Positions 1 to 64,000 of a stretch of 64,000 nt of DNA are shown here, in pieces. The translations under genes and the position numbers were made by a program. The DNA lies in the NCBI RefSeq assembly GCF_030373245.1, contig NZ_JAUCZF010000001.1:744001-808000 (forward strand), written 5' to 3'. The first letter of the stretch is position 1, and each line of letters begins with the position of its first letter. Below the pieces are notes generated by a model that saw nothing but the letters and a program-made list of their open reading frames with translations, had not been told where the DNA came from and searched no databases. This DNA is from Hydrogenophaga sp. Lineage in GTDB: Bacteria; Pseudomonadota; Gammaproteobacteria; Burkholderiales; Burkholderiaceae_C.

Positions 1-1
1 G

Positions 2-886
2 CTATCCCTGCTGGCCGTGGTCATGACCCTGGGTCTGGGCACCGTTCACCTCGAGGCCGAGGCCAAGCGCATGGGCGGCGGCAAGTCCTTTGGCATGCAA
101 CGCCAGGCCACGCCTCCGGCCAAGGCTCCTGCACAACCGGCGGCGGCGGCTCCCGCTGCAGGCGCAGCAGGTGCCGCCGCAACCACCGGTCGCAGCTGGA
201 TGGGCCCGGTGGCCGGTCTGGCCGCAGGCCTCGGCATCGCAGCCCTGGCGTCTCATCTGGGCTTTGGCGAAGAGCTGGCCAACATGCTGATGATCGGTCT
301 GCTGGTTGTGGCTGCGATCGCGGTGTTTGGCTTCATCATGCGCAAGCGCGCCGCCCAGCAGGGTGGCAACGGTGGCCTGGCCTACGCCGGAGCGGGTGCC
401 CATCGCACCAGCCCTCAGAACGCTTTCCGCGCACCGGTGAGCCCAACCGGCGGCTCGGCAGGCTCGATGATCGGCAGCGCCATCGGCGGGTCAACCGCTG
501 AGGCGAGCAGCCTGCCAGCGGGCTTCGACGTTGCCGGTTTCGAGCGCAACGCCAAGGTGAACTTCATCCGCCTGCAAGCCGCCAACGATGCGGGCAATCT
601 GGACGACATCCGTTCCTTCACCACCCCAGAGATGTTTGCCGAACTCAGCATGGACCTGGCCGAACGCGGCGCCGCCGAACAGCACACCGACGTGGTGCGC
701 ATCGATGCCACCGTGATCGACGTGGAAGAAGGCGCAGAACGTTACGTCGTGAGCGTGCGCTTCACCGGCGAAACGCGGGAAAATGGCGCTGCGCTGACGG
801 AAAACTTCGACGAAATCTGGCACCTCACCAAGCCGCGCCAAGGCGCGGGCGGCTGGCTGCTGGCTGGCATCCAGCAAAGCGCCTGA
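2..886 (+). CDS. Tim44-like domain membrane protein (5' end outside window)
   Basis: The open frame runs in from the left edge, so the true start and part of the signal/anchor segment are missing; 294 codons are visible. Reading order: the end of a hydrophobic segment, a Gly-rich stretch with AKRMGGGKSFGMQRQ, an Ala/Pro-rich linker, one or two hydrophobic segments around residues 70-115 followed by RKR, a Gly/Ser/Ala linker, then a C-terminal domain of about 120 residues matching the Tim44/MRPL45 fold. Bacterial members are inner-membrane proteins of unknown role. The gene is followed by a strong terminator. Family assignment is by pattern and is fairly secure; no specific function can be given. 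Confidence 0.8.
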   Translation, partial: LSLLAVVMTLGLGTVHLEAEAKRMGGGKSFGMQRQATPPAKAPAQPAAAAPAAGAAGAAATTGRSWMGPVAGLAAGLGIAALASHLGFGEELANMLMIGLLVVAAIAVFGFIMRKRAAQQGGNGGLAYAGAGAHRTSPQNAFRAPVSPTGGSAGSMIGSAIGGSTAEASSLPAGFDVAGFERNAKVNFIRLQAANDAGNLDDIRSFTTPEMFAELSMDLAERGAAEQHTDVVRIDATVIDVEEGAERYVVSVRFTGETRENGAALTENFDEIWHLTKPRQGAGGWLLAGIQQSA

Positions 887-917
887 CGGCAAACACTTTC
901 CCGACAGTCCTCCTCTT

Positions 918-949
918 GGCTCCGGTACGCAAGTGCCGGGGCCTTTTTT
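918..949 (+). terminator. Rho-independent terminator after the Tim44-like gene
   Basis: An 11-bp stem (918-928 with 933-943, two G-T wobbles plus one further T-G at the top) closed by a GCAA tetraloop is followed by six T. It lies 31 bases after the stop codon and ends just before the 3' end of the convergent DUF3047 gene. Confidence 0.9.
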
Positions 950-967
950 GCGCCAGCCCGGCGCTCC

Positions 968-1753
968 TCAGCGTGCTGCCGCAGTTGGCGCGCCGGTGAG
1001 CGCGATTGGGCCAAACCAGGCGCTCACACGGGAGGCGGTGTTGTTGGAGTCGGTCATCACTCCCACGCCAGTCAATCGCCCCGGCGCTTCGCCAAACACC
1101 GCCTGGAAATCGGCGGCGATGTTGCGCTGGTAGTCCAGCCAGCGGTTCAGGCCCTGGTCGCCCGACTCCACCACCAACTTGCGGATGCGCTGGGTGTGTG
1201 GGCTGGGCATGACGGTGCCGACGGGCTGACGCGGATCCCAGACGTAGATCAGCGTGGCGTAGGGCAAGGCCTCTCCCGTGACGAGCCGTGCCAGCTCGGA
1301 CAGCAAATGATCACGCGCTGCCCAGCCCTGGCTTCGGTCACCCTCAAAGGTGAGGATGATGCGGACCACGGCATCGTCCACCGGTTCCTTGGATGCCACC
1401 GCGATCGGGTCCAGTGCGGGCACCAGCCAGGAGAAGCTCAGCTGGCGAGCTTGCGGATCGACAGGCGGATCGAGATTCAGACGCAGGGTGCTGTTGCTGC
1501 CGTCGCTGCGCGCATGCAGTGCTGGCCGTCCGTTATGCCAACCTGTGGTGTACCGCGTGGACCTGCGGTTCGCAAAGGTCTTGTGCACCCACCCGACCAC
1601 CGCTCCATCGATTCGGTTGCTCTGCACCCAATCAGCCCCCGCCTCCACGCCGCCCTCTGGCGGCGCCACCGTGGCGCAACTGGTCAGCAGGCCAGCAACG
1701 AGCAGAGCGGCGCACAGGCGGCGAACGGGCAGAACAATCCGAGGTCGTGACAT
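968..1753 (-). CDS. DUF3047 family lipoprotein
   Basis: A 261-residue protein from the ATG at 1753; an in-frame TTG nine bases upstream is less likely. The N-terminus has two Arg-rich turns, a hydrophobic core and a lipobox LLTSC, so it should be exported and lipidated. The mature part carries features of DUF3047: a WQVQSNRIDG-like opening (here DWVQSNRIDG), a central LSFSWLVPALDPIA segment with conserved acidic residues, and LIYVWDPRQPVGTVMPSP towards the middle, followed by QGLNRWLDYQRNIAADFQ. Function of the family is unknown; it is common in Burkholderiales and other Proteobacteria. It stands alone, convergent with the upstream gene. Confidence 0.82.
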   Translation of the reverse strand: MSRPRIVLPVRRLCAALLVAGLLTSCATVAPPEGGVEAGADWVQSNRIDGAVVGWVHKTFANRRSTRYTTGWHNGRPALHARSDGSNSTLRLNLDPPVDPQARQLSFSWLVPALDPIAVASKEPVDDAVVRIILTFEGDRSQGWAARDHLLSELARLVTGEALPYATLIYVWDPRQPVGTVMPSPHTQRIRKLVVESGDQGLNRWLDYQRNIAADFQAVFGEAPGRLTGVGVMTDSNNTASRVSAWFGPIALTGAPTAAAR

Positions 1754-2021
1754 GTGGGACAAGGCAGGCAGCGCAGCAGGTTAGAGCTTTTCATTGTGCA
1801 AAAGATCTCAGCCACCTGCTTGAACGGCCGTGAAGACCGTGCCACCCCGGGCAAAGCGAGCAGCGCGTCAGCTCTCGGCTGCCGCCAGGCTGATTGCCCA
1901 GCAGCCCGCTTGTGGGTTGTCGCACACGGTTTCGCTGGTGATACCCACCTGGCTCTTGCGGCTCAAGACCGGTTGGTCCATCGCATCGAGCATCGCCTTG
2001 GCCGGGGCTGTCGAGGGCCGC

Positions 2022-2375
2022 TCAGGATTCCAGCAACACCTGAAAACCACCAAAAATGCACCGCTTGCCGTCGAAGGGCATGGGGTTGCTGGCTGGGTCC
2101 ATGCGAGGGTCGTTCATCATCTTGTCCATGCCGGCATCGCGCACCGCGCGCGAAGGCCAGACGATCCAGGAGAACACCACCGTTTCATCGTCCTGGCACT
2201 GCACCGCCAGTGGAAACGAGGTGTGCAGACCCGCTGGCACATCGTCGCCCCAGCACTCCACCACGCGCGTGGCGCCCGCTTCCTTGAGCACTTGCGCCGC
2301 CACCCGGGCGTGCTTCACAAAGGCATCCTTGTTGCGGGTGGGCACGGCCGCCACAAAGCCATCCACATAGTCCAT
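2022..2375 (-). CDS. DUF1428 family protein
   Basis: A 117-residue protein. The start is set at MDYVDGFV because GGAG lies six bases upstream and because family members begin with this motif; the longer open frame upstream is not coding-like. It shows the family landmarks: MDYVDGFV at the N-terminus, VVECWGDDVPAG in the middle, ETVVFSWIVWPS, and MPFDGKRCIFGGFQVLL at the C-terminus. DUF1428 proteins have a dimeric alpha/beta-barrel (ferredoxin-like) fold and no settled function. The gene is divergent from the BLUF gene with 264 bases between the two starts. Confidence 0.88.
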   Translation of the reverse strand: MDYVDGFVAAVPTRNKDAFVKHARVAAQVLKEAGATRVVECWGDDVPAGLHTSFPLAVQCQDDETVVFSWIVWPSRAVRDAGMDKMMNDPRMDPASNPMPFDGKRCIFGGFQVLLES

Positions 2376-2639
2376 GCTGCTCTCCGGTTGGTTCGCCATT
2401 GCCATTCGAAGCCTCAGCGTGCGCCGAAAAAATGGGGAGCACTTCAGGGAAAACCCGGAGCATGTCTGCAGGGCATCAAGTCCAGTGGCCCGCTCTCCTG
2501 TGGCTCGGACTGCCCGACCCGGCGCGCAGGCGAAAAGGTGTGGCCAGTCATCAGGCAATGATGCCCCCACAGAGAGAGTTGGCGTTGAGGAGCCTGATTG
2601 CAGTACAGTGATTGAAGTCCCTCGGTTGAACGCCCCCCG

Positions 2640-3056
2640 ATGCCGCTGCACGAAATTGTCTACATGAGCCTGGCCTGCGATTCGATGTCATCGGACGAGC
2701 TTGGCGCGTTGCTCGACAAAGCGCGGGCTCACAACCAGGCCGCCGGCATCACCGGCATGTTGGTTTACCACGAGCGTGAGTTCATGCAGCTGATCGAAGG
2801 TGAGCGCTCGGTGATCGAGGCGCTGTACCAGCGCATCGAAGCGGACCCCCGTCACCAGCAGGTGTATCGGCTCTGGGAAGGGCCTATCGCCACGCGCAAT
2901 TTTGCCGATTGGACCATGGCATTTGCAGCGCTGGACGATGAGACTTTGAAGCAGCACACCGGCTACGCCTCGCTCAAAGACGAAGGCCTGGTCGCGCTGA
3001 GCCGAGATAACCGCGGCAAAAAGATCCTGCTGGGCCTGCGCGAAGAACTGACCTGA
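2640..3056 (+). CDS. BLUF-domain blue-light photoreceptor
   Basis: A 138-residue, single-domain BLUF protein (flavin-binding blue-light sensor). The residues used for the photocycle are all present and at the numbering used for well-studied members: Tyr8 (HEIVYMS), Asn32 (HNQAAGITG), Gln50 (FMQLIEG), Trp91 and Met93 (DWTMAF). The ITGMLVYHEREFMQLIEG block is diagnostic. The region after about residue 95 would form the C-terminal helices that pass the signal on. There is no fused output domain, so it must act on a partner. It is followed at 32 bases by a membrane-anchored hypothetical gene and then a GST, probably one transcription unit. Short BLUF proteins elsewhere control motility, biofilm or transcription through partner proteins; here the partner is unknown. 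Confidence 0.95.
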   Translation: MPLHEIVYMSLACDSMSSDELGALLDKARAHNQAAGITGMLVYHEREFMQLIEGERSVIEALYQRIEADPRHQQVYRLWEGPIATRNFADWTMAFAALDDETLKQHTGYASLKDEGLVALSRDNRGKKILLGLREELT

Positions 3057-3088
3057 GATCGCCGCGCAGCCGCGGGCGACAATGGCGC

Positions 3089-3697
3089 ATGGACCTCGTC
3101 TTTCTGCCCGCGCTGCTCTTGGCTGCACTGTTTCTCGCCAATCGCCAACAGCAGCACCAGCGCATCATCTGGCTCGCCAGGTTGCTGCAACCCTTCGAGA
3201 TCGAGAAGCTCATGGAGCAGGTGAGCACCGGCTACCTGCGCGCCCTGGGTGAGAGCGACGCTGAACGCAGTGAACCGATCTGGAACAACCTGCTCGGCGC
3301 AGAGCAGCGGCTGAGCACCCAGCTGGGACGCCTGGCCGAGCAGGTCGCCCGGGAAGATGCCACTCAGGCGCGCATCAGCCGCTGGCCAGTGGCCTCTGCG
3401 CTGGCGGCCCGCTGGCTATCCGCCAACACCCTCGATCTGCGCCCGCTGATGGCGCTGCACGCCCAGGGTGTGGCCGAGGCCGTGGCCAATCCCGAGGCGC
3501 TGAGCCGGCGCGACCAGGCCTTCCGGCTCTCCGCCGAGCTGTTTCTGTTTCAGCACAGCTGCCACTGGTATTGCCGTTCGCAAGCGGTGGCATCGGCGCG
3601 CTTGCTTGCACGTCACCAGACCTCGCATGACCAGGTGCTGCAAGCCGTGTCCGAGCGCACGCGCCAGGGCTACCGCGCGCTGGTGGCAGCGAGCTGA
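3089..3697 (+). CDS. Hypothetical protein with N-terminal membrane anchor
   Basis: A 202-residue protein not recognised. Residues 1-18 form one hydrophobic helix (signal anchor), followed by a Gln/Arg-rich stretch and a mostly alpha-helical soluble region with amphipathic helices (IEKLMEQVSTGYLRALGES; LGRLAEQVARE). The C-terminal half has HSCHWYCRSQAVASARLL with two Cys and two His close together. It lies 32 bases after the BLUF gene and ends 7 bases before the GST start, so co-transcription is likely. It is a reasonable candidate for a partner of the BLUF protein, but that is inference from position only. Confidence 0.75.
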   Translation: MDLVFLPALLLAALFLANRQQQHQRIIWLARLLQPFEIEKLMEQVSTGYLRALGESDAERSEPIWNNLLGAEQRLSTQLGRLAEQVAREDATQARISRWPVASALAARWLSANTLDLRPLMALHAQGVAEAVANPEALSRRDQAFRLSAELFLFQHSCHWYCRSQAVASARLLARHQTSHDQVLQAVSERTRQGYRALVAAS

Positions 3698-3704
3698 GTG
3701 GCCC

Positions 3705-4352
3705 ATGCCAGCTCTGCCTATCCTGTATTCGTTCCGTCGCTGCCCGTATGCCATTCGGGCGCGGCTGGCCGTGCTGCAGGCGGGCGTGGCGGTGGAGCTG
3801 CGCGAAGTGGACCTGCGTTGCAAGCCGACCGAGTTGCTGGCTTGCTCCCGAGCAGCGACGGTACCCGTGCTGGATCTCGGTGGCGGGCAGGTGTTGACGC
3901 AAAGCCTGGACATCGCGCGCTGGGCTCTGACGCAGCACGATCCGGACGGCTGGCTGATCCGCGGCGATGCCGCGCGCGACTCATTGCTGGTCAGCACCAC
4001 CGATGGCGAGTTCAAGCACTGGCTCGACCGCACCAAGTACGCCGAACGTTTCCCCGAGCAGCGTGCCGAGGTGTACCGCGCGGCGGCAGAGCGCTGCCTG
4101 ATCGAACCGCTCGACGCTGCGCTCAGAGCGACCGGCCACCTGGGCGACAACGGCTACAACTGGGCCGATGCGGCCATCTTCCCGTTCGTGCGCCAGTTTG
4201 CTGCGATCGATGCCGACGCCTGGACGGCTGCGCCTTGGATGGCCACGCGGCGCTGGCTGGACCGCTGGCTGGGCAGCCCCTTGTTCGCCACCTGCATGGT
4301 CAAACTGCCAGTGTGGCAGGCGGGTGCGCCGGGGCCACGCTGGCCCGGTTGA
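3705..4352 (+). CDS. Glutathione S-transferase family protein
   Basis: A 215-residue GST with start at MPALPILYSFRRCPYA, 7 bases after the previous stop. The N-terminal thioredoxin-like half has the Cys13-Pro-Tyr motif (RRCPYAIRARL) and the conserved VPVL...GGQVLTQSLDI glutathione-binding region; the C-terminal half is helical with NGYNWADAAIFPFVRQFAAID. The Cys-Pro-Tyr active site suggests omega/lambda-like thiol transferase or deglutathionylation chemistry rather than classical Ser/Tyr conjugation. The TGA stop overlaps a TGATCA palindrome whose other strand supplies the stop of the convergent Cys-rich gene, so the two reading frames abut with no gap. Substrate unknown. Confidence 0.9.
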   Translation: MPALPILYSFRRCPYAIRARLAVLQAGVAVELREVDLRCKPTELLACSRAATVPVLDLGGGQVLTQSLDIARWALTQHDPDGWLIRGDAARDSLLVSTTDGEFKHWLDRTKYAERFPEQRAEVYRAAAERCLIEPLDAALRATGHLGDNGYNWADAAIFPFVRQFAAIDADAWTAAPWMATRRWLDRWLGSPLFATCMVKLPVWQAGAPGPRWPG

Positions 4353-4541
4353 TCAATGAGCGTTGTCCTCGCCGTTGGCCGACGCAGGGCGCGATGGGGG
4401 CGCGGTGCCATCGCCGTCGGCCTGGCCGTCGACCGGCTCGGGAAAACACATGCGCGTGCCATCCCAGCGCTGGCCGCACCAGCATTGGCCGTCTTCATTG
4501 ATGATGCAGGTGCCGGTGCCGCAGCAGCGGGAGTCTTCCAT
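4353..4541 (-). CDS. Small cysteine-rich protein
   Basis: A 62-residue protein starting at MEDSRCCGTGTC. Six cysteines lie in the first 32 residues (6, 7, 12, 20, 22, 32) in the arrangement CC-x4-C-x7-C-x-C-x9-C, together with NEDGQCWCGQRWDG. The tail from residue 35 is acidic/Pro-rich and looks disordered. Short proteins with this CCGTGTCIIN-like head and WCGQ-W-DG block recur in Comamonadaceae as conserved hypotheticals (from memory). The cysteine pattern would suit a small metal or Fe-S site or disulfides; neither is shown. It is convergent with the GST gene and shares the TGATCA stop palindrome. Confidence 0.72.
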   Translation of the reverse strand: MEDSRCCGTGTCIINEDGQCWCGQRWDGTRMCFPEPVDGQADGDGTAPPSRPASANGEDNAH

Positions 4542-4661
4542 GTTCAGCCTCTTGAGAGTGCACGCGATGAGCAAGCCTAGCGCAGCCCCAGAGCCCCGAG
4601 AGCGCATGCGGACAAACGGCGTTTTCGTGCGCCCGCCGGCCGCAGGCAGCCGCATGTTTCC

Positions 4662-5192
4662 ATGAGCGCCGATTCCCAGACGCGCGATCTGTGGCGCGCC
4701 GCCACCGCGCCGCCACCTGACGGAGGCTGGATGGGCCTGCACGACCAGGTGATGGGCGGGCGATCCAACGGCAGAGCGCAACTGCTCTCCACCCACACAG
4801 ACAACTTGACCCACGTGCAGCTGAGTGGCCAGGTGAGCCTGGATCACGGAGGCGGCTTTGCGTCTTTCCGCTGTCGGCTGAGCGCACCGCAGCCACTGAG
4901 TCAGGCCGGGTCGGTGATCCTGATGCTGCGTGGGGATGGCGGGTCTTACAAGTGCTGCCTGCACCGGCGATCCGAGACAGACGGCGTGCAATGGCAGGCC
5001 GATGTGGTGGCCCCACCCGACTGGACCACCCTGGCCTTGCCGCTGAGCCGTTTTGTCGCGCGCCGCCGCGGACGCGAGATGCATGAACAGCCATGGCAAC
5101 CGGACGACGTCATTCACCAGATCGGCATCATGGCGGTGCGGAGCGAACCTGGTCCGTTTCAGCTGCACCTGGCCAGCATCGCGCTGGCCTGA
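4662..5192 (+). CDS. CIA30 family protein
   Basis: A 176-residue protein matching the CIA30/NDUFAF1 fold (named for mitochondrial complex I intermediate-associated protein 30). Diagnostic parts are WMGLHDQVMGGRSNG near the N-terminus, the central GGGFASFRCRL, LMLRGDGGSYKCCL, and a C-terminal IHQIGIMAVRSEPGPFQLHLASI strand, typical of a galactose-binding-like jelly roll. Bacterial members are not shown to assemble complex I; their role is open. No signal peptide is seen, so it should be cytoplasmic. It is followed by a cupin gene on the same strand. Confidence 0.82.
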   Translation: MSADSQTRDLWRAATAPPPDGGWMGLHDQVMGGRSNGRAQLLSTHTDNLTHVQLSGQVSLDHGGGFASFRCRLSAPQPLSQAGSVILMLRGDGGSYKCCLHRRSETDGVQWQADVVAPPDWTTLALPLSRFVARRRGREMHEQPWQPDDVIHQIGIMAVRSEPGPFQLHLASIALA

Positions 5193-5243
5193 AGCGTCAC
5201 ACACGCGATGGCGCATCCCGCGCGCCGGGCGCAAAATGACCTC

Positions 5244-5528
5244 ATGCGCGCTCCCAGCTTCGACGAGTTCCAGACACAGGCCTTGCGACAAGGTTTTGAC
5301 GAAGTGTTGACGCGAGAGTGGGCACCCGATGCGGTGGTGGCGCAACATACCCACCCATTCGCCGTCCAGGCCCTGATGGTGCGCGGTGAACTGTGGCTGA
5401 CCGTGAATGGCGCCACGCAGCACCTGCGCGCCGGCGACCGCTTCAGCCTGGAGCCTGAAGTGCCCCACGCCGAACGCTACGGCAGCGAGGGCGCCACTTT
5501 CTGGGTGGCGCGGCGCAGTACCAGCTGA
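5244..5528 (+). CDS. Small single-domain cupin protein
   Basis: A 94-residue cupin from MRAPSFDEFQ; an ATG 36 bases upstream would add a basic 12-residue leader and is less likely. Cupin motif 1 is visible as HTHPFAVQALMVRGELWLTV and motif 2 as LRAGDRFSLEPEVPHAERY, giving a His-His-...-His metal site in a compact beta-barrel. Such stand-alone cupins bind a metal and small ligand; the function here is unknown. It starts 51 bases after the CIA30 gene and ends 15 bases before the convergent S8 protease. Confidence 0.85.
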   Translation: MRAPSFDEFQTQALRQGFDEVLTREWAPDAVVAQHTHPFAVQALMVRGELWLTVNGATQHLRAGDRFSLEPEVPHAERYGSEGATFWVARRSTS

Positions 5529-5543
5529 ACCTGCGCGCGAAAC

Positions 5544-7232
5544 TCAGCGGACCTGGCGACGGCGCCAGACCATCAGGCCCGCGGCGGCCAGCGCCAGCAG
5601 CAACAGGCTGAGATCGGCCTGCCCGTTCGGGGCGGCCGTACAGCCACCGCCACCTGAAGGTGCGATTCCCAGGGCAGTGGCCATGGCGGCATCTGCGTCC
5701 AGAAGACCACTGCCGCAAAAACCTGACGGCAAGGCTTGTGGATTGGTGGCGCAATACCCACCCGCCGGAAACGCCCGGGCGCTGCCGACAACAAAAGACT
5801 CCAAGGTGGACATCGACAGGTCGGGGCGTACTGCAGCCAGCAAGGCCAACACGCCAGCCACTTGCGGCGCCGCCATGCTGGTACCCGACAGCAACAGGTC
5901 GGCATCGCTGGTCGGCACCGTCAACCCCGCATTGCCGGTGGAAACGATGCCACGAGGACTGCCAGGTTGTTCCAACAACAGCGTGTTCAAGCCACCCCCA
6001 GCCGCGCTGATCCGAACGCCCGAACCCACATTGGCGTAGTCCGCGCTGTCTCCTTCCCGGGTGTGCGCCGTCACGGCAAACACACCGCGGCAGTTGGCGG
6101 GGACCGAAATCAGGGTATTGCCATCGTTGCCTGCCGACGCCACGATGCTGACGTCTTGTGACCGGACTTCGTCGATGACGCTCTGGATCGTGCTGCTGCA
6201 CGTGCCCGGCAGACCCAGGCTCAGGTTGAGAATTCGCGCTGGCGTCGGGTTACGGGGTACACCCAAGACGTCCAAACCCACCGCCCAACGCGCACCCGCC
6301 AGGATGTCAGACACGTAGCCACCACACCGGCCCAGCACCCGAACGGGCAATATCCTGGCGCCAAATGCCACGCCCAGACCGCTCTGGCTGTTGTTGCCTG
6401 CAGCCCCAGCCAAGCCCGCCACATGACTGCCGTGCCAGGTGCTTTCCGGGGTCGCCTCGTCACAAAACCCAGCCGTGACTTCCGCCTGCGTCACCCAGTC
6501 TCCTGGATCCAATGCAAATGAATCGCGGTCATTCCCGTCGTTGGCTGTCCAGAATGGCTGCCCCGCAAGGGTCGGGGTGCTACCAGGCGGATCCGCACTC
6601 ACAAAATCGTAGCCGGGCAAGACATTCGGTAGCAGATCGGCATGTGTGACATACCCACCATCCAGGATCGCAATCACCACCCCCGAGCCCGTGCTGCGGT
6701 CCCAGGCATCGTTGACGTTCAGGCCGCCGGGAATCACGCTGGACGGCTGCAGATGCCATTGATCGCGGCCCGTGAAATAGGGATCGTTGGGCACGAAGTG
6801 CGGCTTGGCACGCTGGTCGATCATGACGTCGAGCACGGCGGGGTCGGCTTGCAGACGTTGCATCATCGCCCTGGCTTCTGCAGCCGAGACCGCCTGCTCC
6901 AGCGTGGCCACGTGCATGCTGGGCGAGACCGACTTGAGGTAGTGCATCCTGGACTCGCCGGCGAGGCCCGCGCTGCGCATCACCTGGGCCGCAGCCTGGG
7001 CGCGTTCGGTGGCGCCGTCAGCGCTGGCCGCGGCTCCCATTTTGATGCCTGTGCGGTAGCGGATGAGCAGACGCTGCACGCTCGCGGGCTCGGCCACGGG
7101 GGTGACGGCCACCGCGCTGCTGGGCAGTTTGCCGGTCTTGGGCGCGGCGACGGCGCTCAGGCACACGCCCAACAGCGCGGCCATCAGCAGGCAGCGGGGA
7201 CGGCGTGAAGGTTGCAGCGGAGTTGAGGACAT
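5544..7232 (-). CDS. Secreted S8 (subtilisin-like) serine protease with C-terminal sorting tail
   Basis: A 562-residue preproprotease from MSSTPLQPSRR. Order: signal peptide to about residue 30; propeptide about 31-140, with RLLIRYRTG and SVSPSMHVATLEQAVSA; catalytic domain with Asp191 (VVIAILDGGYVTHADL), His267 (STWHGSHVAGLAG), oxyanion Asn369 (VASAGND) and Ser452 (LSGTSMAAPQVAGV). The end is tripartite: GGGGC at 527-531, a hydrophobic helix and a terminal WRRRQVR. This layout resembles GlyGly-CTERM/JDVT-CTERM type sorting signals, which are cut by a membrane protease after membrane insertion. No such sorting enzyme is in the window. The next gene downstream-to-upstream (7293-7703) encodes a lipoprotein like the propeptide. 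Confidence 0.92.
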   Translation of the reverse strand: MSSTPLQPSRRPRCLLMAALLGVCLSAVAAPKTGKLPSSAVAVTPVAEPASVQRLLIRYRTGIKMGAAASADGATERAQAAAQVMRSAGLAGESRMHYLKSVSPSMHVATLEQAVSAAEARAMMQRLQADPAVLDVMIDQRAKPHFVPNDPYFTGRDQWHLQPSSVIPGGLNVNDAWDRSTGSGVVIAILDGGYVTHADLLPNVLPGYDFVSADPPGSTPTLAGQPFWTANDGNDRDSFALDPGDWVTQAEVTAGFCDEATPESTWHGSHVAGLAGAAGNNSQSGLGVAFGARILPVRVLGRCGGYVSDILAGARWAVGLDVLGVPRNPTPARILNLSLGLPGTCSSTIQSVIDEVRSQDVSIVASAGNDGNTLISVPANCRGVFAVTAHTREGDSADYANVGSGVRISAAGGGLNTLLLEQPGSPRGIVSTGNAGLTVPTSDADLLLSGTSMAAPQVAGVLALLAAVRPDLSMSTLESFVVGSARAFPAGGYCATNPQALPSGFCGSGLLDADAAMATALGIAPSGGGGCTAAPNGQADLSLLLLALAAAGLMVWRRRQVR

Positions 7233-7292
7233 GGGAGTTGCGAGACCGTCTGGATGAAAAAAGGAAGCGGGATGCAAGCGAGGGCTGCGCAT

Positions 7293-7703
7293 TCACTGCC
7301 GGCGAATCAGCACGTCGGCCTCGACATCCCGCACGGCTTCCCAGCTGAGCCAGCGCGCGCGCAGCACCGCCATATCAACCGGTCCGCCAACAACATACAC
7401 ATGCAGCGTGGGCGAGACGCTGGACACCGGGCGCACACAGGCACCAGCGAGCGTCTGCAGCCGCTGGATGACCGCGGGGGCATCGGGCGACGTGGCCTGG
7501 CGAAAACTCACCAGCACGCGCTGGCCGGCAGCGATGGGTGAGGCGGCATCGCAGCGCAGCGTGGAGGTTACCGGCTGGCTGCAGGCGGCGAGCGACAGGC
7601 CGATCATCAGCGCGCCGCCGGCCAACAACAGGCGGCGACGCAGAGCGCCAGGAACCCGACCCAACCGGACTGGCGTCTGAAGGAAATCAACGAGCGGCTT
7701 CAT
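7293..7703 (-). CDS. Lipoprotein resembling the propeptide (inhibitor I9-like) of the adjacent S8 protease
   Basis: About 136 residues from MKPLVDFLQ; ATGs at 7724 and 7736 are possible starts and no strong ribosome site decides. A triple-Arg segment, hydrophobic core and LSLAAC (Cys41) mark a lipoprotein signal. The mature part has the same order of motifs as the protease propeptide: RVLVSFRQ against RLLIRYRTG, VSSVSPTLHVYVV against LKSVSPSMHVATL, and WEAVRDVEADVLIRR against DPAVLDVMIDQRA. This suggests a free-standing I9-type inhibitor/chaperone domain tethered to a membrane. It lies 60 bases upstream of the protease start, on the same strand, so probably one operon. Similarity was judged by eye. 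Confidence 0.75.
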   Translation of the reverse strand: MKPLVDFLQTPVRLGRVPGALRRRLLLAGGALMIGLSLAACSQPVTSTLRCDAASPIAAGQRVLVSFRQATSPDAPAVIQRLQTLAGACVRPVSSVSPTLHVYVVGGPVDMAVLRARWLSWEAVRDVEADVLIRRQ

Positions 7704-7785
7704 GGGTGATGAGCGGACCATGTCGGGATGATGCACGATCCCGGGCGAAGCTCAATGCGCCCTAGGCAAAGCCTGCGTAAAGTTA

Positions 7786-9006
7786 TCACCTGGCGGTCTG
7801 TGCAGCGTCAGCGCGCTGCAGCACCACGTACCAGCCCATCACGGGCCTCAGCTGATCTTCGCGAATCGGGGCGGCCCACAGGGTCTGCACGATGAGCCCA
7901 CAGGCCGAGGCGAGCCGCTCGATGGCCGCACGCCCATGGGCGTAGCGCAGGCTGGGCCGCAGCTGCAAGTCGTGCCCCGGGTCGGCCTGCTCGACGCTGA
8001 AGGCCAGGACGCCGCCGGGCGCCAGGCGCCGCGCGGCAGCAGGCACCAGGGCGTCCAGCGCGCCCACATAAATAAACACATCGGCGGCCACGATCAGGTC
8101 GGCCAGCTCGTTACCCGACGTGAGGAAGGGCAGCAACTCGGCGTGATCGACGCGCCGGTAATGACCGCTGGCGCTCGCCTGCTCGACCATGACGCGCGAC
8201 ACATCCACCCCGTCCACCGCACCGCACACCGGCGCGAGCAGCTGTCCACACAGTCCGCTGCCGCAACCCAAATCCAGCGCCAACGACCAGTGGCGACCTT
8301 CGGCCAGCAGCGGCGCAAGCAGGGTGCTGTGTGCCTGGTACTTGAGATCCTGCAAAAGGTGGTGCTGGAAATCGGGTGCGTAGTCGTCGAACAGCGACTC
8401 GACGTAGGCGCGCGGCGGATGCGGCGGCACCGGCTCACCCGACCGCACCGCAGCCAGGTAGAAGCGGTTCAGCTCAGGATGTCCGCCGTGCACAAGCGCC
8501 TGATCAAACGCGTCTGCCGCATCGGTCCAGCGGCCAGCTTCGCGCATCAGGTTGCCGCGCAAGCTCCAGGCCTCAGCCAGTGTGGCGTCTGCTGCCAGCG
8601 CCTGATCCAGCGCGGCCAGCGCGGCGTCTGGCCGCTGGAGTCGCATCTGGCAGTCGGCCAGTGCCAGACACAGGGCACCGTCCTGCGAGCCGAGTGCGCG
8701 GGCACGAGACAGCGATTCGACCGCAGCGGTCCACTGGCCCAGGGCCTGCTGCGCCAGACCCAGCGCGCCCCACGCGTCCGCATGACCCGGGTCGGCCTGC
8801 GCGACGGACTGAAGGACGGGCAAAGCCTCGTGCCAGCGTGCCAGCCGGCAAAGTGTGGCTCCGCGGTTGGCCAGCAGCGACGGGCGACCGGGAGCGAGCG
8901 CCAGCGCGGCGTCAAAGTCAACCAGCGCAGCTTGCAGGCGCCCAGCCTCGAAGTGCGCGTTGCCACGGACAAACAGGGCTCGGGCCTGGTCCAGCGCGTT
9001 GCTCAC
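7786..9006 (-). CDS. TPR-repeat SAM-dependent methyltransferase
   Basis: A 406-residue protein with a GTG start. The first 175 residues are five or so tetratricopeptide repeats (LFVRGNAHFEAGRLQAAL; LLANRGATLCRLARWHEAL; AWGALGLAQQALGQWTAAV; AWSLRGNLMREAGRWTDAA). The rest is a class I methyltransferase: LALDLGCGSGLCGQLL is the SAM-binding glycine motif, VDGVDVSRVMVEQA the acidic strand, and LIVAADVFIYVGAL plus LAPGGVLAFSVE the later motifs. PRAYVESLFDDYAPDFQHHLL precedes the catalytic domain, as in other TPR-methyltransferase fusions. The TPRs probably bind a protein partner or substrate. Substrate unknown. It starts 23 bases after the downstream-lying hydratase stop in genome order and may be the last gene of the beta-oxidation cluster. 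Confidence 0.88.
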   Translation of the reverse strand: MSNALDQARALFVRGNAHFEAGRLQAALVDFDAALALAPGRPSLLANRGATLCRLARWHEALPVLQSVAQADPGHADAWGALGLAQQALGQWTAAVESLSRARALGSQDGALCLALADCQMRLQRPDAALAALDQALAADATLAEAWSLRGNLMREAGRWTDAADAFDQALVHGGHPELNRFYLAAVRSGEPVPPHPPRAYVESLFDDYAPDFQHHLLQDLKYQAHSTLLAPLLAEGRHWSLALDLGCGSGLCGQLLAPVCGAVDGVDVSRVMVEQASASGHYRRVDHAELLPFLTSGNELADLIVAADVFIYVGALDALVPAAARRLAPGGVLAFSVEQADPGHDLQLRPSLRYAHGRAAIERLASACGLIVQTLWAAPIREDQLRPVMGWYVVLQRADAAQTAR

Positions 9007-9029
9007 GTGGTCTCTCGGGGGCGCGGGAT

Positions 9030-9794
9030 TCAGACCTGAGAGAAGTCGGGCTTGCGCCGCTCCATGAAGGCGCCAAAGGCCTCACGCGCCGCAGGCTCGC
9101 GCAGCATGCGACCAAAGCTCTCGCCCTCTTCGGCCATCACCGCCATCACCTGCTGAGCCTGACCCTTTTTCATCAGCCGCTTGGTCTCGATCAGCGAGCT
9201 CAGCGGCTTGACTGCGAGCTTGCGCGCCACGGCCTGCGCGTAATTCGCCGCTTCGCTAGGTGGCAAGACCCGGTTGACCAGACCCACTTCCAGCGCCGCC
9301 TCGGCCATGAAAGGTTCGCCCAGCAGCAGGGCTTCGGCTGCGCGGTGGTAACCCAGCATCTGTGGCACGAGCAGGCTGGAGGCTGCCTCGGGGCAGAGAC
9401 CGAGGTTGACGAAGGGCATGGAAAACGCGGCGTTGTCTCCGGCATAGACCAGGTCGCAGTGCAGCAGCAGCGTGGTGCCGATGCCCACCGCCGGGCCGCA
9501 CACCGCCGCGATCGCCGGCTTGGGGAAACTGGCGATGCCGCGCAGAAAGCGGAACACCGGCGAATCGCCGGTGGCCGGCGGGTTGTTCAGGAAGTCGCCA
9601 ATGTCGTTGCCCGCGCTGAAGGTGGTTTCATTGCCCTGGAACACCACGCAGCGCACGCTGGCATCGGCCTCGGCCACCGCCAGCGCATCGGCCAGCGCCG
9701 CGTACATGGCCGCGGTGATGGAGTTCTTCTTATCGGGGCGGTTGAAGGTCAGCGTGGTCACGCCGGCTTCGGTGTGGACGAGGATGTCGCTCAT
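9030..9794 (-). CDS. Enoyl-CoA hydratase/isomerase family protein
   Basis: A 254-residue crotonase-fold protein from MSDILVHTEAGVTTLTFNRPDKKNSI. Oxyanion-hole segments are VVFQGNETTFSAGNDIGDFL and IAAVCGPAVGIGTTLLLHCDLVYAG. The Asn in SAGND and the EAASSLLVPQMLGY segment indicate a hydratase/isomerase; the sequence NLGLCPEAASS has Glu at a catalytic position. It could be a 2,3- or cis-trans enoyl-CoA isomerase as well as a hydratase. It lies 218 bases after the thioesterase gene on the same strand and is the last enzyme of the fatty acid cluster. Confidence 0.88.
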   Translation of the reverse strand: MSDILVHTEAGVTTLTFNRPDKKNSITAAMYAALADALAVAEADASVRCVVFQGNETTFSAGNDIGDFLNNPPATGDSPVFRFLRGIASFPKPAIAAVCGPAVGIGTTLLLHCDLVYAGDNAAFSMPFVNLGLCPEAASSLLVPQMLGYHRAAEALLLGEPFMAEAALEVGLVNRVLPPSEAANYAQAVARKLAVKPLSSLIETKRLMKKGQAQQVMAVMAEEGESFGRMLREPAAREAFGAFMERRKPDFSQV

Positions 9795-10012
9795 GTCGGG
9801 GGCTGGTTGGGTGGAAGAAGTGTGCTGGGGCTGGATGCCCCTGATCATCAGCACGATTGTCCACGTCTTTGACGGCGCACGCCCTTTCAAAGGAGACACG
9901 ACACTCAAGCCCAGCGCGGATATGCGTGCACGTCACGAGTCGGCGACAGCCTCGCTGCCTTCGCAGGCTGCGCTCGAGAGGCACGGGTCGTCCTTTGTAG
10001 GAAGGGTTCCCC

Positions 10013-10822
10013 TCAGGCCTTGTAGTAGACGACCTGGTGGCTGTTGGCGAGCAAATGCCCACCTTCGCTCCAGAGCTGGGCGGTCTGGTCGAAAAAGCCG
10101 TTGCGAAATGCCTGCGCGCGCGCCTGGCCCAGCACCCAGCCGTGGCCCAGCTCAGCCAGCTGGGCCGAGCCGGCGTGGAAGTACACCGTCATCGACACCG
10201 TACCCACCGGCACCCGCGTGGCGCGGCGCAGCCAGATACGCGGGAAAAACACATCGGCCAGCGCCGCCAGTCCGCACAGGTCCAGCGGGCGCGGCGCCGA
10301 TTCGCGCATCCACAGCCGCGTCTGGCTGTGGACGCCGCCACCGTCCCAATCGGCCGGAAGGGCGCCTTCGATGAAGCGCATCTGGTAGCGCCGCACCCAC
10401 TCCACCTGCGGCGTATGGTTTGGGTCGGGCACTGCGTGAGGCGTCGGCACAGCGGGCATGGGCTCGTCGTCCACACCCCAGGTTTCGCGCCGCGCGGCGG
10501 TCATGGCGGTGGCGGTCATCACGACTTCGCCCGCCTGAGAGAGCTCCACCACCCAGTGCTGCGTGGACCGGTTGGTGCGCACCGGCTTCGCCGTCGCGCC
10601 AAACGTTCCGTCAGCCAGCGCGGCACAGAAATTCACCGTCAGCGCCACCGGCTCGCCCAGCAAGGCTGGGTGTTGCAGCACCGCATTGAGCGCCACTGCG
10701 GTCGTCACGCCACCGAACGGCCCGACCATGTTGGCAAAGGCTGGTGACGTAGCGCCGGTGTATACGCCTTCAGCGGTGGGCGCGAGGGCGACGGCTTGGT
10801 CGAAGGGGTGCTGCATGTTCAT
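10013..10822 (-). CDS. Acyl-CoA thioesterase (TesB-like double hot-dog)
   Basis: About 269 residues from MNMQHPFDQAV (an ATG 24 bases upstream is also possible). Two hot-dog halves are visible: an N-terminal half with GATSPAFANMVGPFGGVTTAVALNAVL and LTVNFCAALADG, and a C-terminal half with LWMRESAPRPLDLCGLAALADVFFPRIW and VSMTVYFHAG. These match the family of PaaI/TesB-like acyl-CoA thioesterases that release free fatty acid from CoA. In this cluster it could relieve CoA sequestration during beta-oxidation. It lies behind the thiolase with a hairpin repeat between. Confidence 0.85.
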   Translation of the reverse strand: MNMQHPFDQAVALAPTAEGVYTGATSPAFANMVGPFGGVTTAVALNAVLQHPALLGEPVALTVNFCAALADGTFGATAKPVRTNRSTQHWVVELSQAGEVVMTATAMTAARRETWGVDDEPMPAVPTPHAVPDPNHTPQVEWVRRYQMRFIEGALPADWDGGGVHSQTRLWMRESAPRPLDLCGLAALADVFFPRIWLRRATRVPVGTVSMTVYFHAGSAQLAELGHGWVLGQARAQAFRNGFFDQTAQLWSEGGHLLANSHQVVYYKA

Positions 10823-10910
10823 GGCGACCAGTGTGCCGAAGCGCATCCGTCAACCACTGTCGGCACTGCGACACGTCAATCGGCGAGCGATGGTTTCACA
10901 ACCCAGGGCA

Positions 10911-10988
10911 CCGCGGAACCGGCTTCGCCGGGCCGCCATTGCCGCCCCCTTGAGGGGGTGGCGCGCCGCAGGCGCGACGCGGGGGTGG
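10911..10988 (-). repeat. Dispersed 3'-UTR hairpin repeat, copy R1
   Basis: About 78 bases, starting 5 bases after the thiolase stop. Read in gene direction it has a GC-rich arm, a CCCCCTCAAGGGGG hairpin, and a CCGGC-GAA-GCCGG hairpin flanked by CGG and CCG. Same order and orientation relative to the upstream gene as R2, R3 and R4. Confidence 0.85.
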
Positions 10989-10993
10989 GAGAA

Positions 10994-12199
10994 CTAGACG
11001 CGTTCGAATATCCCCGCGGCTCCCTGCCCCATGCCCACGCACATCGTCACCATGCCGTAGCGCTTCTGCGTGCGCTGCAGAGCGTGTACCACCGTGGCCG
11101 AGCGGATGGCACCGGTTGCACCCAGCGGATGGCCGAGCGCAATCGCGCCGCCCATGGGATTGACCTTGGCCGGGTCCAGACCCAGCGTGTTCATCACGGC
11201 CAGAGACTGCGCCGCAAAGGCTTCGTTGAGTTCAAACCAGTCGATGTCGTCCTGCTTGAGGCCCGCGGCCTTGAGCGCCGCTGGGATCGCCTCCACCGGA
11301 CCAATGCCCATGATGTGCGGCGGCACACCCCGGCTGGCATAGCTCACGAAGCGCGCCAGGGGCTTCAGGTTGTAACGCTTCAGCGCGGCCTCGCTCACCA
11401 GGATCAGCGCGCCCGCGCCATCGCTGGTCTGCGAGCTGTTGCCAGCCGTGACCGAGCCGCGCGCCGCAAACACGGTGCGCAATTTGGCCAGACCTTCCAG
11501 GGTGGTATCGGGTCGGGCGCCTTCGTCCAGACTGATGGTGCGCGTGGTGGTGGAAACTTCCGCGGTTTCCAGGTTCACGCTGCGCTCGGTCACCTCCACC
11601 GGCGTCATCTCGGCAGCGAACTCACCCGCCTTCATGGCCGCCACCGCGCGCGCATGCGACTGCACCGCAAAGGCGTCCTGCGCATCGCGGCTCACCTTCC
11701 ATTGCTGGGCCACCTTCTCTGCCGTGAGGCCCATGCCGTAAGCGATGCCATAGCTCTCGACGTCATCGGTGTTGCTGAAGATGGTGGGTGAGAGGCTGGG
11801 CGAGTTGCCCATCATCGGCACCATGCTCATGCTCTCGGTGCCGGCGGCAATCATCACATCAGCCTCGCCGACGCGGATGCGGTCGGCCGCCATCTGCACC
11901 GCCGACAGGCCCGAGGCGCAGAAGCGGTTCACCGTGATACCGCCCACCGTGTTGGGAAGGCCCGCCAAGATGGCGCCGATGCGCGCCACGTTCAGGCCCT
12001 GCTGAGCTTCCGGAATGGCACAACCGCAGATCACGTCTTCGATGGCTTTCGGGTCCAGGCCAGGTACCTGTGCCAGCGCCGAGCGCAGCGCCACGGCGAG
12101 CAGCTCGTCGGGACGCAGGTGTTTGAACGAGCCTTTGTGCGAACGGCCAATGGGCGTGCGCGTGGCGGAAACGATGTATGCGTCTTGAATCTGTTTCAT
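10994..12199 (-). CDS. fadA: Acetyl-CoA C-acyltransferase (thiolase)
   Basis: A 401-residue degradative thiolase, which cleaves 3-ketoacyl-CoA with CoA to acetyl-CoA and a shortened acyl-CoA, the last step of beta-oxidation. The nucleophile is Cys94 (TVNRFCASGLSAVQ); GGAIALGHPLGATGA gives the catalytic His and MCVGMGQGAAG the second Cys near the C-terminus. The opening DAYIVSATRTPIGRSHKGSF is typical. It lies 64 bases after a hydratase gene and downstream of the two-domain dehydrogenase/hydratase, completing a beta-oxidation set. Length matches the family. The fadA symbol is by role. Confidence 0.93.
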   Translation of the reverse strand: MKQIQDAYIVSATRTPIGRSHKGSFKHLRPDELLAVALRSALAQVPGLDPKAIEDVICGCAIPEAQQGLNVARIGAILAGLPNTVGGITVNRFCASGLSAVQMAADRIRVGEADVMIAAGTESMSMVPMMGNSPSLSPTIFSNTDDVESYGIAYGMGLTAEKVAQQWKVSRDAQDAFAVQSHARAVAAMKAGEFAAEMTPVEVTERSVNLETAEVSTTTRTISLDEGARPDTTLEGLAKLRTVFAARGSVTAGNSSQTSDGAGALILVSEAALKRYNLKPLARFVSYASRGVPPHIMGIGPVEAIPAALKAAGLKQDDIDWFELNEAFAAQSLAVMNTLGLDPAKVNPMGGAIALGHPLGATGAIRSATVVHALQRTQKRYGMVTMCVGMGQGAAGIFERV

Positions 12200-12263
12200 G
12201 GCAAATGCCTCATTGTGTCGGCTGCGTTCGATGGCAGGCAGCGCGTATCAAATACAAAAGAAC

Positions 12264-12974
12264 TCAGGCTTGAGCCGTGCCCAGGCGCTTCCAGTCCGCG
12301 ATGTCTTTTTCGATGGCAGCCGGCATAGCCGCCATTACGGGTGCTTGCAGGCGCTGCTTGGTCGCGCTGAACGAGGCCGGATGCGCCTTCTTCAAGCGCT
12401 CCACATGCGCCCGCACTGCGCCAGCGAGTGCGTCGGGCGCCACCGCTTCATCGAGCAAACCGGCGCGAACAGCATCGTCGCCCGCGTAGGGCAGTGCCGT
12501 GCCAACCAGAGGCAGGTGCGGCGTGGTCACGCGCTGGCGAATCGTCTCCAGGGCAAAGTAGGGCAGCGTCATGCCGATCAGCACCTCGTTGGCCTGGAAC
12601 GTGGCACCGGCTTTCAGACCGATGCGCACATCGGCGCATTGCAGCAGAAACAATCCCATGGCCACCGCGTGGCCTGAGCATGCCGCAATCACTGGATGCG
12701 GATACGACAGCAGACGCTGCGCCAGCTGCGCGCCACCGGTGAGCATTTGAAACGTGACCTTGGCGTCGCCCGCCTTGAACACACCCAGATCAAAACCACC
12801 AGAGAAAACGCCCGCACGCCCCGTCAGAACCACGATGGCCTTGTCGGCCTCGGCGCGATCCAACGCTGAATTGAGCGCCGCCTGCATCGCCGGCCCCATG
12901 GCATTCGCCTTGCCATCGTCCAGGGTGAGGGTCGCCACACCATCTGCAAACGCATAAGAAACCAGATCCGTCAT
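12264..12974 (-). CDS. Enoyl-CoA hydratase/isomerase (crotonase family)
   Basis: A 236-residue crotonase-fold protein. The start MTDLVSYAFADGV is preferred because GGAG stands six bases before it; two earlier in-frame ATGs sit on or before that site. Visible motifs are VATLTLDDGKANAM, VVLTGRAGVFSGGFDLGVF (first oxyanion strand) and VIAACSGHAVAMGLFLLQCADVRIG (second). The usual catalytic Glu region reads NEVLIGMTLPYFALE. It may be a hydratase of unusual specificity. It lies between the two-domain dehydrogenase/hydratase and the thiolase. Confidence 0.88.
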   Translation of the reverse strand: MTDLVSYAFADGVATLTLDDGKANAMGPAMQAALNSALDRAEADKAIVVLTGRAGVFSGGFDLGVFKAGDAKVTFQMLTGGAQLAQRLLSYPHPVIAACSGHAVAMGLFLLQCADVRIGLKAGATFQANEVLIGMTLPYFALETIRQRVTTPHLPLVGTALPYAGDDAVRAGLLDEAVAPDALAGAVRAHVERLKKAHPASFSATKQRLQAPVMAAMPAAIEKDIADWKRLGTAQA

Positions 12975-13020
12975 ATCCATCTCCAATTCAATCGAACCAA
13001 CGAAGGGAAGCCCATTCCGC

Positions 13021-13099
13021 GATGCCGCGGAACCGGCTTGGCCGGGCCGCCTGCATCGCCCCTTTTGAGAGGGTGACGCGCTGCAAGCGCGGCGCTGGG
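13021..13099 (-). repeat. Dispersed 3'-UTR hairpin repeat, copy R2
   Basis: About 79 bases, starting 5 bases after the stop of the two-domain dehydrogenase/hydratase gene. Read in gene direction: GC arm, imperfect CCCTCTCAAAAGGGG hairpin, then a CCGGC-CAA-GCCGG hairpin flanked by CGG/CCG and GATGC/GCATC arms. Confidence 0.85.
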
Positions 13100-13104
13100 A
13101 TCGG

Positions 13105-15504
13105 CTAGTTCCTGACAGGCTTGCCCGTGTTCAGCATCCCGAGAATCCGCTCCTGCGTCTTCGGATGCACGATCAAAGAGCAGAACGCCTGGCGCTCCAG
13201 GGTCATCAAATAGTCCTCGTTCACCAGAGTCCCCGGGTCCACGTCGCCACCCGTGACCACATTCGCGATCAGGGATGCGATGTGGAAGTCGTGCTGGCTG
13301 ATGAAGCCACCGTCGCGCATGTTGACCAGGCTGCCCAGAATGGTGGCTTTGCCGTCGCGGCCGGCCACCGGGAACATGCGCTGGTGCGGCGCGCGGTAGC
13401 CGCCGGCAAACAGGCCCTTGGCCTCGTTGATGGCCACGAACAGCAGCTCGTCTTTGTGCGGCACGATCACGTCGCTGTGAAGCACATAGCCCAGCTGGCG
13501 CGACTCGATGGCGCTTGTGCCCACCTTGGCCATCGCGGCGGCGGTGAAGCCTTCGGTCAGAAATGGCAGCAGGTCTTTGCCGGTCGAAGTTTCAGCGTTT
13601 TCGGCCGCACGGCGGGCGATGTAGGTCAGGCCACCGGCACCAGGCACCAGGCCCACACCCACTTCCACCAGTCCGATGTAGCTCTCCATGTGCACCACGC
13701 GGCGCGCACTGTAGACCGCCAGTTCACAACCGCCGCCCAGCGCCAGTCCACGCACAGCCGAGACCACGGGCACGCTGGCGTAGCGCAAGCGCAGCATGGT
13801 CTGCTGCATGAAGCCTTCGGCGTCTTCGATCGCGGCCACGCCCACAGCCATGAAGGCCGGCAACATGGCCTGCAAGTCGGCACCTGCGCTGAAGGGTTCA
13901 TCGCCCGACCAGATCACCAGGCCCTGGTAATCCTTCTCCGCCAGTTCGACTGCCGTCATCAAGCCCTCGCACACCTCGGGACTGATGGCGTGCATCTTGG
14001 TCTTGATGCTGGCGATCAGGACCTCGTTGTCCAGCGTCCAGACACGGATCGAGTCGTTTTCTTCGATGGTGTTTCCAGTCGTCTCGAACCTCGGTCCGGC
14101 TTCGCCCAGCAGCAACTCCGGAAAGTGCTGACGCTGGTACACCGGCAAATTGCGCCGCGGCTCAAATCTTCCGGCGGAAGGATTCCACGAACCTTCGGCG
14201 GTGTGCACACCACCAGCTTCGGCGACAGGACCTTTGAACACCCAGTCTGGCAACGGTGCCTTGCTCAGCGCCTTGCCGGCTTCGATGTCTTCCTTCACCA
14301 TCCTCGCCACGTCAAGCCAGCCAGCTTCCTGCCAAAGCTCAAAGGGGCCCTGCTTCATGCCGAAGCCCCAGCGCATGGCCTGGTCCACATCGCGCGCGCT
14401 CTCGGCGATGCTGGCCAGGTGCACCGCGGCGTAATGGAACCCGTTGCGCAGAATGGCCCACAGAAACTGGCCCTGCGGGCCTTCGGCGTCGCGCAACAGG
14501 CGCAGGCGCTCAGCGGCAGGACGCTTGAGCATGCGGCCATAGACCTCATCGGCCTTTTCGCCAGCGGGCACGTAGTCTTCGCTCTCCAGATCGAAACGCA
14601 GAATGTCGCGGCCGACTTTCTTGAAAAACCCGGCTTTGGCTTTCTGACCCAGGTGGCCGGCCTCGATCAGCGCCGTCAAGACCGGCGGCGTACCGAAGCT
14701 CTCGTAGAAGGGATCTGTCTGCAGGCTCAGGTTGTCCTGCAGCGTCTTGATCACGTGGGCCATGGTGTCCAGGCCCACCACGTCGGCGGTGCGGAAGGTG
14801 CCACTGCTGGCGCGCCCGAGGCGCTTGCCGGTCAGATCGTCCACCACGTCATACGTCAGGCCGAAGTTATCGACTTCCTTCATCGTCGCCAGCATGCCGG
14901 CGATGCCGATGCGGTTGGCCACGAAGTTGGGCGTGTCCTTGGCGCGGACCACGCCCTTGCCCAAACCGCTGGTGACGAAGGCCTCCAGCTGATCGAGGAT
15001 GGCGGGTTCGGTCGTGGGGGTGTTGATCAACTCCACCAGCGTCATGTAGCGCGGCGGGTTGAAGAAGTGGATGCCGCAGAAGCGCGGCTTGATCGCCTCG
15101 GGCAGGCCTTCGCTGAGCTTCGTGATCGAGAGGCCCGAGGTGTTGCTGGCCACGATGGCGTGCTCGGCGACGAAGGGCGCGATCTTCTTGTAGAGATCGA
15201 GCTTCCAGTCCATGCGCTCGGCAATGGCCTCGATGATGAGATCGCAGCCGCGCAGCAGCTCCAGGTGTTCTTCGTAGTTGGCCTGGCCAATCAGGTCGGC
15301 GTCAGACGCCACGCCCAGCGGCGACGGCTTGAGCTTCTTGAGGCTGTCGATGGCGCGCGTGACGATACCGTTCTTGGCTCCCTCTTTCGCGGGCAGGTCG
15401 AACAGCACCACCGGCACCTTGACGTTGACGAGATGTGCCGCGATCTGCGCACCCATCACACCCGCGCCGAGCACGGCAACTTTCTTGATTTGGAATCGGT
15501 TCAT
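13105..15504 (-). CDS. 3-hydroxyacyl-CoA dehydrogenase / enoyl-CoA hydratase, two-domain
   Basis: A 799-residue enzyme catalysing the middle steps of beta-oxidation. The N-terminal Rossmann domain has VAVLGAGVMGAQIAAHL at residues 9-25 and HFFNPPRYMTLVELI with the catalytic His. A helical dehydrogenase domain follows with TPNFVANRIGIAGML. The crotonase domain lies at the C-terminus, with FSAGADLQAML and VRGLALGGGCELAVYSARRVVH. This order (dehydrogenase first, hydratase last) is that of FadN-type proteins and is the reverse of E. coli FadB, so fadB is not assigned. It is followed by repeat R2 and a second hydratase. Length agrees with FadN-type proteins of about 790 residues. Confidence 0.92.
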   Translation of the reverse strand: MNRFQIKKVAVLGAGVMGAQIAAHLVNVKVPVVLFDLPAKEGAKNGIVTRAIDSLKKLKPSPLGVASDADLIGQANYEEHLELLRGCDLIIEAIAERMDWKLDLYKKIAPFVAEHAIVASNTSGLSITKLSEGLPEAIKPRFCGIHFFNPPRYMTLVELINTPTTEPAILDQLEAFVTSGLGKGVVRAKDTPNFVANRIGIAGMLATMKEVDNFGLTYDVVDDLTGKRLGRASSGTFRTADVVGLDTMAHVIKTLQDNLSLQTDPFYESFGTPPVLTALIEAGHLGQKAKAGFFKKVGRDILRFDLESEDYVPAGEKADEVYGRMLKRPAAERLRLLRDAEGPQGQFLWAILRNGFHYAAVHLASIAESARDVDQAMRWGFGMKQGPFELWQEAGWLDVARMVKEDIEAGKALSKAPLPDWVFKGPVAEAGGVHTAEGSWNPSAGRFEPRRNLPVYQRQHFPELLLGEAGPRFETTGNTIEENDSIRVWTLDNEVLIASIKTKMHAISPEVCEGLMTAVELAEKDYQGLVIWSGDEPFSAGADLQAMLPAFMAVGVAAIEDAEGFMQQTMLRLRYASVPVVSAVRGLALGGGCELAVYSARRVVHMESYIGLVEVGVGLVPGAGGLTYIARRAAENAETSTGKDLLPFLTEGFTAAAMAKVGTSAIESRQLGYVLHSDVIVPHKDELLFVAINEAKGLFAGGYRAPHQRMFPVAGRDGKATILGSLVNMRDGGFISQHDFHIASLIANVVTGGDVDPGTLVNEDYLMTLERQAFCSLIVHPKTQERILGMLNTGKPVRN

Positions 15505-15555
15505 GGATCAGATTTCTTTCAACGCTTAGGGGTGCGTGAAGGGTAGTGGCTCAAA

Positions 15556-15632
15556 GATGCCGTGGAACCGGCTTTGCCGGGCCACTGGCATCGCCCCCGT
15601 GAGGGGGTCGCGCGAAGCGTGGCGGGGGTGGG
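15556..15632 (-). repeat. Dispersed 3'-UTR hairpin repeat, copy R3
   Basis: About 77 bases, touching the DUF2147 stop codon. Read in gene direction: GC arm, CCCCCTCACGGGGG hairpin, then CCGGC-AAA-GCCGG flanked by TGG/CCA and GATGCC/GGCATC. The TGG/CCA pair replaces CGG/CCG of the other copies, a compensated change. Confidence 0.87.
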
Positions 15633-16073
15633 TCAAGGCGCGACGCGAACCCAGGTTTGCGTGCGTCCGATACCAAACACCGAGCCGCGGACTTCCAGTT
15701 TTTTACCCGCCTCGATCGGGGTCAGGCGCAACGTGTAGGTCTTGCCGTTTTCAGGGTCGAGGATCTTGCCTTCTTCCCACACGTCCTTGCCATCTTGCTT
15801 CTTGGCGCCGCGGATGATCTCCATGCCCAAGACAGGCTTGTCTTTGCGGTCATCGGTGCACTGGTCACAGACGGCGTCCTGTTTGGCCTCTTTGCGCAGC
15901 AGCTTGGCGATGCGCCCGGAGAGCACACCGCCGTTGTCGGCGATCACGATTTCGGATTTGATTTCTTTGGTCTTGTCGTCGATCGAGTGCCAGCTGCCCA
16001 CCGGCGTCATCTGTGACCAGGCGGCCCAAGGGGCGACGGTGAGCAGCAGGGCTGCGGCGAGGGGCTTGAACAT
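15633..16073 (-). CDS. DUF2147 family periplasmic protein
   Basis: A 146-residue protein with a clear signal peptide (MFKPLAAALLLTVAPWAAWSQ) and a DUF2147 body: GSWHSIDDKTKEIKSEIVIADNGGVLSGRI, a CDQCTDDRKDKPVLGMEII block, and a C-terminal GKTYTLRLTP-...-VRGSVFGIGRTQTWVRV beta region. DUF2147 proteins are small beta-rich exported proteins of unknown function, often near lipid or aromatic catabolism genes. It sits between the acyl-CoA dehydrogenase (31 bases) and the dehydrogenase/hydratase, so it seems part of the beta-oxidation operon. GGAG lies seven bases before the ATG. Confidence 0.88.
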   Translation of the reverse strand: MFKPLAAALLLTVAPWAAWSQMTPVGSWHSIDDKTKEIKSEIVIADNGGVLSGRIAKLLRKEAKQDAVCDQCTDDRKDKPVLGMEIIRGAKKQDGKDVWEEGKILDPENGKTYTLRLTPIEAGKKLEVRGSVFGIGRTQTWVRVAP

Positions 16074-16105
16074 GGTGAGTCTCCGAGTTGGGTGGAAAGG
16101 CTGGT

Positions 16106-17902
<1,797 letters not shown>

Positions 17903-17943
17903 GTTGGACTCCTGTGGCGTGAAAGGAAAAGGGGACGAAGAAT

Positions 17944-18663
17944 TCAGTGCTGTGCCGCGTCGGGGCGACGTTTGCGCGAGGCCTGGGTGATCGGAATGGC
18001 CACCGGGACGGGGCTGTTGGCGGCGCTGAAACGCTGCACGATGCCCTCGAAGGCCCGCAGGGCGCGCCGGGTCGAGTCCGGGCTGCGCAGGAAACGGGCC
18101 TCGTAGTGCAGAGCGAGGATCTGGGCGTGGATTTCAAACGCCATTTGGTCGGCATCGGTGTCGGCACGCAGATGGCCTTCCTGCACCGCGATTTCCACCG
18201 CGCGCCGCATGGCGGTCAGCCAGGTGTTGACCGAACTGGCCAGCGCATCGCGCACCGGGCCCGGCCGGTCGTCAAACTCGACTGCGCCGCTGATGTAGAT
18301 GCAGCCGGAGTCGATCTCGACCGTGGTGCGCTTCATCCAGTTGTCGAACAGGGTGCGCAGACGGGGCAGACCACGCGGCGCACCCATGGCTGGATAGAAC
18401 ACCTCTTCCTCGAAGCGCGCGTGGTACTCGCGCACCACCGAAATCTGCAGCTCCTCGCGCGATCCAAAATGCGCGAAGACGCCCGACTTGCTCATCTGCA
18501 TCACTTCGGCCAGCGCGCCGATGGACAGGCCTTCCAGGCCAATCTGCGTTGCCAGGCCCAGGGCCGCATCAATGATGGCGGCCTTGGTCTGACGACCTTT
18601 CTGCAGCGGCTTGTGGACGTCTGCTTCGCGCCGGGGGCGCAGCTTGCTGTGGGTGTCGGGCAT
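17944..18663 (-). CDS. TetR/AcrR family regulator, likely of the beta-oxidation cluster
   Basis: A 239-residue TetR protein from the ATG at 18663 (an in-frame TTG lies six bases upstream). The helix-turn-helix is at about residues 40-65: LSIGALAEVMQMSKSGVFAHFGSREEL. The ligand domain contains FYPAMGAPRGLPRLRTLFDNWMK and GCIYISGAVEFDDRPGPVRDAL, typical of a subgroup next to fatty acid degradation genes in Betaproteobacteria. It is the first gene of the minus-strand cluster and has a palindromic operator candidate 45 bases upstream of its start, so autorepression with release by an acyl-CoA is a sensible model. Specific ligand unknown. Confidence 0.88.
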   Translation of the reverse strand: MPDTHSKLRPRREADVHKPLQKGRQTKAAIIDAALGLATQIGLEGLSIGALAEVMQMSKSGVFAHFGSREELQISVVREYHARFEEEVFYPAMGAPRGLPRLRTLFDNWMKRTTVEIDSGCIYISGAVEFDDRPGPVRDALASSVNTWLTAMRRAVEIAVQEGHLRADTDADQMAFEIHAQILALHYEARFLRSPDSTRRALRAFEGIVQRFSAANSPVPVAIPITQASRKRRPDAAQH

Positions 18664-18708
18664 GGACAAAGACGGCTTGAACAGGGAAAGAAGAAACCGA
18701 AGACGAAT

Positions 18709-18728
18709 AATCGAACGGTCGTTCTATT
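18709..18728. promoter_or_regulatory. Palindromic operator candidate for the TetR regulator
   Basis: Arms AAT-c-GAACG and CGTTC-t-ATT around a GT centre form a 20-bp imperfect palindrome (one mismatch pair) located 45-65 bases upstream of the TetR ATG. A TTGCGG-like -35 box lies just upstream on the minus strand, so a bound repressor would cover the promoter. The shape fits TetR operators; the binding protein is inferred. Confidence 0.65.
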
Positions 18729-18859
18729 TTTACCGCAAATGAGGCCACCCAGGGTGATTGCCCTGCCCAGAGCGCGACTTTTGTCTAGGGTTCGGCCCCT
18801 AATGCACGATGCGCAACGCCAAACTCAGGGGTTTACCCGCGGTTCAGACGGCGGTGCAT

Positions 18860-19543
18860 TCAGAGGTGGGCGGCAGGCAGCAGCAGCGCGAGGCTGTGCT
18901 CCAGGCTTTCACTGGGCGAGCGCTTGAAGCCACTGCGTGCATAGCGCTGCAGGCGACCCACGCAGAACGCCGTGATGACCGAGGCATCGGCCTGCGCATC
19001 GACGGTGGGCGTAACGGCCCCCGTCATCACAGCGGCTTCGCGCAAGTTCTGCCGGAAGGCGGACTCGATCTTGTCGAAGAACAGGTTCATGCGTTGTTGC
19101 AGACGCTCGTTTTCAAACACGAGCGCGTCGCCCACCATGACACGCGTCATGCCCGGATTTTTCTCTCCAAATTGCAACAGCAAGGTCATCAGCTTGCGCG
19201 AGCGAACCAGGGCATCGGGCTCGCGTTCGCCCAGCTGGTTGACCAGCCCGAGCACCGATTGTTCGATGAACTCGATCAGGCCTTCGAACATCTGCGCCTT
19301 GCTGGCGAAATGCCGATACAGGGCAGCCTCGCTCACCTCCAGACGGGCCGCCAAGGCGGCGGTGGTGATGCGCTCGGCGCCGGGTTGCTCCAGCATGCTG
19401 GCAAGGGCCTGCAGGATCTGCACCCGGCGCTCGCCAGGCTTGGGCCGCTTGCGCCCATTGCTTTCAGCAGCCTCGACGCGCTCGGATGCCGCGTCGGCAT
19501 CAACGTCGTTGATGGGCGTGGACTCAGGGGCGCTGGAGGTCAT
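18860..19543 (-). CDS. slmA: Nucleoid occlusion factor SlmA (TetR family)
   Basis: A 227-residue TetR-family protein. SlmA binds chromosomal SBS sites and blocks FtsZ ring assembly over the nucleoid. The N-terminal 35 residues are polar; the core GERRVQILQALASMLEQPGAERITTAALAARLEVSEAALYRHFASKAQMFEGLIEFIE contains the helix-turn-helix and matches SlmA closely, including YRHFASKAQMFEGLI. The ligand-like domain has NPGMTRVMVGDALVFENERLQ, also an SlmA landmark. It is encoded directly after argB on the same strand (138 bases), an arrangement seen in Burkholderiales. The assignment is strong. Confidence 0.9.
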   Translation of the reverse strand: MTSSAPESTPINDVDADAASERVEAAESNGRKRPKPGERRVQILQALASMLEQPGAERITTAALAARLEVSEAALYRHFASKAQMFEGLIEFIEQSVLGLVNQLGEREPDALVRSRKLMTLLLQFGEKNPGMTRVMVGDALVFENERLQQRMNLFFDKIESAFRQNLREAAVMTGAVTPTVDAQADASVITAFCVGRLQRYARSGFKRSPSESLEHSLALLLPAAHL

Positions 19544-19681
19544 GGGCTATCGGTCCGTGATTGATCATTGATCGGGCTTGCTCTGTGCCCGTTGCTTGTC
19601 ATCCCTGCAGGATTCTCGCACAGCGCAACAGCCTGTTACAGACCAGCCAGCCCCTGGCTACAGAGGGTCGACAAGACCCGA

Positions 19682-20593
19682 TCAGTGGCTCCTGATCATG
19701 GTGCCGAATGGCTGATCACCCAGCACTTCGAGCAGCAGTGCGTGGGGCACTCGTCCGTCCAGGATGTGCACCGCGGTGACGCCGCTCTTGGCCGCGTCGA
19801 GTGCGCCCGAAATCTTGGGAATCATGCCACCCGAGATGGTGCCGTCGGCCACCAGTTCGTCGATGCGCCGTGGGGTGAGTTCGACCAGCAACTTCCCGTC
19901 GCGGTCCAGTACGCCCGGGATGTTGGTGAGCATCAGCAGTTTCTCCGCCTGCAGCACCGTGGCCAGCTTGGCAGCGACCACGTCGGCGTTGATGTTGTAG
20001 CTCTCGTTGTTTTCCCCAAAACCGATCGGACTGACCACGGGGATGAAGGCGTCGTCCTGCAAGGCCTTGACCGCGCTCGGATCGATGCTGACCACGTCAC
20101 CCACCTGACCCACGTCATGCTCCAGATCCGGATTCTGGGTGTCCGTCATGCGCAATTTGCGAGCACGGATCATGGCGCCATCGCGCCCTGTCAGACCGAC
20201 CGCCTTGCCGCCAGCAGCGTTGATCAGGCCCACGATGTCTTGCTGCACCTGCCCTCCCAGCACCCACTCGACCACCTCCATGGTTTCGGCGTCGGTGACC
20301 CGCATTCCCTGGATGAACTCGCCCTTCTTGCCCAGTCGCTGAAGCAGGGTTTCGATCTGCGGACCGCCGCCGTGCACCACCACCGGGTTGATGCCCACCA
20401 GCTTGAGCAGCACCACGTCCTCGGCGAAGTCCTGCTGCAAGGCCGGGTCGGTCATCGCATTGCCACCGTACTTGATGACCATGGTCTTGCCGTGGTACTT
20501 GCGGATGTAAGGGAGAGCCTGGGCCAGGATCTCGGCGCGCTCGCGCGGCTGGATGTGGCTGAGATCAACGGGGTTGGGGTGTGGAATGGTCAT
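19682..20593 (-). CDS. argB: Acetylglutamate kinase
   Basis: A 303-residue enzyme from [15 protein letters not shown]; the longer open frame upstream is rejected. It phosphorylates N-acetylglutamate, the second step of arginine biosynthesis. Motifs: [10 protein letters not shown] (phosphate binding), [49 protein letters not shown], and [20 protein letters not shown] with the catalytic Lys. Length agrees with the family. The N-terminal extension with [21 protein letters not shown] is typical of arginine-inhibited hexameric forms, so feedback inhibition by arginine is likely. slmA follows on the same strand. Confidence 0.97.
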
Positions 20594-20729
20594 GCGTGAA
20601 ACTTCGGTGTGGGATTGCGAACGCTGAGGAAATTGTAGGCGGCGACCCGTGCCTTCGCTGACAGGCTGATTGGCAGCAGATCGGCGTCGCCGCCAAAAGA
20701 TTGCCCACGCGCGTCCACGTCCAGTGGGC

Positions 20730-20758
20730 AAAAAAAAGCGAGCCGGAAACCGGCTCGC
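20730..20758 (-). terminator. Rho-independent terminator of the fatty acyl-CoA reductase gene
   Basis: A perfect 9-bp stem GCGAGCCGG / CCGGCTCGC with a 3-base loop, followed on the minus strand by eight T. It lies 28 bases after the stop codon of the reductase gene. Confidence 0.93.
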
Positions 20759-20786
20759 CAGGCAGACCGATCGGGTCTGAAGCCGA

Positions 20787-22772
20787 TCAGAAGTGAATGC
20801 CGCGCATCATCTGCTGCATCGCCACCGCCTCGGCCGACAGCTGGGGTTTCGCCCCCTTCTCGCCTTTGGCCGCCGAGGAATCGGGGAACATGCGGAAACT
20901 GGTGTTCATCACGATCTGAGCCACGCGCGGCACGAAGGCATGCAGCACCTGGCCTGTCACGCCCAGCCGCGTGGCTATGCGCACCGGCTTGAAGATGCAG
21001 GCCTGCGCAATCATGTCCGCTGCCTCTTCGGGCGCAAGCGTAGGCACATTCTTGTAAATCTGAGTCGGCGCGATCATGGGTGTGCGCACCAGCGGCATGT
21101 TGATGGTGGTGAACGAAATGCCCTGGTCGGCGAATTCGCTGGAGGCACAACGCGTCCAGGCATCAAGCGCCGCCTTGCTCGCCACGTAGGCAGAGAAGCG
21201 AGGCGCGTTGGTGAGCACACCGATGGAGCTGATGTTGACCACATGGCCCTTGCGTTTGCTCACCATGCCTGGCAGCAGGCCCATGGTCACGCGCAGGCAG
21301 CCAAAGTAGTTGAGCTGCATGGTGCGCTCGAAGTCGTGGAAGCGATCGTAGCTGCCCTCGATGGCGCGGCGAATGGAGCGACCGGCGTTGTTGATCAGGA
21401 AGTCCACGCCGCCATGGTCGGCGATCAGTTGCTTCACGAAGCGGTCGGCATCGGCCATGTCGGCGATGTCGGCCGAATACGCAATGAATTCATATCCCTT
21501 GGCTTTGGCCTCGGCGCAGGCTTCATCGAGCTTGTCCTGGTCGCGGCCGCAGATCACGGTGATGGCGCCGGCCTCGGCAAACTTGTGCGCCGCTGCGAGG
21601 CCGATGCCCGAGCTGCCACCGGTGACCAGCACCACTTTGCCTGCCACCGTGCCGCGCAGGCTGCGGTCGATATGCAGGTCGGGGTCGAGGTGGCGCTCCC
21701 AGTAATCCCACAGCCGCCAAGCGTAGTCCTTCAGGTTGGGGCACTCGATGCCACTGCCCTTGAGAGCGGCCAGCGTCTCGCGGCAGTCAAAGCGCGTCGG
21801 GTAGTTGACGAAATTCATCATGTCCTCGGGCAAACCGAGGTCTTGCATGATGGCCTTGTAGACGCGACGCACCGGCGCCAGCGCCATCAGACCCTTCTTC
21901 ACGCTCTTGGGGATGAACCCCATCAGCGCGGCATTGACAAAGAGGTTCATCTTCGGCGCATGCGCCGCCTTGCTCAGGATGTCGAGCACGTCGCCCACGC
22001 GGTAACCCATCGGGTCCACGAGGTGGAAGCAGTGGCCGCTGGCGCGCTTGTGGTGGCTGATGTAGTCCAGCGCGTTGACCACGAAGTCCACCGGCACGAT
22101 ATTGATGCGCCCGCCCTCCAGGCCCACGCTGGGCATCCACGGCGGCAGGATCTGCCGCATGCGCTGGATCAGCTTGAAGAAGTAATAGGGGCCGTCAATC
22201 TTGTCCATCTCGCCGGTGCGGCTGTCGCCCACCACCAGCGCCGGGCGGTAGACCGACCAGGGAATCTTGCACTCGGTGCGCACGATTTTTTCGCTCTCGT
22301 GCTTGGTCATGAAGTACGGGTGATCGATGTTCTCGGCCTCGTCGAACATGTCTTCGCGGAACACGCCTTCGTAGAGACCTGCTGCCGCAATCGACGACAC
22401 ATGGTGGAAGTGCCCGGCGCCAATGGCCTTGGCAAGATCCACCGTGTTGCGCGTGCCATCGATGTTGACAGCGATCTGGCTCTCGGCATCGGCCTCCAGG
22501 TCGTACACCGCGGCCAGGTGGTAGAAATGATCGACCTGACCTTTGAGGCTCTTGATGGCGTCAGCGCTCACGCCCAGCTTCTTGCTGGTGAGGTCGCCGA
22601 ACACGGGCACGGCCCGCGACGCACTCACGCCCCAGTATTCACGCAAGTCCGCCACCTTGCCTTCGCTGGCCTTGCGGATCAGGAAGTGCACCACCGAGCC
22701 TTTGCGCTCCAGCAGCTTCTTGACCAGACGCTTGCCAATGAACCCGGTGGCACCGGTGACGAAATACTGCAT
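20787..22772 (-). CDS. Two-domain fatty acyl-CoA reductase (SDR-SDR, alcohol-forming type)
   Basis: A 661-residue NAD(P)H-dependent protein. The N-terminal extended-SDR domain (1-370) has [12 protein letters not shown] at residues 6-17 and Tyr153-x3-Lys157 ([12 protein letters not shown]), and belongs to the male-sterility/FAR group that reduces acyl-CoA. The C-terminal classical-SDR domain (376-661) has TGGSSGIG at 384-391, NNAG at 461-464, and Tyr529-x3-Lys533 (SAYVASKAA). This architecture and exact length match the Marinobacter FAR that turns fatty acyl-CoA into fatty alcohol in two reductions. With the WS/DGAT gene 11 kb away it suggests wax ester synthesis. AGGAG precedes the ATG and a strong terminator follows. 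Direction of flux in this strain is inferred. Confidence 0.85.
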
Positions 22773-22904
22773 GCGACTCTCCTGATGGGTGAAGGTTGGA
22801 AACCGGTCGCACTCAAGACGACCTCAGCCCGCCATTCTTGACCAAGACAGGCAGGCCACCATTCCGCAGAAACCCGCGGGACGGCACGCGAGGTTTAGTT
22901 GCGT

Positions 22905-22936
22905 GCACCTACACAAGTCCAGACCGGGCACCTACA
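22905..22936. promoter_or_regulatory. Direct repeat GCACCTACA in the reductase/phasin divergent promoter region
   Basis: GCACCTACA occurs at 22905-22913 and again at 22928-22936, 23 bp apart start to start (about two helical turns), between the divergent fatty acyl-CoA reductase and phasin genes. Could be a paired binding site; the PhaD-like regulator encoded nearby is one candidate. Short enough that chance is possible. Confidence 0.3.
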
Positions 22937-23012
22937 TTGAAGCCACGTGTACAGTTTGACATCGTCGAGCGGCACCCGACATCTGTCTCAACCTTCTTTC
23001 ACGGAGTCCCTC

Positions 23013-23552
23013 ATGGTCAAGAAAATCCAGAAGTCCGGCAACGCTGCCCAATCCGCCGGCCAGGCCGCGTCACCCCTGTCTGGCGCCATCAAGGATTCGG
23101 CCCAGCAAATCTGGCTGGCCGGTCTGGGCGCTTTCTCCAAGGCCCAGGCCGAAGGCGGCAAAGCCTTTGACACCCTGGTGAAAGAGGGCCTGTCAATCCA
23201 GCGCAAGACCCAGGCTGTGGCCGAGGAGCGCATCTCCGAAGCCACCAGTCGTGTGTCCACCATGGCCAACGACATCTCGTCGAAGGCCGCTGGCAAGTGG
23301 GACAAGCTGGAGAACATTTTCGAGGACCGCGTGGCCACGGCCCTGAACAAGTTGGGCGTGCCTTCGGCGCGCGATGTGGAGTCGCTGATCGAGCGTATCG
23401 ACGCCTTGACCCAGCAAGTGCACAGCCTGGGGGGCAAGCCGGCAGCCGTTCGCAAGGCCCCCACCAAGGCTGTAGCCAAAGCACCTGCCAAGGCCGCTCG
23501 CAAGGCGCCGGCCAAGGCGGCGCGCAAAAGCTCACGCGCGAAAGCGGCCTGA
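23013..23552 (+). CDS. Phasin-family granule protein with histone-like C-terminus (PhaI/PhaF-like)
   Basis: A 179-residue protein from MVKKIQKSGN (GGAG six bases before). Residues about 25-140 form the phasin helix with the family landmarks SAQQIWLAGLGAFSKAQAEGGKAFDTLVKEG and a heptad-like region RISEATSRVSTMANDIS; LIERIDALTQQVHSL is a short coiled coil. The last 35 residues are Lys/Ala/Pro repeats of the AAKAPAKAARK kind, as in PhaF, which ties PHA granules to DNA and helps distribute them at division. It should coat polyhydroxyalkanoate (or neutral lipid) granules. Its neighbours (patatin lipase, PhaD-like regulator) support a granule role. Confidence 0.9.
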   Translation: MVKKIQKSGNAAQSAGQAASPLSGAIKDSAQQIWLAGLGAFSKAQAEGGKAFDTLVKEGLSIQRKTQAVAEERISEATSRVSTMANDISSKAAGKWDKLENIFEDRVATALNKLGVPSARDVESLIERIDALTQQVHSLGGKPAAVRKAPTKAVAKAPAKAARKAPAKAARKSSRAKAA

Positions 23553-23587
23553 GCGCGCCGGTGGCGGCTGGGCCGCCCACCGACACA

Positions 23588-23611
23588 GGGGCGCTTGACG
23601 CTCCTTTTTTT
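23588..23611 (+). terminator. Likely terminator/attenuator after the phasin gene
   Basis: A 6-bp stem (GGGGCG with CGCTCC, one G-T) and 5-base loop followed by seven T, 35 bases after the phasin stop and 62 bases before the patatin start. It would give higher phasin than patatin expression if read-through occurs. Confidence 0.65.
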
Positions 23612-23673
23612 CGCCTGCTGGAGATGGTGCAACGCAGCATCTCCAGCCCTTGTCGAGGTCTACACTCAATCGC

Positions 23674-24924
23674 ATGAAGTCAGCCCGCTCCTCCAATGCC
23701 ACTTCAAAGACCCGACGCGCCCGGCCACCTCGCATCGCACTGGCTCTGGCTGGCGGTGGCCCGCTGGGTGCCATCTACGAAATCGGGGCGCTGTGCGCGC
23801 TCGAGGACTGTCTCACCGGTGTGAACTTCAACCGGCTCGACCACTACATTGGCGTGTCTGCTGGCGGGTTCATCGCGGCTGGTCTGGCCAATGGGCTGAG
23901 TCCGCGCCGTCTGAGCAACCTCTTCATCGATAACCGGGAGCATGACGAACAGTTCGACCCCGCCTGGTTGCTCAAGCCGGCGTGGGGCGAGTTTGGACGG
24001 CGTCTTCAGCGCTTGCCAAGTCTGCTGGCCGGCGCCCTTTGGGCCTGGGCCATCCGGGACCAATCTTTCACCCACGCGATGGAGCGCCTGGGTGCAGCCC
24101 TGCCCACCGGGGTGTTGGACAACGAAAGCGTGCACCGGCATATCGAACAGCTGTTCAGCGCGGAGGGCCGCAGCAACGACTTCCGCCAGTTGCGTGCCCA
24201 CCTCACGCTGGTGGCCACCGAGCTCGACACCGGCGAGGCCGCTCCTTTTGGTCGGCCAGGCTGGGACCATGTGCCGATCTCGCGCGCAATCCAGGCCAGT
24301 GCGGCGCTGCCCGGCCTGTTCTCGCCAGTGGAGATTGACGGCAGACACTACGTGGACGGCGCGCTGAAAAAGACGCTGCACGCGACGCAAGCGCTCGATG
24401 AAGGCGTGGACCTGCTGCTGTGCCTGAACCCGCTGGTGCCTTTTCAGGCCAGCCCCGACCGTTTCGGGGACAGCCGCATTCCGTCGCTGGTCGAAGGTGG
24501 CCTGCCCGCGGTGATGAGCCAGACCTTTCGCTCCATGATCCATTCGCGCCTGGCGCTGGGCTTCAAACACTACGAGCGCGACTACCCCAACACTGACATC
24601 GTGCTGATCGAGCCCGACCAGCGCGACGCCGAGCTGTTCTTCGCCAACACCTTCAGCTACCGTCAGCGACGAGAGATGGCCGAGCACGCCTACCAGCAGA
24701 CGCGCCAGCTGCTGCGCCTGAGACTGGCCACGCTGGGCCCGACGCTGGCGAATCACGACATCGGCATCGACCACCAGGCACTCAACGACCGCCAGCGCCA
24801 CCTGCTACCGCCACTCAAGCCGAGGCGCCAGCGCCCGGCCAGCGCAGCCATCGACCGACTGCACGCCACGCTGGATGAGCTGCAGCAGCGCCTGCCCGCT
24901 GGGCAACCTCAGGCAAGCGCATGA
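23674..24924 (+). CDS. Patatin-like phospholipase/lipase
   Basis: A 416-residue patatin-domain hydrolase with a Ser-Asp dyad. Visible: oxyanion glycines LAGGGPLGAIYEIGAL (27-32), nucleophile Ser62 in YIGVSAGGFIAAGL, and catalytic Asp228 in HYVDGALKKT. A basic leader of about 20 residues precedes the domain. The C-terminal extension after residue 330 holds DIVLIEPDQRDAELFFANTFSYRQRREMAEHAYQQTR, a pattern seen in long bacterial patatins. It probably hydrolyses acyl esters of membrane or storage lipid. The next gene overlaps by four bases (ATGA), so translation is coupled to the PhaD-like regulator. Confidence 0.9.
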   Translation: MKSARSSNATSKTRRARPPRIALALAGGGPLGAIYEIGALCALEDCLTGVNFNRLDHYIGVSAGGFIAAGLANGLSPRRLSNLFIDNREHDEQFDPAWLLKPAWGEFGRRLQRLPSLLAGALWAWAIRDQSFTHAMERLGAALPTGVLDNESVHRHIEQLFSAEGRSNDFRQLRAHLTLVATELDTGEAAPFGRPGWDHVPISRAIQASAALPGLFSPVEIDGRHYVDGALKKTLHATQALDEGVDLLLCLNPLVPFQASPDRFGDSRIPSLVEGGLPAVMSQTFRSMIHSRLALGFKHYERDYPNTDIVLIEPDQRDAELFFANTFSYRQRREMAEHAYQQTRQLLRLRLATLGPTLANHDIGIDHQALNDRQRHLLPPLKPRRQRPASAAIDRLHATLDELQQRLPAGQPQASA

Positions 24925-25577
24925 CGCGCAAAGCCCCGCGCCGCACCGCCGAGCGCATCCTGGAAGTGACGCTGGAGCTGTTCAACCGCTTCGGCGAGCC
25001 CAATGTGTCGACCACGCTGATCTCGGCCGAACTCGGCATCAGCCCTGGCAACCTCTATTACCACTACCCGGCCAAAGACGAGCTGATCAACTCGCTGTTT
25101 GAACGCTACGAGCGCGCGCTCAACGAGTTGCTGCAGGCGGCCGACGGCGTGCGCAACGTCGAAGACGCATGGTTTTTTCTGCACTCGCAGTTTGAAATCG
25201 TCTGGCAATACCGCTTCCTCTACCGCGACCTCAACGACCTCCTGTCCAAGAACCGGCTGCTGGAAACGCGCTTCCAGACCGTGCTCAAGAACAAGACGCG
25301 TGCGGTGCGTGCGGTGCTGGCGGGCATGAGCCGCGCGGGCACGGTGGACATCGATGCGCGCGAGGTCGAGCCGACCGCCAACTGCATGGTGGTGGTGCTG
25401 ACCTACTGGCTGAGCTTCGAATACGTGCGCGACCCTCGCCATGCGCTGGAGCCCGAAAATGCCGAGATGGCGCTGATGCGGGGCGCCCAGCACGTGCTCA
25501 ATCTGCTGGCCCCCTACCTGGAAGCAGGCCAGCGACAGCACCTGCTGCAGATCACGGGTGCCTATCAGCGCGACTGA
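24921..25577 (+). CDS. TetR family regulator, PhaD-like
   Basis: A 218-residue TetR protein overlapping the patatin stop by four bases. The N-terminal part reads RILEVTLELFNRFGEPNVSTTLISAELGISPGNLYYHYPAKDELI, very close to PhaD of Pseudomonas, the regulator that controls phaC and phaI/phaF genes. The second half keeps FFLHSQFEIVWQYRFLYRDLNDLLSKNRLL, also like PhaD. With a PhaF-like phasin two genes upstream, a role in controlling granule genes is likely. The ligand in Pseudomonas is thought to be a CoA intermediate of fatty acid oxidation. Symbol not assigned because the regulon here is unproven. Confidence 0.85.
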   Translation: MTRKAPRRTAERILEVTLELFNRFGEPNVSTTLISAELGISPGNLYYHYPAKDELINSLFERYERALNELLQAADGVRNVEDAWFFLHSQFEIVWQYRFLYRDLNDLLSKNRLLETRFQTVLKNKTRAVRAVLAGMSRAGTVDIDAREVEPTANCMVVVLTYWLSFEYVRDPRHALEPENAEMALMRGAQHVLNLLAPYLEAGQRQHLLQITGAYQRD

Positions 25578-25583
25578 CCCGCC

Positions 25584-26375
25584 ATGTCGCCCTCCTCCGC
25601 GCCGTTGCCCTGGGCCCCTTGCCCCTGCCCGCCCGCCGAGCCCTTCACCGCCGACTCACTCACCACGCACTGGCAGCGCCTGCACCGCGGCGATGCCGAG
25701 GCCCTGCCGGCAGACCCTGCGGTGCTGGAGGCCTGGGTGCGGTTTCACAACGGCGACTTCCAGGGCGCCACCCACGCCGGCCTCGCGCTGGGCGCACTGG
25801 GCATCACCGTGGCCAACAAGGCCACCTGCATCCACGCGCGCTACGTCGAGCCCAGCGAGCCCCAGCGCCTGGCCTTGTGGCTCGAAGCCGCCGAACGCGC
25901 CAGAGTCCAGCAACTCAGCAAACCGCAAGACGCGGCTGCCTGGTACTGGCAGGGCTATGCACTGGGCCGGTACAGCCAGGGCATCAGCGTGGCCAAGGCG
26001 CTGGCCAAGGGACTGGGCAGCCAGGTGCGCCAGGCGCTGCAGACCACCATCGACCGAGAGCCCCGCCACGCCGATGCTCACCTGGCGCTGGCCAACTTCC
26101 ATGCCGAGGTGATCGACCAGGTGGGCGAGCTCATTGGCGGGATGACCCACGGCGCGCGCAAGCAGACGGGTCTGGACCTGTACCAGCGTGCTATGGCACT
26201 CAACCCAGACTCCGCAATCACGCTGGCCGAGGTGGCCAACGGCCTGGTGATGCTGGAAGGCCCGAAGGCGACCGAGCAGGCTACGCGCCTGTTGCAGCAA
26301 GCCGCTGCATTCCGGCCACTGGATGCGATGGAGCGGCTTTACGTCGAATCCGCGCGCATGGCGCTGGACAGCTGA
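25584..26375 (+). CDS. TPR-like helical repeat protein of unknown function
   Basis: A 263-residue protein starting six bases after the PhaD-like gene. The first 25 residues are Pro-rich without a convincing signal peptide. The rest is alpha-helical with degenerate tetratricopeptide repeats: AAWYWQGYALGRYSQGISVAKALAKG, ADAHLALANFHAEVIDQVGELIGG, GLDLYQRAMALNPDSAITLAEVANGLVML, ATRLLQQAAAFRPLDAMERLYVE. It is probably a cytoplasmic scaffold. Tight linkage with phasin, patatin and PhaD-like genes suggests a part in granule or lipid metabolism, but this is positional inference. Confidence 0.8.
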   Translation: MSPSSAPLPWAPCPCPPAEPFTADSLTTHWQRLHRGDAEALPADPAVLEAWVRFHNGDFQGATHAGLALGALGITVANKATCIHARYVEPSEPQRLALWLEAAERARVQQLSKPQDAAAWYWQGYALGRYSQGISVAKALAKGLGSQVRQALQTTIDREPRHADAHLALANFHAEVIDQVGELIGGMTHGARKQTGLDLYQRAMALNPDSAITLAEVANGLVMLEGPKATEQATRLLQQAAAFRPLDAMERLYVESARMALDS

Positions 26376-26409
26376 GTGCTTCGGCGGCCCCAGCGCTTTC
26401 GCGCCGCCC

Positions 26410-27522
26410 TCAGGTTGGGCTGACCGATCCTCTCAAGCCGTCAACGGCCTGAAACAGAGACTGCCGCGCCTGCACCACGACCTGCGCCCGCCAGTCGTCC
26501 GTGTCCACATAGAACGCGTCCTTCATCTGCTGGCGGATAGCTTCGCGCATCGCGTCTGGCGCTTCGGGATGCTTGTGTTGCCAGTGATCGGCGCGCAGCG
26601 CCTGCAGCACGCCGGAAAACGGCAGGGTGCCGTATTCCATGGCGATGCCGGTGTATTCGGCCTGCGGACACTCGTCGAACACCGAACACCACATGAGACC
26701 GGTAAGCAGGGCCGAGCTGGATGAGCCGTCGTAGATCGAGGTGACGGGCGTCTGTCCGTTGCCACCCCACCAGGCCCGCGCGCGCGCCAGAGCTGCGGGG
26801 TCGTTGCGGCTGGCAAAGATGCGCTCGCCAAGACCGCTGGGGCCGAGACCCGTGTGCAGATCGATCCAGGCGATGCGGCGCGCCCGCTGGCCGTGGCGGC
26901 GCAGCACCTCACGCAGCGTGCTGTTGCTCCAGGTGGGCGCTGTGCCGCCGAAAAACAGCCCGTCCGCAAACGCATGCTGCCCCCCCGAAACCGCGGCCTG
27001 AAAGCGTTCCTGGCCGTGCTCGGCCATCCACGCATCCAGCGCTACGCGGTTGTCTGGCAAAGGCGGCCATTCGGTGGGCAGCAACAGGTCGTGCAGTTCG
27101 GCGTAGCCGGAGTTGACCGGCAGTGGCTGGCCGAAGTCCTGGAAGTTGCGGTTCAGGTCCACGTTTTCATGGGTGACGCGGCGCAGCCAGGAGAATCCAT
27201 GCGGATTGAGCGCATGGATATAGAGCACCGCCACGCCAGCAGTGCGGGCATGTTCGCGCCACTCGGCATCGTGTGCCGCAAACACCTGCACGCCGCTGCC
27301 ACAGAACCCCTCGGCACCGTGGCAGCCGCTGCTGACGATGAGCAGGCTGTCGGCCTCAGGCGAACCATCCAGCGCGACGTCCATGGCCAGCGTCTCGCCA
27401 TTGCGGCCGACCAAAGGATGGTTGTGGCTGCGGATGGCCATCCCGGCGGCAGCCGCCCCCTCCAGAAAGCGCACCCTGGCGCGAGCGTAGCTGCCCGAAA
27501 ACGCCTCTTTGGGATCGATCAT
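26410..27522 (-). CDS. DUF2817 / M14-like zinc carboxypeptidase
   Basis: A 370-residue protein of the DUF2817 group within the M14 (carboxypeptidase A-like) clan. The zinc motif is H-x2-E in SSGCHGAEGFCGSG, with the third ligand in IAWIDLHTGLGPSG and a catalytic Glu in YTGIAMEYGTLPF. NPHGFSWLRRVTHENVDLNRNF is the substrate-pocket block. No signal peptide, so cytoplasmic. It starts 15 bases after the stop of the M20 amidohydrolase on the same strand; the pair may process a peptide or N-acyl amino acid taken up from outside. Substrate unknown. Confidence 0.85.
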   Translation of the reverse strand: MIDPKEAFSGSYARARVRFLEGAAAAGMAIRSHNHPLVGRNGETLAMDVALDGSPEADSLLIVSSGCHGAEGFCGSGVQVFAAHDAEWREHARTAGVAVLYIHALNPHGFSWLRRVTHENVDLNRNFQDFGQPLPVNSGYAELHDLLLPTEWPPLPDNRVALDAWMAEHGQERFQAAVSGGQHAFADGLFFGGTAPTWSNSTLREVLRRHGQRARRIAWIDLHTGLGPSGLGERIFASRNDPAALARARAWWGGNGQTPVTSIYDGSSSSALLTGLMWCSVFDECPQAEYTGIAMEYGTLPFSGVLQALRADHWQHKHPEAPDAMREAIRQQMKDAFYVDTDDWRAQVVVQARQSLFQAVDGLRGSVSPT

Positions 27523-27537
27523 GACAGGGCGTGGCTT

Positions 27538-28749
27538 TCAAGCGGAGACGCGGGGCTCGGCGAACCACTGCTCAACCAGCCTCACCCAGAAGGTCGCCCC
27601 CAGCGGGATCAGGTCGTCGTTGAAATCGTAGCTGGGGTTGTGCAACATGCAGGGGCCGCCGCCGTGCCCCATCTCGCGATGATCGCCATCGCCATTGGCG
27701 ATGAAGGCGTAGCAGCCAGGACGCTCCTGAAGCATGTAGGCAAAGTCTTCGGCGCCCATGGTTGGCTCTTGGTCCACCACCTGCGCCTCGCCTACGATGT
27801 CGGCCAGCACGCGCTTGACGAACGCCGTCTCGGCCGCGTGGTTGACGGTGGGTGGGTAATTGCGCTTGAACTGGAACTCGCAAGTGGCGCCAAACGCCGC
27901 ACAGGTGTGTTGCGCGATTTCGCCCATCCGGCGCTCGATCATGTCCAGCACCTCCAGCGTGAAGGTGCGCACCGTGCCCTGGATCTCGCAACGGTCGGGC
28001 ACCACGTTGGTGGCCTCGCCGGTGTGAATCATGGTGACAGAGATCACGCCCGCGTCCACTGGCTTCTTGTTGCGCGTGATGATGGTCTGGAATGCCTGCA
28101 CCATCTGGCAGGCCACGGGTACCGGGTCGATGCCGTTGTGCGGCAGCGCGGCGTGCGCACCCTTGCCGCGGATGACGATGTGGAACTCGTTGCTCGACGC
28201 CATCACCGGCCCGCTGCTGGCGGCGAACGTGCCCACCGGCATTCCCGGCCAGTTGTGCACGCCAAAGACCGCCTCCATCGGAAACTTCTCGAACAGGCCG
28301 TCCTTGATCATTTCGCGTGCACCGCCGCCGCCCTCTTCGGCTGGCTGGAAGATCAGATAGACCGTGCCATCGAAATCCCGATGCTTCGCCAGGTGCTGGG
28401 CCGCAGCCAGCAGCATGGCGGTGTGGCCGTCGTGGCCGCAGGCGTGCATCTTGCCCGCGTGCTGGCTGGCGTGGGCGAAGGTGTTGTGCTCCTGCATGGG
28501 CAACGCGTCCATGTCGGCGCGAAGACCGATGGCGCGACCGTTTTTGCCACCGTCGCGGCCGTGCACAACGCCCACCACGCCGGTGGTACCCATGCCGCGG
28601 TGCATCTCGATGCCCCATTCCGCCAGCTTGCCGGCCACCACATCGGCGGTGCGCACTTCCTGATAGCAAAGCTCGGGATGGGCGTGGATGTCGCGCCGCA
28701 CGGCTGCCATGCCCGCGGCCTGGGTGAGGATGGAATCAATCAGTTTCAT
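27538..28749 (-). CDS. M20 family amidohydrolase (hippurate hydrolase-like)
   Basis: A 403-residue M20D metallopeptidase. It hydrolyses N-acyl amino acids or similar amides. Metal ligands are seen in MHACGHDGHT (Cys104, His106) and FQPAEEGGGG (Glu138-Glu139), with further His in FGVHNWPGMPVG and a C-terminal ligand in MLHNPSYDFND; the dimerisation domain holds IVIRGKGAHAALPHNGIDPV. The start RRDIHAHPELCYQE is typical. No signal peptide. It is the first gene of a two-gene unit with the DUF2817 peptidase. Alternative substrates include hippurate and indole-acetyl amino acids; nothing here decides. Confidence 0.93.
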   Translation of the reverse strand: MKLIDSILTQAAGMAAVRRDIHAHPELCYQEVRTADVVAGKLAEWGIEMHRGMGTTGVVGVVHGRDGGKNGRAIGLRADMDALPMQEHNTFAHASQHAGKMHACGHDGHTAMLLAAAQHLAKHRDFDGTVYLIFQPAEEGGGGAREMIKDGLFEKFPMEAVFGVHNWPGMPVGTFAASSGPVMASSNEFHIVIRGKGAHAALPHNGIDPVPVACQMVQAFQTIITRNKKPVDAGVISVTMIHTGEATNVVPDRCEIQGTVRTFTLEVLDMIERRMGEIAQHTCAAFGATCEFQFKRNYPPTVNHAAETAFVKRVLADIVGEAQVVDQEPTMGAEDFAYMLQERPGCYAFIANGDGDHREMGHGGGPCMLHNPSYDFNDDLIPLGATFWVRLVEQWFAEPRVSA

Positions 28750-28874
28750 GGGTAACCCCTGAGGCGTCCCGCTCTGGGACTGGTGTCAAGCCCCGCATGG
28801 TACCCAGTGAGGAGAGTCAGCGCAGCCAGTGCGGATGTCTGCGTGTCACCTGCGCGGCCGCGCCGCCGAAACGC

Positions 28875-30026
28875 TCAGCGCCGCACCCGCCCGTCTTCGG
28901 TCAGCAAGGTGAGCTCGACGAAACTCGATCCGGTGTTCTTGCGCGGACCAAAATCGAGGACAAAGCCACCCAGGTTGACGTTGCGCATCCCCTGCACGGC
29001 AGCCAGGAAAGCTTCACGCGTGAGCGCGCGACCCGCGCGCCGAAGCGCTTCGGTGAAGGTCTTGGCGGCCACAAAACCCTCCATGCCAGAGTAGTTGGGC
29101 GACAGGCCGCGTTTGTCCTTTAGCGCCGCCAGATATTCGCCCGACAGTGGCGAGACCGGCGCGTACGGAAAAGGCATGACCTGACTGACCACCACGCCGC
29201 GCGCCAACGCTCCCAGCTCTTCGCTCAGCGCCTGGGTGCCAACGAAGGACACGTTGTAGAAATTGCCGGCGTAACCCTGCTGACGGGCCAGGCGGATGAA
29301 CGTGGCACATGCCTTGTAGGCGCCGATCTGAACGATGGCCTCGGGTTTGGCTCCAAGGATGGCCTTCAGCGCTTGCGTCACCTCGGTGCTGTTGCGCTCC
29401 ACCGTACCGGTGGCCAATGGTGCAAGGTTGAGGGGCTGAAGCGCTCGCGAAACGCCTTCCAGACCCGCCTTGCCGTAAGCGTCGTTCTGATGAAACACCG
29501 CGATTTTCTTGATGCCGACCGAGGTGACCTGACGCACGATCGCTGCCGTCTCGTCGAAATAGGAAGCACGCAAGTGGATCGCGTACGGGTTGAACGGATC
29601 GCGCAACGCCTGAGCACCGGTGAAAGGCGCAAAGAATGGCAGCCTGGCCTCCGTGGCCAATGGCAGCGCCGCCAGGCTGGTGGGCGTGCCCACATAACCG
29701 AACAGTGCAAACACGCCGTCGGCAAGGAACTGCCGGGTGTTGGCTGCACAGCGCTCCGGCTCATAGCCATCATCCATCCGCTGAATCTCGATGCGCCGTC
29801 CATTGACGCCACCCTGGGCGTTGACGGCCTCAAAGTGGAGCTGGGCTCCGAGGTGGAACTGAAGCCCCAACTGCGCGGCTCCGCCCGAGAATGGCGCCGA
29901 CTGACCCAGCACCACCGCCCGCTCGGTCACTCCGATGCCCTGAGCCCGGGCGGCGAGAGGGAAAAGTCCGGTGCTGGCGCCACCCCAGAAAGCCCCCAAT
30001 CCGGCCAGCGCTTGTCGACGTTGCAT
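28875..30026 (-). CDS. ABC transporter substrate-binding protein (branched-chain amino acid type), orphan
   Basis: A 383-residue periplasmic binding protein, type I fold. The N-terminus MQRRQALAGLGAFWGGASTGLFPLAARAQG is a signal peptide with a twin-Arg-like start. The body reads VVLGQSAPFSGGAAQLGLQFHLGAQL, INAQGGVNGRRIEI (as VNAQGGVNGRRIEI), and KKIAVFHQNDAYGKAGLEG, standard for Leu/Ile/Val or amide binding proteins. GGAGG seven bases before the ATG gives a strong ribosome site. No permease or ATPase genes are adjacent, so it is an orphan here. It is divergent from the molybdopterin oxidoreductase gene. Ligand unknown. Confidence 0.9.
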   Translation of the reverse strand: MQRRQALAGLGAFWGGASTGLFPLAARAQGIGVTERAVVLGQSAPFSGGAAQLGLQFHLGAQLHFEAVNAQGGVNGRRIEIQRMDDGYEPERCAANTRQFLADGVFALFGYVGTPTSLAALPLATEARLPFFAPFTGAQALRDPFNPYAIHLRASYFDETAAIVRQVTSVGIKKIAVFHQNDAYGKAGLEGVSRALQPLNLAPLATGTVERNSTEVTQALKAILGAKPEAIVQIGAYKACATFIRLARQQGYAGNFYNVSFVGTQALSEELGALARGVVVSQVMPFPYAPVSPLSGEYLAALKDKRGLSPNYSGMEGFVAAKTFTEALRRAGRALTREAFLAAVQGMRNVNLGGFVLDFGPRKNTGSSFVELTLLTEDGRVRR

Positions 30027-30121
30027 GAACCAACCTCCTGATATCCTGTGTCAAACCCTGCATCATGCCCCGTGAAAAAGCCCAGCGCGGCATGATCACG
30101 CTAGTGCAAACCCTCAACATC

Positions 30122-32197
30122 ATGACGCCCGATCCGACCTCCGGCAGCGGACATCCGACCAAGCCAGCTGTCACCACTGTGCGCGGCGCCTGCCCGCACG
30201 ATTGCCCCGATACATGTGCGCTGCTGACCACCGTACAGGACGGCGTTGCGATTCGCGTGCAGGGCAACCCGGACCACCTCCCCACCGACGGCGCCCTGTG
30301 TACCAAGGTCTCGCGCTACACCGAGCGCAGCTACCACCCCGAGCGCATCCTGCATCCGCTCAAGCGCATCGGCCCCAAAGGCAGCGGGCAGTTCGAGCCC
30401 ATGTCCTGGAACGCGGCGCTCAACGAGATTGCGACCCGGCTGCAGGCCATTGCCGCGCGCGATCCGCAGGCCATCCTGCCCTACAGCTACGCCGGCACCA
30501 TGGGACTGGTGCAGGCCGAGGGCATGGCCGCGCGCTTTTTTCACAAGCTCGGTGCCTCACATCTGGAGCGCACCATCTGCTCTGCCGCGGGAGGCGAAGG
30601 CATGATGGCGACGCTTGGTGGAAAAGTGGGCATGAAGGTGGAGCACTTCGCCGAGTCGCGGCTGATTCTGATCTGGGGCAGCAACTCAGTCGCCAGCAAC
30701 CTGCATTTCTGGCGCCTGGCCCAGCAGGCCAAGCGCGATGGTGCTCGCCTGGTCTGCATCGACCCGCGGCGCACCGAGACCGCCGACAAGTGCCACGACC
30801 ACATCGCCCTGCGCCCTGGCACCGACGCAGCGCTGGCGCTGGCGCTCATGCACCAGCTCATCACGCACGACTGGCTCGACCACGATTACATCGAACGCCA
30901 CACCCTGGGCTGGGCCGCGCTGCGCGAGCGTGCCTTGCAATGGCCACCCGAGCGCGCCGCCGAGATATGTGGCGTGCCGGTGCAGCAGATCACCGACCTG
31001 GCTCGCGCCTACGGCACCACCCGGCCCGCTGCAATAAGGCTCAACTACGGCATGCAGCGCGTGCGCGGCGGTGGCAATGCGGCTCGCGCCATCGCCTGTC
31101 TGCCGGCGATGGTGGGCGCCTGGCGGCACCGCGCTGGCGGGCTGCTGCTGTCGTCGTCGGGCCATTTCCCCATCGACCGCGCCGCCCTGCACCGGCCCGA
31201 CCTGCTGGCCGGCCGCACGCCACGCACCCTCAACATGAGCACCATTGGTGACGACTTGCTGCGCCAGACCTCGACCGAGTTCGGGCCGAAAATCGAGGCG
31301 CTGATCGTCTACAACAGCAACCCGGTGGCGGTGGCGCCCGACTCGGGACAGGTGGTGCGAGGGTTTGAGCGCGAAGACCTGTTCACCGTGGTGCTCGAAC
31401 ACTTCCAGACCGACACCGCCGATCACGCCGACATCGTTCTGCCCGCCACCACCCAGCTCGAACACTGGGACATCCACGCCAGCTACGGCCACACCGATGT
31501 GCTGCTCAACCGACCGGCCATCGCACCACTGGGCCAGGCACGCAGCAACGCCGCCATCTTCCGCGACCTGGCCTCGCGAATGGGTTTCACCGAGCCCTGT
31601 TTCCAGGATGGCGACGAAGCCCTCTGCCGCACCGCCTTCGGAGACCGCATCGATTTCCAGTCCCTGCTCGATCGGGGCTACGCCACGCTGCCGTTGCCCG
31701 ATGCGCCGTTTGCCAAGGGTGGCTTCCCCACACCCTCGGGACGCTGCGAATTCGCCAGCAGCCGGCTCGCCGCGCAAGGTCTCGATCCGCTGCCCGAACA
31801 CCTGCCGAACCACGAGCCACTCGGCAGCAGTCTGCGCTACCCGCTGGCCATGATCTCGCCGCCAGCGCGCAACTTCCTCAACTCCAGCTTCGTCAACGTG
31901 AAAAGTCTGCGCAACATCGAAGGCGAGCCGCTGCTGGAGATCTGCGCCCAAGATGCTGCCGCGCGTGGCATCGAGAGCGGCGAGGTGGTGCGCGTATTCA
32001 ACAGCCGGGGCGAGCATCGTTGCAAAGCGAAGGTATCTTCTCGCGCGCGCCCCGGCGTGGTCCACGGCCTGGGCATCTGGTGGCGCAAACTGGGGCTGGA
32101 TGGCACCAACGTCAATCAGCTCACCAGCCAGCACCTGACCGACCTGGGACGCGGGCCCGTGTTTTACGATTGCTTGGTGGAAGTCGAGAAATCATGA
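30122..32197 (+). CDS. Molybdopterin oxidoreductase with N-terminal 4Fe-4S motif
   Basis: About 691 residues from MTPDPTSGSG; ATGs at 30065 and 30092 are alternatives. The N-terminal Cys cluster GACPHDCPDTCALL plus ALCTKVSRY (four Cys) would bind a 4Fe-4S centre. The molybdopterin domain includes RTICSAAGGEGMMATLG, LIWGSNSVASNLHFW and VCIDPRRTETADKCHDHIALRPGTDAAL; the C-terminal dinucleotide-binding domain ends with PGVVHGLGIWW. This is the DMSO reductase superfamily, formate dehydrogenase/assimilatory-like, cytoplasmic (no twin-Arg signal). Physiological substrate is not evident. The aminopeptidase gene begins inside its stop codon (ATGA). Confidence 0.9.
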   Translation: MTPDPTSGSGHPTKPAVTTVRGACPHDCPDTCALLTTVQDGVAIRVQGNPDHLPTDGALCTKVSRYTERSYHPERILHPLKRIGPKGSGQFEPMSWNAALNEIATRLQAIAARDPQAILPYSYAGTMGLVQAEGMAARFFHKLGASHLERTICSAAGGEGMMATLGGKVGMKVEHFAESRLILIWGSNSVASNLHFWRLAQQAKRDGARLVCIDPRRTETADKCHDHIALRPGTDAALALALMHQLITHDWLDHDYIERHTLGWAALRERALQWPPERAAEICGVPVQQITDLARAYGTTRPAAIRLNYGMQRVRGGGNAARAIACLPAMVGAWRHRAGGLLLSSSGHFPIDRAALHRPDLLAGRTPRTLNMSTIGDDLLRQTSTEFGPKIEALIVYNSNPVAVAPDSGQVVRGFEREDLFTVVLEHFQTDTADHADIVLPATTQLEHWDIHASYGHTDVLLNRPAIAPLGQARSNAAIFRDLASRMGFTEPCFQDGDEALCRTAFGDRIDFQSLLDRGYATLPLPDAPFAKGGFPTPSGRCEFASSRLAAQGLDPLPEHLPNHEPLGSSLRYPLAMISPPARNFLNSSFVNVKSLRNIEGEPLLEICAQDAAARGIESGEVVRVFNSRGEHRCKAKVSSRARPGVVHGLGIWWRKLGLDGTNVNQLTSQHLTDLGRGPVFYDCLVEVEKS

Positions 32198-33381
32198 CCT
32201 CCCCTGCGCCGCTTCGCGTCCTTCCCCTTGGCCAGGGAGAAAGCTCCCGTGGCCCAGCCAAGGCCGCTTCAAGGAGCGTTCTGTGCATCTCGCTGGCGGC
32301 CATGCTTCTGGCGGGCTGCGCCGGCCCCACCACCGGCGTCGGCTACTACTGGCAATCTGCCAGCGGCCACCTGCATCTGATGCGTGCGGCGCGACCGGTG
32401 CAGGACTGGTTGCAGGACGAACAGGCCTCGGCCGCGCTCAAGGCCCGGCTTGAAGTGTCGCAGCGCATCCGCGCCTTCGCCGTCAGCGAGCTGGCGCTGC
32501 CCGACAACGCCAGCTACCGGCGTTACGCCGACCTGGGCCGCCGCGCTGCGGTCTACAACGTGGTCGCCGCGCCGGCCCTGTCGCTCACGCTGCAGACCTG
32601 GTGTTTCCCGGTAGTGGGCTGCGTGGGCTACCGAGGCTACTTCGATGAAGCCAACGCCCAAGCCTTCGCAGACAGCCTGCCGGACGACCTGGAGGTCGCG
32701 GTCTACCCGGTGCCGGCATACTCCACCCTGGGCTGGACCAACTGGCTCGGCGGCGACCCGCTGCTCAACACCTTCATCGGCTACCCAGAGGGCGAACTGG
32801 CGCGGCTGGTGTTCCATGAACTGGCGCACCAAGTGCTGTACGTGAAGGATGACACGCGCTTCAACGAGTCTTTCGCGACCGCGGTCGAGCGCATCGGTGG
32901 TGAGCGCTGGCTGACCCAGGAGGCCAGCCCCCAGGCCAAGGCGGAATACGCAGTATTCGATGCGCGCCGCCGCGAATTCCGCGCGCTTTCCCGCTCGGTG
33001 CGCGAGCAGCTTCAGGCTGTCTACACCCACGCCGCCTGGAGCGACGCGGAGAAGCTGCAACGCAAGGCCAACGTGATGGACGGTTTTCGTGCGGCCTACG
33101 CCGCTCTCAGGGCAAGCTGGAGCGACTACCCCGGCTTTGACGCCTGGGTGGCGCGCGCCAACAATGCCAGCTTTGGCGCCCAGGCAGCCTACGACGATCT
33201 GGTGCCCGGCTTCCTCGCCCTGTTCGAGCGCGAGGGTCAGGACTTCAACCGGTTTTATGATGCGGTTCGCGCGCTGGGTCAGCAGCCCCCCGAGCAGCGC
33301 ACGGCGACCTTGCAGGAACTGGGTCTGCAGACCCGACTGGCCGAACAGACGCTCCCGCCCGCAAGCCCGAAACTTCGCTGA
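32194..33381 (+). CDS. Putative lipoprotein aminopeptidase (zincin)
   Basis: A 395-residue protein overlapping the previous gene by four bases. A long polar leader (about 25 residues) precedes a hydrophobic core and lipobox LLAGC (about Cys42), so it is a lipoprotein. The body matches the family of predicted zinc aminopeptidases (PF10023): GVGYYWQSASGHLHLMRAARPV at the start, VVAAPALSLTLQTWCFPVVGCVGYRGYF, and LARLVFHELAHQVLYVKDDTRFNESFAT with the HELAH zinc motif and NES third-ligand Glu. TNWLGGDPLLNTFI lies before it. Biological role unknown. Confidence 0.9.
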   Translation: MTSPAPLRVLPLGQGESSRGPAKAASRSVLCISLAAMLLAGCAGPTTGVGYYWQSASGHLHLMRAARPVQDWLQDEQASAALKARLEVSQRIRAFAVSELALPDNASYRRYADLGRRAAVYNVVAAPALSLTLQTWCFPVVGCVGYRGYFDEANAQAFADSLPDDLEVAVYPVPAYSTLGWTNWLGGDPLLNTFIGYPEGELARLVFHELAHQVLYVKDDTRFNESFATAVERIGGERWLTQEASPQAKAEYAVFDARRREFRALSRSVREQLQAVYTHAAWSDAEKLQRKANVMDGFRAAYAALRASWSDYPGFDAWVARANNASFGAQAAYDDLVPGFLALFEREGQDFNRFYDAVRALGQQPPEQRTATLQELGLQTRLAEQTLPPASPKLR

Positions 33382-33405
33382 TCTTCATTCCGACGCAGGA
33401 CACCC

Positions 33406-33726
33406 ATGGCCGACATTCACATCCGACGCAATCACCACCTGGGTCTCGCCGGGGCGCGCAAGATCGCTTGGCAGTGGGCCGAACAGGCTGAAAGCGAGTT
33501 CGGCATGAGCTGCACGTACGAAGAAGGCGGCAACTGCGATGAGGTCTGCTTCACCCGCAGCGGCGTCGACGGCACGCTCACCGTCTCGGCCGATCATTTC
33601 GAGCTCGACGCCAAGCTCGGTTTCCTGCTCGGTGCATTCAAGGAACGCATCGAATCGGAGATCGTGAAAAACCTCGACGAGTTGCTTGCTGCGAAGAAGC
33701 CCGCAGCGCGCAAGAAAAAAACCTGA
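33406..33726 (+). CDS. Polyhydroxyalkanoic acid system family protein
   Basis: A 106-residue protein of the PHA granule-region family (PF09650). It starts MADIHIRRNHHLGLAGARKIAWQWAEQAESEFG and contains VCFTRSGVDGTLTVSADHFELDAKLGFLLGAFKERIE, the family core; the tail is Lys-rich (AAKKPAARKKKT). Such genes often lie with PHA synthesis or phasin genes and are thought to associate with granules; biochemical function is not known. It is 24 bases after the aminopeptidase and convergent with the acyl-CoA-binding protein gene. Confidence 0.88.
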   Translation: MADIHIRRNHHLGLAGARKIAWQWAEQAESEFGMSCTYEEGGNCDEVCFTRSGVDGTLTVSADHFELDAKLGFLLGAFKERIESEIVKNLDELLAAKKPAARKKKT

Positions 33727-33762
33727 GGAATCCGGCGGCGGCGCCACCGGCTGCCACCTGAC

Positions 33763-34017
33763 TCAGCTCAACGACTGGATCAGATCCACGTACTGCTGCA
33801 TGGCATCGTCCTTCGACGTGCCCTTGCAACTGTTCCAGGCATCCCACTTAGCGCGACCCACCATATCGCCAAAGCCGGGCTTTTTGTCCGCGTTGTCGCC
33901 CGTGGTGGCCTGCTTGTACAGGCCGTAGATTTTCAGCAATGTGGCGTTGTCGGGACGCTCGCTGAGATTCTTGGAACCGGCCACAGCGGCCTCGAAACGC
34001 GTCTTCAGATCGGACAT
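33763..34017 (-). CDS. Acyl-CoA-binding protein
   Basis: An 84-residue ACBP, a four-helix protein that binds long-chain acyl-CoA esters in the cytosol. The diagnostic block is LLKIYGLYKQATTGDNADKKPG followed by AKWDAWNSCKGTSKDDAMQQYVDLI, including the conserved Tyr, Lys and KWDAW residues. The start MSDLKTRFEAAV and length fit the family. ACBP is widespread in eukaryotes and present in a limited set of bacteria. It is divergent from the wax ester synthase gene (176 bases between starts), so it may buffer or deliver acyl-CoA for ester synthesis. TAGGAG precedes the ATG. Confidence 0.95.
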   Translation of the reverse strand: MSDLKTRFEAAVAGSKNLSERPDNATLLKIYGLYKQATTGDNADKKPGFGDMVGRAKWDAWNSCKGTSKDDAMQQYVDLIQSLS

Positions 34018-34193
34018 GAGGGACTCCTAAAGAATGGGACACAGGCCAGGCGTACCGCGACACCGGCATCAGGGCTCGCCCGGTATCTTACGTGCTGAGG
34101 TCGCGGCACAATAGGCCGCTCACCCCAAGTCAGAAGCCTCACCCTTGCCGCACCACACCGTGGCGCCCAGGCGCGGAGGCCACAGGAGACAAC

Positions 34194-35765
34194 ATGGTCC
34201 AGCGCATCGCCCACGCCCCAGGCACTCCTCCGGCGCACACCCGGCCCGCCGCTCGCAAGAGGACCGGCCAGACCGCGCCAGCGGCCAGGGCGCGTGCCGC
34301 TGCGCCGACGCTGGTCAGCGCGCTGGGCCTGGAGGGCGAGCGCATGAGCAAGGTCGACACCGCCTGGCTGCGCATGGATTCCGACACCAACCTGATGATG
34401 ATCGTGGGCATCTGGGTCTTGCGCCCTGGTGTGTCGCTGAACGATTTGCAGCAACGGGTTCAGGAGCGCCTGCTGCCCTACCGGCGCTTCGTGCAGATCG
34501 CCCGCCAGGACGCCGCAGGAGCCCACTGGATCGACGACCCCGACTTCGACATCAACCGCCATGTGGTGACCGGAACTCTGAAGCACGAGCGCGGACAGTC
34601 CGAGCAGGAGGCTTTGCAGGCCCGCGTGGCCCTCCTTGCCACGCAGTCGCTCGATCACGAACACCCGCTCTGGTGTTTTGAGCTGATCGAAAACCACGAC
34701 GGTGGCTCGGCCCTGATCGCACGCATTCACCACTGCATTGGCGACGGCATCGCCCTCATCAGCGTCATGATGAGCCTGGTCGACGGTGGCAACCTGCCGC
34801 CCCAACGCAAAAAGCGCGCGCGCAAAGCCGGCATGGAAGCAGCCGAAGACTGGGTCGCTGACACGCTGATCCGCCCGCTGGGCGACCTGACCGCGCGCGC
34901 ACTTGAAGTGGCAGGCGGTGGCGCGGCCCGATCGTTTTCGATGATGGCTTCGCCCCAGCAGGGCCTGAACGACACCCTGGGTGGCGCGATGGATCTGGCG
35001 CGCATGGGCGGGCAACTGGCCAGCGACCTGGCCGCGCTTGCGCTCATGCCTGACGACTCGACCACCCGCCTGAAAGGCCAGCCCGGCGGCACCAAACGCG
35101 TCGCGTGGTGCGAACCGCTGCCGCTTGACGAGGTCAAGGCCATCGGCAAGGCGCTGAACTGCTCGATCAACGACGTCCTGCTGAGCTGCGTGGCCGGCGC
35201 CATCGGCTCCTACCTGCGCGAGATGGGCGACGACACCGATGGCCAGGAAATTCGCGCCATGGTGCCCATCAACCTGCGACCCATGGAGGACGCCTGGAAG
35301 TTGGGCAACCGCTTTGGTCTGGTGCCGCTGGTCTTGCCGATCGGGCTGGACAACCCGATTGAGCGCGTGTTCGCGGTGCGCGCGCGCATGAACGCGCTCA
35401 AGGGAAGCCTGCAACCATTGCTGACCTTTGGTCTGCTGTCGGTCGCCGGCTTGCTGATCAAGCCGGCGCAGGACGCCTTGCTCAGCCTGTTCGGCAAGAA
35501 GACCACCGCGGTGATGACCAATGTGCCCGGCCCGGCCACCAAGCTCAAGCTGTGTGGTGCCACGCTGGAGCAAAACATGTTCTGGGTCCCCCAGACCGGT
35601 ACGGTCGGTCTGGGCGTGTCCATCCTGAGCTATGGCGGCGGCGTGCAGTTCGGCGTGATTGCCGACACCGCCCTGTGCCCCGATCCCCAGCGCATCATCG
35701 ATCAGTTCGCGCCCGAGTTCGAGCGGCTGCTGATGGTGACGTTGATGCTGCCTTGGACAGAGTGA
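34194..35765 (+). CDS. Wax ester synthase/acyl-CoA:diacylglycerol acyltransferase (WS/DGAT)
   Basis: A 523-residue WS/DGAT-family O-acyltransferase. It esterifies fatty alcohol or diacylglycerol with acyl-CoA, forming wax esters or triacylglycerol. The catalytic motif is HHxxxDG: IHHCIGDGIALIS (His179-His180, Asp184-Gly185). The acceptor region MSKVDTAWLRMDSDTNLMMI and the C-terminal NVPGPATKLKLCGATLEQNMFWVP and SILSYGGGVQFG blocks are family landmarks. The chosen ATG (34194) has AGGAG five bases upstream, but the homologous part begins near residue 51, so a start at 34344 is possible; the extra residues are Ala/Arg/Pro-rich. It pairs with the fatty acyl-CoA reductase encoded at 20787-22772. 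Confidence 0.93.
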   Translation: MVQRIAHAPGTPPAHTRPAARKRTGQTAPAARARAAAPTLVSALGLEGERMSKVDTAWLRMDSDTNLMMIVGIWVLRPGVSLNDLQQRVQERLLPYRRFVQIARQDAAGAHWIDDPDFDINRHVVTGTLKHERGQSEQEALQARVALLATQSLDHEHPLWCFELIENHDGGSALIARIHHCIGDGIALISVMMSLVDGGNLPPQRKKRARKAGMEAAEDWVADTLIRPLGDLTARALEVAGGGAARSFSMMASPQQGLNDTLGGAMDLARMGGQLASDLAALALMPDDSTTRLKGQPGGTKRVAWCEPLPLDEVKAIGKALNCSINDVLLSCVAGAIGSYLREMGDDTDGQEIRAMVPINLRPMEDAWKLGNRFGLVPLVLPIGLDNPIERVFAVRARMNALKGSLQPLLTFGLLSVAGLLIKPAQDALLSLFGKKTTAVMTNVPGPATKLKLCGATLEQNMFWVPQTGTVGLGVSILSYGGGVQFGVIADTALCPDPQRIIDQFAPEFERLLMVTLMLPWTE

Positions 35766-35766
35766 G

Positions 35767-35796
35767 CCTCCCGCGCCGCGCCTGCGGCGCGGGGGG
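35767..35796. other. GC hairpin between convergent WS/DGAT and coaX genes (partial relative of R1-R4)
   Basis: A 13-bp stem with a 4-base loop (GCCT) begins one base after the WS/DGAT stop codon. There is no T tract. Its opening CCCGCGCCGC is the same as the first arm of repeat R4, and a second GC-rich segment (35803-35819) precedes the coaX stop. It may act as a bidirectional transcript end or a degenerate copy of the repeat. Confidence 0.55.
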
Positions 35797-35822
35797 AGTC
35801 AATGCGCGCGGCGCGGGGAGGG

Positions 35823-36584
35823 TTACAGCCTTTTGCTGGCCACTTCCAGCAGCCCGTCAAAGATCAGGCTGTCCACCAGTTCGACCGGGTTGGACATGCT
35901 GGGAGCCATTTTCCAACCGGCACCACCGGTCATGTAGACCATCGGCTCGTCGCCGCAATGGCGGCGAAGGTTGTCGACCATGCGTTGCACCGCGCCTGAG
36001 ATGGCGAAGGTCCCGCCGCTGGTGAGGGCGTCGCTGGTGTTGGTGGGGAAATCGCGCACCTCGCCTGTGGGAACGTGCAGGCCGGCGGTGCCGGATTCTA
36101 GCGCGCGCAGCATGATGCCGTGTCCGGGCAAGATGATGCCACCCAGGAAGTTGCCCTCGGCGTCGATTGCCTCGACCGTCACGGCGGTGCCCACCATCAC
36201 CACGACGCAGGGCCGTGCCGGGCCCTGAGCCAGCAGCCGCTGGCGGGCGCCGATCATGGCGACCCAGCGGTCGGAGCCCAGCCGTGCCGGGTGGTCGTAG
36301 CCGTTGGTGAGCCCGGCCTCGTGCTGGCTGGACACCACCCAGCGTGGATTCACATCCCACAGCTCCAGTTGCTCTTCGACCCGGCGTTTGACCGCATCGC
36401 CGGCAACCACACAGCCCACCACCCAATGCGGCGCATCCAGCGCTCGCCAGTCGCCTTCGGCCAGGGTTTCGATGTTTTCGAGGAATTGCGCGCCGTGGGC
36501 AATCAAACGCGCGCCGACCTTGGGAGCGTCGTAAACAGCCCACTTCAGACGGGTGTTTCCGACGTCCAGTGCCAAAAAAGTCAT
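35823..36584 (-). CDS. coaX: Type III pantothenate kinase
   Basis: A 253-residue enzyme for the first step of CoA synthesis (pantothenate to 4'-phosphopantothenate). It opens with [16 protein letters not shown], the type III DxGNTxxKW phosphate motif; then [25 protein letters not shown] and [35 protein letters not shown], all family motifs with the catalytic Asp region. Type III enzymes are not inhibited by CoA. The gene is convergent with the wax ester synthase. It is single here, without the birA neighbour often seen in Burkholderiales. Confidence 0.95.
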
Positions 36585-36648
36585 GCGCGCATTATCTCCA
36601 CGCCACCCCGCTCACCCTGCCGCAGTGCAACATGGGCGGTTCAACCGC

Positions 36649-37317
36649 TCAGATCAGACCGATCCAGCAGGCGCGCTGCACCGCGGCGAGCTTGTTGTCG
36701 GTCTGCAGCTTGGCCATGGCGTTGGCCAGGTGGTAATTGACCGTGCGCTCGGAGCAGTCCATGCGAGCGGCCGTCTCGCGCGCCGTGAGACCCTCGAAGG
36801 CCAGGTTGAGACTTTCCTGCTCGCGCGGGCTCAGGCTCACGCGCTGCTCGGCGATCGCTCGTCGCAGCATGGGCCAGATGTTGTAGGCCGACCAAGCGAG
36901 GGCGGCAGCCTCGGATCGGCTGGAGAACGCCCGCGGACTGAACATGAAACACTCGAAGGCCCGCCCCGCCGGCAGGCTGAACGCCACACGCACCAACGTC
37001 TGGTGGCCGTGCGCCAGCCACAGACGGCGCCAACGGCTGGCTTGTTCAAAAGACGCCTTGGAAATTTCCTGCCAGGCCACGAGTGGCGCATCGCTTTCGC
37101 GCCAGGCAGCGCCGAAGTCCCGGCTCTCAGCCAGGGCCTGGGCCGCACCGAGCAACCGCGGCGGATGCACGGCCAGTACCTCCCTGTCGTCGCGCCCAGC
37201 CAGGGGGTTAGGGCCGAGCACCACCACCGACTCCACGCCCTGGTCGCTCAGCGCGGCGACCCAGTCAGCCAAAACCGCATCCACACCAAGGTTGTCAAAG
37301 TTGACAGGCAGTGTCAT
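36649..37317 (-). CDS. LuxR-family regulator divergent from the Lqs-like kinase
   Basis: A 222-residue protein from MTLPVNFDNLG. The C-terminal helix-turn-helix (about 156-220) reads LSPREQESLNLAFEGLTARETAARMDCSERTVNYHLANAMAKL, typical of LuxR proteins of the quorum-sensing kind. The N-terminal 150 residues resemble the autoinducer-binding fold in helix/strand layout (WRRLWLAHGHQTLVRVAF) but the usual Trp/Tyr/Asp set for acyl-homoserine lactone is not clearly seen; no luxI gene is in the window. It lies 86 bases from the kinase start in divergent orientation, so the two probably share a control region. It may be the transcriptional output of, or an input to, the alpha-hydroxyketone system. 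Confidence 0.83.
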   Translation of the reverse strand: MTLPVNFDNLGVDAVLADWVAALSDQGVESVVVLGPNPLAGRDDREVLAVHPPRLLGAAQALAESRDFGAAWRESDAPLVAWQEISKASFEQASRWRRLWLAHGHQTLVRVAFSLPAGRAFECFMFSPRAFSSRSEAAALAWSAYNIWPMLRRAIAEQRVSLSPREQESLNLAFEGLTARETAARMDCSERTVNYHLANAMAKLQTDNKLAAVQRACWIGLI

Positions 37318-37339
37318 GGTCGTTACACCCGAATGCACG

Positions 37340-37389
37340 GACAATCGCTGCTTTTCTCGAGCCTTCGGCACAAGTGGGCAAAGATTGTC
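37340..37389. promoter_or_regulatory. Inverted repeat in the luxR-like/kinase divergent promoter
   Basis: GACAATC at 37340-37346 and GATTGTC at 37383-37389 form an inverted repeat with a 36-base gap inside the 86-base region between the two divergent starts. Possible regulator site or spaced half-sites; seven-base arms can arise by chance. Confidence 0.35.
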
Positions 37390-37403
37390 GTTGGAAGGAG
37401 TAC

Positions 37404-38705
37404 ATGTTGCCCTTGGACCGGTTGTGGTTCCACAGCGCGAGAGCCCGATTGTTCCGGTGGTTCATGACCGAGGTCGTCCATGAGCCACTCGACCTCATTT
37501 TGCACGCGTCCGCCGCCAGATTGAAGTGGACGGGATTTGCCCTCTGTTCGGGCAACATCTTCTTCTGGCTGGTTTGGACGCAGTGGCTGCCGCAGCCCTT
37601 CGAAAGTGCGCCAGTGCGATTCACGCTATCGATCAGTGGTCTGCTGTTTTTATCCAACTCAATCAATCGCGATGTGAGCTCCCGGTGGAGTGTCTGGACG
37701 TTTTCGCTCGTCTGCTTTGTGAGCATGCCCGTTTTCTTTTTCTGGATGTACTGGATGAATCAGGGAAATGCCGTGTGGCTCGCCAGCGTCTGCGGCATGC
37801 TGCTCATCTACTACAACCTGACGGACTGGCGTGTGGCGACGATTGGCAGCTGCCTCGGATTGATCTTGGGATGCGCATTTTCCTATCTGATGGCTCAAGA
37901 GACCCTACCACTTCCGCCCGAAAATCTGCTCGCTATCGGTTTTGCCTGGGTGTCCGCCGTGCTCCTTGGTCTTTCCAGCGCCAACTTGCGCCGTACCCGC
38001 CTGATCAACACCCTGAGCACGATGGCCGTGATGGCACATGAGTTGCGCACGCCACTGGCCACGGTGAACCTGATGGGCGACGTGCTGCGCACGCTGGCGC
38101 GCAACGACGTGCCAGAAGGCAAACGCAAGAAGATCGAAGAGCTGTCCACCCGCCTGCAAAATCTCGTGCGCAGCATGAACCGGCAGATCGACACCCAGAT
38201 TTCCAATGCGCAACTGCTGCGCCTGCCTCGCGAACAGTCTCCGGTCATGGCGGGCGATCTGGTCAGTGAAGTGATCAACAACTACCCCTATCGGTCCACC
38301 CGAGAGCGCGACTGCGTGCGGCTTCACATCCAGGAAGACTTCTGTTTCATGGCTTCGCGCCCACTGTTCATGCAGGTGATCACCAACCTGCTCAAAAACG
38401 CGCTGCACTCTCTGGCCTCGGCCAGCACCGCACCCAACCCGGGCGACCTGCGCATCGATGTCGGCGTGCACCGAGGCAAGGGCCGCATTGCGGTGTCCGA
38501 TGACGGCGTGGGCATTGCCCATGAGCAGCAGGCACGGATCTTTGAACCCTTTTTCTCCACCCAGGCCGGCGCTGGCAACGGCCTGGGCCTGACCTTCTGC
38601 AAGAACGTGGTGGAAGCCGCCCACGGCACCATCAGCGTGCACTCCGTGCCCACCATGGGCGCAGTCTTCATGGTCGATCTGCCCATCTACCGGGACGCTC
38701 ACTGA
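37404..38705 (+). CDS. lqsS: Six-TM sensor histidine kinase, LqsS/CqsS-like
   Basis: A 433-residue kinase from MLPLDRLW (AAGGAG just before the ATG). Six hydrophobic helices lie at about 40-60, 72-86, 97-119, 123-137, 144-163 and 174-193, with short loops, as in CqsS and LqsS which sense alpha-hydroxyketones at the membrane. The dimerisation helix has His212 (MAVMAHELRTPLATVNLMGDV), the N box is NLLKNALHSLASA, and ATP-lid motifs are DDGVGI and GNGLGLTFCKNVVEAAHG. There is no fused receiver, as in LqsS and unlike CqsS. The response regulator gene starts 29 bases later. Signal identity is inferred from the linked synthase. Confidence 0.88.
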   Translation: MLPLDRLWFHSARARLFRWFMTEVVHEPLDLILHASAARLKWTGFALCSGNIFFWLVWTQWLPQPFESAPVRFTLSISGLLFLSNSINRDVSSRWSVWTFSLVCFVSMPVFFFWMYWMNQGNAVWLASVCGMLLIYYNLTDWRVATIGSCLGLILGCAFSYLMAQETLPLPPENLLAIGFAWVSAVLLGLSSANLRRTRLINTLSTMAVMAHELRTPLATVNLMGDVLRTLARNDVPEGKRKKIEELSTRLQNLVRSMNRQIDTQISNAQLLRLPREQSPVMAGDLVSEVINNYPYRSTRERDCVRLHIQEDFCFMASRPLFMQVITNLLKNALHSLASASTAPNPGDLRIDVGVHRGKGRIAVSDDGVGIAHEQQARIFEPFFSTQAGAGNGLGLTFCKNVVEAAHGTISVHSVPTMGAVFMVDLPIYRDAH

Positions 38706-38734
38706 GCACGCCTGCAGTTCTAGCTGAACACCAC

Positions 38735-39721
38735 ATGGCACTCACACTATCCCTTTTCCATCGACCCGGCAGCGTGCTGTTCCTGGACGACGACGCCGAG
38801 TATCTCGAGATGCTGGGCATGGTGATCCCGGCGCACTGGCAGGTCGAGCTGTATTCGCGACCCGCTGCCTTTTCTCGCCGCATGCGCGACGAGCCGGCGC
38901 GCTGGGAAGCCGACGCCGCGGCCCAGTTGCAGATGATCGACCGCTGGCGCCAGGGCCAGCCCCTGCTGCCCCAGGTGCTGCGCTACTGGGCCAACCACCC
39001 GCAACGCCACCAGCTGGCCAAGACCTGCGTGGTCGACTACGCCATGCCAGGCACCAATGGCTTGCAGGTGCTCGAAACGCTGATCGACTGGCCCGGTGCC
39101 CGCGTTCTGCTCACGGGCCAGGCCGACGAGCAAGTCGCGGTGCAGGCGTTCAACCAGGGCCTGATCGACCAATTCGTACCCAAGCAGGCGCGCGACATCA
39201 CCCGCCTGCTGCTGGGCGCTTTGCGAAAACTGGGGAACTCACCTCACCCGCGCGTCAACACCTTGTGGCGGGCCACGCTGCGGCCCGCCCAACAGTCCAT
39301 GCTGCAGATTCCGGCGGTCGCGCAGGCGCTGCAGAACTATGCCGAGAAGCACTGGGTCGAGTACGTCGTGCTCGACCAGCCCTTTGGCCTGCTGGGCATG
39401 GACGTCGACGGGCGTTGCCACTGGCTCCAGCTGGAGGCGAAGTCCAGCCTGGGTGACCTGGCGGAGCTGGCCAGTTCGGCCGGCCTCGGACTCGAGGCGG
39501 TCCGGGCTGTGGAACAAGGTCACCGGCTTGTGGCGATCGAATTGCACCAGCACCTCGGACTGCGAGGTGCGGTCCGCACCGCGCCGTCCATGTCCATGGG
39601 CGACGATGACACGCTGCGTGCAGCGCTATTCAGCCTCGAACCGGAAGACCTGCCTGCGCCGATCTACCCCTACCGCCACTTTCTGGAGGCACAGGGCGAT
39701 CGGCTCATTCAGGACGATTGA
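38735..39721 (+). CDS. lqsR: Response regulator, LqsR-like
   Basis: A 328-residue protein. The receiver has the acidic pocket SVLFLDDDAEYLEML (Asp18-20), phosphoacceptor Asp101 (CVVDYAMPGTNGLQVLETL), Thr127 (VLLTGQADEQ) and Lys150 (FVPKQARD). About 50 residues (50-97, including RWRQGQPLLPQVLRYWANHPQRHQ) are inserted between the first helix and the Asp strand, as in LqsR of Legionella. The region after 165 is an output domain of unknown type with WVEYVVLDQPFGLLGMDVDGRCHWLQLEAKSS; it has no recognised DNA-binding motif. Its last 13 bases overlap the 3' end of the convergent synthase gene. Confidence 0.87.
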   Translation: MALTLSLFHRPGSVLFLDDDAEYLEMLGMVIPAHWQVELYSRPAAFSRRMRDEPARWEADAAAQLQMIDRWRQGQPLLPQVLRYWANHPQRHQLAKTCVVDYAMPGTNGLQVLETLIDWPGARVLLTGQADEQVAVQAFNQGLIDQFVPKQARDITRLLLGALRKLGNSPHPRVNTLWRATLRPAQQSMLQIPAVAQALQNYAEKHWVEYVVLDQPFGLLGMDVDGRCHWLQLEAKSSLGDLAELASSAGLGLEAVRAVEQGHRLVAIELHQHLGLRGAVRTAPSMSMGDDDTLRAALFSLEPEDLPAPIYPYRHFLEAQGDRLIQDD

Positions 39722-40956
39722 GCCGCGTTGAGCCGGGCGCGTCGCGCAATCGGCCACTCCCATGGTTTGACAATGGGCGCGATCTCGCGAGCGACCAGCT
39801 CAACATGCGCCAGTTCAGAATCCGTCAGCGATGCGTCCAGCGTCAGACGCACGATCGTCCTGCTGCTGGTGGTCGCCGGGGCGCAAAACACCGCGCCAAA
39901 AACCTCCCGCTCCTCCAGGCAATCTCGCAGAACCATCGTATCTGCCTCGGTGCCAGCTTCCAGGGCGATGATTTGCTCTGTTCCTTGATGAACCGGAAAG
40001 CCAATGTCAGAGAGCGACTGTCTCATCGCTTTTGACGCATGGTGCAGCCGCTGCCGCTGCGCGTCGCAGCCTTGAATCACGTCCAAAGTGGCATCGAGCG
40101 CCGCCACTTCGTGGGGCAACAGACACGAACTGAAAATGTTCTGGAAGCTGGTACTCAAGATGTAGTTGCGCAGGCCCGTCGGGATATTGAAATAACCGGC
40201 ACGCCCAGCAAACGACTTGGCCAAGCTTGAGGTGATGAAATGCACCCGGTGAGAAAGGCCCAAGGCTTGACACAGTCCAGAGCCCCCAGGCCCATGCGTG
40301 CCAAGTGAGTGGGACTCGTCCACCAGTATCATGCAGCCCGCTGATTCGGCGACATCCACCATCACCTCCAAAGGACACACAGCACCCGTGGTGCTGTAGA
40401 CAGAGTCAACAATGACGAGGCCAACGCCGTGCTTGCGAACAAGGCGTTGCAGGTGTCCCATATCGTTGTGGCGAAATGGGTGGACAGGCGCCCCCCCTCG
40501 CCTCGCGCCCTCCCACAACGAAGCGTGCGCCAGCATGTCGATGTAAACGGGGGTCTGCTCGTCGGTGATGCACTGCAAAAGGCCGACGTTGGCTGCGTAC
40601 CCAGACTGGCACAAGATGCCATCGTCTTTGCCAATCCATTGAGCCATCTTCCTTTCAAAGGCCCGCACTGGGTGCGTTTCCAACAGGAAGCAGCCGGACT
40701 GGATCACGAATTCAGCGTCTTCGCGGATGGCGGCGGTTTGGGCTGCCACGATTTGCGGGTGCCCCGTCAGGCTCAGGTAGTCGTTGCCATTCAGTCGCAC
40801 GGCGTTTGGCCCGGGATCTCTGCCGTGCACCAGCGACCGGCCACCCCAAGGGCCATTCCAGCGCTGGACAAAGTCGCGCTCAATACGATCGCAAAGGTGT
40901 GCGGTCATTGCCGGGTTAATACTCGTCGGCACCCGGACCAGTTCAAGCGTTTCCAT
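39709..40956 (-). CDS. lqsA: Alpha-hydroxyketone quorum-sensing autoinducer synthase (CqsA/LqsA family)
   Basis: A 415-residue PLP-dependent alpha-oxoamine synthase from METLELVRVP. The PLP lysine is Lys247 (ITSSLAKSFAGRAG) with Asp213 and His216 in VDESHSLGTHGPGGSGL. Features separating it from KBL, BioF and ALAS are the N-terminal WGGRSLVHGRDPGPNAVRLNGNDYL, LCQSGYAANVGLLQCI, MLAHASLWEG, VDSVYSTTGAVCPL and IFSSCLLPHEVAAL, all CqsA/LqsA signatures. The enzyme condenses an acyl-CoA with an amino acid to an aminoketone that becomes the alpha-hydroxyketone signal. The linked kinase and regulator support this. A 204-base intergenic region upstream is relatively AT-rich and should hold its promoter. 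Confidence 0.93.
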   Translation of the reverse strand: METLELVRVPTSINPAMTAHLCDRIERDFVQRWNGPWGGRSLVHGRDPGPNAVRLNGNDYLSLTGHPQIVAAQTAAIREDAEFVIQSGCFLLETHPVRAFERKMAQWIGKDDGILCQSGYAANVGLLQCITDEQTPVYIDMLAHASLWEGARRGGAPVHPFRHNDMGHLQRLVRKHGVGLVIVDSVYSTTGAVCPLEVMVDVAESAGCMILVDESHSLGTHGPGGSGLCQALGLSHRVHFITSSLAKSFAGRAGYFNIPTGLRNYILSTSFQNIFSSCLLPHEVAALDATLDVIQGCDAQRQRLHHASKAMRQSLSDIGFPVHQGTEQIIALEAGTEADTMVLRDCLEEREVFGAVFCAPATTSSRTIVRLTLDASLTDSELAHVELVAREIAPIVKPWEWPIARRARLNAAQSS

Positions 40957-41161
40957 GGGGATATCCTCAATGAGATGGAACAAAACCTCATTGAAGAAAG
41001 GAATCTGTGAAAAACTGCACACCACCTGTCAGTCTTAGCAGGGGGTGTTACGCTTTCTTATCAATTTCCGTGCCAGAGCTGACGATAACGCGCCGTCAAA
41101 ACAACGGTTTCGTGAAATAACGCACAGGTGCTTGCCAGGAGCCCAGAAATGCGCTTCGGGC

Positions 41162-42277
41162 TCAGTTTTGCCGCCAGGGCAGGCCGAGGTGCCGCCATCC
41201 ACCCAGCTTGCCGCGCTGTGCGTGGGCATCCGGATCCCCTTCAAAACCACCCAGGATGTTGAAAGCCAGCAGACCCAGTTCGGTGGCGCGCTTGGCAGCG
41301 GCAATCGAGCGCACGCCGCTGCGGCACATCAGCACCAGTTTCTTGTTGCCGGCCGCCGCCGCGCGGATCTGCTCGTCAAACGCCGGGTTCAGCGCCATGC
41401 CCGGCCACTGTTTCCAGGCCACCGGCACCGCTCCAGGCACAAAGCCCACCCACTCGCGCTCGGCATCGGTGCGCACATCGACCAGCACCGCCTCGCCCGA
41501 TTGCATCCACTCCCAGGCAAGCGGGGCGGACACGTCGCCGGCATACCCGGCCTGCACTGGCCTCGGCTGCATCAGCAGCGCGCCGTCCAGATCGTGGCGC
41601 AGGCCCGAGGTGAGGTTGGCGGGTACAGCTTCATCAATTCGGCGCGGCCTGGGTAGGTTCAGCGCCTCCATGATGGCGACGAACTCAGCCTCGCTCTTTC
41701 CGGCTACGCGCGCATTGCCGGTTTTCTCCTGGCCAATGGTGGAATGCGTGCGCCCCTGGTAATCGTGTCCGGGCCAGACGGTGGTGTCGTCGGGAAGTGC
41801 AAACAAAATCTGCGTGATGCTGTGGAAAAGCGCCTGCGCGCTGCCAGACTGAAAGTCGGTGCGACCACAGCCGTTGATGAGCAGGGTGTCACCGGTGAAC
41901 ACGTGATCGCGCCAGACGAAACTCATGCTGCCTTCGGTGTGGCCAGGCGTGTGCAACGCCTTCAACACCTCTTCGCCAAAACTCAGTGTGTCGCCGTGCT
42001 GCAGCTGAACGCCAGCGGTGCCGATGCCGCAGCCCACCGGAGCCGCGGTGCGCGCACCGGCCAGCTCGGCGAGCTTGCCTGCGCTGGTGATGTGATCGGC
42101 GTGCGCGTGGGTCTCAACCGTCCAGACCAGCTTGAGCCCGTATTCGCGCAGCGTGTCCAGATCGCGCTCAATCTGCTCGTCGACCGGGTCGATGATCAGC
42201 GCCTCGCGGGTAGCGAGATCGAACAGCACGTAGGTGTAGGTACTGGACGCGGGATCAAACAGCTGGATCGGTCTCAT
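41162..42277 (-). CDS. Persulfide dioxygenase-rhodanese fusion (MBL fold + rhodanese)
   Basis: A 371-residue fusion. Residues 1-235 are an ETHE1-like metallo-beta-lactamase domain: THAHADHITS gives His57, His59, Asp61 and His62; His113 (TPGHTEGSM), Asp130 (VFTGDTLLI) and His171 (WPGHDYQGR) complete the iron site for oxidation of glutathione persulfide to sulfite. Residues 250-371 are a rhodanese domain with Cys318 in LVLMCRSGVRS, which moves sulfane sulfur. Such natural fusions are known in Burkholderia and in Staphylococcus CstB. It follows, 17 bases on, a CsoR-family repressor, so sulfide/persulfide detoxification under that repressor is likely. CGGAG precedes the ATG. Confidence 0.92.
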   Translation of the reverse strand: MRPIQLFDPASSTYTYVLFDLATREALIIDPVDEQIERDLDTLREYGLKLVWTVETHAHADHITSAGKLAELAGARTAAPVGCGIGTAGVQLQHGDTLSFGEEVLKALHTPGHTEGSMSFVWRDHVFTGDTLLINGCGRTDFQSGSAQALFHSITQILFALPDDTTVWPGHDYQGRTHSTIGQEKTGNARVAGKSEAEFVAIMEALNLPRPRRIDEAVPANLTSGLRHDLDGALLMQPRPVQAGYAGDVSAPLAWEWMQSGEAVLVDVRTDAEREWVGFVPGAVPVAWKQWPGMALNPAFDEQIRAAAAGNKKLVLMCRSGVRSIAAAKRATELGLLAFNILGGFEGDPDAHAQRGKLGGWRHLGLPWRQN

Positions 42278-42294
42278 GATGACTCCGGGACGTT

Positions 42295-42537
42295 TCAGGA
42301 AAAGCGGGCGAGCAGATCGGCCACGTCGTCGGCAGGCACATCCCCCTGCGCGATCACACAGCCCACCAGGCTGAAAAAGGTCTTGTCCAGCGCCTTGCGC
42401 GCCGCAGCCAGCTGCTGGGCCACCTTTTCACAATCGGCATCGGATTCGATGAGCTTTTGAATGCCTCGCAACTGGCCCTCGGCGCGCTTGAGGCGCAACA
42501 CGATGGATCTTTTTCGGGCGGCGTCGTGAATGATCAT
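42295..42537 (-). CDS. CsoR/DUF156-family repressor lacking the metal-site His (CstR-like)
   Basis: An 80-residue helical repressor from MIIHDAARKRS; an ATG at 42585 would add 16 residues with two Cys (MSCHRYPESTPCTN) and cannot be excluded, since neither start has a good ribosome site. RLKRAEGQLRGIQKLI is the DUF156 DNA-binding helix. Cys36 (DADCEKVAQQL) matches the first metal or thiol site. At the place where CsoR or FrmR have a His, the sequence reads SLVGCVIAQG, giving Cys60 one position earlier and no His. Two cysteines without His fit a persulfide sensor of the CstR kind better than a Cu or formaldehyde sensor. It precedes the persulfide dioxygenase fusion. Confidence 0.82.
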   Translation of the reverse strand: MIIHDAARKRSIVLRLKRAEGQLRGIQKLIESDADCEKVAQQLAAARKALDKTFFSLVGCVIAQGDVPADDVADLLARFS

Positions 42538-42876
42538 GGCAGTGTTGGTGCAAGGCGTGCTTTCGGGGTACCGATGACAGCTCATCGCATACCACTGGGG
42601 GTGTCGGTCGATTTTCTCTGTTTTCGCTCCGCCGACGATGCAAACTGAAGCGCAGATGCGGTGGCTGTCTGTCGCACACGCGTCAAGGAGAAAAAAGAAT
42701 TTTGCGCCCGCTGGTCAATTTACCTTTGAAATCAAGCATTTAAAAAAAATAGGGGGAAGTGCCAATGGGGAAAACCCGAGCACACGAAAGCCGGGTTGGC
42801 CGCGACGATCAACGGTGACCCTGTCGGGAATTCGACCTCCGTACCGGGGCACCCAAGCAACATCACAGGAGACACG

Positions 42877-44040
42877 ATGACCCAAGTTCACGAAGACGCT
42901 CAATCCCAGGCCAGCAAGGCTCCTGACGGAAACCGCCGCCGTTTCTTTGGCAAGGCGGCTTCTGCTGTCGTGGCAGCCCCCCTGATTGGCGCGCCCATGA
43001 TCGCCGTTGCACAGGCCCCGGTGGTGTTCAAGATGCAGGGGTCCTGGGGTCCCAACGAAATCTTCAGCGAAATGGCGCAACAGTACGTCACCCGCGTGAA
43101 CGAAATGTCCGGTGGCCGCCTGAAAATCGAGTACCTGCCTGCGGGTGCCGTGGTCAAGCCTTTCGAGATCATTGATGCCGTGAGCAAAGGCGTGCTCGAC
43201 GGTGGTCACCACGTGTCCGGATACTGGTACGGCAAGTCCAAAGTGGCCTCCTTGTTCGGCACTGGCCCCGTCAGCGGTGCCACCCCAGAAATCGGGCTGA
43301 GCTGGATCCACATCGGTGGCGGCCAGCAACTGTGGGACAAGCTTGTCGCCAAGATGAACCTCAACGTCGTTGGCTTTTTCTCCTTCCCCATGCCCTCGCA
43401 GCCTCTGGGATGGTTCAAGCAGGCCCCGCCAAAGACAGCCGCTGCGCTCAAGGGCTTCAAGTACCGCACCATCGGTCTGGCAGCCGACCTGATGCAGGAA
43501 CTCGGCATGGCCGTGGCTCAGCTGCCCGGCGGCGAGATCGTTCCCGCCATGCAGCGCGGTGTGATCGACGCGTTCGAATTCAACAACCCCACTGCTGACA
43601 TGCGCTTTGGTGCGCAAGACGTGTCGAAGTTTTATTCGATGGGCTCCTTCCACCAGGCTCAGGAATTCTTCGAGATCATCTTCAACAAGGACAAGTACAA
43701 CGCTTTGCCTGCGGACCTCAAGGCCATCTTGAAGTACGCGGCCGAAGCGGCTTCGACCGCATCCACGGCCCTGGCTCACGAGAACTACTCGAAAGATCTG
43801 CAAGAGCTGATCGTCAAGCACAAGGTTCAGGTGTCACGCACCACCACCGACGTTTACCGCGGTCAACTGGCCGCCTGGGACACAGTCACGGCCAAGCTGG
43901 AGAAGGAAGTCGACATGTTCAAAGAAGTGAACGACTCCCTCAAAGCCTGGTCGCGCCGCGTCGGTTTTTATCACTTCACCAACGAAGCCAACTACAAGAT
44001 GGCTTTTGAGCACGTGCAGAAAACCAAGCTGCCCGTCTGA
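42877..44040 (+). CDS. TRAP transporter substrate-binding protein (DctP-like)
   Basis: A 387-residue periplasmic receptor from MTQVHEDAQSQ (AGGAG five bases upstream). GNRRRFFGKAASAVVAAPLIGAPMIAVAQA is a twin-arginine signal, so it is exported folded. The mature part is of the DctP family: VVFKMQGSWGPNEIFSEMAQQYVTRVNEMSGGRLKIEYLPAGAVVKPFEIIDAVSKGVLDGGH, and the ligand Arg region FKYRTIGLAADLMQELG. The extended GGHHVSGYWYGKSKVASLFGTGPVSG suggests the group binding 2-oxo acids or similar carboxylates. A hairpin terminator/attenuator separates it from the permease genes, consistent with higher need for the receptor. Confidence 0.93.
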   Translation: MTQVHEDAQSQASKAPDGNRRRFFGKAASAVVAAPLIGAPMIAVAQAPVVFKMQGSWGPNEIFSEMAQQYVTRVNEMSGGRLKIEYLPAGAVVKPFEIIDAVSKGVLDGGHHVSGYWYGKSKVASLFGTGPVSGATPEIGLSWIHIGGGQQLWDKLVAKMNLNVVGFFSFPMPSQPLGWFKQAPPKTAAALKGFKYRTIGLAADLMQELGMAVAQLPGGEIVPAMQRGVIDAFEFNNPTADMRFGAQDVSKFYSMGSFHQAQEFFEIIFNKDKYNALPADLKAILKYAAEAASTASTALAHENYSKDLQELIVKHKVQVSRTTTDVYRGQLAAWDTVTAKLEKEVDMFKEVNDSLKAWSRRVGFYHFTNEANYKMAFEHVQKTKLPV

Positions 44041-44057
44041 CGACTGGCTCGCACCTG

Positions 44058-44095
44058 AAGGCTGTCGGAACTGGTTCCGGCAGCCTTTGTTTTTG
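44058..44095 (+). terminator. Hairpin attenuator between TRAP receptor and permease genes
   Basis: A 13-bp stem (AAGGCTG-t-CGGAA with TTCCG-g-CAGCCTT) closed by CTGG and followed by TTTGTTTTT, 17 bases after the receptor stop. It would end most transcripts and let some proceed to dctQ and dctM. Confidence 0.88.
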
Positions 44096-44115
44096 TCGGC
44101 AAAGAGGTAGATCGC

Positions 44116-44691
44116 ATGGAACTCTGGATTCGCAGGATCGACGTATTGAGCAAATCGATCGGGCACGCTTTTTCGTGGTGTGTGCTGATATTGACCGCAT
44201 CCACCTGTTATGAGGTTTTCATGCGCTATGTGCTCAACAGCCCTACCGTTTGGGCCTTTGACATGAGCTACATGATGTACGGTGCTTTGTTCATGATGTC
44301 TGGCGCCTACGCTGTGTCGCGCAACTCACATGTGCGCGGCGACTTCCTCTACCGCAAATGGTCCAACCGCACGCAGGCCAAAGTCGACCTGGTGCTGTAT
44401 CTGGTGTTCTTTTTCCCAGCCATTTTTGCGATGGTTTTCACCGGCGGCCAGTACGCCTTTGAGAGCGCGCGAATTTTGGAGTCGAGTGTGAACAGCCCTG
44501 CCGGGGTGCCTGTGTGGCCCTTGAAGACGGTCATATTTGTTGCTGGCCTGACCTTGTTGATTGCTGGCGCGGCCGAGCTGATGCGCTGCCTGGTGTGCAT
44601 ACGGACCGGCGAGTGGCTTCCCCGAAGCGGCGACGTCGAAGAACTTGAACAAACACTGATCCAACAGCACACCGAGAAAGCCGCGTCATGA
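44116..44691 (+). CDS. TRAP transporter small permease (DctQ-like)
   Basis: A 191-residue membrane protein with four predicted helices (about 15-40, 50-70, 90-115, 135-155). It has the DctQ pattern: MRYVLNSPTVWAFDMSYMMYGALFMMSGAYAVSRNSHVRGDFLYRKW, including the conserved polar Arg/Asp residues. It would pair with the large permease to form the Na+-driven TRAP channel. Its stop overlaps the start of the next gene by four bases (ATGA). The C-terminal tail is acidic. Confidence 0.92.
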   Translation: MELWIRRIDVLSKSIGHAFSWCVLILTASTCYEVFMRYVLNSPTVWAFDMSYMMYGALFMMSGAYAVSRNSHVRGDFLYRKWSNRTQAKVDLVLYLVFFFPAIFAMVFTGGQYAFESARILESSVNSPAGVPVWPLKTVIFVAGLTLLIAGAAELMRCLVCIRTGEWLPRSGDVEELEQTLIQQHTEKAAS

Positions 44692-46097
44692 GTGACCCCA
44701 TCATTGCCCTCTTCATGCTGGGCATTTTTATCTTCTTCATTTTTCTGGGGTTCCCCATTGCCTTCACCTTGATGGCCATGGGCATCGGGTTCGGCTTTTA
44801 CGCCTACTTCACGCCCGACCAGCTGATCTGGGATAACCGCATTCTTTACCTCTTCACGCAGAACACCTTCAGCGTGATGAACAACGATGTGCTGATATCG
44901 ATACCCTTGTTCTTATTCATGGGCTACATCATCGAGCGGGCCAACATCCTGGACAGACTGTTCCTGAGTCTCCAGGTGGGTTTACGCTTTTTGCCAGGCT
45001 CCATGGCCGTGGCAGCCTTGGTGACCTGCGCGCTTTTTGCTACAGCCACCGGCATCGTGGGTGCAGTGGTCACTCTGATGGGCTTGATCGCCTTGCCGCC
45101 CATGCTCAAGGCCGGCTATGACCAGAAACTGGCGAGTGGCGTCATCACTGCAGGCGGCACCCTGGGTATCCTGATTCCACCCTCGATCTTGCTCATCGTG
45201 TACGCCGCCACGGCCAGCGTGTCGGTGGTCAAGTTGTACGCCGCGGCCATCATTCCGGGCTTCACGCTTGCAGCGTTGTACGTAATCTACATCATCGTGC
45301 GCGCCACCCTGAACCCCTCTTTGTGCCCCAAACCCAAAGACATGGATCACTACACGGTTTGGGAGAGTGCGCTGCTGGTGCTCAAGGCGTTCGTACCTTT
45401 GGCGGCGCTGATCATGGCGGTGCTGGGCTCCATCCTGTTTGGCTTGGCCACCCCCAGCGAAGCGGCGGCGATGGGCGCCCTGGGCGGGATCATCCTTGCC
45501 GTCGTTTACCGAGCATTCACCTGGCAGCGGCTTCGCGAGTCGGTGTACCTTACCGCGCGCACCTCGGCCATGGTGTGTTTCCTGTTCGTGGGTGCAGCCA
45601 CCTTTGCGTCGGTATTCTCATACCTGGGTGGTGAGCATGTGGTCAAGGACTTCATGCTGGCCTTGGAGCTTTCCCCCGTCCAGTTTCTTTTGCTTTCGCA
45701 GTTGCTGATTTTCATTCTCGGCTGGCCCCTGGAGTGGAGCGAGATCATCATCATCTTCGTGCCCATCTTCCTGCCACTGCTGCCCTTGTACGGCATCGAC
45801 CCGATCCTGTTCGGCATCCTGATCGCCATCAACTTGCAGACTTCGTTCCTGACGCCGCCGATGGCGATGTCAGCCTATTATTTGAAAGGGGTTGCACCCA
45901 AAAGTCTGCACCTGGTGACCATCTTCAAAGGTTGCCTGCCATTTGTCGGCATGGTGCTGTTCACACTGGCCATGACCTATGTCTACCCCGCCATGGTGAC
46001 CTATCTGCCCGATCACTTCTTCAACCAGGCGGTGGAAATCGAGAGAGATCCCAACGATACTTCCATCGTCAACCCCGATTTCTTCAAAGTTGATTGA
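44688..46097 (+). CDS. TRAP transporter large permease (DctM-like)
   Basis: A 469-residue polytopic protein with about 12 helices, starting inside the dctQ stop. DctM landmarks: FLGFPIAFTLMAMGIGFGFYAYF, NDVLISIPLFLFMGYIIERANILDRLF, ATATGIVGAVVTLMGLIALPPMLKAGYDQKLASGVITAGGTLGILIPPSI (central substrate/Na+ region), LFGLATPSEAAAMGALGGI, and FLTPPMAMSAYYLKGVAP near the end. Its stop TGA shares one base with the amidase start (TGATG), so the operon continues. Confidence 0.94.
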   Translation: MSDPIIALFMLGIFIFFIFLGFPIAFTLMAMGIGFGFYAYFTPDQLIWDNRILYLFTQNTFSVMNNDVLISIPLFLFMGYIIERANILDRLFLSLQVGLRFLPGSMAVAALVTCALFATATGIVGAVVTLMGLIALPPMLKAGYDQKLASGVITAGGTLGILIPPSILLIVYAATASVSVVKLYAAAIIPGFTLAALYVIYIIVRATLNPSLCPKPKDMDHYTVWESALLVLKAFVPLAALIMAVLGSILFGLATPSEAAAMGALGGIILAVVYRAFTWQRLRESVYLTARTSAMVCFLFVGAATFASVFSYLGGEHVVKDFMLALELSPVQFLLLSQLLIFILGWPLEWSEIIIIFVPIFLPLLPLYGIDPILFGILIAINLQTSFLTPPMAMSAYYLKGVAPKSLHLVTIFKGCLPFVGMVLFTLAMTYVYPAMVTYLPDHFFNQAVEIERDPNDTSIVNPDFFKVD

Positions 46098-47449
46098 TGA
46101 CTGAACGCACAAGAAACGTCTCCGAACTCAATGGTTTGGAGATCCGGGAGCATCTGCTCAGTGGTCAGGAAACGGTGGAAGAGTTCACTGCCAAACTCGG
46201 GCGCTTCGCCGATGTGGCAGACCAAACGGTCAAGGCCTTCGCGCACCGCGATGACCGCGTGGTGGCCCTGCAAGCAGACCACCTGCAGCGCGCGCGCACC
46301 GCAGGTCACCTGCCGGGGCCGCTTTACGGTGTGCCGGTGGGCATCAAGGACATCATCGACACCACCGATTTCCCGACCGAGTACGGCAGCCCCATCCATG
46401 CCGGTCGCTATTCTGTGGGCGATGCCACTGTGGTGTCCCGCTTACGTGCAGCTGGTGCGGTGATCTTCGGAAAAACCGTGACCACCGAGTTCGCAACCTC
46501 GCAACCAGGCGCCACACGCAACCCGCACAACGTGGAACACACCCCTGGCGGCTCGTCCAGCGGTTCGGCCGCCGCCGTCGCCGCAGGCATGGTGCCTGTG
46601 GCTTTGGGTACGCAGACCAACGGCTCCGTGATCCGGCCGGCTTCGTTTTGTGGGGTGTACGCGTTCAAGCCATCGCGCGGACTGCTGCCCCGCACGGGGG
46701 TACTTGATCAGTCGCCATCGCTCGACGAAATCGGCGTCTTCGCACGTAACCTTGAAGACATCGCAAAAGTCACCGAAATCATGTCGGGTGACGATGGCCA
46801 GGATCCCGCCAGCGCGCGCCAGTCGCCGCGACTTCTCTACGATGTGGCGATTTCAGAGCCGCCTCTGAAGCCAAAATTCTGTTTCGTCCGAACCCCTTGG
46901 TGGGATGACGTGGAGCCCGAGGCACGTGAAGCCTATGAAGCATTCGTGGAACATCTGGGTGATTGCGTCGAGTACGCTCAGCTGCCCGACATCGTGAAAA
47001 AGACGGCCCTCTGGCTGACCACCGTCAACGAGGTTGAACTCGGCGTGTGCCTGCAGCAGGAGTGGAACCACAACCGGGAACTGCTGAGCGAAACCTTGCG
47101 CGCGCGGGTTGAGAAGTCCATGGCCATTTCGGGCACCGAGTACCTGATCGCCAAAGGCCGCATGATCCACGTCATGAGTGCGTTTGACGAGTACTTCGCC
47201 TCTTTCGATGCGATTTTGTGTCCGGCTGCATTGGGAACTGCACCGCACGGTCTGGCGTCCACCGGCAACCCGATCATGCAGACTGCGTGGAGCTTTGCTG
47301 GATTGCCCAGCGTCAATTTGCCACTGCTGAGCCTGTCGAATGGGTTGCCGCTGGGCGTGCAGGCGGTGGGTTCGTACCGGAATGACGGCCGGTTGCTGCG
47401 CTCGTCTCGCTGGTTGGTGTCTGAGTTTGTCAAGAGGAACATGTCATGA
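46097..47449 (+). CDS. Amidase (amidase signature family)
   Basis: A 450-residue amidase signature enzyme with start in TGATG after the large permease gene. The catalytic Lys84 (GVPVGIKDIIDT), the Ser-rich core GGSSSGSAAAVAAG (151-164) and Ser177 (GTQTNGSVIRPASF) give the Ser-Ser-Lys triad. The C-terminal half has SVNLPLLSLSNGLPLGVQAVG, also a family feature. No signal peptide. The fused position at the end of a TRAP operon suggests it hydrolyses the amide imported by the transporter or its first product. Substrate unknown. The 58-residue gene overlaps its stop by four bases. Confidence 0.93.
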   Translation: MTERTRNVSELNGLEIREHLLSGQETVEEFTAKLGRFADVADQTVKAFAHRDDRVVALQADHLQRARTAGHLPGPLYGVPVGIKDIIDTTDFPTEYGSPIHAGRYSVGDATVVSRLRAAGAVIFGKTVTTEFATSQPGATRNPHNVEHTPGGSSSGSAAAVAAGMVPVALGTQTNGSVIRPASFCGVYAFKPSRGLLPRTGVLDQSPSLDEIGVFARNLEDIAKVTEIMSGDDGQDPASARQSPRLLYDVAISEPPLKPKFCFVRTPWWDDVEPEAREAYEAFVEHLGDCVEYAQLPDIVKKTALWLTTVNEVELGVCLQQEWNHNRELLSETLRARVEKSMAISGTEYLIAKGRMIHVMSAFDEYFASFDAILCPAALGTAPHGLASTGNPIMQTAWSFAGLPSVNLPLLSLSNGLPLGVQAVGSYRNDGRLLRSSRWLVSEFVKRNMS

Positions 47450-47622
47450 AATCGCTTCGACGTGCCACGGGCCTCATTGGTCTGATCTTGCTGGGCGCTT
47501 TTTTGGTGCCCTACATCATGAAGCTGCCGCAACTCGATATCACCGTCATTTTGCTGGGAGGTTTGGGTTTGGCGGTTTATGACTATTTTTCAAGCGGCAA
47601 CGATGAAGACGGGTCACCTTGA
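47446..47622 (+). CDS. Small membrane protein (58 aa) at the end of the TRAP-amidase operon
   Basis: A 58-residue reading frame that starts inside the amidase stop codon (ATGA). MKSLRRATGLIGLILLGAFL is a positively charged start and first membrane helix (about 8-24); a second helix lies at about 31-48 (ITVILLGGLGLAVY), and the tail FSSGNDEDGSP is acidic. Two helices with a short PYIMKLPQLD turn, basic inside and acidic end, make a plausible small integral membrane protein. Stop-start overlap with the amidase and codon use like its neighbours argue that it is real. Function unknown; it could steady the transporter. Confidence 0.7.
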   Translation: MKSLRRATGLIGLILLGAFLVPYIMKLPQLDITVILLGGLGLAVYDYFSSGNDEDGSP

Positions 47623-47726
47623 TCTTCATGGATCGGTGATTGGGGCTGCCTGCGCGGCGATGCGACATCGAGATTGTTCGCGCCTGCAACTGAGGGAAAG
47701 TCACAAAGGGAGCGAAAACCGCTACC

Positions 47727-47750
47727 ATTGACGTTTACGTAAACGTCAAT
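47727..47750. promoter_or_regulatory. 24-bp perfect palindrome upstream of ppk2-icmF
   Basis: Half-site ATTGACGTTTAC is followed directly by its exact inverse, 44 bases before the PPK2 start. The ACGTTTACGTAAACGT core has the form of operators bound by MerR-family LiuR-type regulators of branched-chain and fatty acid catabolism, from memory. No such regulator is encoded in the window. Overlap with a promoter is likely given the position. Confidence 0.75.
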
Positions 47751-47794
47751 TGGCGACGCGCCTGATGGGGCGCATCGCAGCAACAAGGAACGCC

Positions 47795-48694
47795 ATGGCC
47801 AGCTTCAGCGACGTCGTCCTGCCCTTTCCGTCGTCGACCCTGCATGCAGGCAAAGGCAGCCCGTGGCGCGACTGGCAAGTCGGCGAGAGCTCGCCGGACA
47901 ACGACAAGAAAAATGGCAACCGGGTGTCGCTGGCCAAGTTCAAGTCCGACGCCATGCCCTACTCCACCGGCAACAAGCTTGAGGACAAAGCTGCGGTCGA
48001 GGCCCTCGCTCAGGAAATCGACGGTCTGCAAAACCTGTTCTTTGCCGATGGTCGTTTCAAGATGCTGGTGGTGCTGCAAGGCACCGACACCTCCGGCAAA
48101 GACGGCACGGTTCGCGGCGTGTTTGCGCGCACCAGCCCGCTGGGCGTGCACACCGTGGGCTGGAAGGCGCCGACCGAGACCGAACGCGCTCACGACTTCC
48201 TCTGGCGCATCCACCAGCGCGTGCCAGGTGCTGGCCAGATCATGGTGTTCAACCGCAGCCACTACGAAGATGTGCTGGTGCCGGTGGTCAATCGCTGGAT
48301 CACGCCCGAACAGACCCGGCAGCGCTACCAGCACATCAACGAATTTGAGCAGTTGCTGGCCGAGAGCGGCACGGTGATCCTCAAGTGCATGCTGCACATC
48401 AGCAAGGAAGAGCAGCGCGAACGCCTGCAAGACCGCATCGACGATCCGACCAAGCACTGGAAATTCAGCATGGGCGATGTCGAGGTGCGCAAGCAGTGGG
48501 ACGACTACCAGCGCGCCTACGAAGACCTGCTGGGCGCCACCAGCACGCCCTGGGCACCCTGGACCGTGGTACCCGCCGACACCAAGACCCACCGCAATCT
48601 CATGATCGCCACGCTGGTCCGCGACTGCCTCAAGGCGCTGGACCTGCGCTTTCCGCCACAAGACCCGACCCACGCCGGTCTGCGCATCGAATAG
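47795..48694 (+). CDS. ppk2: Polyphosphate kinase 2 family protein
   Basis: A 299-residue PPK2 from MASFSDVVLPF (AAGGA five bases before the ATG). It uses polyphosphate to phosphorylate nucleotides, or the reverse. Motifs: Walker A VLQGTDTSGKDGTVRG (96-105, Lys102), lid region GWKAPTETERAHDFLWRIHQRVPGAGQIMVFNRSHYEDVLVPVV with the Walker B, and NEFEQLLAESGTVILKCMLHISKEEQRERLQDRIDDPTKHWKF. Length suits the single-domain class I or III. The NRSHYEDV form (Asn in place of Asp) is seen in class III-like PPK2, which accept AMP and ADP; class is not settled here. It is 27 bases upstream of icmF. Confidence 0.93.
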   Translation: MASFSDVVLPFPSSTLHAGKGSPWRDWQVGESSPDNDKKNGNRVSLAKFKSDAMPYSTGNKLEDKAAVEALAQEIDGLQNLFFADGRFKMLVVLQGTDTSGKDGTVRGVFARTSPLGVHTVGWKAPTETERAHDFLWRIHQRVPGAGQIMVFNRSHYEDVLVPVVNRWITPEQTRQRYQHINEFEQLLAESGTVILKCMLHISKEEQRERLQDRIDDPTKHWKFSMGDVEVRKQWDDYQRAYEDLLGATSTPWAPWTVVPADTKTHRNLMIATLVRDCLKALDLRFPPQDPTHAGLRIE

Positions 48695-48721
48695 CACCTG
48701 AACCGCACCACGGACACCGCC

Positions 48722-51700
48722 ATGACCCAGCTCTCCGCCGACTACCAGGCCCTCGCCAATTACCGCCCCACGAACAAAGTGCGCTTCGTGACCGCTGCCA
48801 GCCTGTTTGATGGTCACGACGCCGCCATCAACATCATGCGCCGCATCCTGCAAGGCATGGGTGCCGAGGTGATCCACTTGGGTCACAACCGCTCGGTAGA
48901 CGACGTGGTCACGGCTGCGCTGCAGGAAGACGCGCAGGGCATCGCAATCAGCTCCTACCAAGGCGGCCATGTGGAGTATTTCAAATACATGGTTGACCTG
49001 CTGCGCGAGCGCGGTGGCCAGCACATTCAGGTGTTTGGCGGCGGCGGCGGCGTGATCGTACCGGCCGAAATCCGCGAGTTGCAAGGCTACGGCGTGGCCC
49101 GCATCTACAGCCCCGAAGATGGCCAGACTATGGGGCTGGCCGGCATGATCGGCGAGATGGTGATGCGCTGCGACCGCGACATCAACGCGCACGCCCCCAC
49201 CGAACTCTCTGCGATTCAAGGGCATGGCGACATGGCCTGGCGAGCGCTGGCTCAGCTGATCACCGCCATCGAAAACGGTCAGGTGCAGCCAGCACTGATG
49301 GATACCCTGCGGACCCACGCGACGGGTATCCAGACACCGGTGCTCGGCATCACCGGTACCGGCGGCGCCGGCAAGTCATCGCTGACCGACGAACTGATCC
49401 GCCGCGTACGGCTGGATCAAGACGATGCTCTGCGCATCGCCGTGATTTCAATCGACCCCTCACGCCGCAAGAGCGGCGGCGCCCTGCTGGGCGACCGCAT
49501 CCGCATGAACGCCATCACCCCCTGGCAACAGGGCCCGCGAGTCTACATGCGCAGCCTCGCCACGCGAGACACCAGCAGCGAGATCAGCGCCGCCTTGCCT
49601 GACGTGCTGGCAGCCTGCAAGGTGGCGGGATTCAACCTCATCGTGGTCGAGACCTCGGGCATCGGCCAGGGCGACGCCGCCATCGTGCCGCATGTGGACA
49701 TTCCCTTGTATGTGATGACGCCGGAATTCGGGGCGGCCAGCCAGCTGGAGAAGATCGACATGCTCGACTTCGCCGAGTTTGTCGCCATCAACAAATTCGA
49801 CCGCAAGGGATCGCTGGATGCCCTGCGCGACGTGGCCAAGCAGGTGCAACGCAATCGCGAAGCCTTCACCGTGATGCCCGACACCATGCCGGTGTTTGGC
49901 ACCATGGCCGCCCGCTTCAACGACGACGGCGTGACTGCGCTCTACCAGGCGATCAAGGCACGACTGCAGACACTCGGGCTGGCCCTGAACGAGGAGCGGC
50001 TGCCCGCGGTGAACGTGCGCCACAGCACCAACCAGACCCCCATCGTGCCGCCCGCACGCACCCGCTACCTGGCCGAGATTGCCGAGACGGTGCGGGGCTA
50101 CAAGCGGCGCGCCCGCGCCCAGGCCCAGCTGGCGCGCGAGATCCAGCAGCTGCGCGAGGCCGCGCGCATGCTCGCAGTCGACAAGCCGAACCGACCCAAG
50201 GCCTCGGAAGCGGCGATCGGCCTGGCCCAGGAGCGCGAACTGCAGCAGGACAACGACGCACGCAAACTGCTGACCCAGTGGCCCGACATGCAGAAAGCCT
50301 ACGCCGGCGACGAGTACGTGGTGAAGATCCGCGACAAGGAAATCCGCACATCGCTCACCACCAAAAGTCTCTCGGGCACCGTCATCCGCAAGGTGGCACT
50401 CCCACAGTACGAAGATCACGGTGAAATCCTCAAGTGGCTGATGCTGGACAACGTGCCGGGCACCTACCCGTACACCGCGGGCACCTTCGCCTTCAAGCGT
50501 GAGGGCGAGGATCCAACCCGAATGTTTGCCGGTGAAGGTGACGCCTTCCGCACCAACAAGCGCTTCAAACTGCTCAGCGAAGGCCTGCCCGCCAAGCGCC
50601 TGTCCACCGCTTTCGACTCGGTCACGCTGTACGGCAACGACCCCGATCGACGCCCGGACATCTACGGCAAGGTGGGCAACTCGGGCGTGTCGATCGCCAC
50701 GCTGGACGACATGAAGGTGCTCTACGGCGGCTTTGACCTGTGCCATCCAGGCACCTCGGTATCCATGACCATCAACGGCCCGGCACCCAGCATCCTGGCC
50801 ATGTTCATGAACACCGCCATTGACCAGAACCTGGACAAGTTCAAGGCCGACAACGGGCGAGAGCCCACCGATACCGAAGCGCAGAAGATCAAGGAATGGG
50901 TGCTGGCCAATGTGCGCGGCACGGTGCAGGCCGACATCCTGAAGGAAGACCAGGGCCAGAACACCTGCATCTTCAGCACCGAGTTTTCACTCAAGGTCAT
51001 GGGCGACATCGCCGAGTACTTTGTTCACCACGACGTGCGCAATTTCTACTCGGTGTCTATCTCTGGTTACCACATCGCCGAAGCGGGCGCCAACCCCTTG
51101 AGCCAGCTCGCCTTCACACTCAGCAACGGCTTCACTTTTGTGGAGGCCTACCTGGCGCGCGGCATGCACATTGACGACTTTGCGCCCAACCTGAGCTTCT
51201 TCTTCAGCAACGGCATGGACCCGGAGTACACCGTGCTCGGCCGCGTAGCGCGCCGCATCTGGGCAGTAGCGATGAAAGAGAAGTACGGCGCCAACGAACG
51301 CAGCCAGAAGCTGAAGTACCACGTGCAGACCAGCGGGCGCAGCCTGCACGCGCAGGAGATCCAGTTCAACGACATCCGCACCACGCTGCAGGCGCTGATC
51401 GCCATTTACGACAACTGCAACAGCCTGCACACCAACGCGTTTGACGAGGCCATCACCACGCCGACCGAAGAATCGGTGCGCCGCGCCATGGCGATCCAGC
51501 TCATCATCAACCGCGAATGGGGTCTGGCGAAGAACGAAAACCCCAACCAAGGCGCCTTCATCATCGAGGAGCTGACCGAGCTGGTGGAAGAGGCGGTGCT
51601 GGCCGAGTTTGAGCGCATCGCAGACCGCGGCGGCGTGCTGGGCGCGATGGAGACCGGCTACCAGCGCGGCAAGATCCAGGACGAGTCCATGCACTACGAG

Positions 51701-52015
51701 ATGCTGAAGCACACTGGCGAATACCCCATCGTCGGCGTCAACACCTTCCGCAACCCACACGGGGACCTCACGCCGGAAACGCTGGAGTTGGCGCGCTCCA
51801 CCGAAGAGGAAAAGCAGAGCCAGCTCAAGCGTCTTTCTGACTTCCACACCCGATATGCGAACGAGGCGCCGGCCATGCTGGAGCGCCTGCAGCAGGCGGT
51901 GATCCTCAACCGCAATGTGTTCGAGGTGCTGATGGACGCGGTGCGCGTGTGCTCGCTGGGCCAGATCACCAGCGCGCTGTTTGAAGTGGGTGGACAGTAC
52001 CGACGCAACATGTGA
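48722..52015 (+). CDS. icmF: Fused isobutyryl-CoA mutase (IcmF) with built-in G-protein chaperone
   Basis: A 1097-residue coenzyme B12 enzyme that interconverts isobutyryl-CoA and n-butyryl-CoA. Order: B12-binding domain (about 20-150) with the cobalt-ligand His32 in [16 protein letters not shown]; MeaI-like GTPase domain with Walker [10 protein letters not shown] starting at residue 212 and [14 protein letters not shown]; linker; then the substrate barrel with [32 protein letters not shown] and [27 protein letters not shown]. Fusion of mutase and chaperone defines IcmF and excludes MutB. Length matches the family. It follows ppk2 by 27 bases behind the palindrome. Confidence 0.96.
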
Positions 52016-52141
52016 TGGCGGGCAACCGGAGCCACTGGCGCAGATAAGTTGCGGATTGCTGGCGCTGTTCCCTCGCTCTGAGCTGCCATGGGCTGCTAGA
52101 CTGAAAGAGGAAGTCAGCCACACCCCGCAGCGCCCCGCACC

Positions 52142-55100
52142 ATGCCACCTTCCCTTGGACACACCACGCCGGGTGAGCCGGTCAGCCACGCGCCGGTGAA
52201 CCCGCCACCAGCAGCCGCTTCGATCGACCTGGAACGCACCTGGCTGCGTGCGCTGTCGGTGGTCGCCATCGGGCTGTTTCTGCTGCTGTCCATCGGCCTG
52301 CTGGCCACGCAACGCGCTGCGGCCCTGGGCATGGCCGAAGCGCAAGCGCAACGCGAAAGCAAGCGCCTGGCGGCTGAGTTGCAAGCCTCGCTGCGGGTTG
52401 CCCGGGCCACCATGGACGTGTTGCTGGAGTCGCCCGAACCAGCGGGAGCCAACCTGATGGGTGATCACGCCCAGATGGTCAGCGCCCTGGACCTGCCATT
52501 TTCCCTTCGACAATCAGCCCAGACCAATCAACCCAGCGGCCAGTGGTGGCCTGAACTGGCCCGCCAAGAGGCCGGTGAATGGGTGGTTCCGCTGACCTGG
52601 AGACATGCTACCGAGAAGGGTGGCCAGACCCATGAGGTGCTGCTGGACCGCAAGGCTCTTCTGGACCGGTTCGCATCAGAGGGTCTGCCCAGCGGTGGCA
52701 GCATGAGCCTGTTTCGCGTCGAAGATGACGGTGCCACGACCATTCTGGCGCGGTACCCGATACTGGAACAGGATCAGGGCCGCGTGCTGCACGGCCATGT
52801 GGCCAGCGCCTTGCAACGTGGCACCAGCGGGGTCATGCAGGTGGTGGCACAGATCGACGGCGTGCACCGAATCGTAGGCTACCAGCGACTGGCCGAGGGC
52901 GCGGAGCGCCTGGCAGTGGTGTACGCCCTGCCGGTTTCAGGCGTGATGTCCACCTGGACAGCGGTGCTGCCTCTGGCGATCGCTCTGAGCTTGCTGGTGG
53001 CCGGCGCCATGGCCTACGGCGCGTGGCGCCTGGACCGGGCCATTCAACTGAGGCACCGCAGCGAGCGGCACTTCCAGACCCTGAGCGATCACCTGCCCGA
53101 TGTGGTGGTGCGATACGATCGCGATGGCCGAGTCCTCTACGCAAACCCTGCGGTGGCAAGGGTCAACGGCACATCACCGGAAGCCATGGTGGGCCGGACC
53201 ATGGAGCAGTTTGGCACCCCGCCCGAGATCGCCAGACGATGGATGGACTGCCTGGGGCGCGTCTTCGCCACCGGCGCTCCTGAAACCCTGTACTTCTCCT
53301 ACCCGGGTCCATTGGGCGAACGCCACTGGGAAGCCCAGGTCAGCCGCGAACCGGTACTGGCGGGTGAACAATCCACGGCGCTGGTGATCAGCCGCGACAT
53401 CACCGAACGCCATGAGGCCGAGGCGCGCCGCCTGGCGGCCCAGCAACTGTTTGAGTCGGTTTTTCAGGCAGCGCCCGAGGCCATGTCGCTGGCCGAATGG
53501 GACAGCGGGCGACTTCTGCTGGTCAACGACGCGTTCTGCGACCTGTTTGGACGTTCACGAGAACAGATCATCGGATTCACCTCCACCGAGCTCGGGCTCT
53601 GGCGCTCAAACGAGAACCGCCAACGCCTGTTGGTTGCCCTGGACAAGGGCGGCAAAGTGCGCAACGTCCAGGGCGAGAGCATCCGGCCGGACGGACAGGA
53701 AATCCACGTGCGCTACAGCGCCGAACAGGTCGTGGTCGACGGGCAACCGCGCCTGCTGCTGATGTTTCGCGATGTGACCCAGCTTGAAGCCGACCAGCGC
53801 GCGCTGGCACGAAGCGAACTGCGTTTCCGGCTCGCGGCTTCCCATGGCCAGGTCTGGGAATGGGACTTTGGCCAGGGCTTCTTGAAGCCCAGCGACGAAT
53901 TTTTTGTGACGCTGGGCCATCCATCGCCGCCGGACGGTCAGATGGGATCGCAATTCCTGGACCTCATTCACCCAGAAGACCGGCCCCGCTTGCGCATGGT
54001 GATCCGGCGCTTCTTCAAAGGAGAGGGCGAGTACCAGCTGGAGTTCCGCGCACGCGATGCGCAAGGCCGATACCGCTGGTTTGACACCCAAGGCGGCGGC
54101 CTGCGCGATGCCAATGGTCGTGTCACCTACATGGCTGGCACCATCTTCGATGTATCCGACCGCAAGGCGGTAGAGGAGGTTCAACGCCAGACGCTGGCCC
54201 AGCTTGACACCGTGGCCAATGCATCGCAAGCGCTGTTCTGGACCACCGACATCCACAAGCGCCCCAACTGGCTGAACAAGGCATGGCTGGCGTTCACCGG
54301 CCGCGATCTGGTCAGTGAGTGCGACACCTTCTGGCTGGAGGACCTGCATCCCCTGGACCGCGAGCGATGCGCCAGTACGTTCGACGAAGCATTCGACGCC
54401 CGTGAACCGTACAACATGGAATACCGCATGCGGCGGCATGACGGCGAATACCGCTGGTTGCTGGAGCGGGGAAATCCCCGGTACGACGCCGACAACCGCT
54501 TCATCGGCTTCATTGGCTCCTGCCTGGACGTGACCGAACTCAAGCAGGCAGAGGCCGTCGCCAGTGAGCGCGGCGCGATGCTGAAACAGGTGTTCGACGT
54601 GCTGGAGGACATGCTGTTCGTGGTCGACGAGCAAGAGCGTTTCGTGCACTTTCAGGCCGGGCAGACCGACCGGCTGTACGCTCAGCCCGAGCAGTTCCTG
54701 GGTCGCACCTTCAGCGATGTCTTGCCACCCCAGCTGGTCCAGATGCAGCGCGACGCGATGGCGCGTGCACGCCTACATGGTCTGCAGGAAATGGACTACA
54801 GCCTGGAGCTGCCCATGGGTCGCCGCCACTTCAATGCCCGGCTGGCCTGGCTGGCCGAGAGCGGGCATTGCATGTTCCTGGTGCGCGATGTCACAGACCA
54901 GCAGGCTGCCCAGGCCGAGCGTGGGCGCCTGAACGAATTCGTCCTGCTCCTGTTCAGCCTGGCCAACCGCTTCATCAACTTGCCGGTACACGAGGCGGAC
55001 AACGCCATCAACGAAGCACTGGGTGACATGGGCCGCTTTGTCGACGCCGACCGTGCCTATCTGTTCGACTACGACATGGCAACAGTGACAGCGTCGAACA

Positions 55101-56209
55101 CCCACGAATGGTGTGGCGAGGGTGTCACCCCGGCGATCGACGACCTGCAGAACATTCCGTTCTCCATGATTCCCGACTGGTTCAACGAGCACAGCCACGG
55201 ACGTGTGATGTATGTTCCCGATGTCCGGGCTCTGCCGGAAGGTCCCCTGCGCGCCTTCCTGGAGCCACAAGGCATCCAGAGCCTGATGGCGCTGCCGCTG
55301 ATGCATGGTGAACAGTGCCTGGGTTTTGTGGGACTGGATTCGGTCCGCAACACCCACAACTACGGCGAGGAAGAGGCCACCTTGCTGCAGCTGTTCGCCC
55401 AGATGCTGGTGAACATCAGCCTGCGAGTGGAAGCGGAAGCCAGGATCCGCGAGCTGACTGACGGCCTCGAGCACAAGGTGGCCGAACGCACGGTGCAACT
55501 GGAGAGCAGCGTGCGACAGCTCAAGACCGTCAACCTGCAGCTCGAGTCGTTCACCTACTCGGCTTCGCATGACCTGCGCACGCCGCTGCGTGGTATCGAA
55601 GGCTTCAGTTCGCTGCTGCTGGACGAACACGCGACGCAGCTGGACGACCAGGGGCGCGACTACCTGAAACGTATTCAGAAGTCCACCCTGCACATGTCGC
55701 AGCTGATCAACGATCTGCTGGCCTATTCACGCCTGCAGCAGCTGGGCGAGCAGATGGAGCCAGTGGCGCTTGCGGACTGTGTGCGGTCCGTGGCCGCGCC
55801 GTTCCGCGACGAACTGGAGGCGCGCCATGGGGAGCTGACCGTGCGGGTCGCCGAGGACCTGAAGGTTAGGGCCAACTCCCAGGGGCTGGCCATCGTGCTG
55901 CGCAACCTGATGGACAACGCCTTGAAATTCACGCCGAAGGACGACGCGCCGCGCATCCACATCGAAGCCCGGGCCGAGGGCGATCGTGTTCTGTTGAGCA
56001 TGGGCGATCAAGGCATCGGCTTCGATATGCGTTATCACGACCGCATCTTCGGCATGTTCCAGCGGCTGCACCGGCAGGAACAGATACCGGGCACCGGAAT
56101 CGGTCTGGCACTGGTGCACAAGGCGGTGGAGCGCATGGAAGGCCGCATCTGGGCCGAAAGTGCGCCCGGGCAGGGCGCCACCTTCCACATCGAACTGCCC
56201 AACGCCTGA
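52142..56209 (+). CDS. Large membrane sensor histidine kinase with multiple PAS and a GAF domain
   Basis: A 1355-residue protein. Order: Pro-rich N-terminus; TM1 at about 36-57; periplasmic sensor of about 215 residues; TM2 at about 274-294; five PAS-like domains between about 310 and 935, with repeated ISRDITERHEAEAR/FRDVTQLEADQ/FDVSDRKAVEEV/LDVTELKQAEA/VRDVTDQQAAQAE ends; a GAF domain (about 945-1095); then the kinase core with His1143 (TYSASHDLRTPLRGIEGFSSLL), N box LRNLMDNALKFTPKD and G boxes GDQGIGFD, GTGIGLALVHKAVERM. It has no receiver and no response regulator gene nearby, so it is an orphan. Its ligand is unknown; PAS domains may bind haem, flavin or nothing. Confidence 0.93.
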   Translation: MPPSLGHTTPGEPVSHAPVNPPPAAASIDLERTWLRALSVVAIGLFLLLSIGLLATQRAAALGMAEAQAQRESKRLAAELQASLRVARATMDVLLESPEPAGANLMGDHAQMVSALDLPFSLRQSAQTNQPSGQWWPELARQEAGEWVVPLTWRHATEKGGQTHEVLLDRKALLDRFASEGLPSGGSMSLFRVEDDGATTILARYPILEQDQGRVLHGHVASALQRGTSGVMQVVAQIDGVHRIVGYQRLAEGAERLAVVYALPVSGVMSTWTAVLPLAIALSLLVAGAMAYGAWRLDRAIQLRHRSERHFQTLSDHLPDVVVRYDRDGRVLYANPAVARVNGTSPEAMVGRTMEQFGTPPEIARRWMDCLGRVFATGAPETLYFSYPGPLGERHWEAQVSREPVLAGEQSTALVISRDITERHEAEARRLAAQQLFESVFQAAPEAMSLAEWDSGRLLLVNDAFCDLFGRSREQIIGFTSTELGLWRSNENRQRLLVALDKGGKVRNVQGESIRPDGQEIHVRYSAEQVVVDGQPRLLLMFRDVTQLEADQRALARSELRFRLAASHGQVWEWDFGQGFLKPSDEFFVTLGHPSPPDGQMGSQFLDLIHPEDRPRLRMVIRRFFKGEGEYQLEFRARDAQGRYRWFDTQGGGLRDANGRVTYMAGTIFDVSDRKAVEEVQRQTLAQLDTVANASQALFWTTDIHKRPNWLNKAWLAFTGRDLVSECDTFWLEDLHPLDRERCASTFDEAFDAREPYNMEYRMRRHDGEYRWLLERGNPRYDADNRFIGFIGSCLDVTELKQAEAVASERGAMLKQVFDVLEDMLFVVDEQERFVHFQAGQTDRLYAQPEQFLGRTFSDVLPPQLVQMQRDAMARARLHGLQEMDYSLELPMGRRHFNARLAWLAESGHCMFLVRDVTDQQAAQAERGRLNEFVLLLFSLANRFINLPVHEADNAINEALGDMGRFVDADRAYLFDYDMATVTASNTHEWCGEGVTPAIDDLQNIPFSMIPDWFNEHSHGRVMYVPDVRALPEGPLRAFLEPQGIQSLMALPLMHGEQCLGFVGLDSVRNTHNYGEEEATLLQLFAQMLVNISLRVEAEARIRELTDGLEHKVAERTVQLESSVRQLKTVNLQLESFTYSASHDLRTPLRGIEGFSSLLLDEHATQLDDQGRDYLKRIQKSTLHMSQLINDLLAYSRLQQLGEQMEPVALADCVRSVAAPFRDELEARHGELTVRVAEDLKVRANSQGLAIVLRNLMDNALKFTPKDDAPRIHIEARAEGDRVLLSMGDQGIGFDMRYHDRIFGMFQRLHRQEQIPGTGIGLALVHKAVERMEGRIWAESAPGQGATFHIELPNA

Positions 56210-56264
56210 AGGCGCTTTTCCAGTTCGGCGTTGCTGAGAGGGAAATGGATCGGGCGCGCGTCGC

Positions 56265-57347
56265 TCAGGTCGTCGTCGACAGCGGCAGGTTGAGCAACAG
56301 GTTTTGAGGCTTGAGCTTGAGCAAGCCCTGCTCGTTCATGGCCAGGCCAAGGTAAACCGGCTTGCCGCTGAGGTCGGCGCGCATGTCCGCGGGGTTGTCG
56401 AAGCGCAGCCGGAAAAGGCTGATCAGCCGCTGCTGTCGCGACTCGGAGACCTCATGCCCCTGATAGAGGTCGTTGAGCAGCTGGGTGGATTCGGCGTCCA
56501 GGCCCAGGTGCCAGCGCCAGGATGCATCGTCCACCCGCGCTTCCGGCTGGATCGTCACCGCCACCCCCAAAAAGTGGCGTACCCAGCGCTCCAGCACGGA
56601 AGCCAATGCCTTCAGGCCTGAGCGCGCACGCGTCATGGTCAGGGTGAGGCCATGGGGCAGCTCGTTTTGCACCGCGTGGGTGCAGTCCAGCACGAAGTTA
56701 AAGCGCCCGGCTCCGGTGCGGCTTGCGAGGTATCGGTCCGCGTTGTCCTCGCCCAGCACCTCGATCTGCACCACAGGAAGTGTCGCGCCTCCCTGCAGCA
56801 GCAGGCGTCCCACGTTGCCCATCCCGCCGGTTTCGTTGAGCATGTCCAGCACCTCGGCATCGCCGCTGAGCACCCGACCATCCTGCACCTGTACCCGCTG
56901 GCGGCGAAACAGCAGCTCAGCTGCACGCCAGACCCAGGCGTCCGCCTCATCGGCCAGCAGGTTGCACACGATGGCCTGGACCATCAGGTCAAGAAAGAGC
57001 GGCGGCAGCTGGATCGCCCCTGCTCTGAAAAAGCCCGCATAGGCGGCCTCCAGTGAGCCCGCCTGCAAGACGGCGTCGCGCAGCTTCAAGAACAGCTGGT
57101 GGTTGGCGCGCGCGTCGGCATCCTTCACCGCACCGAGTTCGGCCGGTGTGACCTTGCGCGTTGGCCTGTGCAGGAGCAAGTCGTGGAGCGCCCGCTCCGC
57201 AGGGCAGGACTCTTCGACCAGCGCGAGTTCAGGTCGCGACAGCCAGAGCCGCCAGTAGTCGTCGGTCGGCTCCAGCCAGCCTCGGGCGTTGTGGCGCAGG
57301 AGGTCATAACCACAGGAGGTCCAGACAGAGGGTGCGGTATCAGGCAT
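56265..57347 (-). CDS. DUF6352 family protein
   Basis: A 360-residue protein from MPDTAPSVWTSCGYDLL (ATG at 57347; an in-frame TTG twelve bases upstream is possible). The N-terminus WTSCGYDLLRHNARGWLEPTDDYWRLWLSRPELALVEESC and the phrases HQLFLKLRDAVLQAGSLEAAYAGFF and LFRRQRVQVQDGRVLSGDAEVLDMLNETGGMGNVGRLL match a Burkholderiales-wide conserved hypothetical family that I recall as DUF6352. The later part has LDCTHAVQNELPHGLTLTMTRARSGLKALA. No signal peptide. Function is unknown. It faces the orphan kinase gene, and its promoter lies in a 471-base intergenic region shared with arginase. Confidence 0.78.
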   Translation of the reverse strand: MPDTAPSVWTSCGYDLLRHNARGWLEPTDDYWRLWLSRPELALVEESCPAERALHDLLLHRPTRKVTPAELGAVKDADARANHQLFLKLRDAVLQAGSLEAAYAGFFRAGAIQLPPLFLDLMVQAIVCNLLADEADAWVWRAAELLFRRQRVQVQDGRVLSGDAEVLDMLNETGGMGNVGRLLLQGGATLPVVQIEVLGEDNADRYLASRTGAGRFNFVLDCTHAVQNELPHGLTLTMTRARSGLKALASVLERWVRHFLGVAVTIQPEARVDDASWRWHLGLDAESTQLLNDLYQGHEVSESRQQRLISLFRLRFDNPADMRADLSGKPVYLGLAMNEQGLLKLKPQNLLLNLPLSTTT

Positions 57348-57818
57348 CAGGGCGTTCAAGAATGAATCCCCGATGCACAGACAACCTCACTCGGGGTACC
57401 CGATTGTCCTTCAGGGGTGCCGGACCGCCCCCAGCGGGGTCAAAGGCGCATCAGGTGTCGATCGGCGCGTGTCCTCAGGCGCGGGGTACGTCGACCCGCC
57501 CCCCCACACACGAAGCGTTGAAATGGGTGTTTGGACGGAACGTGTCCGGGGCAAGCGGGCGAAATCGATGCGCGGACAGAGTATCGCCACACAGCTTGAG
57601 CAACTCACGACCACAGGCAGATGCGCGTAACCAGATGCAGCCAGCAAACGTGCTGGGTTGACGCTGACCCGCCCTTCTGCCCTTCTGACCTTCTGCCCAG
57701 CCTGAACGCTTGGGCTGATCGCTCTGCACCACTCCTTGCGTTTGATACCGGCGAATCGGACTTCCACTATTTTCGCCGAGGCCAAGTGCTGCTGCACCGC
57801 ATCGACCACAATGGCTTC
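57348..57818. other. Long intergenic region between divergent DUF6352 and arginase genes
   Basis: No convincing gene is seen in 471 bases; short frames have no coding character. It holds three tandem copies of an 8-bp unit (CCCTTCTG, CCCTTCTG, ACCTTCTG) at 57672-57695 and an AT-richer stretch at about 57740-57780 (TTTGATA, CTATTTT) which may be the arginase promoter. No riboswitch or tRNA was recognised. Confidence 0.6.
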
Positions 57819-58751
57819 ATGCAACAGACCACTGTCCACCTGATCGGCGTGCCGACCGACATCGGCGCTGGCGCCCGAGGCGCATCCATGGGGCCCGAGG
57901 CATTGCGCGTGGCAGGACTCACGGCGGTGCTGGAGAGCCACGGCCTGCAGGTGCACGATGCGGGCAACCTGATGGGCCCGGCCAATCCCTGGCTACCCCC
58001 TGCACAGGGCTACCGGCATCTGGCCGAGGTGGTGCAGTGGAACCAGACCCTGCACGAGGCGATGCACGCCGCGCTGAGCCTGGGCCACCTGCCCATGGTG
58101 CTCGGGGGTGACCACTGCCTGGGCATCGGCTCCATCAGCGCGGTGGCGCGGCACTGCCGCGAGCAAGGCAAGCAGCTGCGCGTGCTCTGGCTCGACGCGC
58201 ACGCTGACTTCAACACCGCCGAACTCACACCCAGCGGCAATGTGCACGGCATGCCGGTGGCGGTGCTGTGCGGCCATGGACCAGCCGAACTCACAGGCAT
58301 CGGCGGGGCCACGCCGGCCATTTCACCGTCGGTGGTGCGCCAGATTGGCATCCGCAGCGTGGACGCTGGCGAAAAACGCCTGGTGCACCAGGCGGGACTG
58401 GAGGTGTTCGACATGCGCTACATCGACGAGATGGGCATGCGTCACACCATGGAGCAGGCACTGGCCGGGCTGGACGACAACACCCACCTGCACGTGAGCT
58501 TCGACGTCGACTTTCTCGACCCGGAAATCGCCCCGGGCGTGGGCACCACGGTACCGGGCGGGCCGACCTACCGCGAGGCTCAGCTCTGCATGGAAATGAT
58601 TGCCGACACCGGCCGGCTGGCCTCGATGGACGTGATGGAACTCAACCCGGCACTCGACGTGCGCAACCGCACGGCGATCCTCGCGGTGGACCTGATCGAG
58701 AGCCTTTTCGGCAAATCCACCCTGATGCGCAAAAGCGTGCCGCGCGCGTGA
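57819..58751 (+). CDS. rocF: Arginase (ureohydrolase)
   Basis: A 310-residue ureohydrolase from MQQTTVHLIGVPTDIGAGARG. Arginase splits arginine to ornithine and urea. The bimetal manganese ligands are in VLGGDHCLG (His99), WLDAHADFNTAE (Asp126, His128, Asp130) and SFDVDFLDPEIAPG. Substrate-guiding loop SGNVHGMPVAVLCG follows. The start was chosen because homology begins there; the longer frame lacks coding character upstream. It is 7 bases before a LysE-family exporter, a sensible pair for export of arginine or its product. Agmatinase is the alternative, but NVHGMPVA is arginase-like. Confidence 0.93.
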   Translation: MQQTTVHLIGVPTDIGAGARGASMGPEALRVAGLTAVLESHGLQVHDAGNLMGPANPWLPPAQGYRHLAEVVQWNQTLHEAMHAALSLGHLPMVLGGDHCLGIGSISAVARHCREQGKQLRVLWLDAHADFNTAELTPSGNVHGMPVAVLCGHGPAELTGIGGATPAISPSVVRQIGIRSVDAGEKRLVHQAGLEVFDMRYIDEMGMRHTMEQALAGLDDNTHLHVSFDVDFLDPEIAPGVGTTVPGGPTYREAQLCMEMIADTGRLASMDVMELNPALDVRNRTAILAVDLIESLFGKSTLMRKSVPRA

Positions 58752-58758
58752 GGCAAAC

Positions 58759-59391
58759 ATGGCGGTGAGCCCACATGCCTTGCTTGCCTACGCGCTGGTC
58801 GCGTGGGTGGCTGCAGCCACGCCAGGACCTGCCGTGCTGCTGGCCCTGCGCAATGGCGCCACACGCGGGTTTCGCTCTGGTCTGATGTCCACACTGGGCA
58901 ATGTCATTGGCCTGGTGCTGCTGGCGGGCGCCTCCATCCTGGGGCTGGGCGTGATGCTGCACACCCTGCCCTGGATGTTCACGCTCGTGAAGTGGGTGGG
59001 CGCGGGCTACCTGATTTACCTGGGCTGGCGCATGCTGCGGGCGCACAGCGGAGCGCAGGGCATGGGCGCATCGGGAACCGATGCCGTCCCTGCGTCTGCG
59101 TTGCGACTGTGGCGGCAGGGCCTGTGGGTCTCGATCACCAACCCCAAGGCCATTCTGTTCTTCGGCGCCTTGTTTCCCCAGTTCATCGACACCTCGCGCA
59201 CGCTCTGGCCTCAGTTTGCGCTGCTCATGGGGGTGAGCCTGTGTGCATCCACGTCCACCTTGCTGACCTACGTTTGGCTGGCATCCCGGGCGCGGCGTTG
59301 GCTAGAGCGGCCCAGCTCGGCCACCTGGATCAACCGGCTGGCGGGCAGCGTGTTCGTGGCCTTTGGTGTCGCACTCGCCGGCCTGCGCTGA
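58759..59391 (+). CDS. LysE/RhtB family amino acid exporter
   Basis: A 210-residue protein with six predicted helices. N-terminal [43 protein letters not shown] carries the LysE/RhtB signature (TPGP...). [19 protein letters not shown] and [23 protein letters not shown] are further family motifs. It starts 7 bases after arginase and is probably co-expressed; a role in exporting arginine, lysine or ornithine is likely from context, but the family also exports homoserine, threonine and other solutes. Confidence 0.92.
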
Positions 59392-59413
59392 GTCGGCGGC
59401 CAGTGGTCGGCTC

Positions 59414-59716
59414 TCAGGCCGACCTATCCACCAGTTCCAGATGCTCCACCACTGGTGGCTGGGCAAAGAACGGACCGACGATGGCGCGCCACTCGGCGAA
59501 GGCCGGCGACTCGCGGAAGCCCACCGTGTGGTCTTCCAGTGCCTGCCAGTAAATCATGAGGATGTAGCGACCTGGACTCTCGATGCTGCGGTTGACTTTG
59601 TAGCCCTTGAAGCCTTTGGCGTGCGCGATCACGGTGCTCGCCCCGCGGACGATGGCCACTTCAAATTCAGCGGCTCGGGCCGGGTCGATTCGGATATCGG
59701 CGTGCTCAAGAATCAT
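59414..59716 (-). CDS. Antibiotic biosynthesis monooxygenase (ABM) domain protein
   Basis: A 100-residue single ABM-domain (dimeric alpha/beta-barrel) protein. Residues match the fold: [62 protein letters not shown]-...[14 protein letters not shown], with conserved VEHLELV at the end. Such proteins act as cofactor-free oxygenases, heme degraders or just small-molecule binders. Its start lies inside the stop of the GMC oxidoreductase (4-base overlap), so the two are co-translated. Role in the GMC pathway is inferred. Confidence 0.87.
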
Positions 59717-61389
59717 GCGATGGTCTCCATGGGCTGTGGGGTGGTCGGCGCGGCCGTGGCTGCTGCAGCAGCCGCACGGTCTTCCTGCATCATATCGACC
59801 GCCTTCTCGGCCATCATGATCACCGGCGCGTTGGTGTTGCCACCCACCACCTGCGGCATCACCGAGGCATCGACCACACGCAAACCGGTCACACCGTGCA
59901 CGCGCAGCCGGGCATCGACCACCGCCCCGTCATCGTGTCCCATGCGACAGGTGCCCACCGGGTGGTAAATGGTGTCGGCGTGGTTGCGGATGAATTGCTC
60001 GATCTGCGCATCGCTCTGCGCCGAGGCCGAGGCCTTGGATTCGGTGCCACCGTGGCGGGTCAACCCATCCTGATGCAGCATCTGGCGCGTGAGCTTGAAG
60101 CCGCGCACCATGCGCGCCATGTCTTCGGGGTCCTTCAGGAAGGCGGGGTCGATCAGGGGCGCCACCTGCGGGTCGGCGCTGACCAGTCGCACCGTGCCCC
60201 GGCTCTTGGGACGCAGCAGGCAGACGTGACAAGAATAGCCATGACCCAGCACCGTCTTGCGGCCGTGGTCCACCAGCTTGCCCACCACAAAGTGCCACTG
60301 CAGGTCGGGGATGGCCTCATCGGGCGCGCTCTTGATGAAACCCCCGCCTTCGGCGAAGTTGGTGGTGAGCATGCCGCGGCGCGCACGGCGCCACTCGAAG
60401 ATGCCGCGCAGCAGCTTGAGCGTGCCGGTCGCCGAGATGCCGAACAGGTCGCTCACCTTCGGCGCGTTCACCACGATCACCACGTCTGGATGGTCGTGCA
60501 GGTTGTCGCCCACTCCCGGCAATTCGTGCACCACGCTGATGCCGTGGCTGCGCAGGTGCTCGGCCGGGCCTATGCCCGAGAGCATGAGCAGCTGGGGCGA
60601 ACCGAATGCGCCCGCGCTCAGCACCACCTCGCCGCCCGGCTTGAGCTGCAGGGCCTGCAAGGCGCCCCGCCCACCTTCTGCTCGGTACTCCACGCCCTTG
60701 GCCTGACGCTGGCCGTTGTGGGTGTCAACCATCACCCGCGTGGTCAGCGCGTGGGTGATCACGGTGAGGTTGCTGCGACCCAGGTGTGGCGTAAGGTAGC
60801 CCTTGGCGGCACTCCAGCGCTCCCCATTCTTGTGGGTCACCTGGTAGGCGCCTATGCCTTCTTGGTCCGGACCGTTGAAGTCCGGGTTGTGCCGGTAGCC
60901 CGCCTGCTTGCCGGCCTGGATGAAGGCGAACAGAAACGGGTTGGGGCTGCGAAGGTCCATCACGTTGAGCGGGCCGCCCTGGCCATGCAGCGCATCGGCA
61001 CCGCGTTCGTTGTGCTCGGCACGCTTGAAGTAAGGCAGCACATCGGCGTACGACCAGCCCGGGTTGCCACGCGCCGCCCAGGCGTCGTAATCGGTCGCGT
61101 GGCCCCGGGCGTACACCATGGCATTGATGGAGCTGGAGCCACCCAGCACCTTGCCACGCGGCTGGTAGCCGCGGCGCCCGTTCAGACCCGGCTGGGGCAC
61201 CGTGTTGTAACCCCAGCCATTGAGCTCGAACTTCGCCATCACCGCCAGACCAGCCGGGCAGTGGATGAGCACGCTTTTGTCGGCCGGGCCAGCTTCCAGC
61301 AGGGCCACGCGGACTGTCGGGTCTTGCGTCAGCCGACCGGCAAGCACGCTGCCGGCCGATCCACCGCCGACAATGATGTAGTCGTACAT
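59713..61389 (-). CDS. GMC-family FAD-dependent oxidoreductase (choline dehydrogenase-like)
   Basis: A 558-residue GMC flavoprotein from [20 protein letters not shown] (FAD dinucleotide motif). Further signatures are [19 protein letters not shown] (GMC signature 1) and [19 protein letters not shown] (GMC signature 2). The active site shows [11 protein letters not shown] (catalytic His) and [20 protein letters not shown] (Asn). It oxidises an alcohol such as choline, polyethylene glycol or a fatty alcohol; the actual substrate is unknown. The long-chain alcohol option would be interesting because of the fatty acyl-CoA reductase in the same window. Divergent from the hydroxybutyryl-CoA dehydrogenase. 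Confidence 0.93.
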
Positions 61390-61649
61390 GTTGGGTTGCT
61401 CCAGAGTCAGGCCTCTCCTGTCCGAGGGCTTCGGAGGCACTTGTTTTCATCTGCCGCGCACACACCCGTTTCAGGCGGGCGTCAGGACGGGCAGGACAAT
61501 CATTCTCAAGTTAGCACAGCACTTCTGGCCCCTGTAGGTGTGCCAGCCTAGAGTCGACACGTGGGCGACTGCCCCTGGGTCGGCCCTCTTGCGTGCCGCG
61601 CCACAATGCAAGCCATCCCCTCACCCGTCACCCACAGGAGCACGATTTC

Positions 61650-62504
61650 ATGAGCAACCCCATCCAGACCGTCGGCATCATCGGTTCCGGCACCATGGGC
61701 AACGGCATCGCCCAGGCCTGCGCCACCAACGGCATCCGCGTGGTGATGGTCGACATCGCCCAGACCGCCATCGACAAAGGTCTGGCCACCGTGTCGGGCA
61801 GCCTGGACCGGCTGATCAAGAAAGAGAAGATCACGGCCGCCGACAAAGCAAAGGCCCTGTCCCTGATTCAAGGCAGCACGAACTACGACGATCTCAAGGG
61901 TGCCCAGCTCGTGATCGAGGCCGCGACCGAAAACGAAGCGCTGAAGATCAAGATCCTGCAACAGCTCGACGGCGTGCTGGCCGCTGACGTGATCGTCGCC
62001 ACCAACACCAGCTCGATCAGCATCACCAAGCTGGCTGCGGCCACCCAGCGCGCCGACCGCTTCGTCGGCATGCACTTCTTCAACCCGGTGCCCATGATGG
62101 CGCTGGTGGAAATCATCCGTGGCCTGCAGACCAGCGATGCCACACACGACGCCGTGAAATCCTTGGCCGAGCGCCTGGGCAAGACGCCGATCACGGTGAA
62201 GAACGCGCCCGGCTTCGTGGTCAACCGCATCCTGGTGCCCATGATCAACGAGGCCTTTTTCGTGCTGGCCGAGGGCCTGGCCACGCCGGAAGACATCGAC
62301 GCCGGCATGAAGCTCGGCACCAACCAGCCGATCGGCCCCCTGGCCCTGGCCGACATGATTGGCCTGGACGTGTGCCTGGCGGTGATGAACGTCTACATGG
62401 CCGAGTTCAACGACAGCAAGTACCGGCCTGCGCCGTTGCTCAAAGAGATGGTGGCCGCTGGCTGGTTGGGGCGCAAGACGGGGCGCGGCGTGTATACGTA
62501 TTGA
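61650..62504 (+). CDS. 3-hydroxybutyryl-CoA dehydrogenase
   Basis: A 284-residue enzyme from MSNPIQTVGIIGSGTMGNGIAQACATNG, the NAD-binding start. It oxidises 3-hydroxybutyryl-CoA to acetoacetyl-CoA. The catalytic His lies in FVGMHFFNPVPMMALVEIIRG with Ser and Asn in NTSSISITKLA; ITVKNAPGFVVNRILVPMINEA and PIGPLALADMIGLDVCLAVM belong to the dimer domain. Length is that of single-domain HAD. It may serve butyrate/PHB or phenylacetate (paaH) metabolism. ACAGGAG stands nine bases upstream. It is followed by repeat R4. Confidence 0.95.
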   Translation: MSNPIQTVGIIGSGTMGNGIAQACATNGIRVVMVDIAQTAIDKGLATVSGSLDRLIKKEKITAADKAKALSLIQGSTNYDDLKGAQLVIEAATENEALKIKILQQLDGVLAADVIVATNTSSISITKLAAATQRADRFVGMHFFNPVPMMALVEIIRGLQTSDATHDAVKSLAERLGKTPITVKNAPGFVVNRILVPMINEAFFVLAEGLATPEDIDAGMKLGTNQPIGPLALADMIGLDVCLAVMNVYMAEFNDSKYRPAPLLKEMVAAGWLGRKTGRGVYTY

Positions 62505-62579
62505 CCCCCCGCGCCGCCTTCGGCGTCAACCCCCAGGGGGCGATGTTGGCGGCTTGGCAAAGCCAGTTCCGCGGCATCT
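62505..62579 (+). repeat. Dispersed 3'-UTR hairpin repeat, copy R4
   Basis: About 75 bases touching the hydroxybutyryl-CoA dehydrogenase stop, in the same orientation relative to the gene as R1-R3. It has the CCCGCGCCGCCTTCGGCG arm, a CCCCCAGGGGG stretch, and a TTGGC-AAA-GCCAG hairpin where the others have CCGGC/GCCGG (one compensated pair, one wobble), ending CCGCGGCATC. Confidence 0.86.
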
Positions 62580-62634
62580 TTGGTTGGGTCACGCGCGCCG
62601 GAAGCGAGTGGGCCTGACGGTCAGCTCTGTTGCC

Positions 62635-63372
62635 TCACCACGGCACAGTTTGGCCCTGGTGGTCGTAGAAACCCCCGGTCTGGCTGGCGGTGAGGCCATC
62701 CATCACCGCGATCAGCTCGGCTGCGGCCACCTCGGGCGATCGCACCGTCAAGCCGGTCTTGGCAAACGGTTGTGAAAGCGGCGTATCCACCGTTCCTGGG
62801 TGCAGCGCCACGCAGAGCGACTCGCGGTTGCGCCGCGCCAGCTCGATTGAGGCCGTGCGCACCAGCTGGTTGAGCGCGGCCTTGGACGCGCGGTAGGCGT
62901 ACCAGCCGCCCAGCGCGTTGTCACCGATGCTGCCCACTCGGGCCGAGAAGAAGGCCGCCAGACACGGCCCTTGCCGAGGCAGCAGCGGCAGGAAATGGCG
63001 CATCACCAGCGCCGGGCCAATGGCGTTGACCGCGAAGCTGTGCGCCAGTGCATCGGCGTCCAGGTGCTGCCAGGAGCGCTCGGGTTCGGCGCGAGAACCT
63101 GAAGCGGTGCCGCCATGCAGAAACCCCGTTGCGACGATCAGCCGTTGCAAACGCTGACCGCGGGCCGACAGCTCATCGGCCACGCGCTGCGCGCAGGCGG
63201 CGATGGAGGCAGGCTGAGTGAAATTGAGAGGTGGATCGGTGCGCCGGCCGATCGCCAGCACGGTCTCCCCCCTTTCGCGCAGACCTTGCACCAACGCTGC
63301 GCCCAGACCGCCGGTGCCACCGAGAACGATCGACAAGCCAGGCTTTTCAACGGCGTCTTGAAGCGTGTTCAT
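62635..63372 (-). CDS. SDR family NAD(P)-dependent oxidoreductase
   Basis: A 245-residue short-chain dehydrogenase from MNTLQDAVEKPGLSI. The Rossmann start is GLSIVLGGTGGLGAALVQGLRERG; the active site is GSIGDNALGGWYAYRASKAALNQLV with Tyr-x3-Lys; the next helix LVRTASIELARRN and ALHPGTVDTPLSQPF follow. The arrangement resembles C-factor-like SDRs (CsgA type), with a less usual glycine motif GGTGGLG. Substrate unknown. Its start is 54 bases from the glutathione reductase start in the divergent direction. Confidence 0.9.
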   Translation of the reverse strand: MNTLQDAVEKPGLSIVLGGTGGLGAALVQGLRERGETVLAIGRRTDPPLNFTQPASIAACAQRVADELSARGQRLQRLIVATGFLHGGTASGSRAEPERSWQHLDADALAHSFAVNAIGPALVMRHFLPLLPRQGPCLAAFFSARVGSIGDNALGGWYAYRASKAALNQLVRTASIELARRNRESLCVALHPGTVDTPLSQPFAKTGLTVRSPEVAAAELIAVMDGLTASQTGGFYDHQGQTVPW

Positions 63373-63426
63373 GCACCGATTGTGGGAGCAAACTACCATC
63401 AAGGCATCACACAAGGACTTCTGGAC

Positions 63427-64000
63427 ATGGCTTCATCATTTGACTTCGATTTCTTCGTGATTGGCGGCGGCAGCGGAGGCGTGCGCGCCGCGCGCATGGC
63501 GGCGCAACGGGGTGCCCGCGTGGCACTGGCCGAGATGCTGGGCACCGACGGCCTCGGCGGCACCTGCGTCAACGTGGGCTGCATCCCCAAGAAGCTGTAC
63601 AGCTACGCAGCGCACTACGGCGATAGCTTTCACGAATCCGCCGGGTTCGGATGGGAAGGTGAGGCGCCTGTGCTCAACTGGTCCACGCTCAAGACCAACC
63701 GGGCCAAGGAGATCGGACGCTTGAACGGCGTCTACAGCAACCTGCTGAGCGGCTCGGGCGTTTCGGTTTTCAACGGATTTGCGCGCATCGACGGCGAACA
63801 AGCCATCACCCTCGCCACTCTGCACGCAGATGGCAGCCCCGGTCATCAGCACTTCACCGCGAAAAACATCCTGATCGCTACCGGCGGCACGCCCTACGTG
63901 CCGCACTTCCAGGGGCGCGAACACGTGATCACCTCCAACGAGGTGTTTGATCTGGAGCCCTTTCCCCAGCGCCTGCTGGTGGTGGGCGGCGGCTACATCG
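63427..64000 (+). CDS. gor: Glutathione-disulfide reductase (3' end outside window)
   Basis: The first 191 residues are present; the gene continues past the right edge. It reduces glutathione disulfide with NADPH. FAD-binding VIGGGSGGVRAARMAA leads, then the redox pair Cys47 and Cys52 in GGTCVNVGCIPKKLY, YSYAAHYGDSF, and ILIATGGTPYVPHFQG. The NADPH motif VVGGGYI begins at the very end. The GTCVNVGCIPKKL context with LYSYAAHY separates it from dihydrolipoamide dehydrogenase and mercuric reductase. It is divergent from the SDR gene. Confidence 0.95.
   Translation, partial: MASSFDFDFFVIGGGSGGVRAARMAAQRGARVALAEMLGTDGLGGTCVNVGCIPKKLYSYAAHYGDSFHESAGFGWEGEAPVLNWSTLKTNRAKEIGRLNGVYSNLLSGSGVSVFNGFARIDGEQAITLATLHADGSPGHQHFTAKNILIATGGTPYVPHFQGREHVITSNEVFDLEPFPQRLLVVGGGYI

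Follow-up and report, generated by a model that had tools for sequence, protein, structure and literature searches.

A LuxR-type gene with candidate lux-type DNA sites belongs to an alpha-hydroxyketone quorum-sensing unit of Hydrogenophaga and other Comamonadaceae

Using a 64,000-nucleotide stretch of a Hydrogenophaga sp. genome (the window; contig NZ_JAUCZF010000001.1, positions 744,001 to 808,000), we show that a LuxR-type gene belongs to the alpha-hydroxyketone (AHK) unit across Comamonadaceae. The trio of AHK synthase, six-helix kinase and LqsR-type regulator that a first-pass annotation reported is present in this genome, and systems of this kind are already known; the membership of LuxR, and the candidate DNA sites that go with it, are the new part. 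The annotated range, 36649-40956, holds the three named genes where they had been placed, but it also encloses the LuxR gene (37317-36649), which had been noted merely as linked. The palindromes at 37291-37308 and 41025-41042 are additional to the content of that annotation. The features of the unit are as follows:

36649..37317, minus strand: LuxR-type regulator (222 aa; GerE helix-turn-helix C-terminus, autoinducer-binding-like predicted N-terminal fold)
37291..37308, no strand: palindrome 1, within LuxR codons 4-9, ahead of the kinase gene (CCTGTCAACTTTGACAAC on the minus strand; 2 mismatches)
37339..37346, plus strand: GGACAATA-like element (window copy GGACAATC); distance to the palindrome 1 centre, 39 bases
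37404..38705, plus strand: six-helix sensor histidine kinase, LqsS/CqsS type (433 aa, His212)
38735..39721, plus strand: LqsR-family response regulator (328 aa, Asp101)
39709..40956, minus strand: AHK autoinducer synthase, CqsA/LqsA/JqsA type (415 aa, Lys247)
40989..40995, minus strand: TTCAATG element (window copy), possibly the -10 of the synthase promoter
41025..41042, no strand: palindrome 2, lux-box-like, ahead of the synthase gene (CCTGCTAAGACTGACAGG on the minus strand; 2 mismatches vs the consensus)

The VHGRDPG block, the SLGTHGP block and Lys247, on which the identification of the synthase had been based, were all found, and the protein scores 544 bits against NCBIfam NF005526 ('alpha-hydroxyketone-type quorum-sensing autoinducer synthase'; cut-off 428), with CqsA 3hqt as the nearest solved structure (E 5e-98). 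Our tree, which three of the 7 records returned by a search of a plasmid collection entered, groups it with Vibrio and Cupriavidus synthases and splits it, with support of 98/93, from nine outgroup rows (ALAS left out); for eight of these rows BioF or glycine C-acetyltransferase is the best match, and the ninth (L260) is an AHK-like protein scoring below the NF005526 cut-off. This placement, together with the outgroup best matches, rules out that the synthase is a BioF or KBL enzyme, and the AHK quorum-sensing reading proposed for the locus is upheld by both the curated cut-off and the tree. The kinase likewise agrees with its first description, in that it shows six hydropathy maxima, HisKA and HATPase_c domains, His212 and zero Pfam matches to a receiver domain; its profile also picks up kinases adjoining synthases in other families. 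Legionella LqsR (6sy9) is the top match of the regulator by sequence (E 8e-14) and by fold (E 1.2e-18), and Asp18/19, Asp101, Thr127 and Lys150 are invariant in the 13 sequences compared. Asp101 is confirmed, and the receiver insertion of 50 residues claimed for this protein is plausible, given an Asp19 to Asp101 spacing of 82 residues, about 40 more than the equivalent spacing in CheY, and a Pfam match that begins only at residue 95.

The LuxR protein matches GerE (Pfam, 6.7e-15), as do all 15 sequences examined, while none of the 15 matches Autoind_bind (PF03472) at E<=1. Its AlphaFold model (pLDDT 79) predicts a fold whose best structural matches are RhlR, QscR, SdiA and TraR. Orthologues begin at the ATG at 37317, a likelier start than the GTG at 37371, which would lengthen the protein. 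A search for LuxI in 19 genomes gave none above the cut-off and two weak matches under it. In one locus of another family (L051), the LuxR-type gene behind the regulator encodes a canonical Autoind_bind protein.

Our survey covered the 80 best named Comamonadaceae loci: 76 have LuxR next to the kinase gene, and contig ends cut three of the remaining four. Since 11 of the 76 LuxR-bearing named loci lack coaX in a flank of more than 3 kb, it is the unit itself, and not its surroundings, that is conserved. These 11 loci, and four genus-mates that have coaX and the MBL-rhodanese gene separated by a gap of only 50-250 bp (an empty site, with neither the unit nor LuxR), rule out that LuxR is a mere neighbour of coaX. 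The synthase is carried by 26 of the 200 family genomes sampled, 23 with LuxR and three without; LuxR occurs without the synthase in four, and 170 have neither. An LqsR-type gene adjoins every one of the 91 unique LuxR genes, including four at loci with neither kinase nor synthase where the pair nonetheless stays together, and the aspartate motif of the regulator is kept in 5/5 synthase-less cases. Because 86 of the 91 LuxR loci were gathered via the synthase, their completeness arises partly by selection, and locus counts ignore relatedness. LuxR, noted earlier as a linked gene, is no chance neighbour: it is a conserved fourth member of the unit with candidate DNA sites of its own. The gene order, which had been noted as differing from Lqs and Jqs, proved to be usual among the other families that we sampled, the kinase and regulator genes converging on the synthase in 11 of the 13 other-family loci that show all three genes.

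With the consensus CCTGTCA-N4-TGACAGG and a threshold of at most 2 mismatches in 14, we identified a palindrome ahead of the synthase gene in 81 of the 84 unique loci that bear LuxR, 65 of them exact, vs 0 of 2,360 shuffled controls; the three loci missing a good site are L092, L116 and L123. CTG-N10-CAG is the pattern of LuxR-family boxes. The distance from the palindrome centre to TTCAATG (at most 1 mismatch) is 38 or 39 bases in 76 of the 81 loci, whereas the distance from the palindrome to the synthase start codon varies from 67 to 116. A small inverted repeat near the synthase start in the window (TCAATGAG...CTCATTGA) was dropped, as it was not seen by eye in the upstream sequences of relatives.

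A second copy (palindrome 1 in the window) lies within the LuxR reading frame, in codons 4-9, and is present there (at most 2 mismatches) in 77 of 91 unique genes, compared with 3.5% under synonymous shuffling; a good site is missing in the other 14. Codon choice in this region is close to fixed: Pro4 is CCT in 93/94 genes (9% elsewhere in the same genes), Phe7 is TTT in 90/93 (35% elsewhere) and Ser9 is AGT or AGC in 91/91 (TCN about 45% elsewhere). Codon-level selection therefore maintains the palindrome inside LuxR. A GGACAATA-like element (at most 2 mismatches) stands at 39-40 bases in 44 of these 77 LuxR genes, and it is possibly the -10 of a kinase-regulator promoter.

Genome-wide, 18 chosen LuxR genomes contain 64 palindrome sites vs 3 control sites, and 10 chosen genomes without LuxR contain 4 vs 3. 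The window genome has 10 sites vs 5 control sites at the 2-mismatch level, and since both of its locus copies themselves carry 2 mismatches, a wider regulon in this strain is not established. By our own count 38 of the 64 sites fall outside the locus; we inspected 37 of these, plus 3 from LuxR-less genomes, with gene starts assigned via a GC3 score. The leads obtained are weak. In two species of one genus (G702 and G812), shared sites lie at 35 bases from an NDH-2 gene, at 122-176 bases from a gene for ShlB-type secretion, close to the gene of a TonB receptor, and roughly 0.5-0.8 kb away from genes for RebB R-bodies. A site in a region with VanZ and UPF0093 (hemJ-like) genes is common to six Hydrogenophaga genomes; in four of them it lies 35-42 bases past a predicted stop codon, a position from which a terminator is possible.

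We consider it probable that the four genes form a single AHK unit in which LuxR is the DNA-binding arm that closes a feedback on the synthase and kinase-regulator genes. The synthase would make an AHK, and the membrane kinase would detect it and so alter the phosphorylation state of the LqsR-type regulator. LuxR would bind CCTGTCA-N4-TGACAGG at the synthase promoter and a second site that the start of the LuxR gene shares with the kinase promoter. It would activate synthase and kinase alike, perhaps limiting itself, such that signal production and perception would be joined in a feedback loop with a few further LuxR targets. The regulator and LuxR most likely work jointly. The computed support for this reading is made up of gene identities, linkage, conservation of site and spacing, codon selection, and loss of the site with loss of LuxR. 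More tentatively, and somewhat short of an even chance, LuxR may be the missing output partner of the LqsR-family regulator, which would act on LuxR directly or via a shared product.

A different arrangement, which we regard as unlikely, is that LuxR itself senses the AHK, or some other small molecule, in the cytoplasm, as a second receptor alongside the kinase route, with the LqsR-type regulator acting elsewhere; the lack of an Autoind_bind match in its 15 sequences argues against this, as does the retention of LuxR in four genomes without synthase or kinase, always with an LqsR-type gene. Binding of the palindromes by another factor, either the LqsR-type regulator or an unlinked protein, with LuxR only adjacent, is very improbable, even though the output domain of LqsR is described as of unknown function in passages of PMC3376566 and PMC10653808. 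The sites track LuxR and not the regulator, because, among the 18 loci without LuxR that fall outside its lineage (L182, L183 and 16 belonging to other families), only L193, of another family, has a site within 2 mismatches, and L143, which has lost LuxR and kept kinase, regulator and synthase, is at background level. Both in-clade loci without LuxR (L143 and L177) show only background at the palindrome, and the CTG-N10-CAG pattern itself points to a LuxR-family protein. Least credible of all is a role of the palindromes in RNA, as hairpins or terminators, for which the perfect dyads and the extra copy close behind a stop codon in four Hydrogenophaga genomes might speak; the synthase copy lies ahead of the gene at an almost constant distance from a promoter-like element, the LuxR copy is within the coding start, and the palindrome is missing where LuxR is lost.

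Comparison with known systems places the four-gene unit among its relatives. The Jqs system of Janthinobacterium/Duganella (JqsA, JqsS, JqsR; signal JAI-1) is also betaproteobacterial and combines an AHK-type synthase, a kinase and an LqsR-type regulator, and its synthase gene and target genes are preceded by a conserved palindrome; the passages of PMC3566124 and PMC5080296 on this system mention no LuxR partner for the unit and give TTGA-N6/7-TCAA as the JAI-1 motif. Within 340 bp ahead of the synthase gene, 2 of our 84 LuxR-bearing loci have this motif, the window not among them. The Lqs system of Legionella (LqsA, LqsS, LqsR) has the same three protein families, and the regulator fold matches LqsR 6sy9, but hdeD lies between convergent lqsS and lqsR (in parts of PMC3376566 and PMC10653808); the present unit includes a LuxR-type gene and its candidate sites. 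Cqs of Vibrio has a homologous synthase (CqsA 3hqt; one clade) and a homologous kinase, and in L198 and L199 the synthases group with Vibrio campbellii and the kinases match our kinase profile. Vibrio CqsS is described in part of PMC3376566 as a hybrid kinase feeding LuxU/LuxO, unlike the window kinase with its lack of a receiver match, and the V. cholerae cqs cluster, as presented in part of PMC3566124, has no LqsR homologue, unlike the Hydrogenophaga unit. PhcX of Ralstonia is an LqsR-family regulator detached from Lqs genes and joined to phc genes, and a figure legend names Hydrogenophaga among genera with phcX/lqsR adjacent to phc genes (both in portions of PMC10653808, the main text of which contains the word LuxR 0 times); in our four genomes without kinase and synthase, in contrast, the LqsR-type regulator stays with LuxR. 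LuxI/LuxR AHL systems and LuxR solos share with this unit the GerE domain, the CTG-N10-CAG box and possibly the predicted autoinducer-binding fold; they differ in that here no LuxI exceeds the cut-off (19 genomes), Autoind_bind is unmatched, and the partner of LuxR is an AHK synthase with a two-component system. Our literature search, with subscription papers mostly outside its scope, found no report of an AHK system paired with a neighbouring LuxR gene or with a lux-type box.

Parts of PMC3376566 and PMC10653808 treat the way in which LqsR-family regulators alter gene expression as an open question. A conserved DNA-binding partner, a predicted site and natural losses of parts allow a direct test of LqsR-family output in a free-living genus. 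If the partnership of regulator and LuxR is true, the AHK two-component signal would be read out at a lux-type box, merging two textbook quorum-sensing designs, with the operator encoded in the regulator's own first codons. Such an operator within the LuxR reading frame would also be a clean example of DNA-level selection holding protein sequence. If our reading is right, AHK signalling in many Comamonadaceae would pass via a lux-type box, and site searches would predict its targets.

The window's alpha-hydroxyketone (AHK) locus contains four genes, the last of which the first-pass annotation had mentioned only as linked:

40956-39709 (-): AHK synthase, 544 bits against a curated AHK-family cut-off of 428
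37404-38705 (+): kinase with six hydropathy maxima and His212
38735-39721 (+): LqsR-type regulator, best match Legionella LqsR
37317-36649 (-): LuxR-type gene, 222 aa, divergent from the kinase

The three core genes lie where the annotation had placed them. The synthase score, together with CqsA as nearest solved structure, supports its identity, and the kinase agrees with its description as a six-helix protein without a receiver, the domain search giving no receiver match. The regulator matches Legionella LqsR best both by sequence and by the fold of its model (pLDDT 91.5). The tree that the annotation had proposed (42 rows, 33 AHK synthases and nine others) puts all 33, Vibrio and Cupriavidus included, on one side of a branch with support 98/93, the window synthase among them and apart from the BioF and glycine C-acetyltransferase rows. 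The opposite side holds four glycine C-acetyltransferases that pass the NCBIfam cut-off, four rows with BioF as best match (one over cut-off) and L260 (G050, 842-2146), which in NCBIfam matches the AHK synthase best but scores 303 bits, under the cut-off of 428, and which branches immediately outside the AHK clade. Since the tree has some open forks and places where long branches meet, we rely on these splits alone, with one more: a set of 12 rows with full support, every one from a LuxR-lineage locus, contains the window synthase. The window's genome is 3.86 Mb in size, and a Hydrogenophaga MAG (91% synthase identity) is the closest named relative that we found.

The claim that the gene order is unusual did not hold, since kinase and regulator converge on the synthase in 11 of the 13 other-family loci showing all three genes; the exceptions are L051, with divergent kinase and regulator, and L195, with all three genes on the same strand. 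The synthase family is present in 26 of 200 family, 14 of 250 order and 17 of 398 phylum genomes (one of the 17 below cut-off), with the window's genome and a second one, G001, counted in these samples. LqsR-type genes are already on record from Hydrogenophaga, a figure legend listing it among genera with phcX/lqsR adjacent to phc genes (PMC10653808).

Among 35 genus-mates, the synthase is present in 29, the LuxR-type gene in 29, both in 28 and neither in 5; the single synthase without LuxR is in G020 (59% complete, its contig ending inside the regulator), and the single LuxR without synthase is in G022. Where contigs extend beyond both ends, 23 of 24 genus loci are flanked by coaX and an MBL-rhodanese gene, with no MBL match seen in the exception, L038. 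Four genus-mates without unit or LuxR (G002, G005, G016, G030) have coaX-MBL gaps of 50, 66, 58 and 250 bp; the search gave no coaX for G034, the fifth. From a genome scan we took the best 80 of 480 named loci (Hydrogenophaga, Polaromonas, Ramlibacter, Variovorax, Caenimonas, Tibeticola and others), and in 76 of these 80 LuxR adjoins the kinase; contig ends cut three of the rest (L096, L127, L159), and LuxR is absent from L143 (Polaromonas sp. OV174). Eleven of these 76 have no coaX in more than 3 kb of flank. In the 200 family genomes, by handles the same draw for both searches, synthase and LuxR occur together in 23, the synthase without LuxR in 3 and LuxR without the synthase in 4, while 170 have neither gene (Fisher p = 5e-23, relatedness ignored). 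The tree places two of the synthase-only genomes, G777 and G744 (55% complete, with a cut contig), beyond the LuxR clade; the third, G666, has a solitary synthase inside it (L177), in 14.5 kb without kinase, regulator, LuxR or palindrome. No LuxR orthologue was found in the 16 other-family loci. L051, which belongs to a different Burkholderiales family, has a canonical autoinducer-binding LuxR gene (2654-3391) downstream of its LqsR-type regulator on the same strand; the two kinds of protein may have been paired there independently.

Beside 91 unique LuxR genes we find the LqsR-type gene in 91, the kinase in 87 and the synthase in 86. As those 86 loci were collected through the synthase, the five synthase-less ones are the informative cases: G022 retains LuxR, kinase and regulator, and G710, G724, G810 and G823 retain only LuxR and regulator, with the regulator's aspartate motif intact in all five. 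That the two persist side by side is the chief ground for suggesting that LuxR and regulator act together. These receiver-only remnants, with LuxR, kinase and regulator at L064 (G022, 6770-9848) and LuxR plus regulator alone at L200-L203, may serve to detect signal made by other cells.

A palindrome common to the relatives, CCTGTCA-N4-TGACAGG, lies upstream of the synthase (window copy at 41025-41042, with two mismatches). Over its 14 fixed positions, in 84 LuxR-bearing loci with enough upstream sequence and duplicates removed, 65 have no mismatch, 13 one, 3 two and 3 (L092, L116, L123) four or more; none of 2,360 mononucleotide shuffles came within two. Among loci with no LuxR in view, 4 of 23 are within two mismatches, three of them contig-cut loci of the LuxR lineage and the fourth L193, from another family; the in-clade L143 and L177 have six, the background level. 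In 76 of 81 loci a TTCAATG element (at most one mismatch) begins 38 or 39 bases away from the palindrome centre, a near-fixed spacing while the distance to the start codon varies from 67 to 116; it may be the -10 element of the synthase promoter.

A second copy (37291-37308, with two mismatches in the window) lies inside LuxR codons 4-9, which spell CCTGTCAACTTTGACAGT or near. The N-terminus MTLPVNFD is invariant in 15 sequences despite very low model confidence (mean pLDDT 35 for residues 1-10), and appears to be kept because these codons carry the palindrome. Over 103 orthologues with duplicates kept, CCT encodes Pro4 in 93 of 94 (9% in the rest of these genes), TTT encodes Phe7 in 90 of 93 (35% in the rest) and AGT or AGC encodes Ser9 in 91 of 91, where TCN otherwise makes up about 45%. 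Among 91 unique LuxR genes, 77 have the palindrome with at most two mismatches in their first 12 codons (14 do not), against 3.5% expected under random synonymous choice weighted by the codon usage of these genes. At L202 the peptide has changed to PVKSDS and the dyad is kept in the DNA (CCTGTCAAGTCTGACAGT). On the kinase side, 44 of the 77 have a GGACAATA-like element 39-40 bases from the palindrome centre, close to the spacing at the synthase.

A genome-wide search of 28 genomes of our choosing (at most one mismatch, reversed motif as control) gave 64 palindromes versus 3 controls in 18 LuxR-bearing genomes and 4 versus 3 in 10 without LuxR; of the 64, we count 38 outside the locus and 26 within it. 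In two species of a single genus, shared sites lie near NDH-2, ShlB-type secretion and TonB-receptor genes, and exact copies occur about 0.5-0.8 kb from R-body ('killing trait') genes of RebB type (L235, 934-1815; L243, 3073-3698; family membership tested for one, L235 1332-1571). Six Hydrogenophaga genomes share a site near a hemJ-like gene. The window's genome has 10 sites at two mismatches, two in the AHK locus, versus 5 controls, so further targets in this strain are at most tentative.

Around the unit, Pfam identifies three further features:

33406-33726: PHA granule-region protein
34092-35765: WS/DGAT wax-ester synthase, adjoining coaX in most genus loci
47750-48694: PPK2 polyphosphate kinase

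At 41162-42585 is the MBL-rhodanese gene, preceded by a metal-sensitive-repressor (CsoR-type) gene; this is what usually adjoins the unit on the right in Hydrogenophaga. A large protein with a histidine-kinase part (52100-56206, +; 93 bits) is the sole window open frame, besides the unit kinase, to match the kinase profile.

The most likely working, of which the sequence-level parts are what we observe, is a four-gene feedback: the synthase would make a signal sensed by the kinase, sensing would change phosphorylation of the LqsR-type regulator, and LuxR would bind the candidate sites at the synthase and between luxR and kinase. The N-terminal domain of LuxR is modelled with a predicted autoinducer-binding fold, but an ordinary AHL role is unlikely, because LuxR has no Autoind_bind match and no LuxI scored over cut-off in 19 genomes. 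Direct sensing of the AHK by LuxR is a less likely rival to the kinase-led feedback; the lack of an Autoind_bind match speaks against it. Jqs-regulated promoters are described as carrying TTGA-N6/7-TCAA (PMC5080296), a motif present in just 2 of the 84 LuxR-bearing loci, where the site is CCTGTCA-N4-TGACAGG instead. We file this unit as a new form of AHK quorum sensing.
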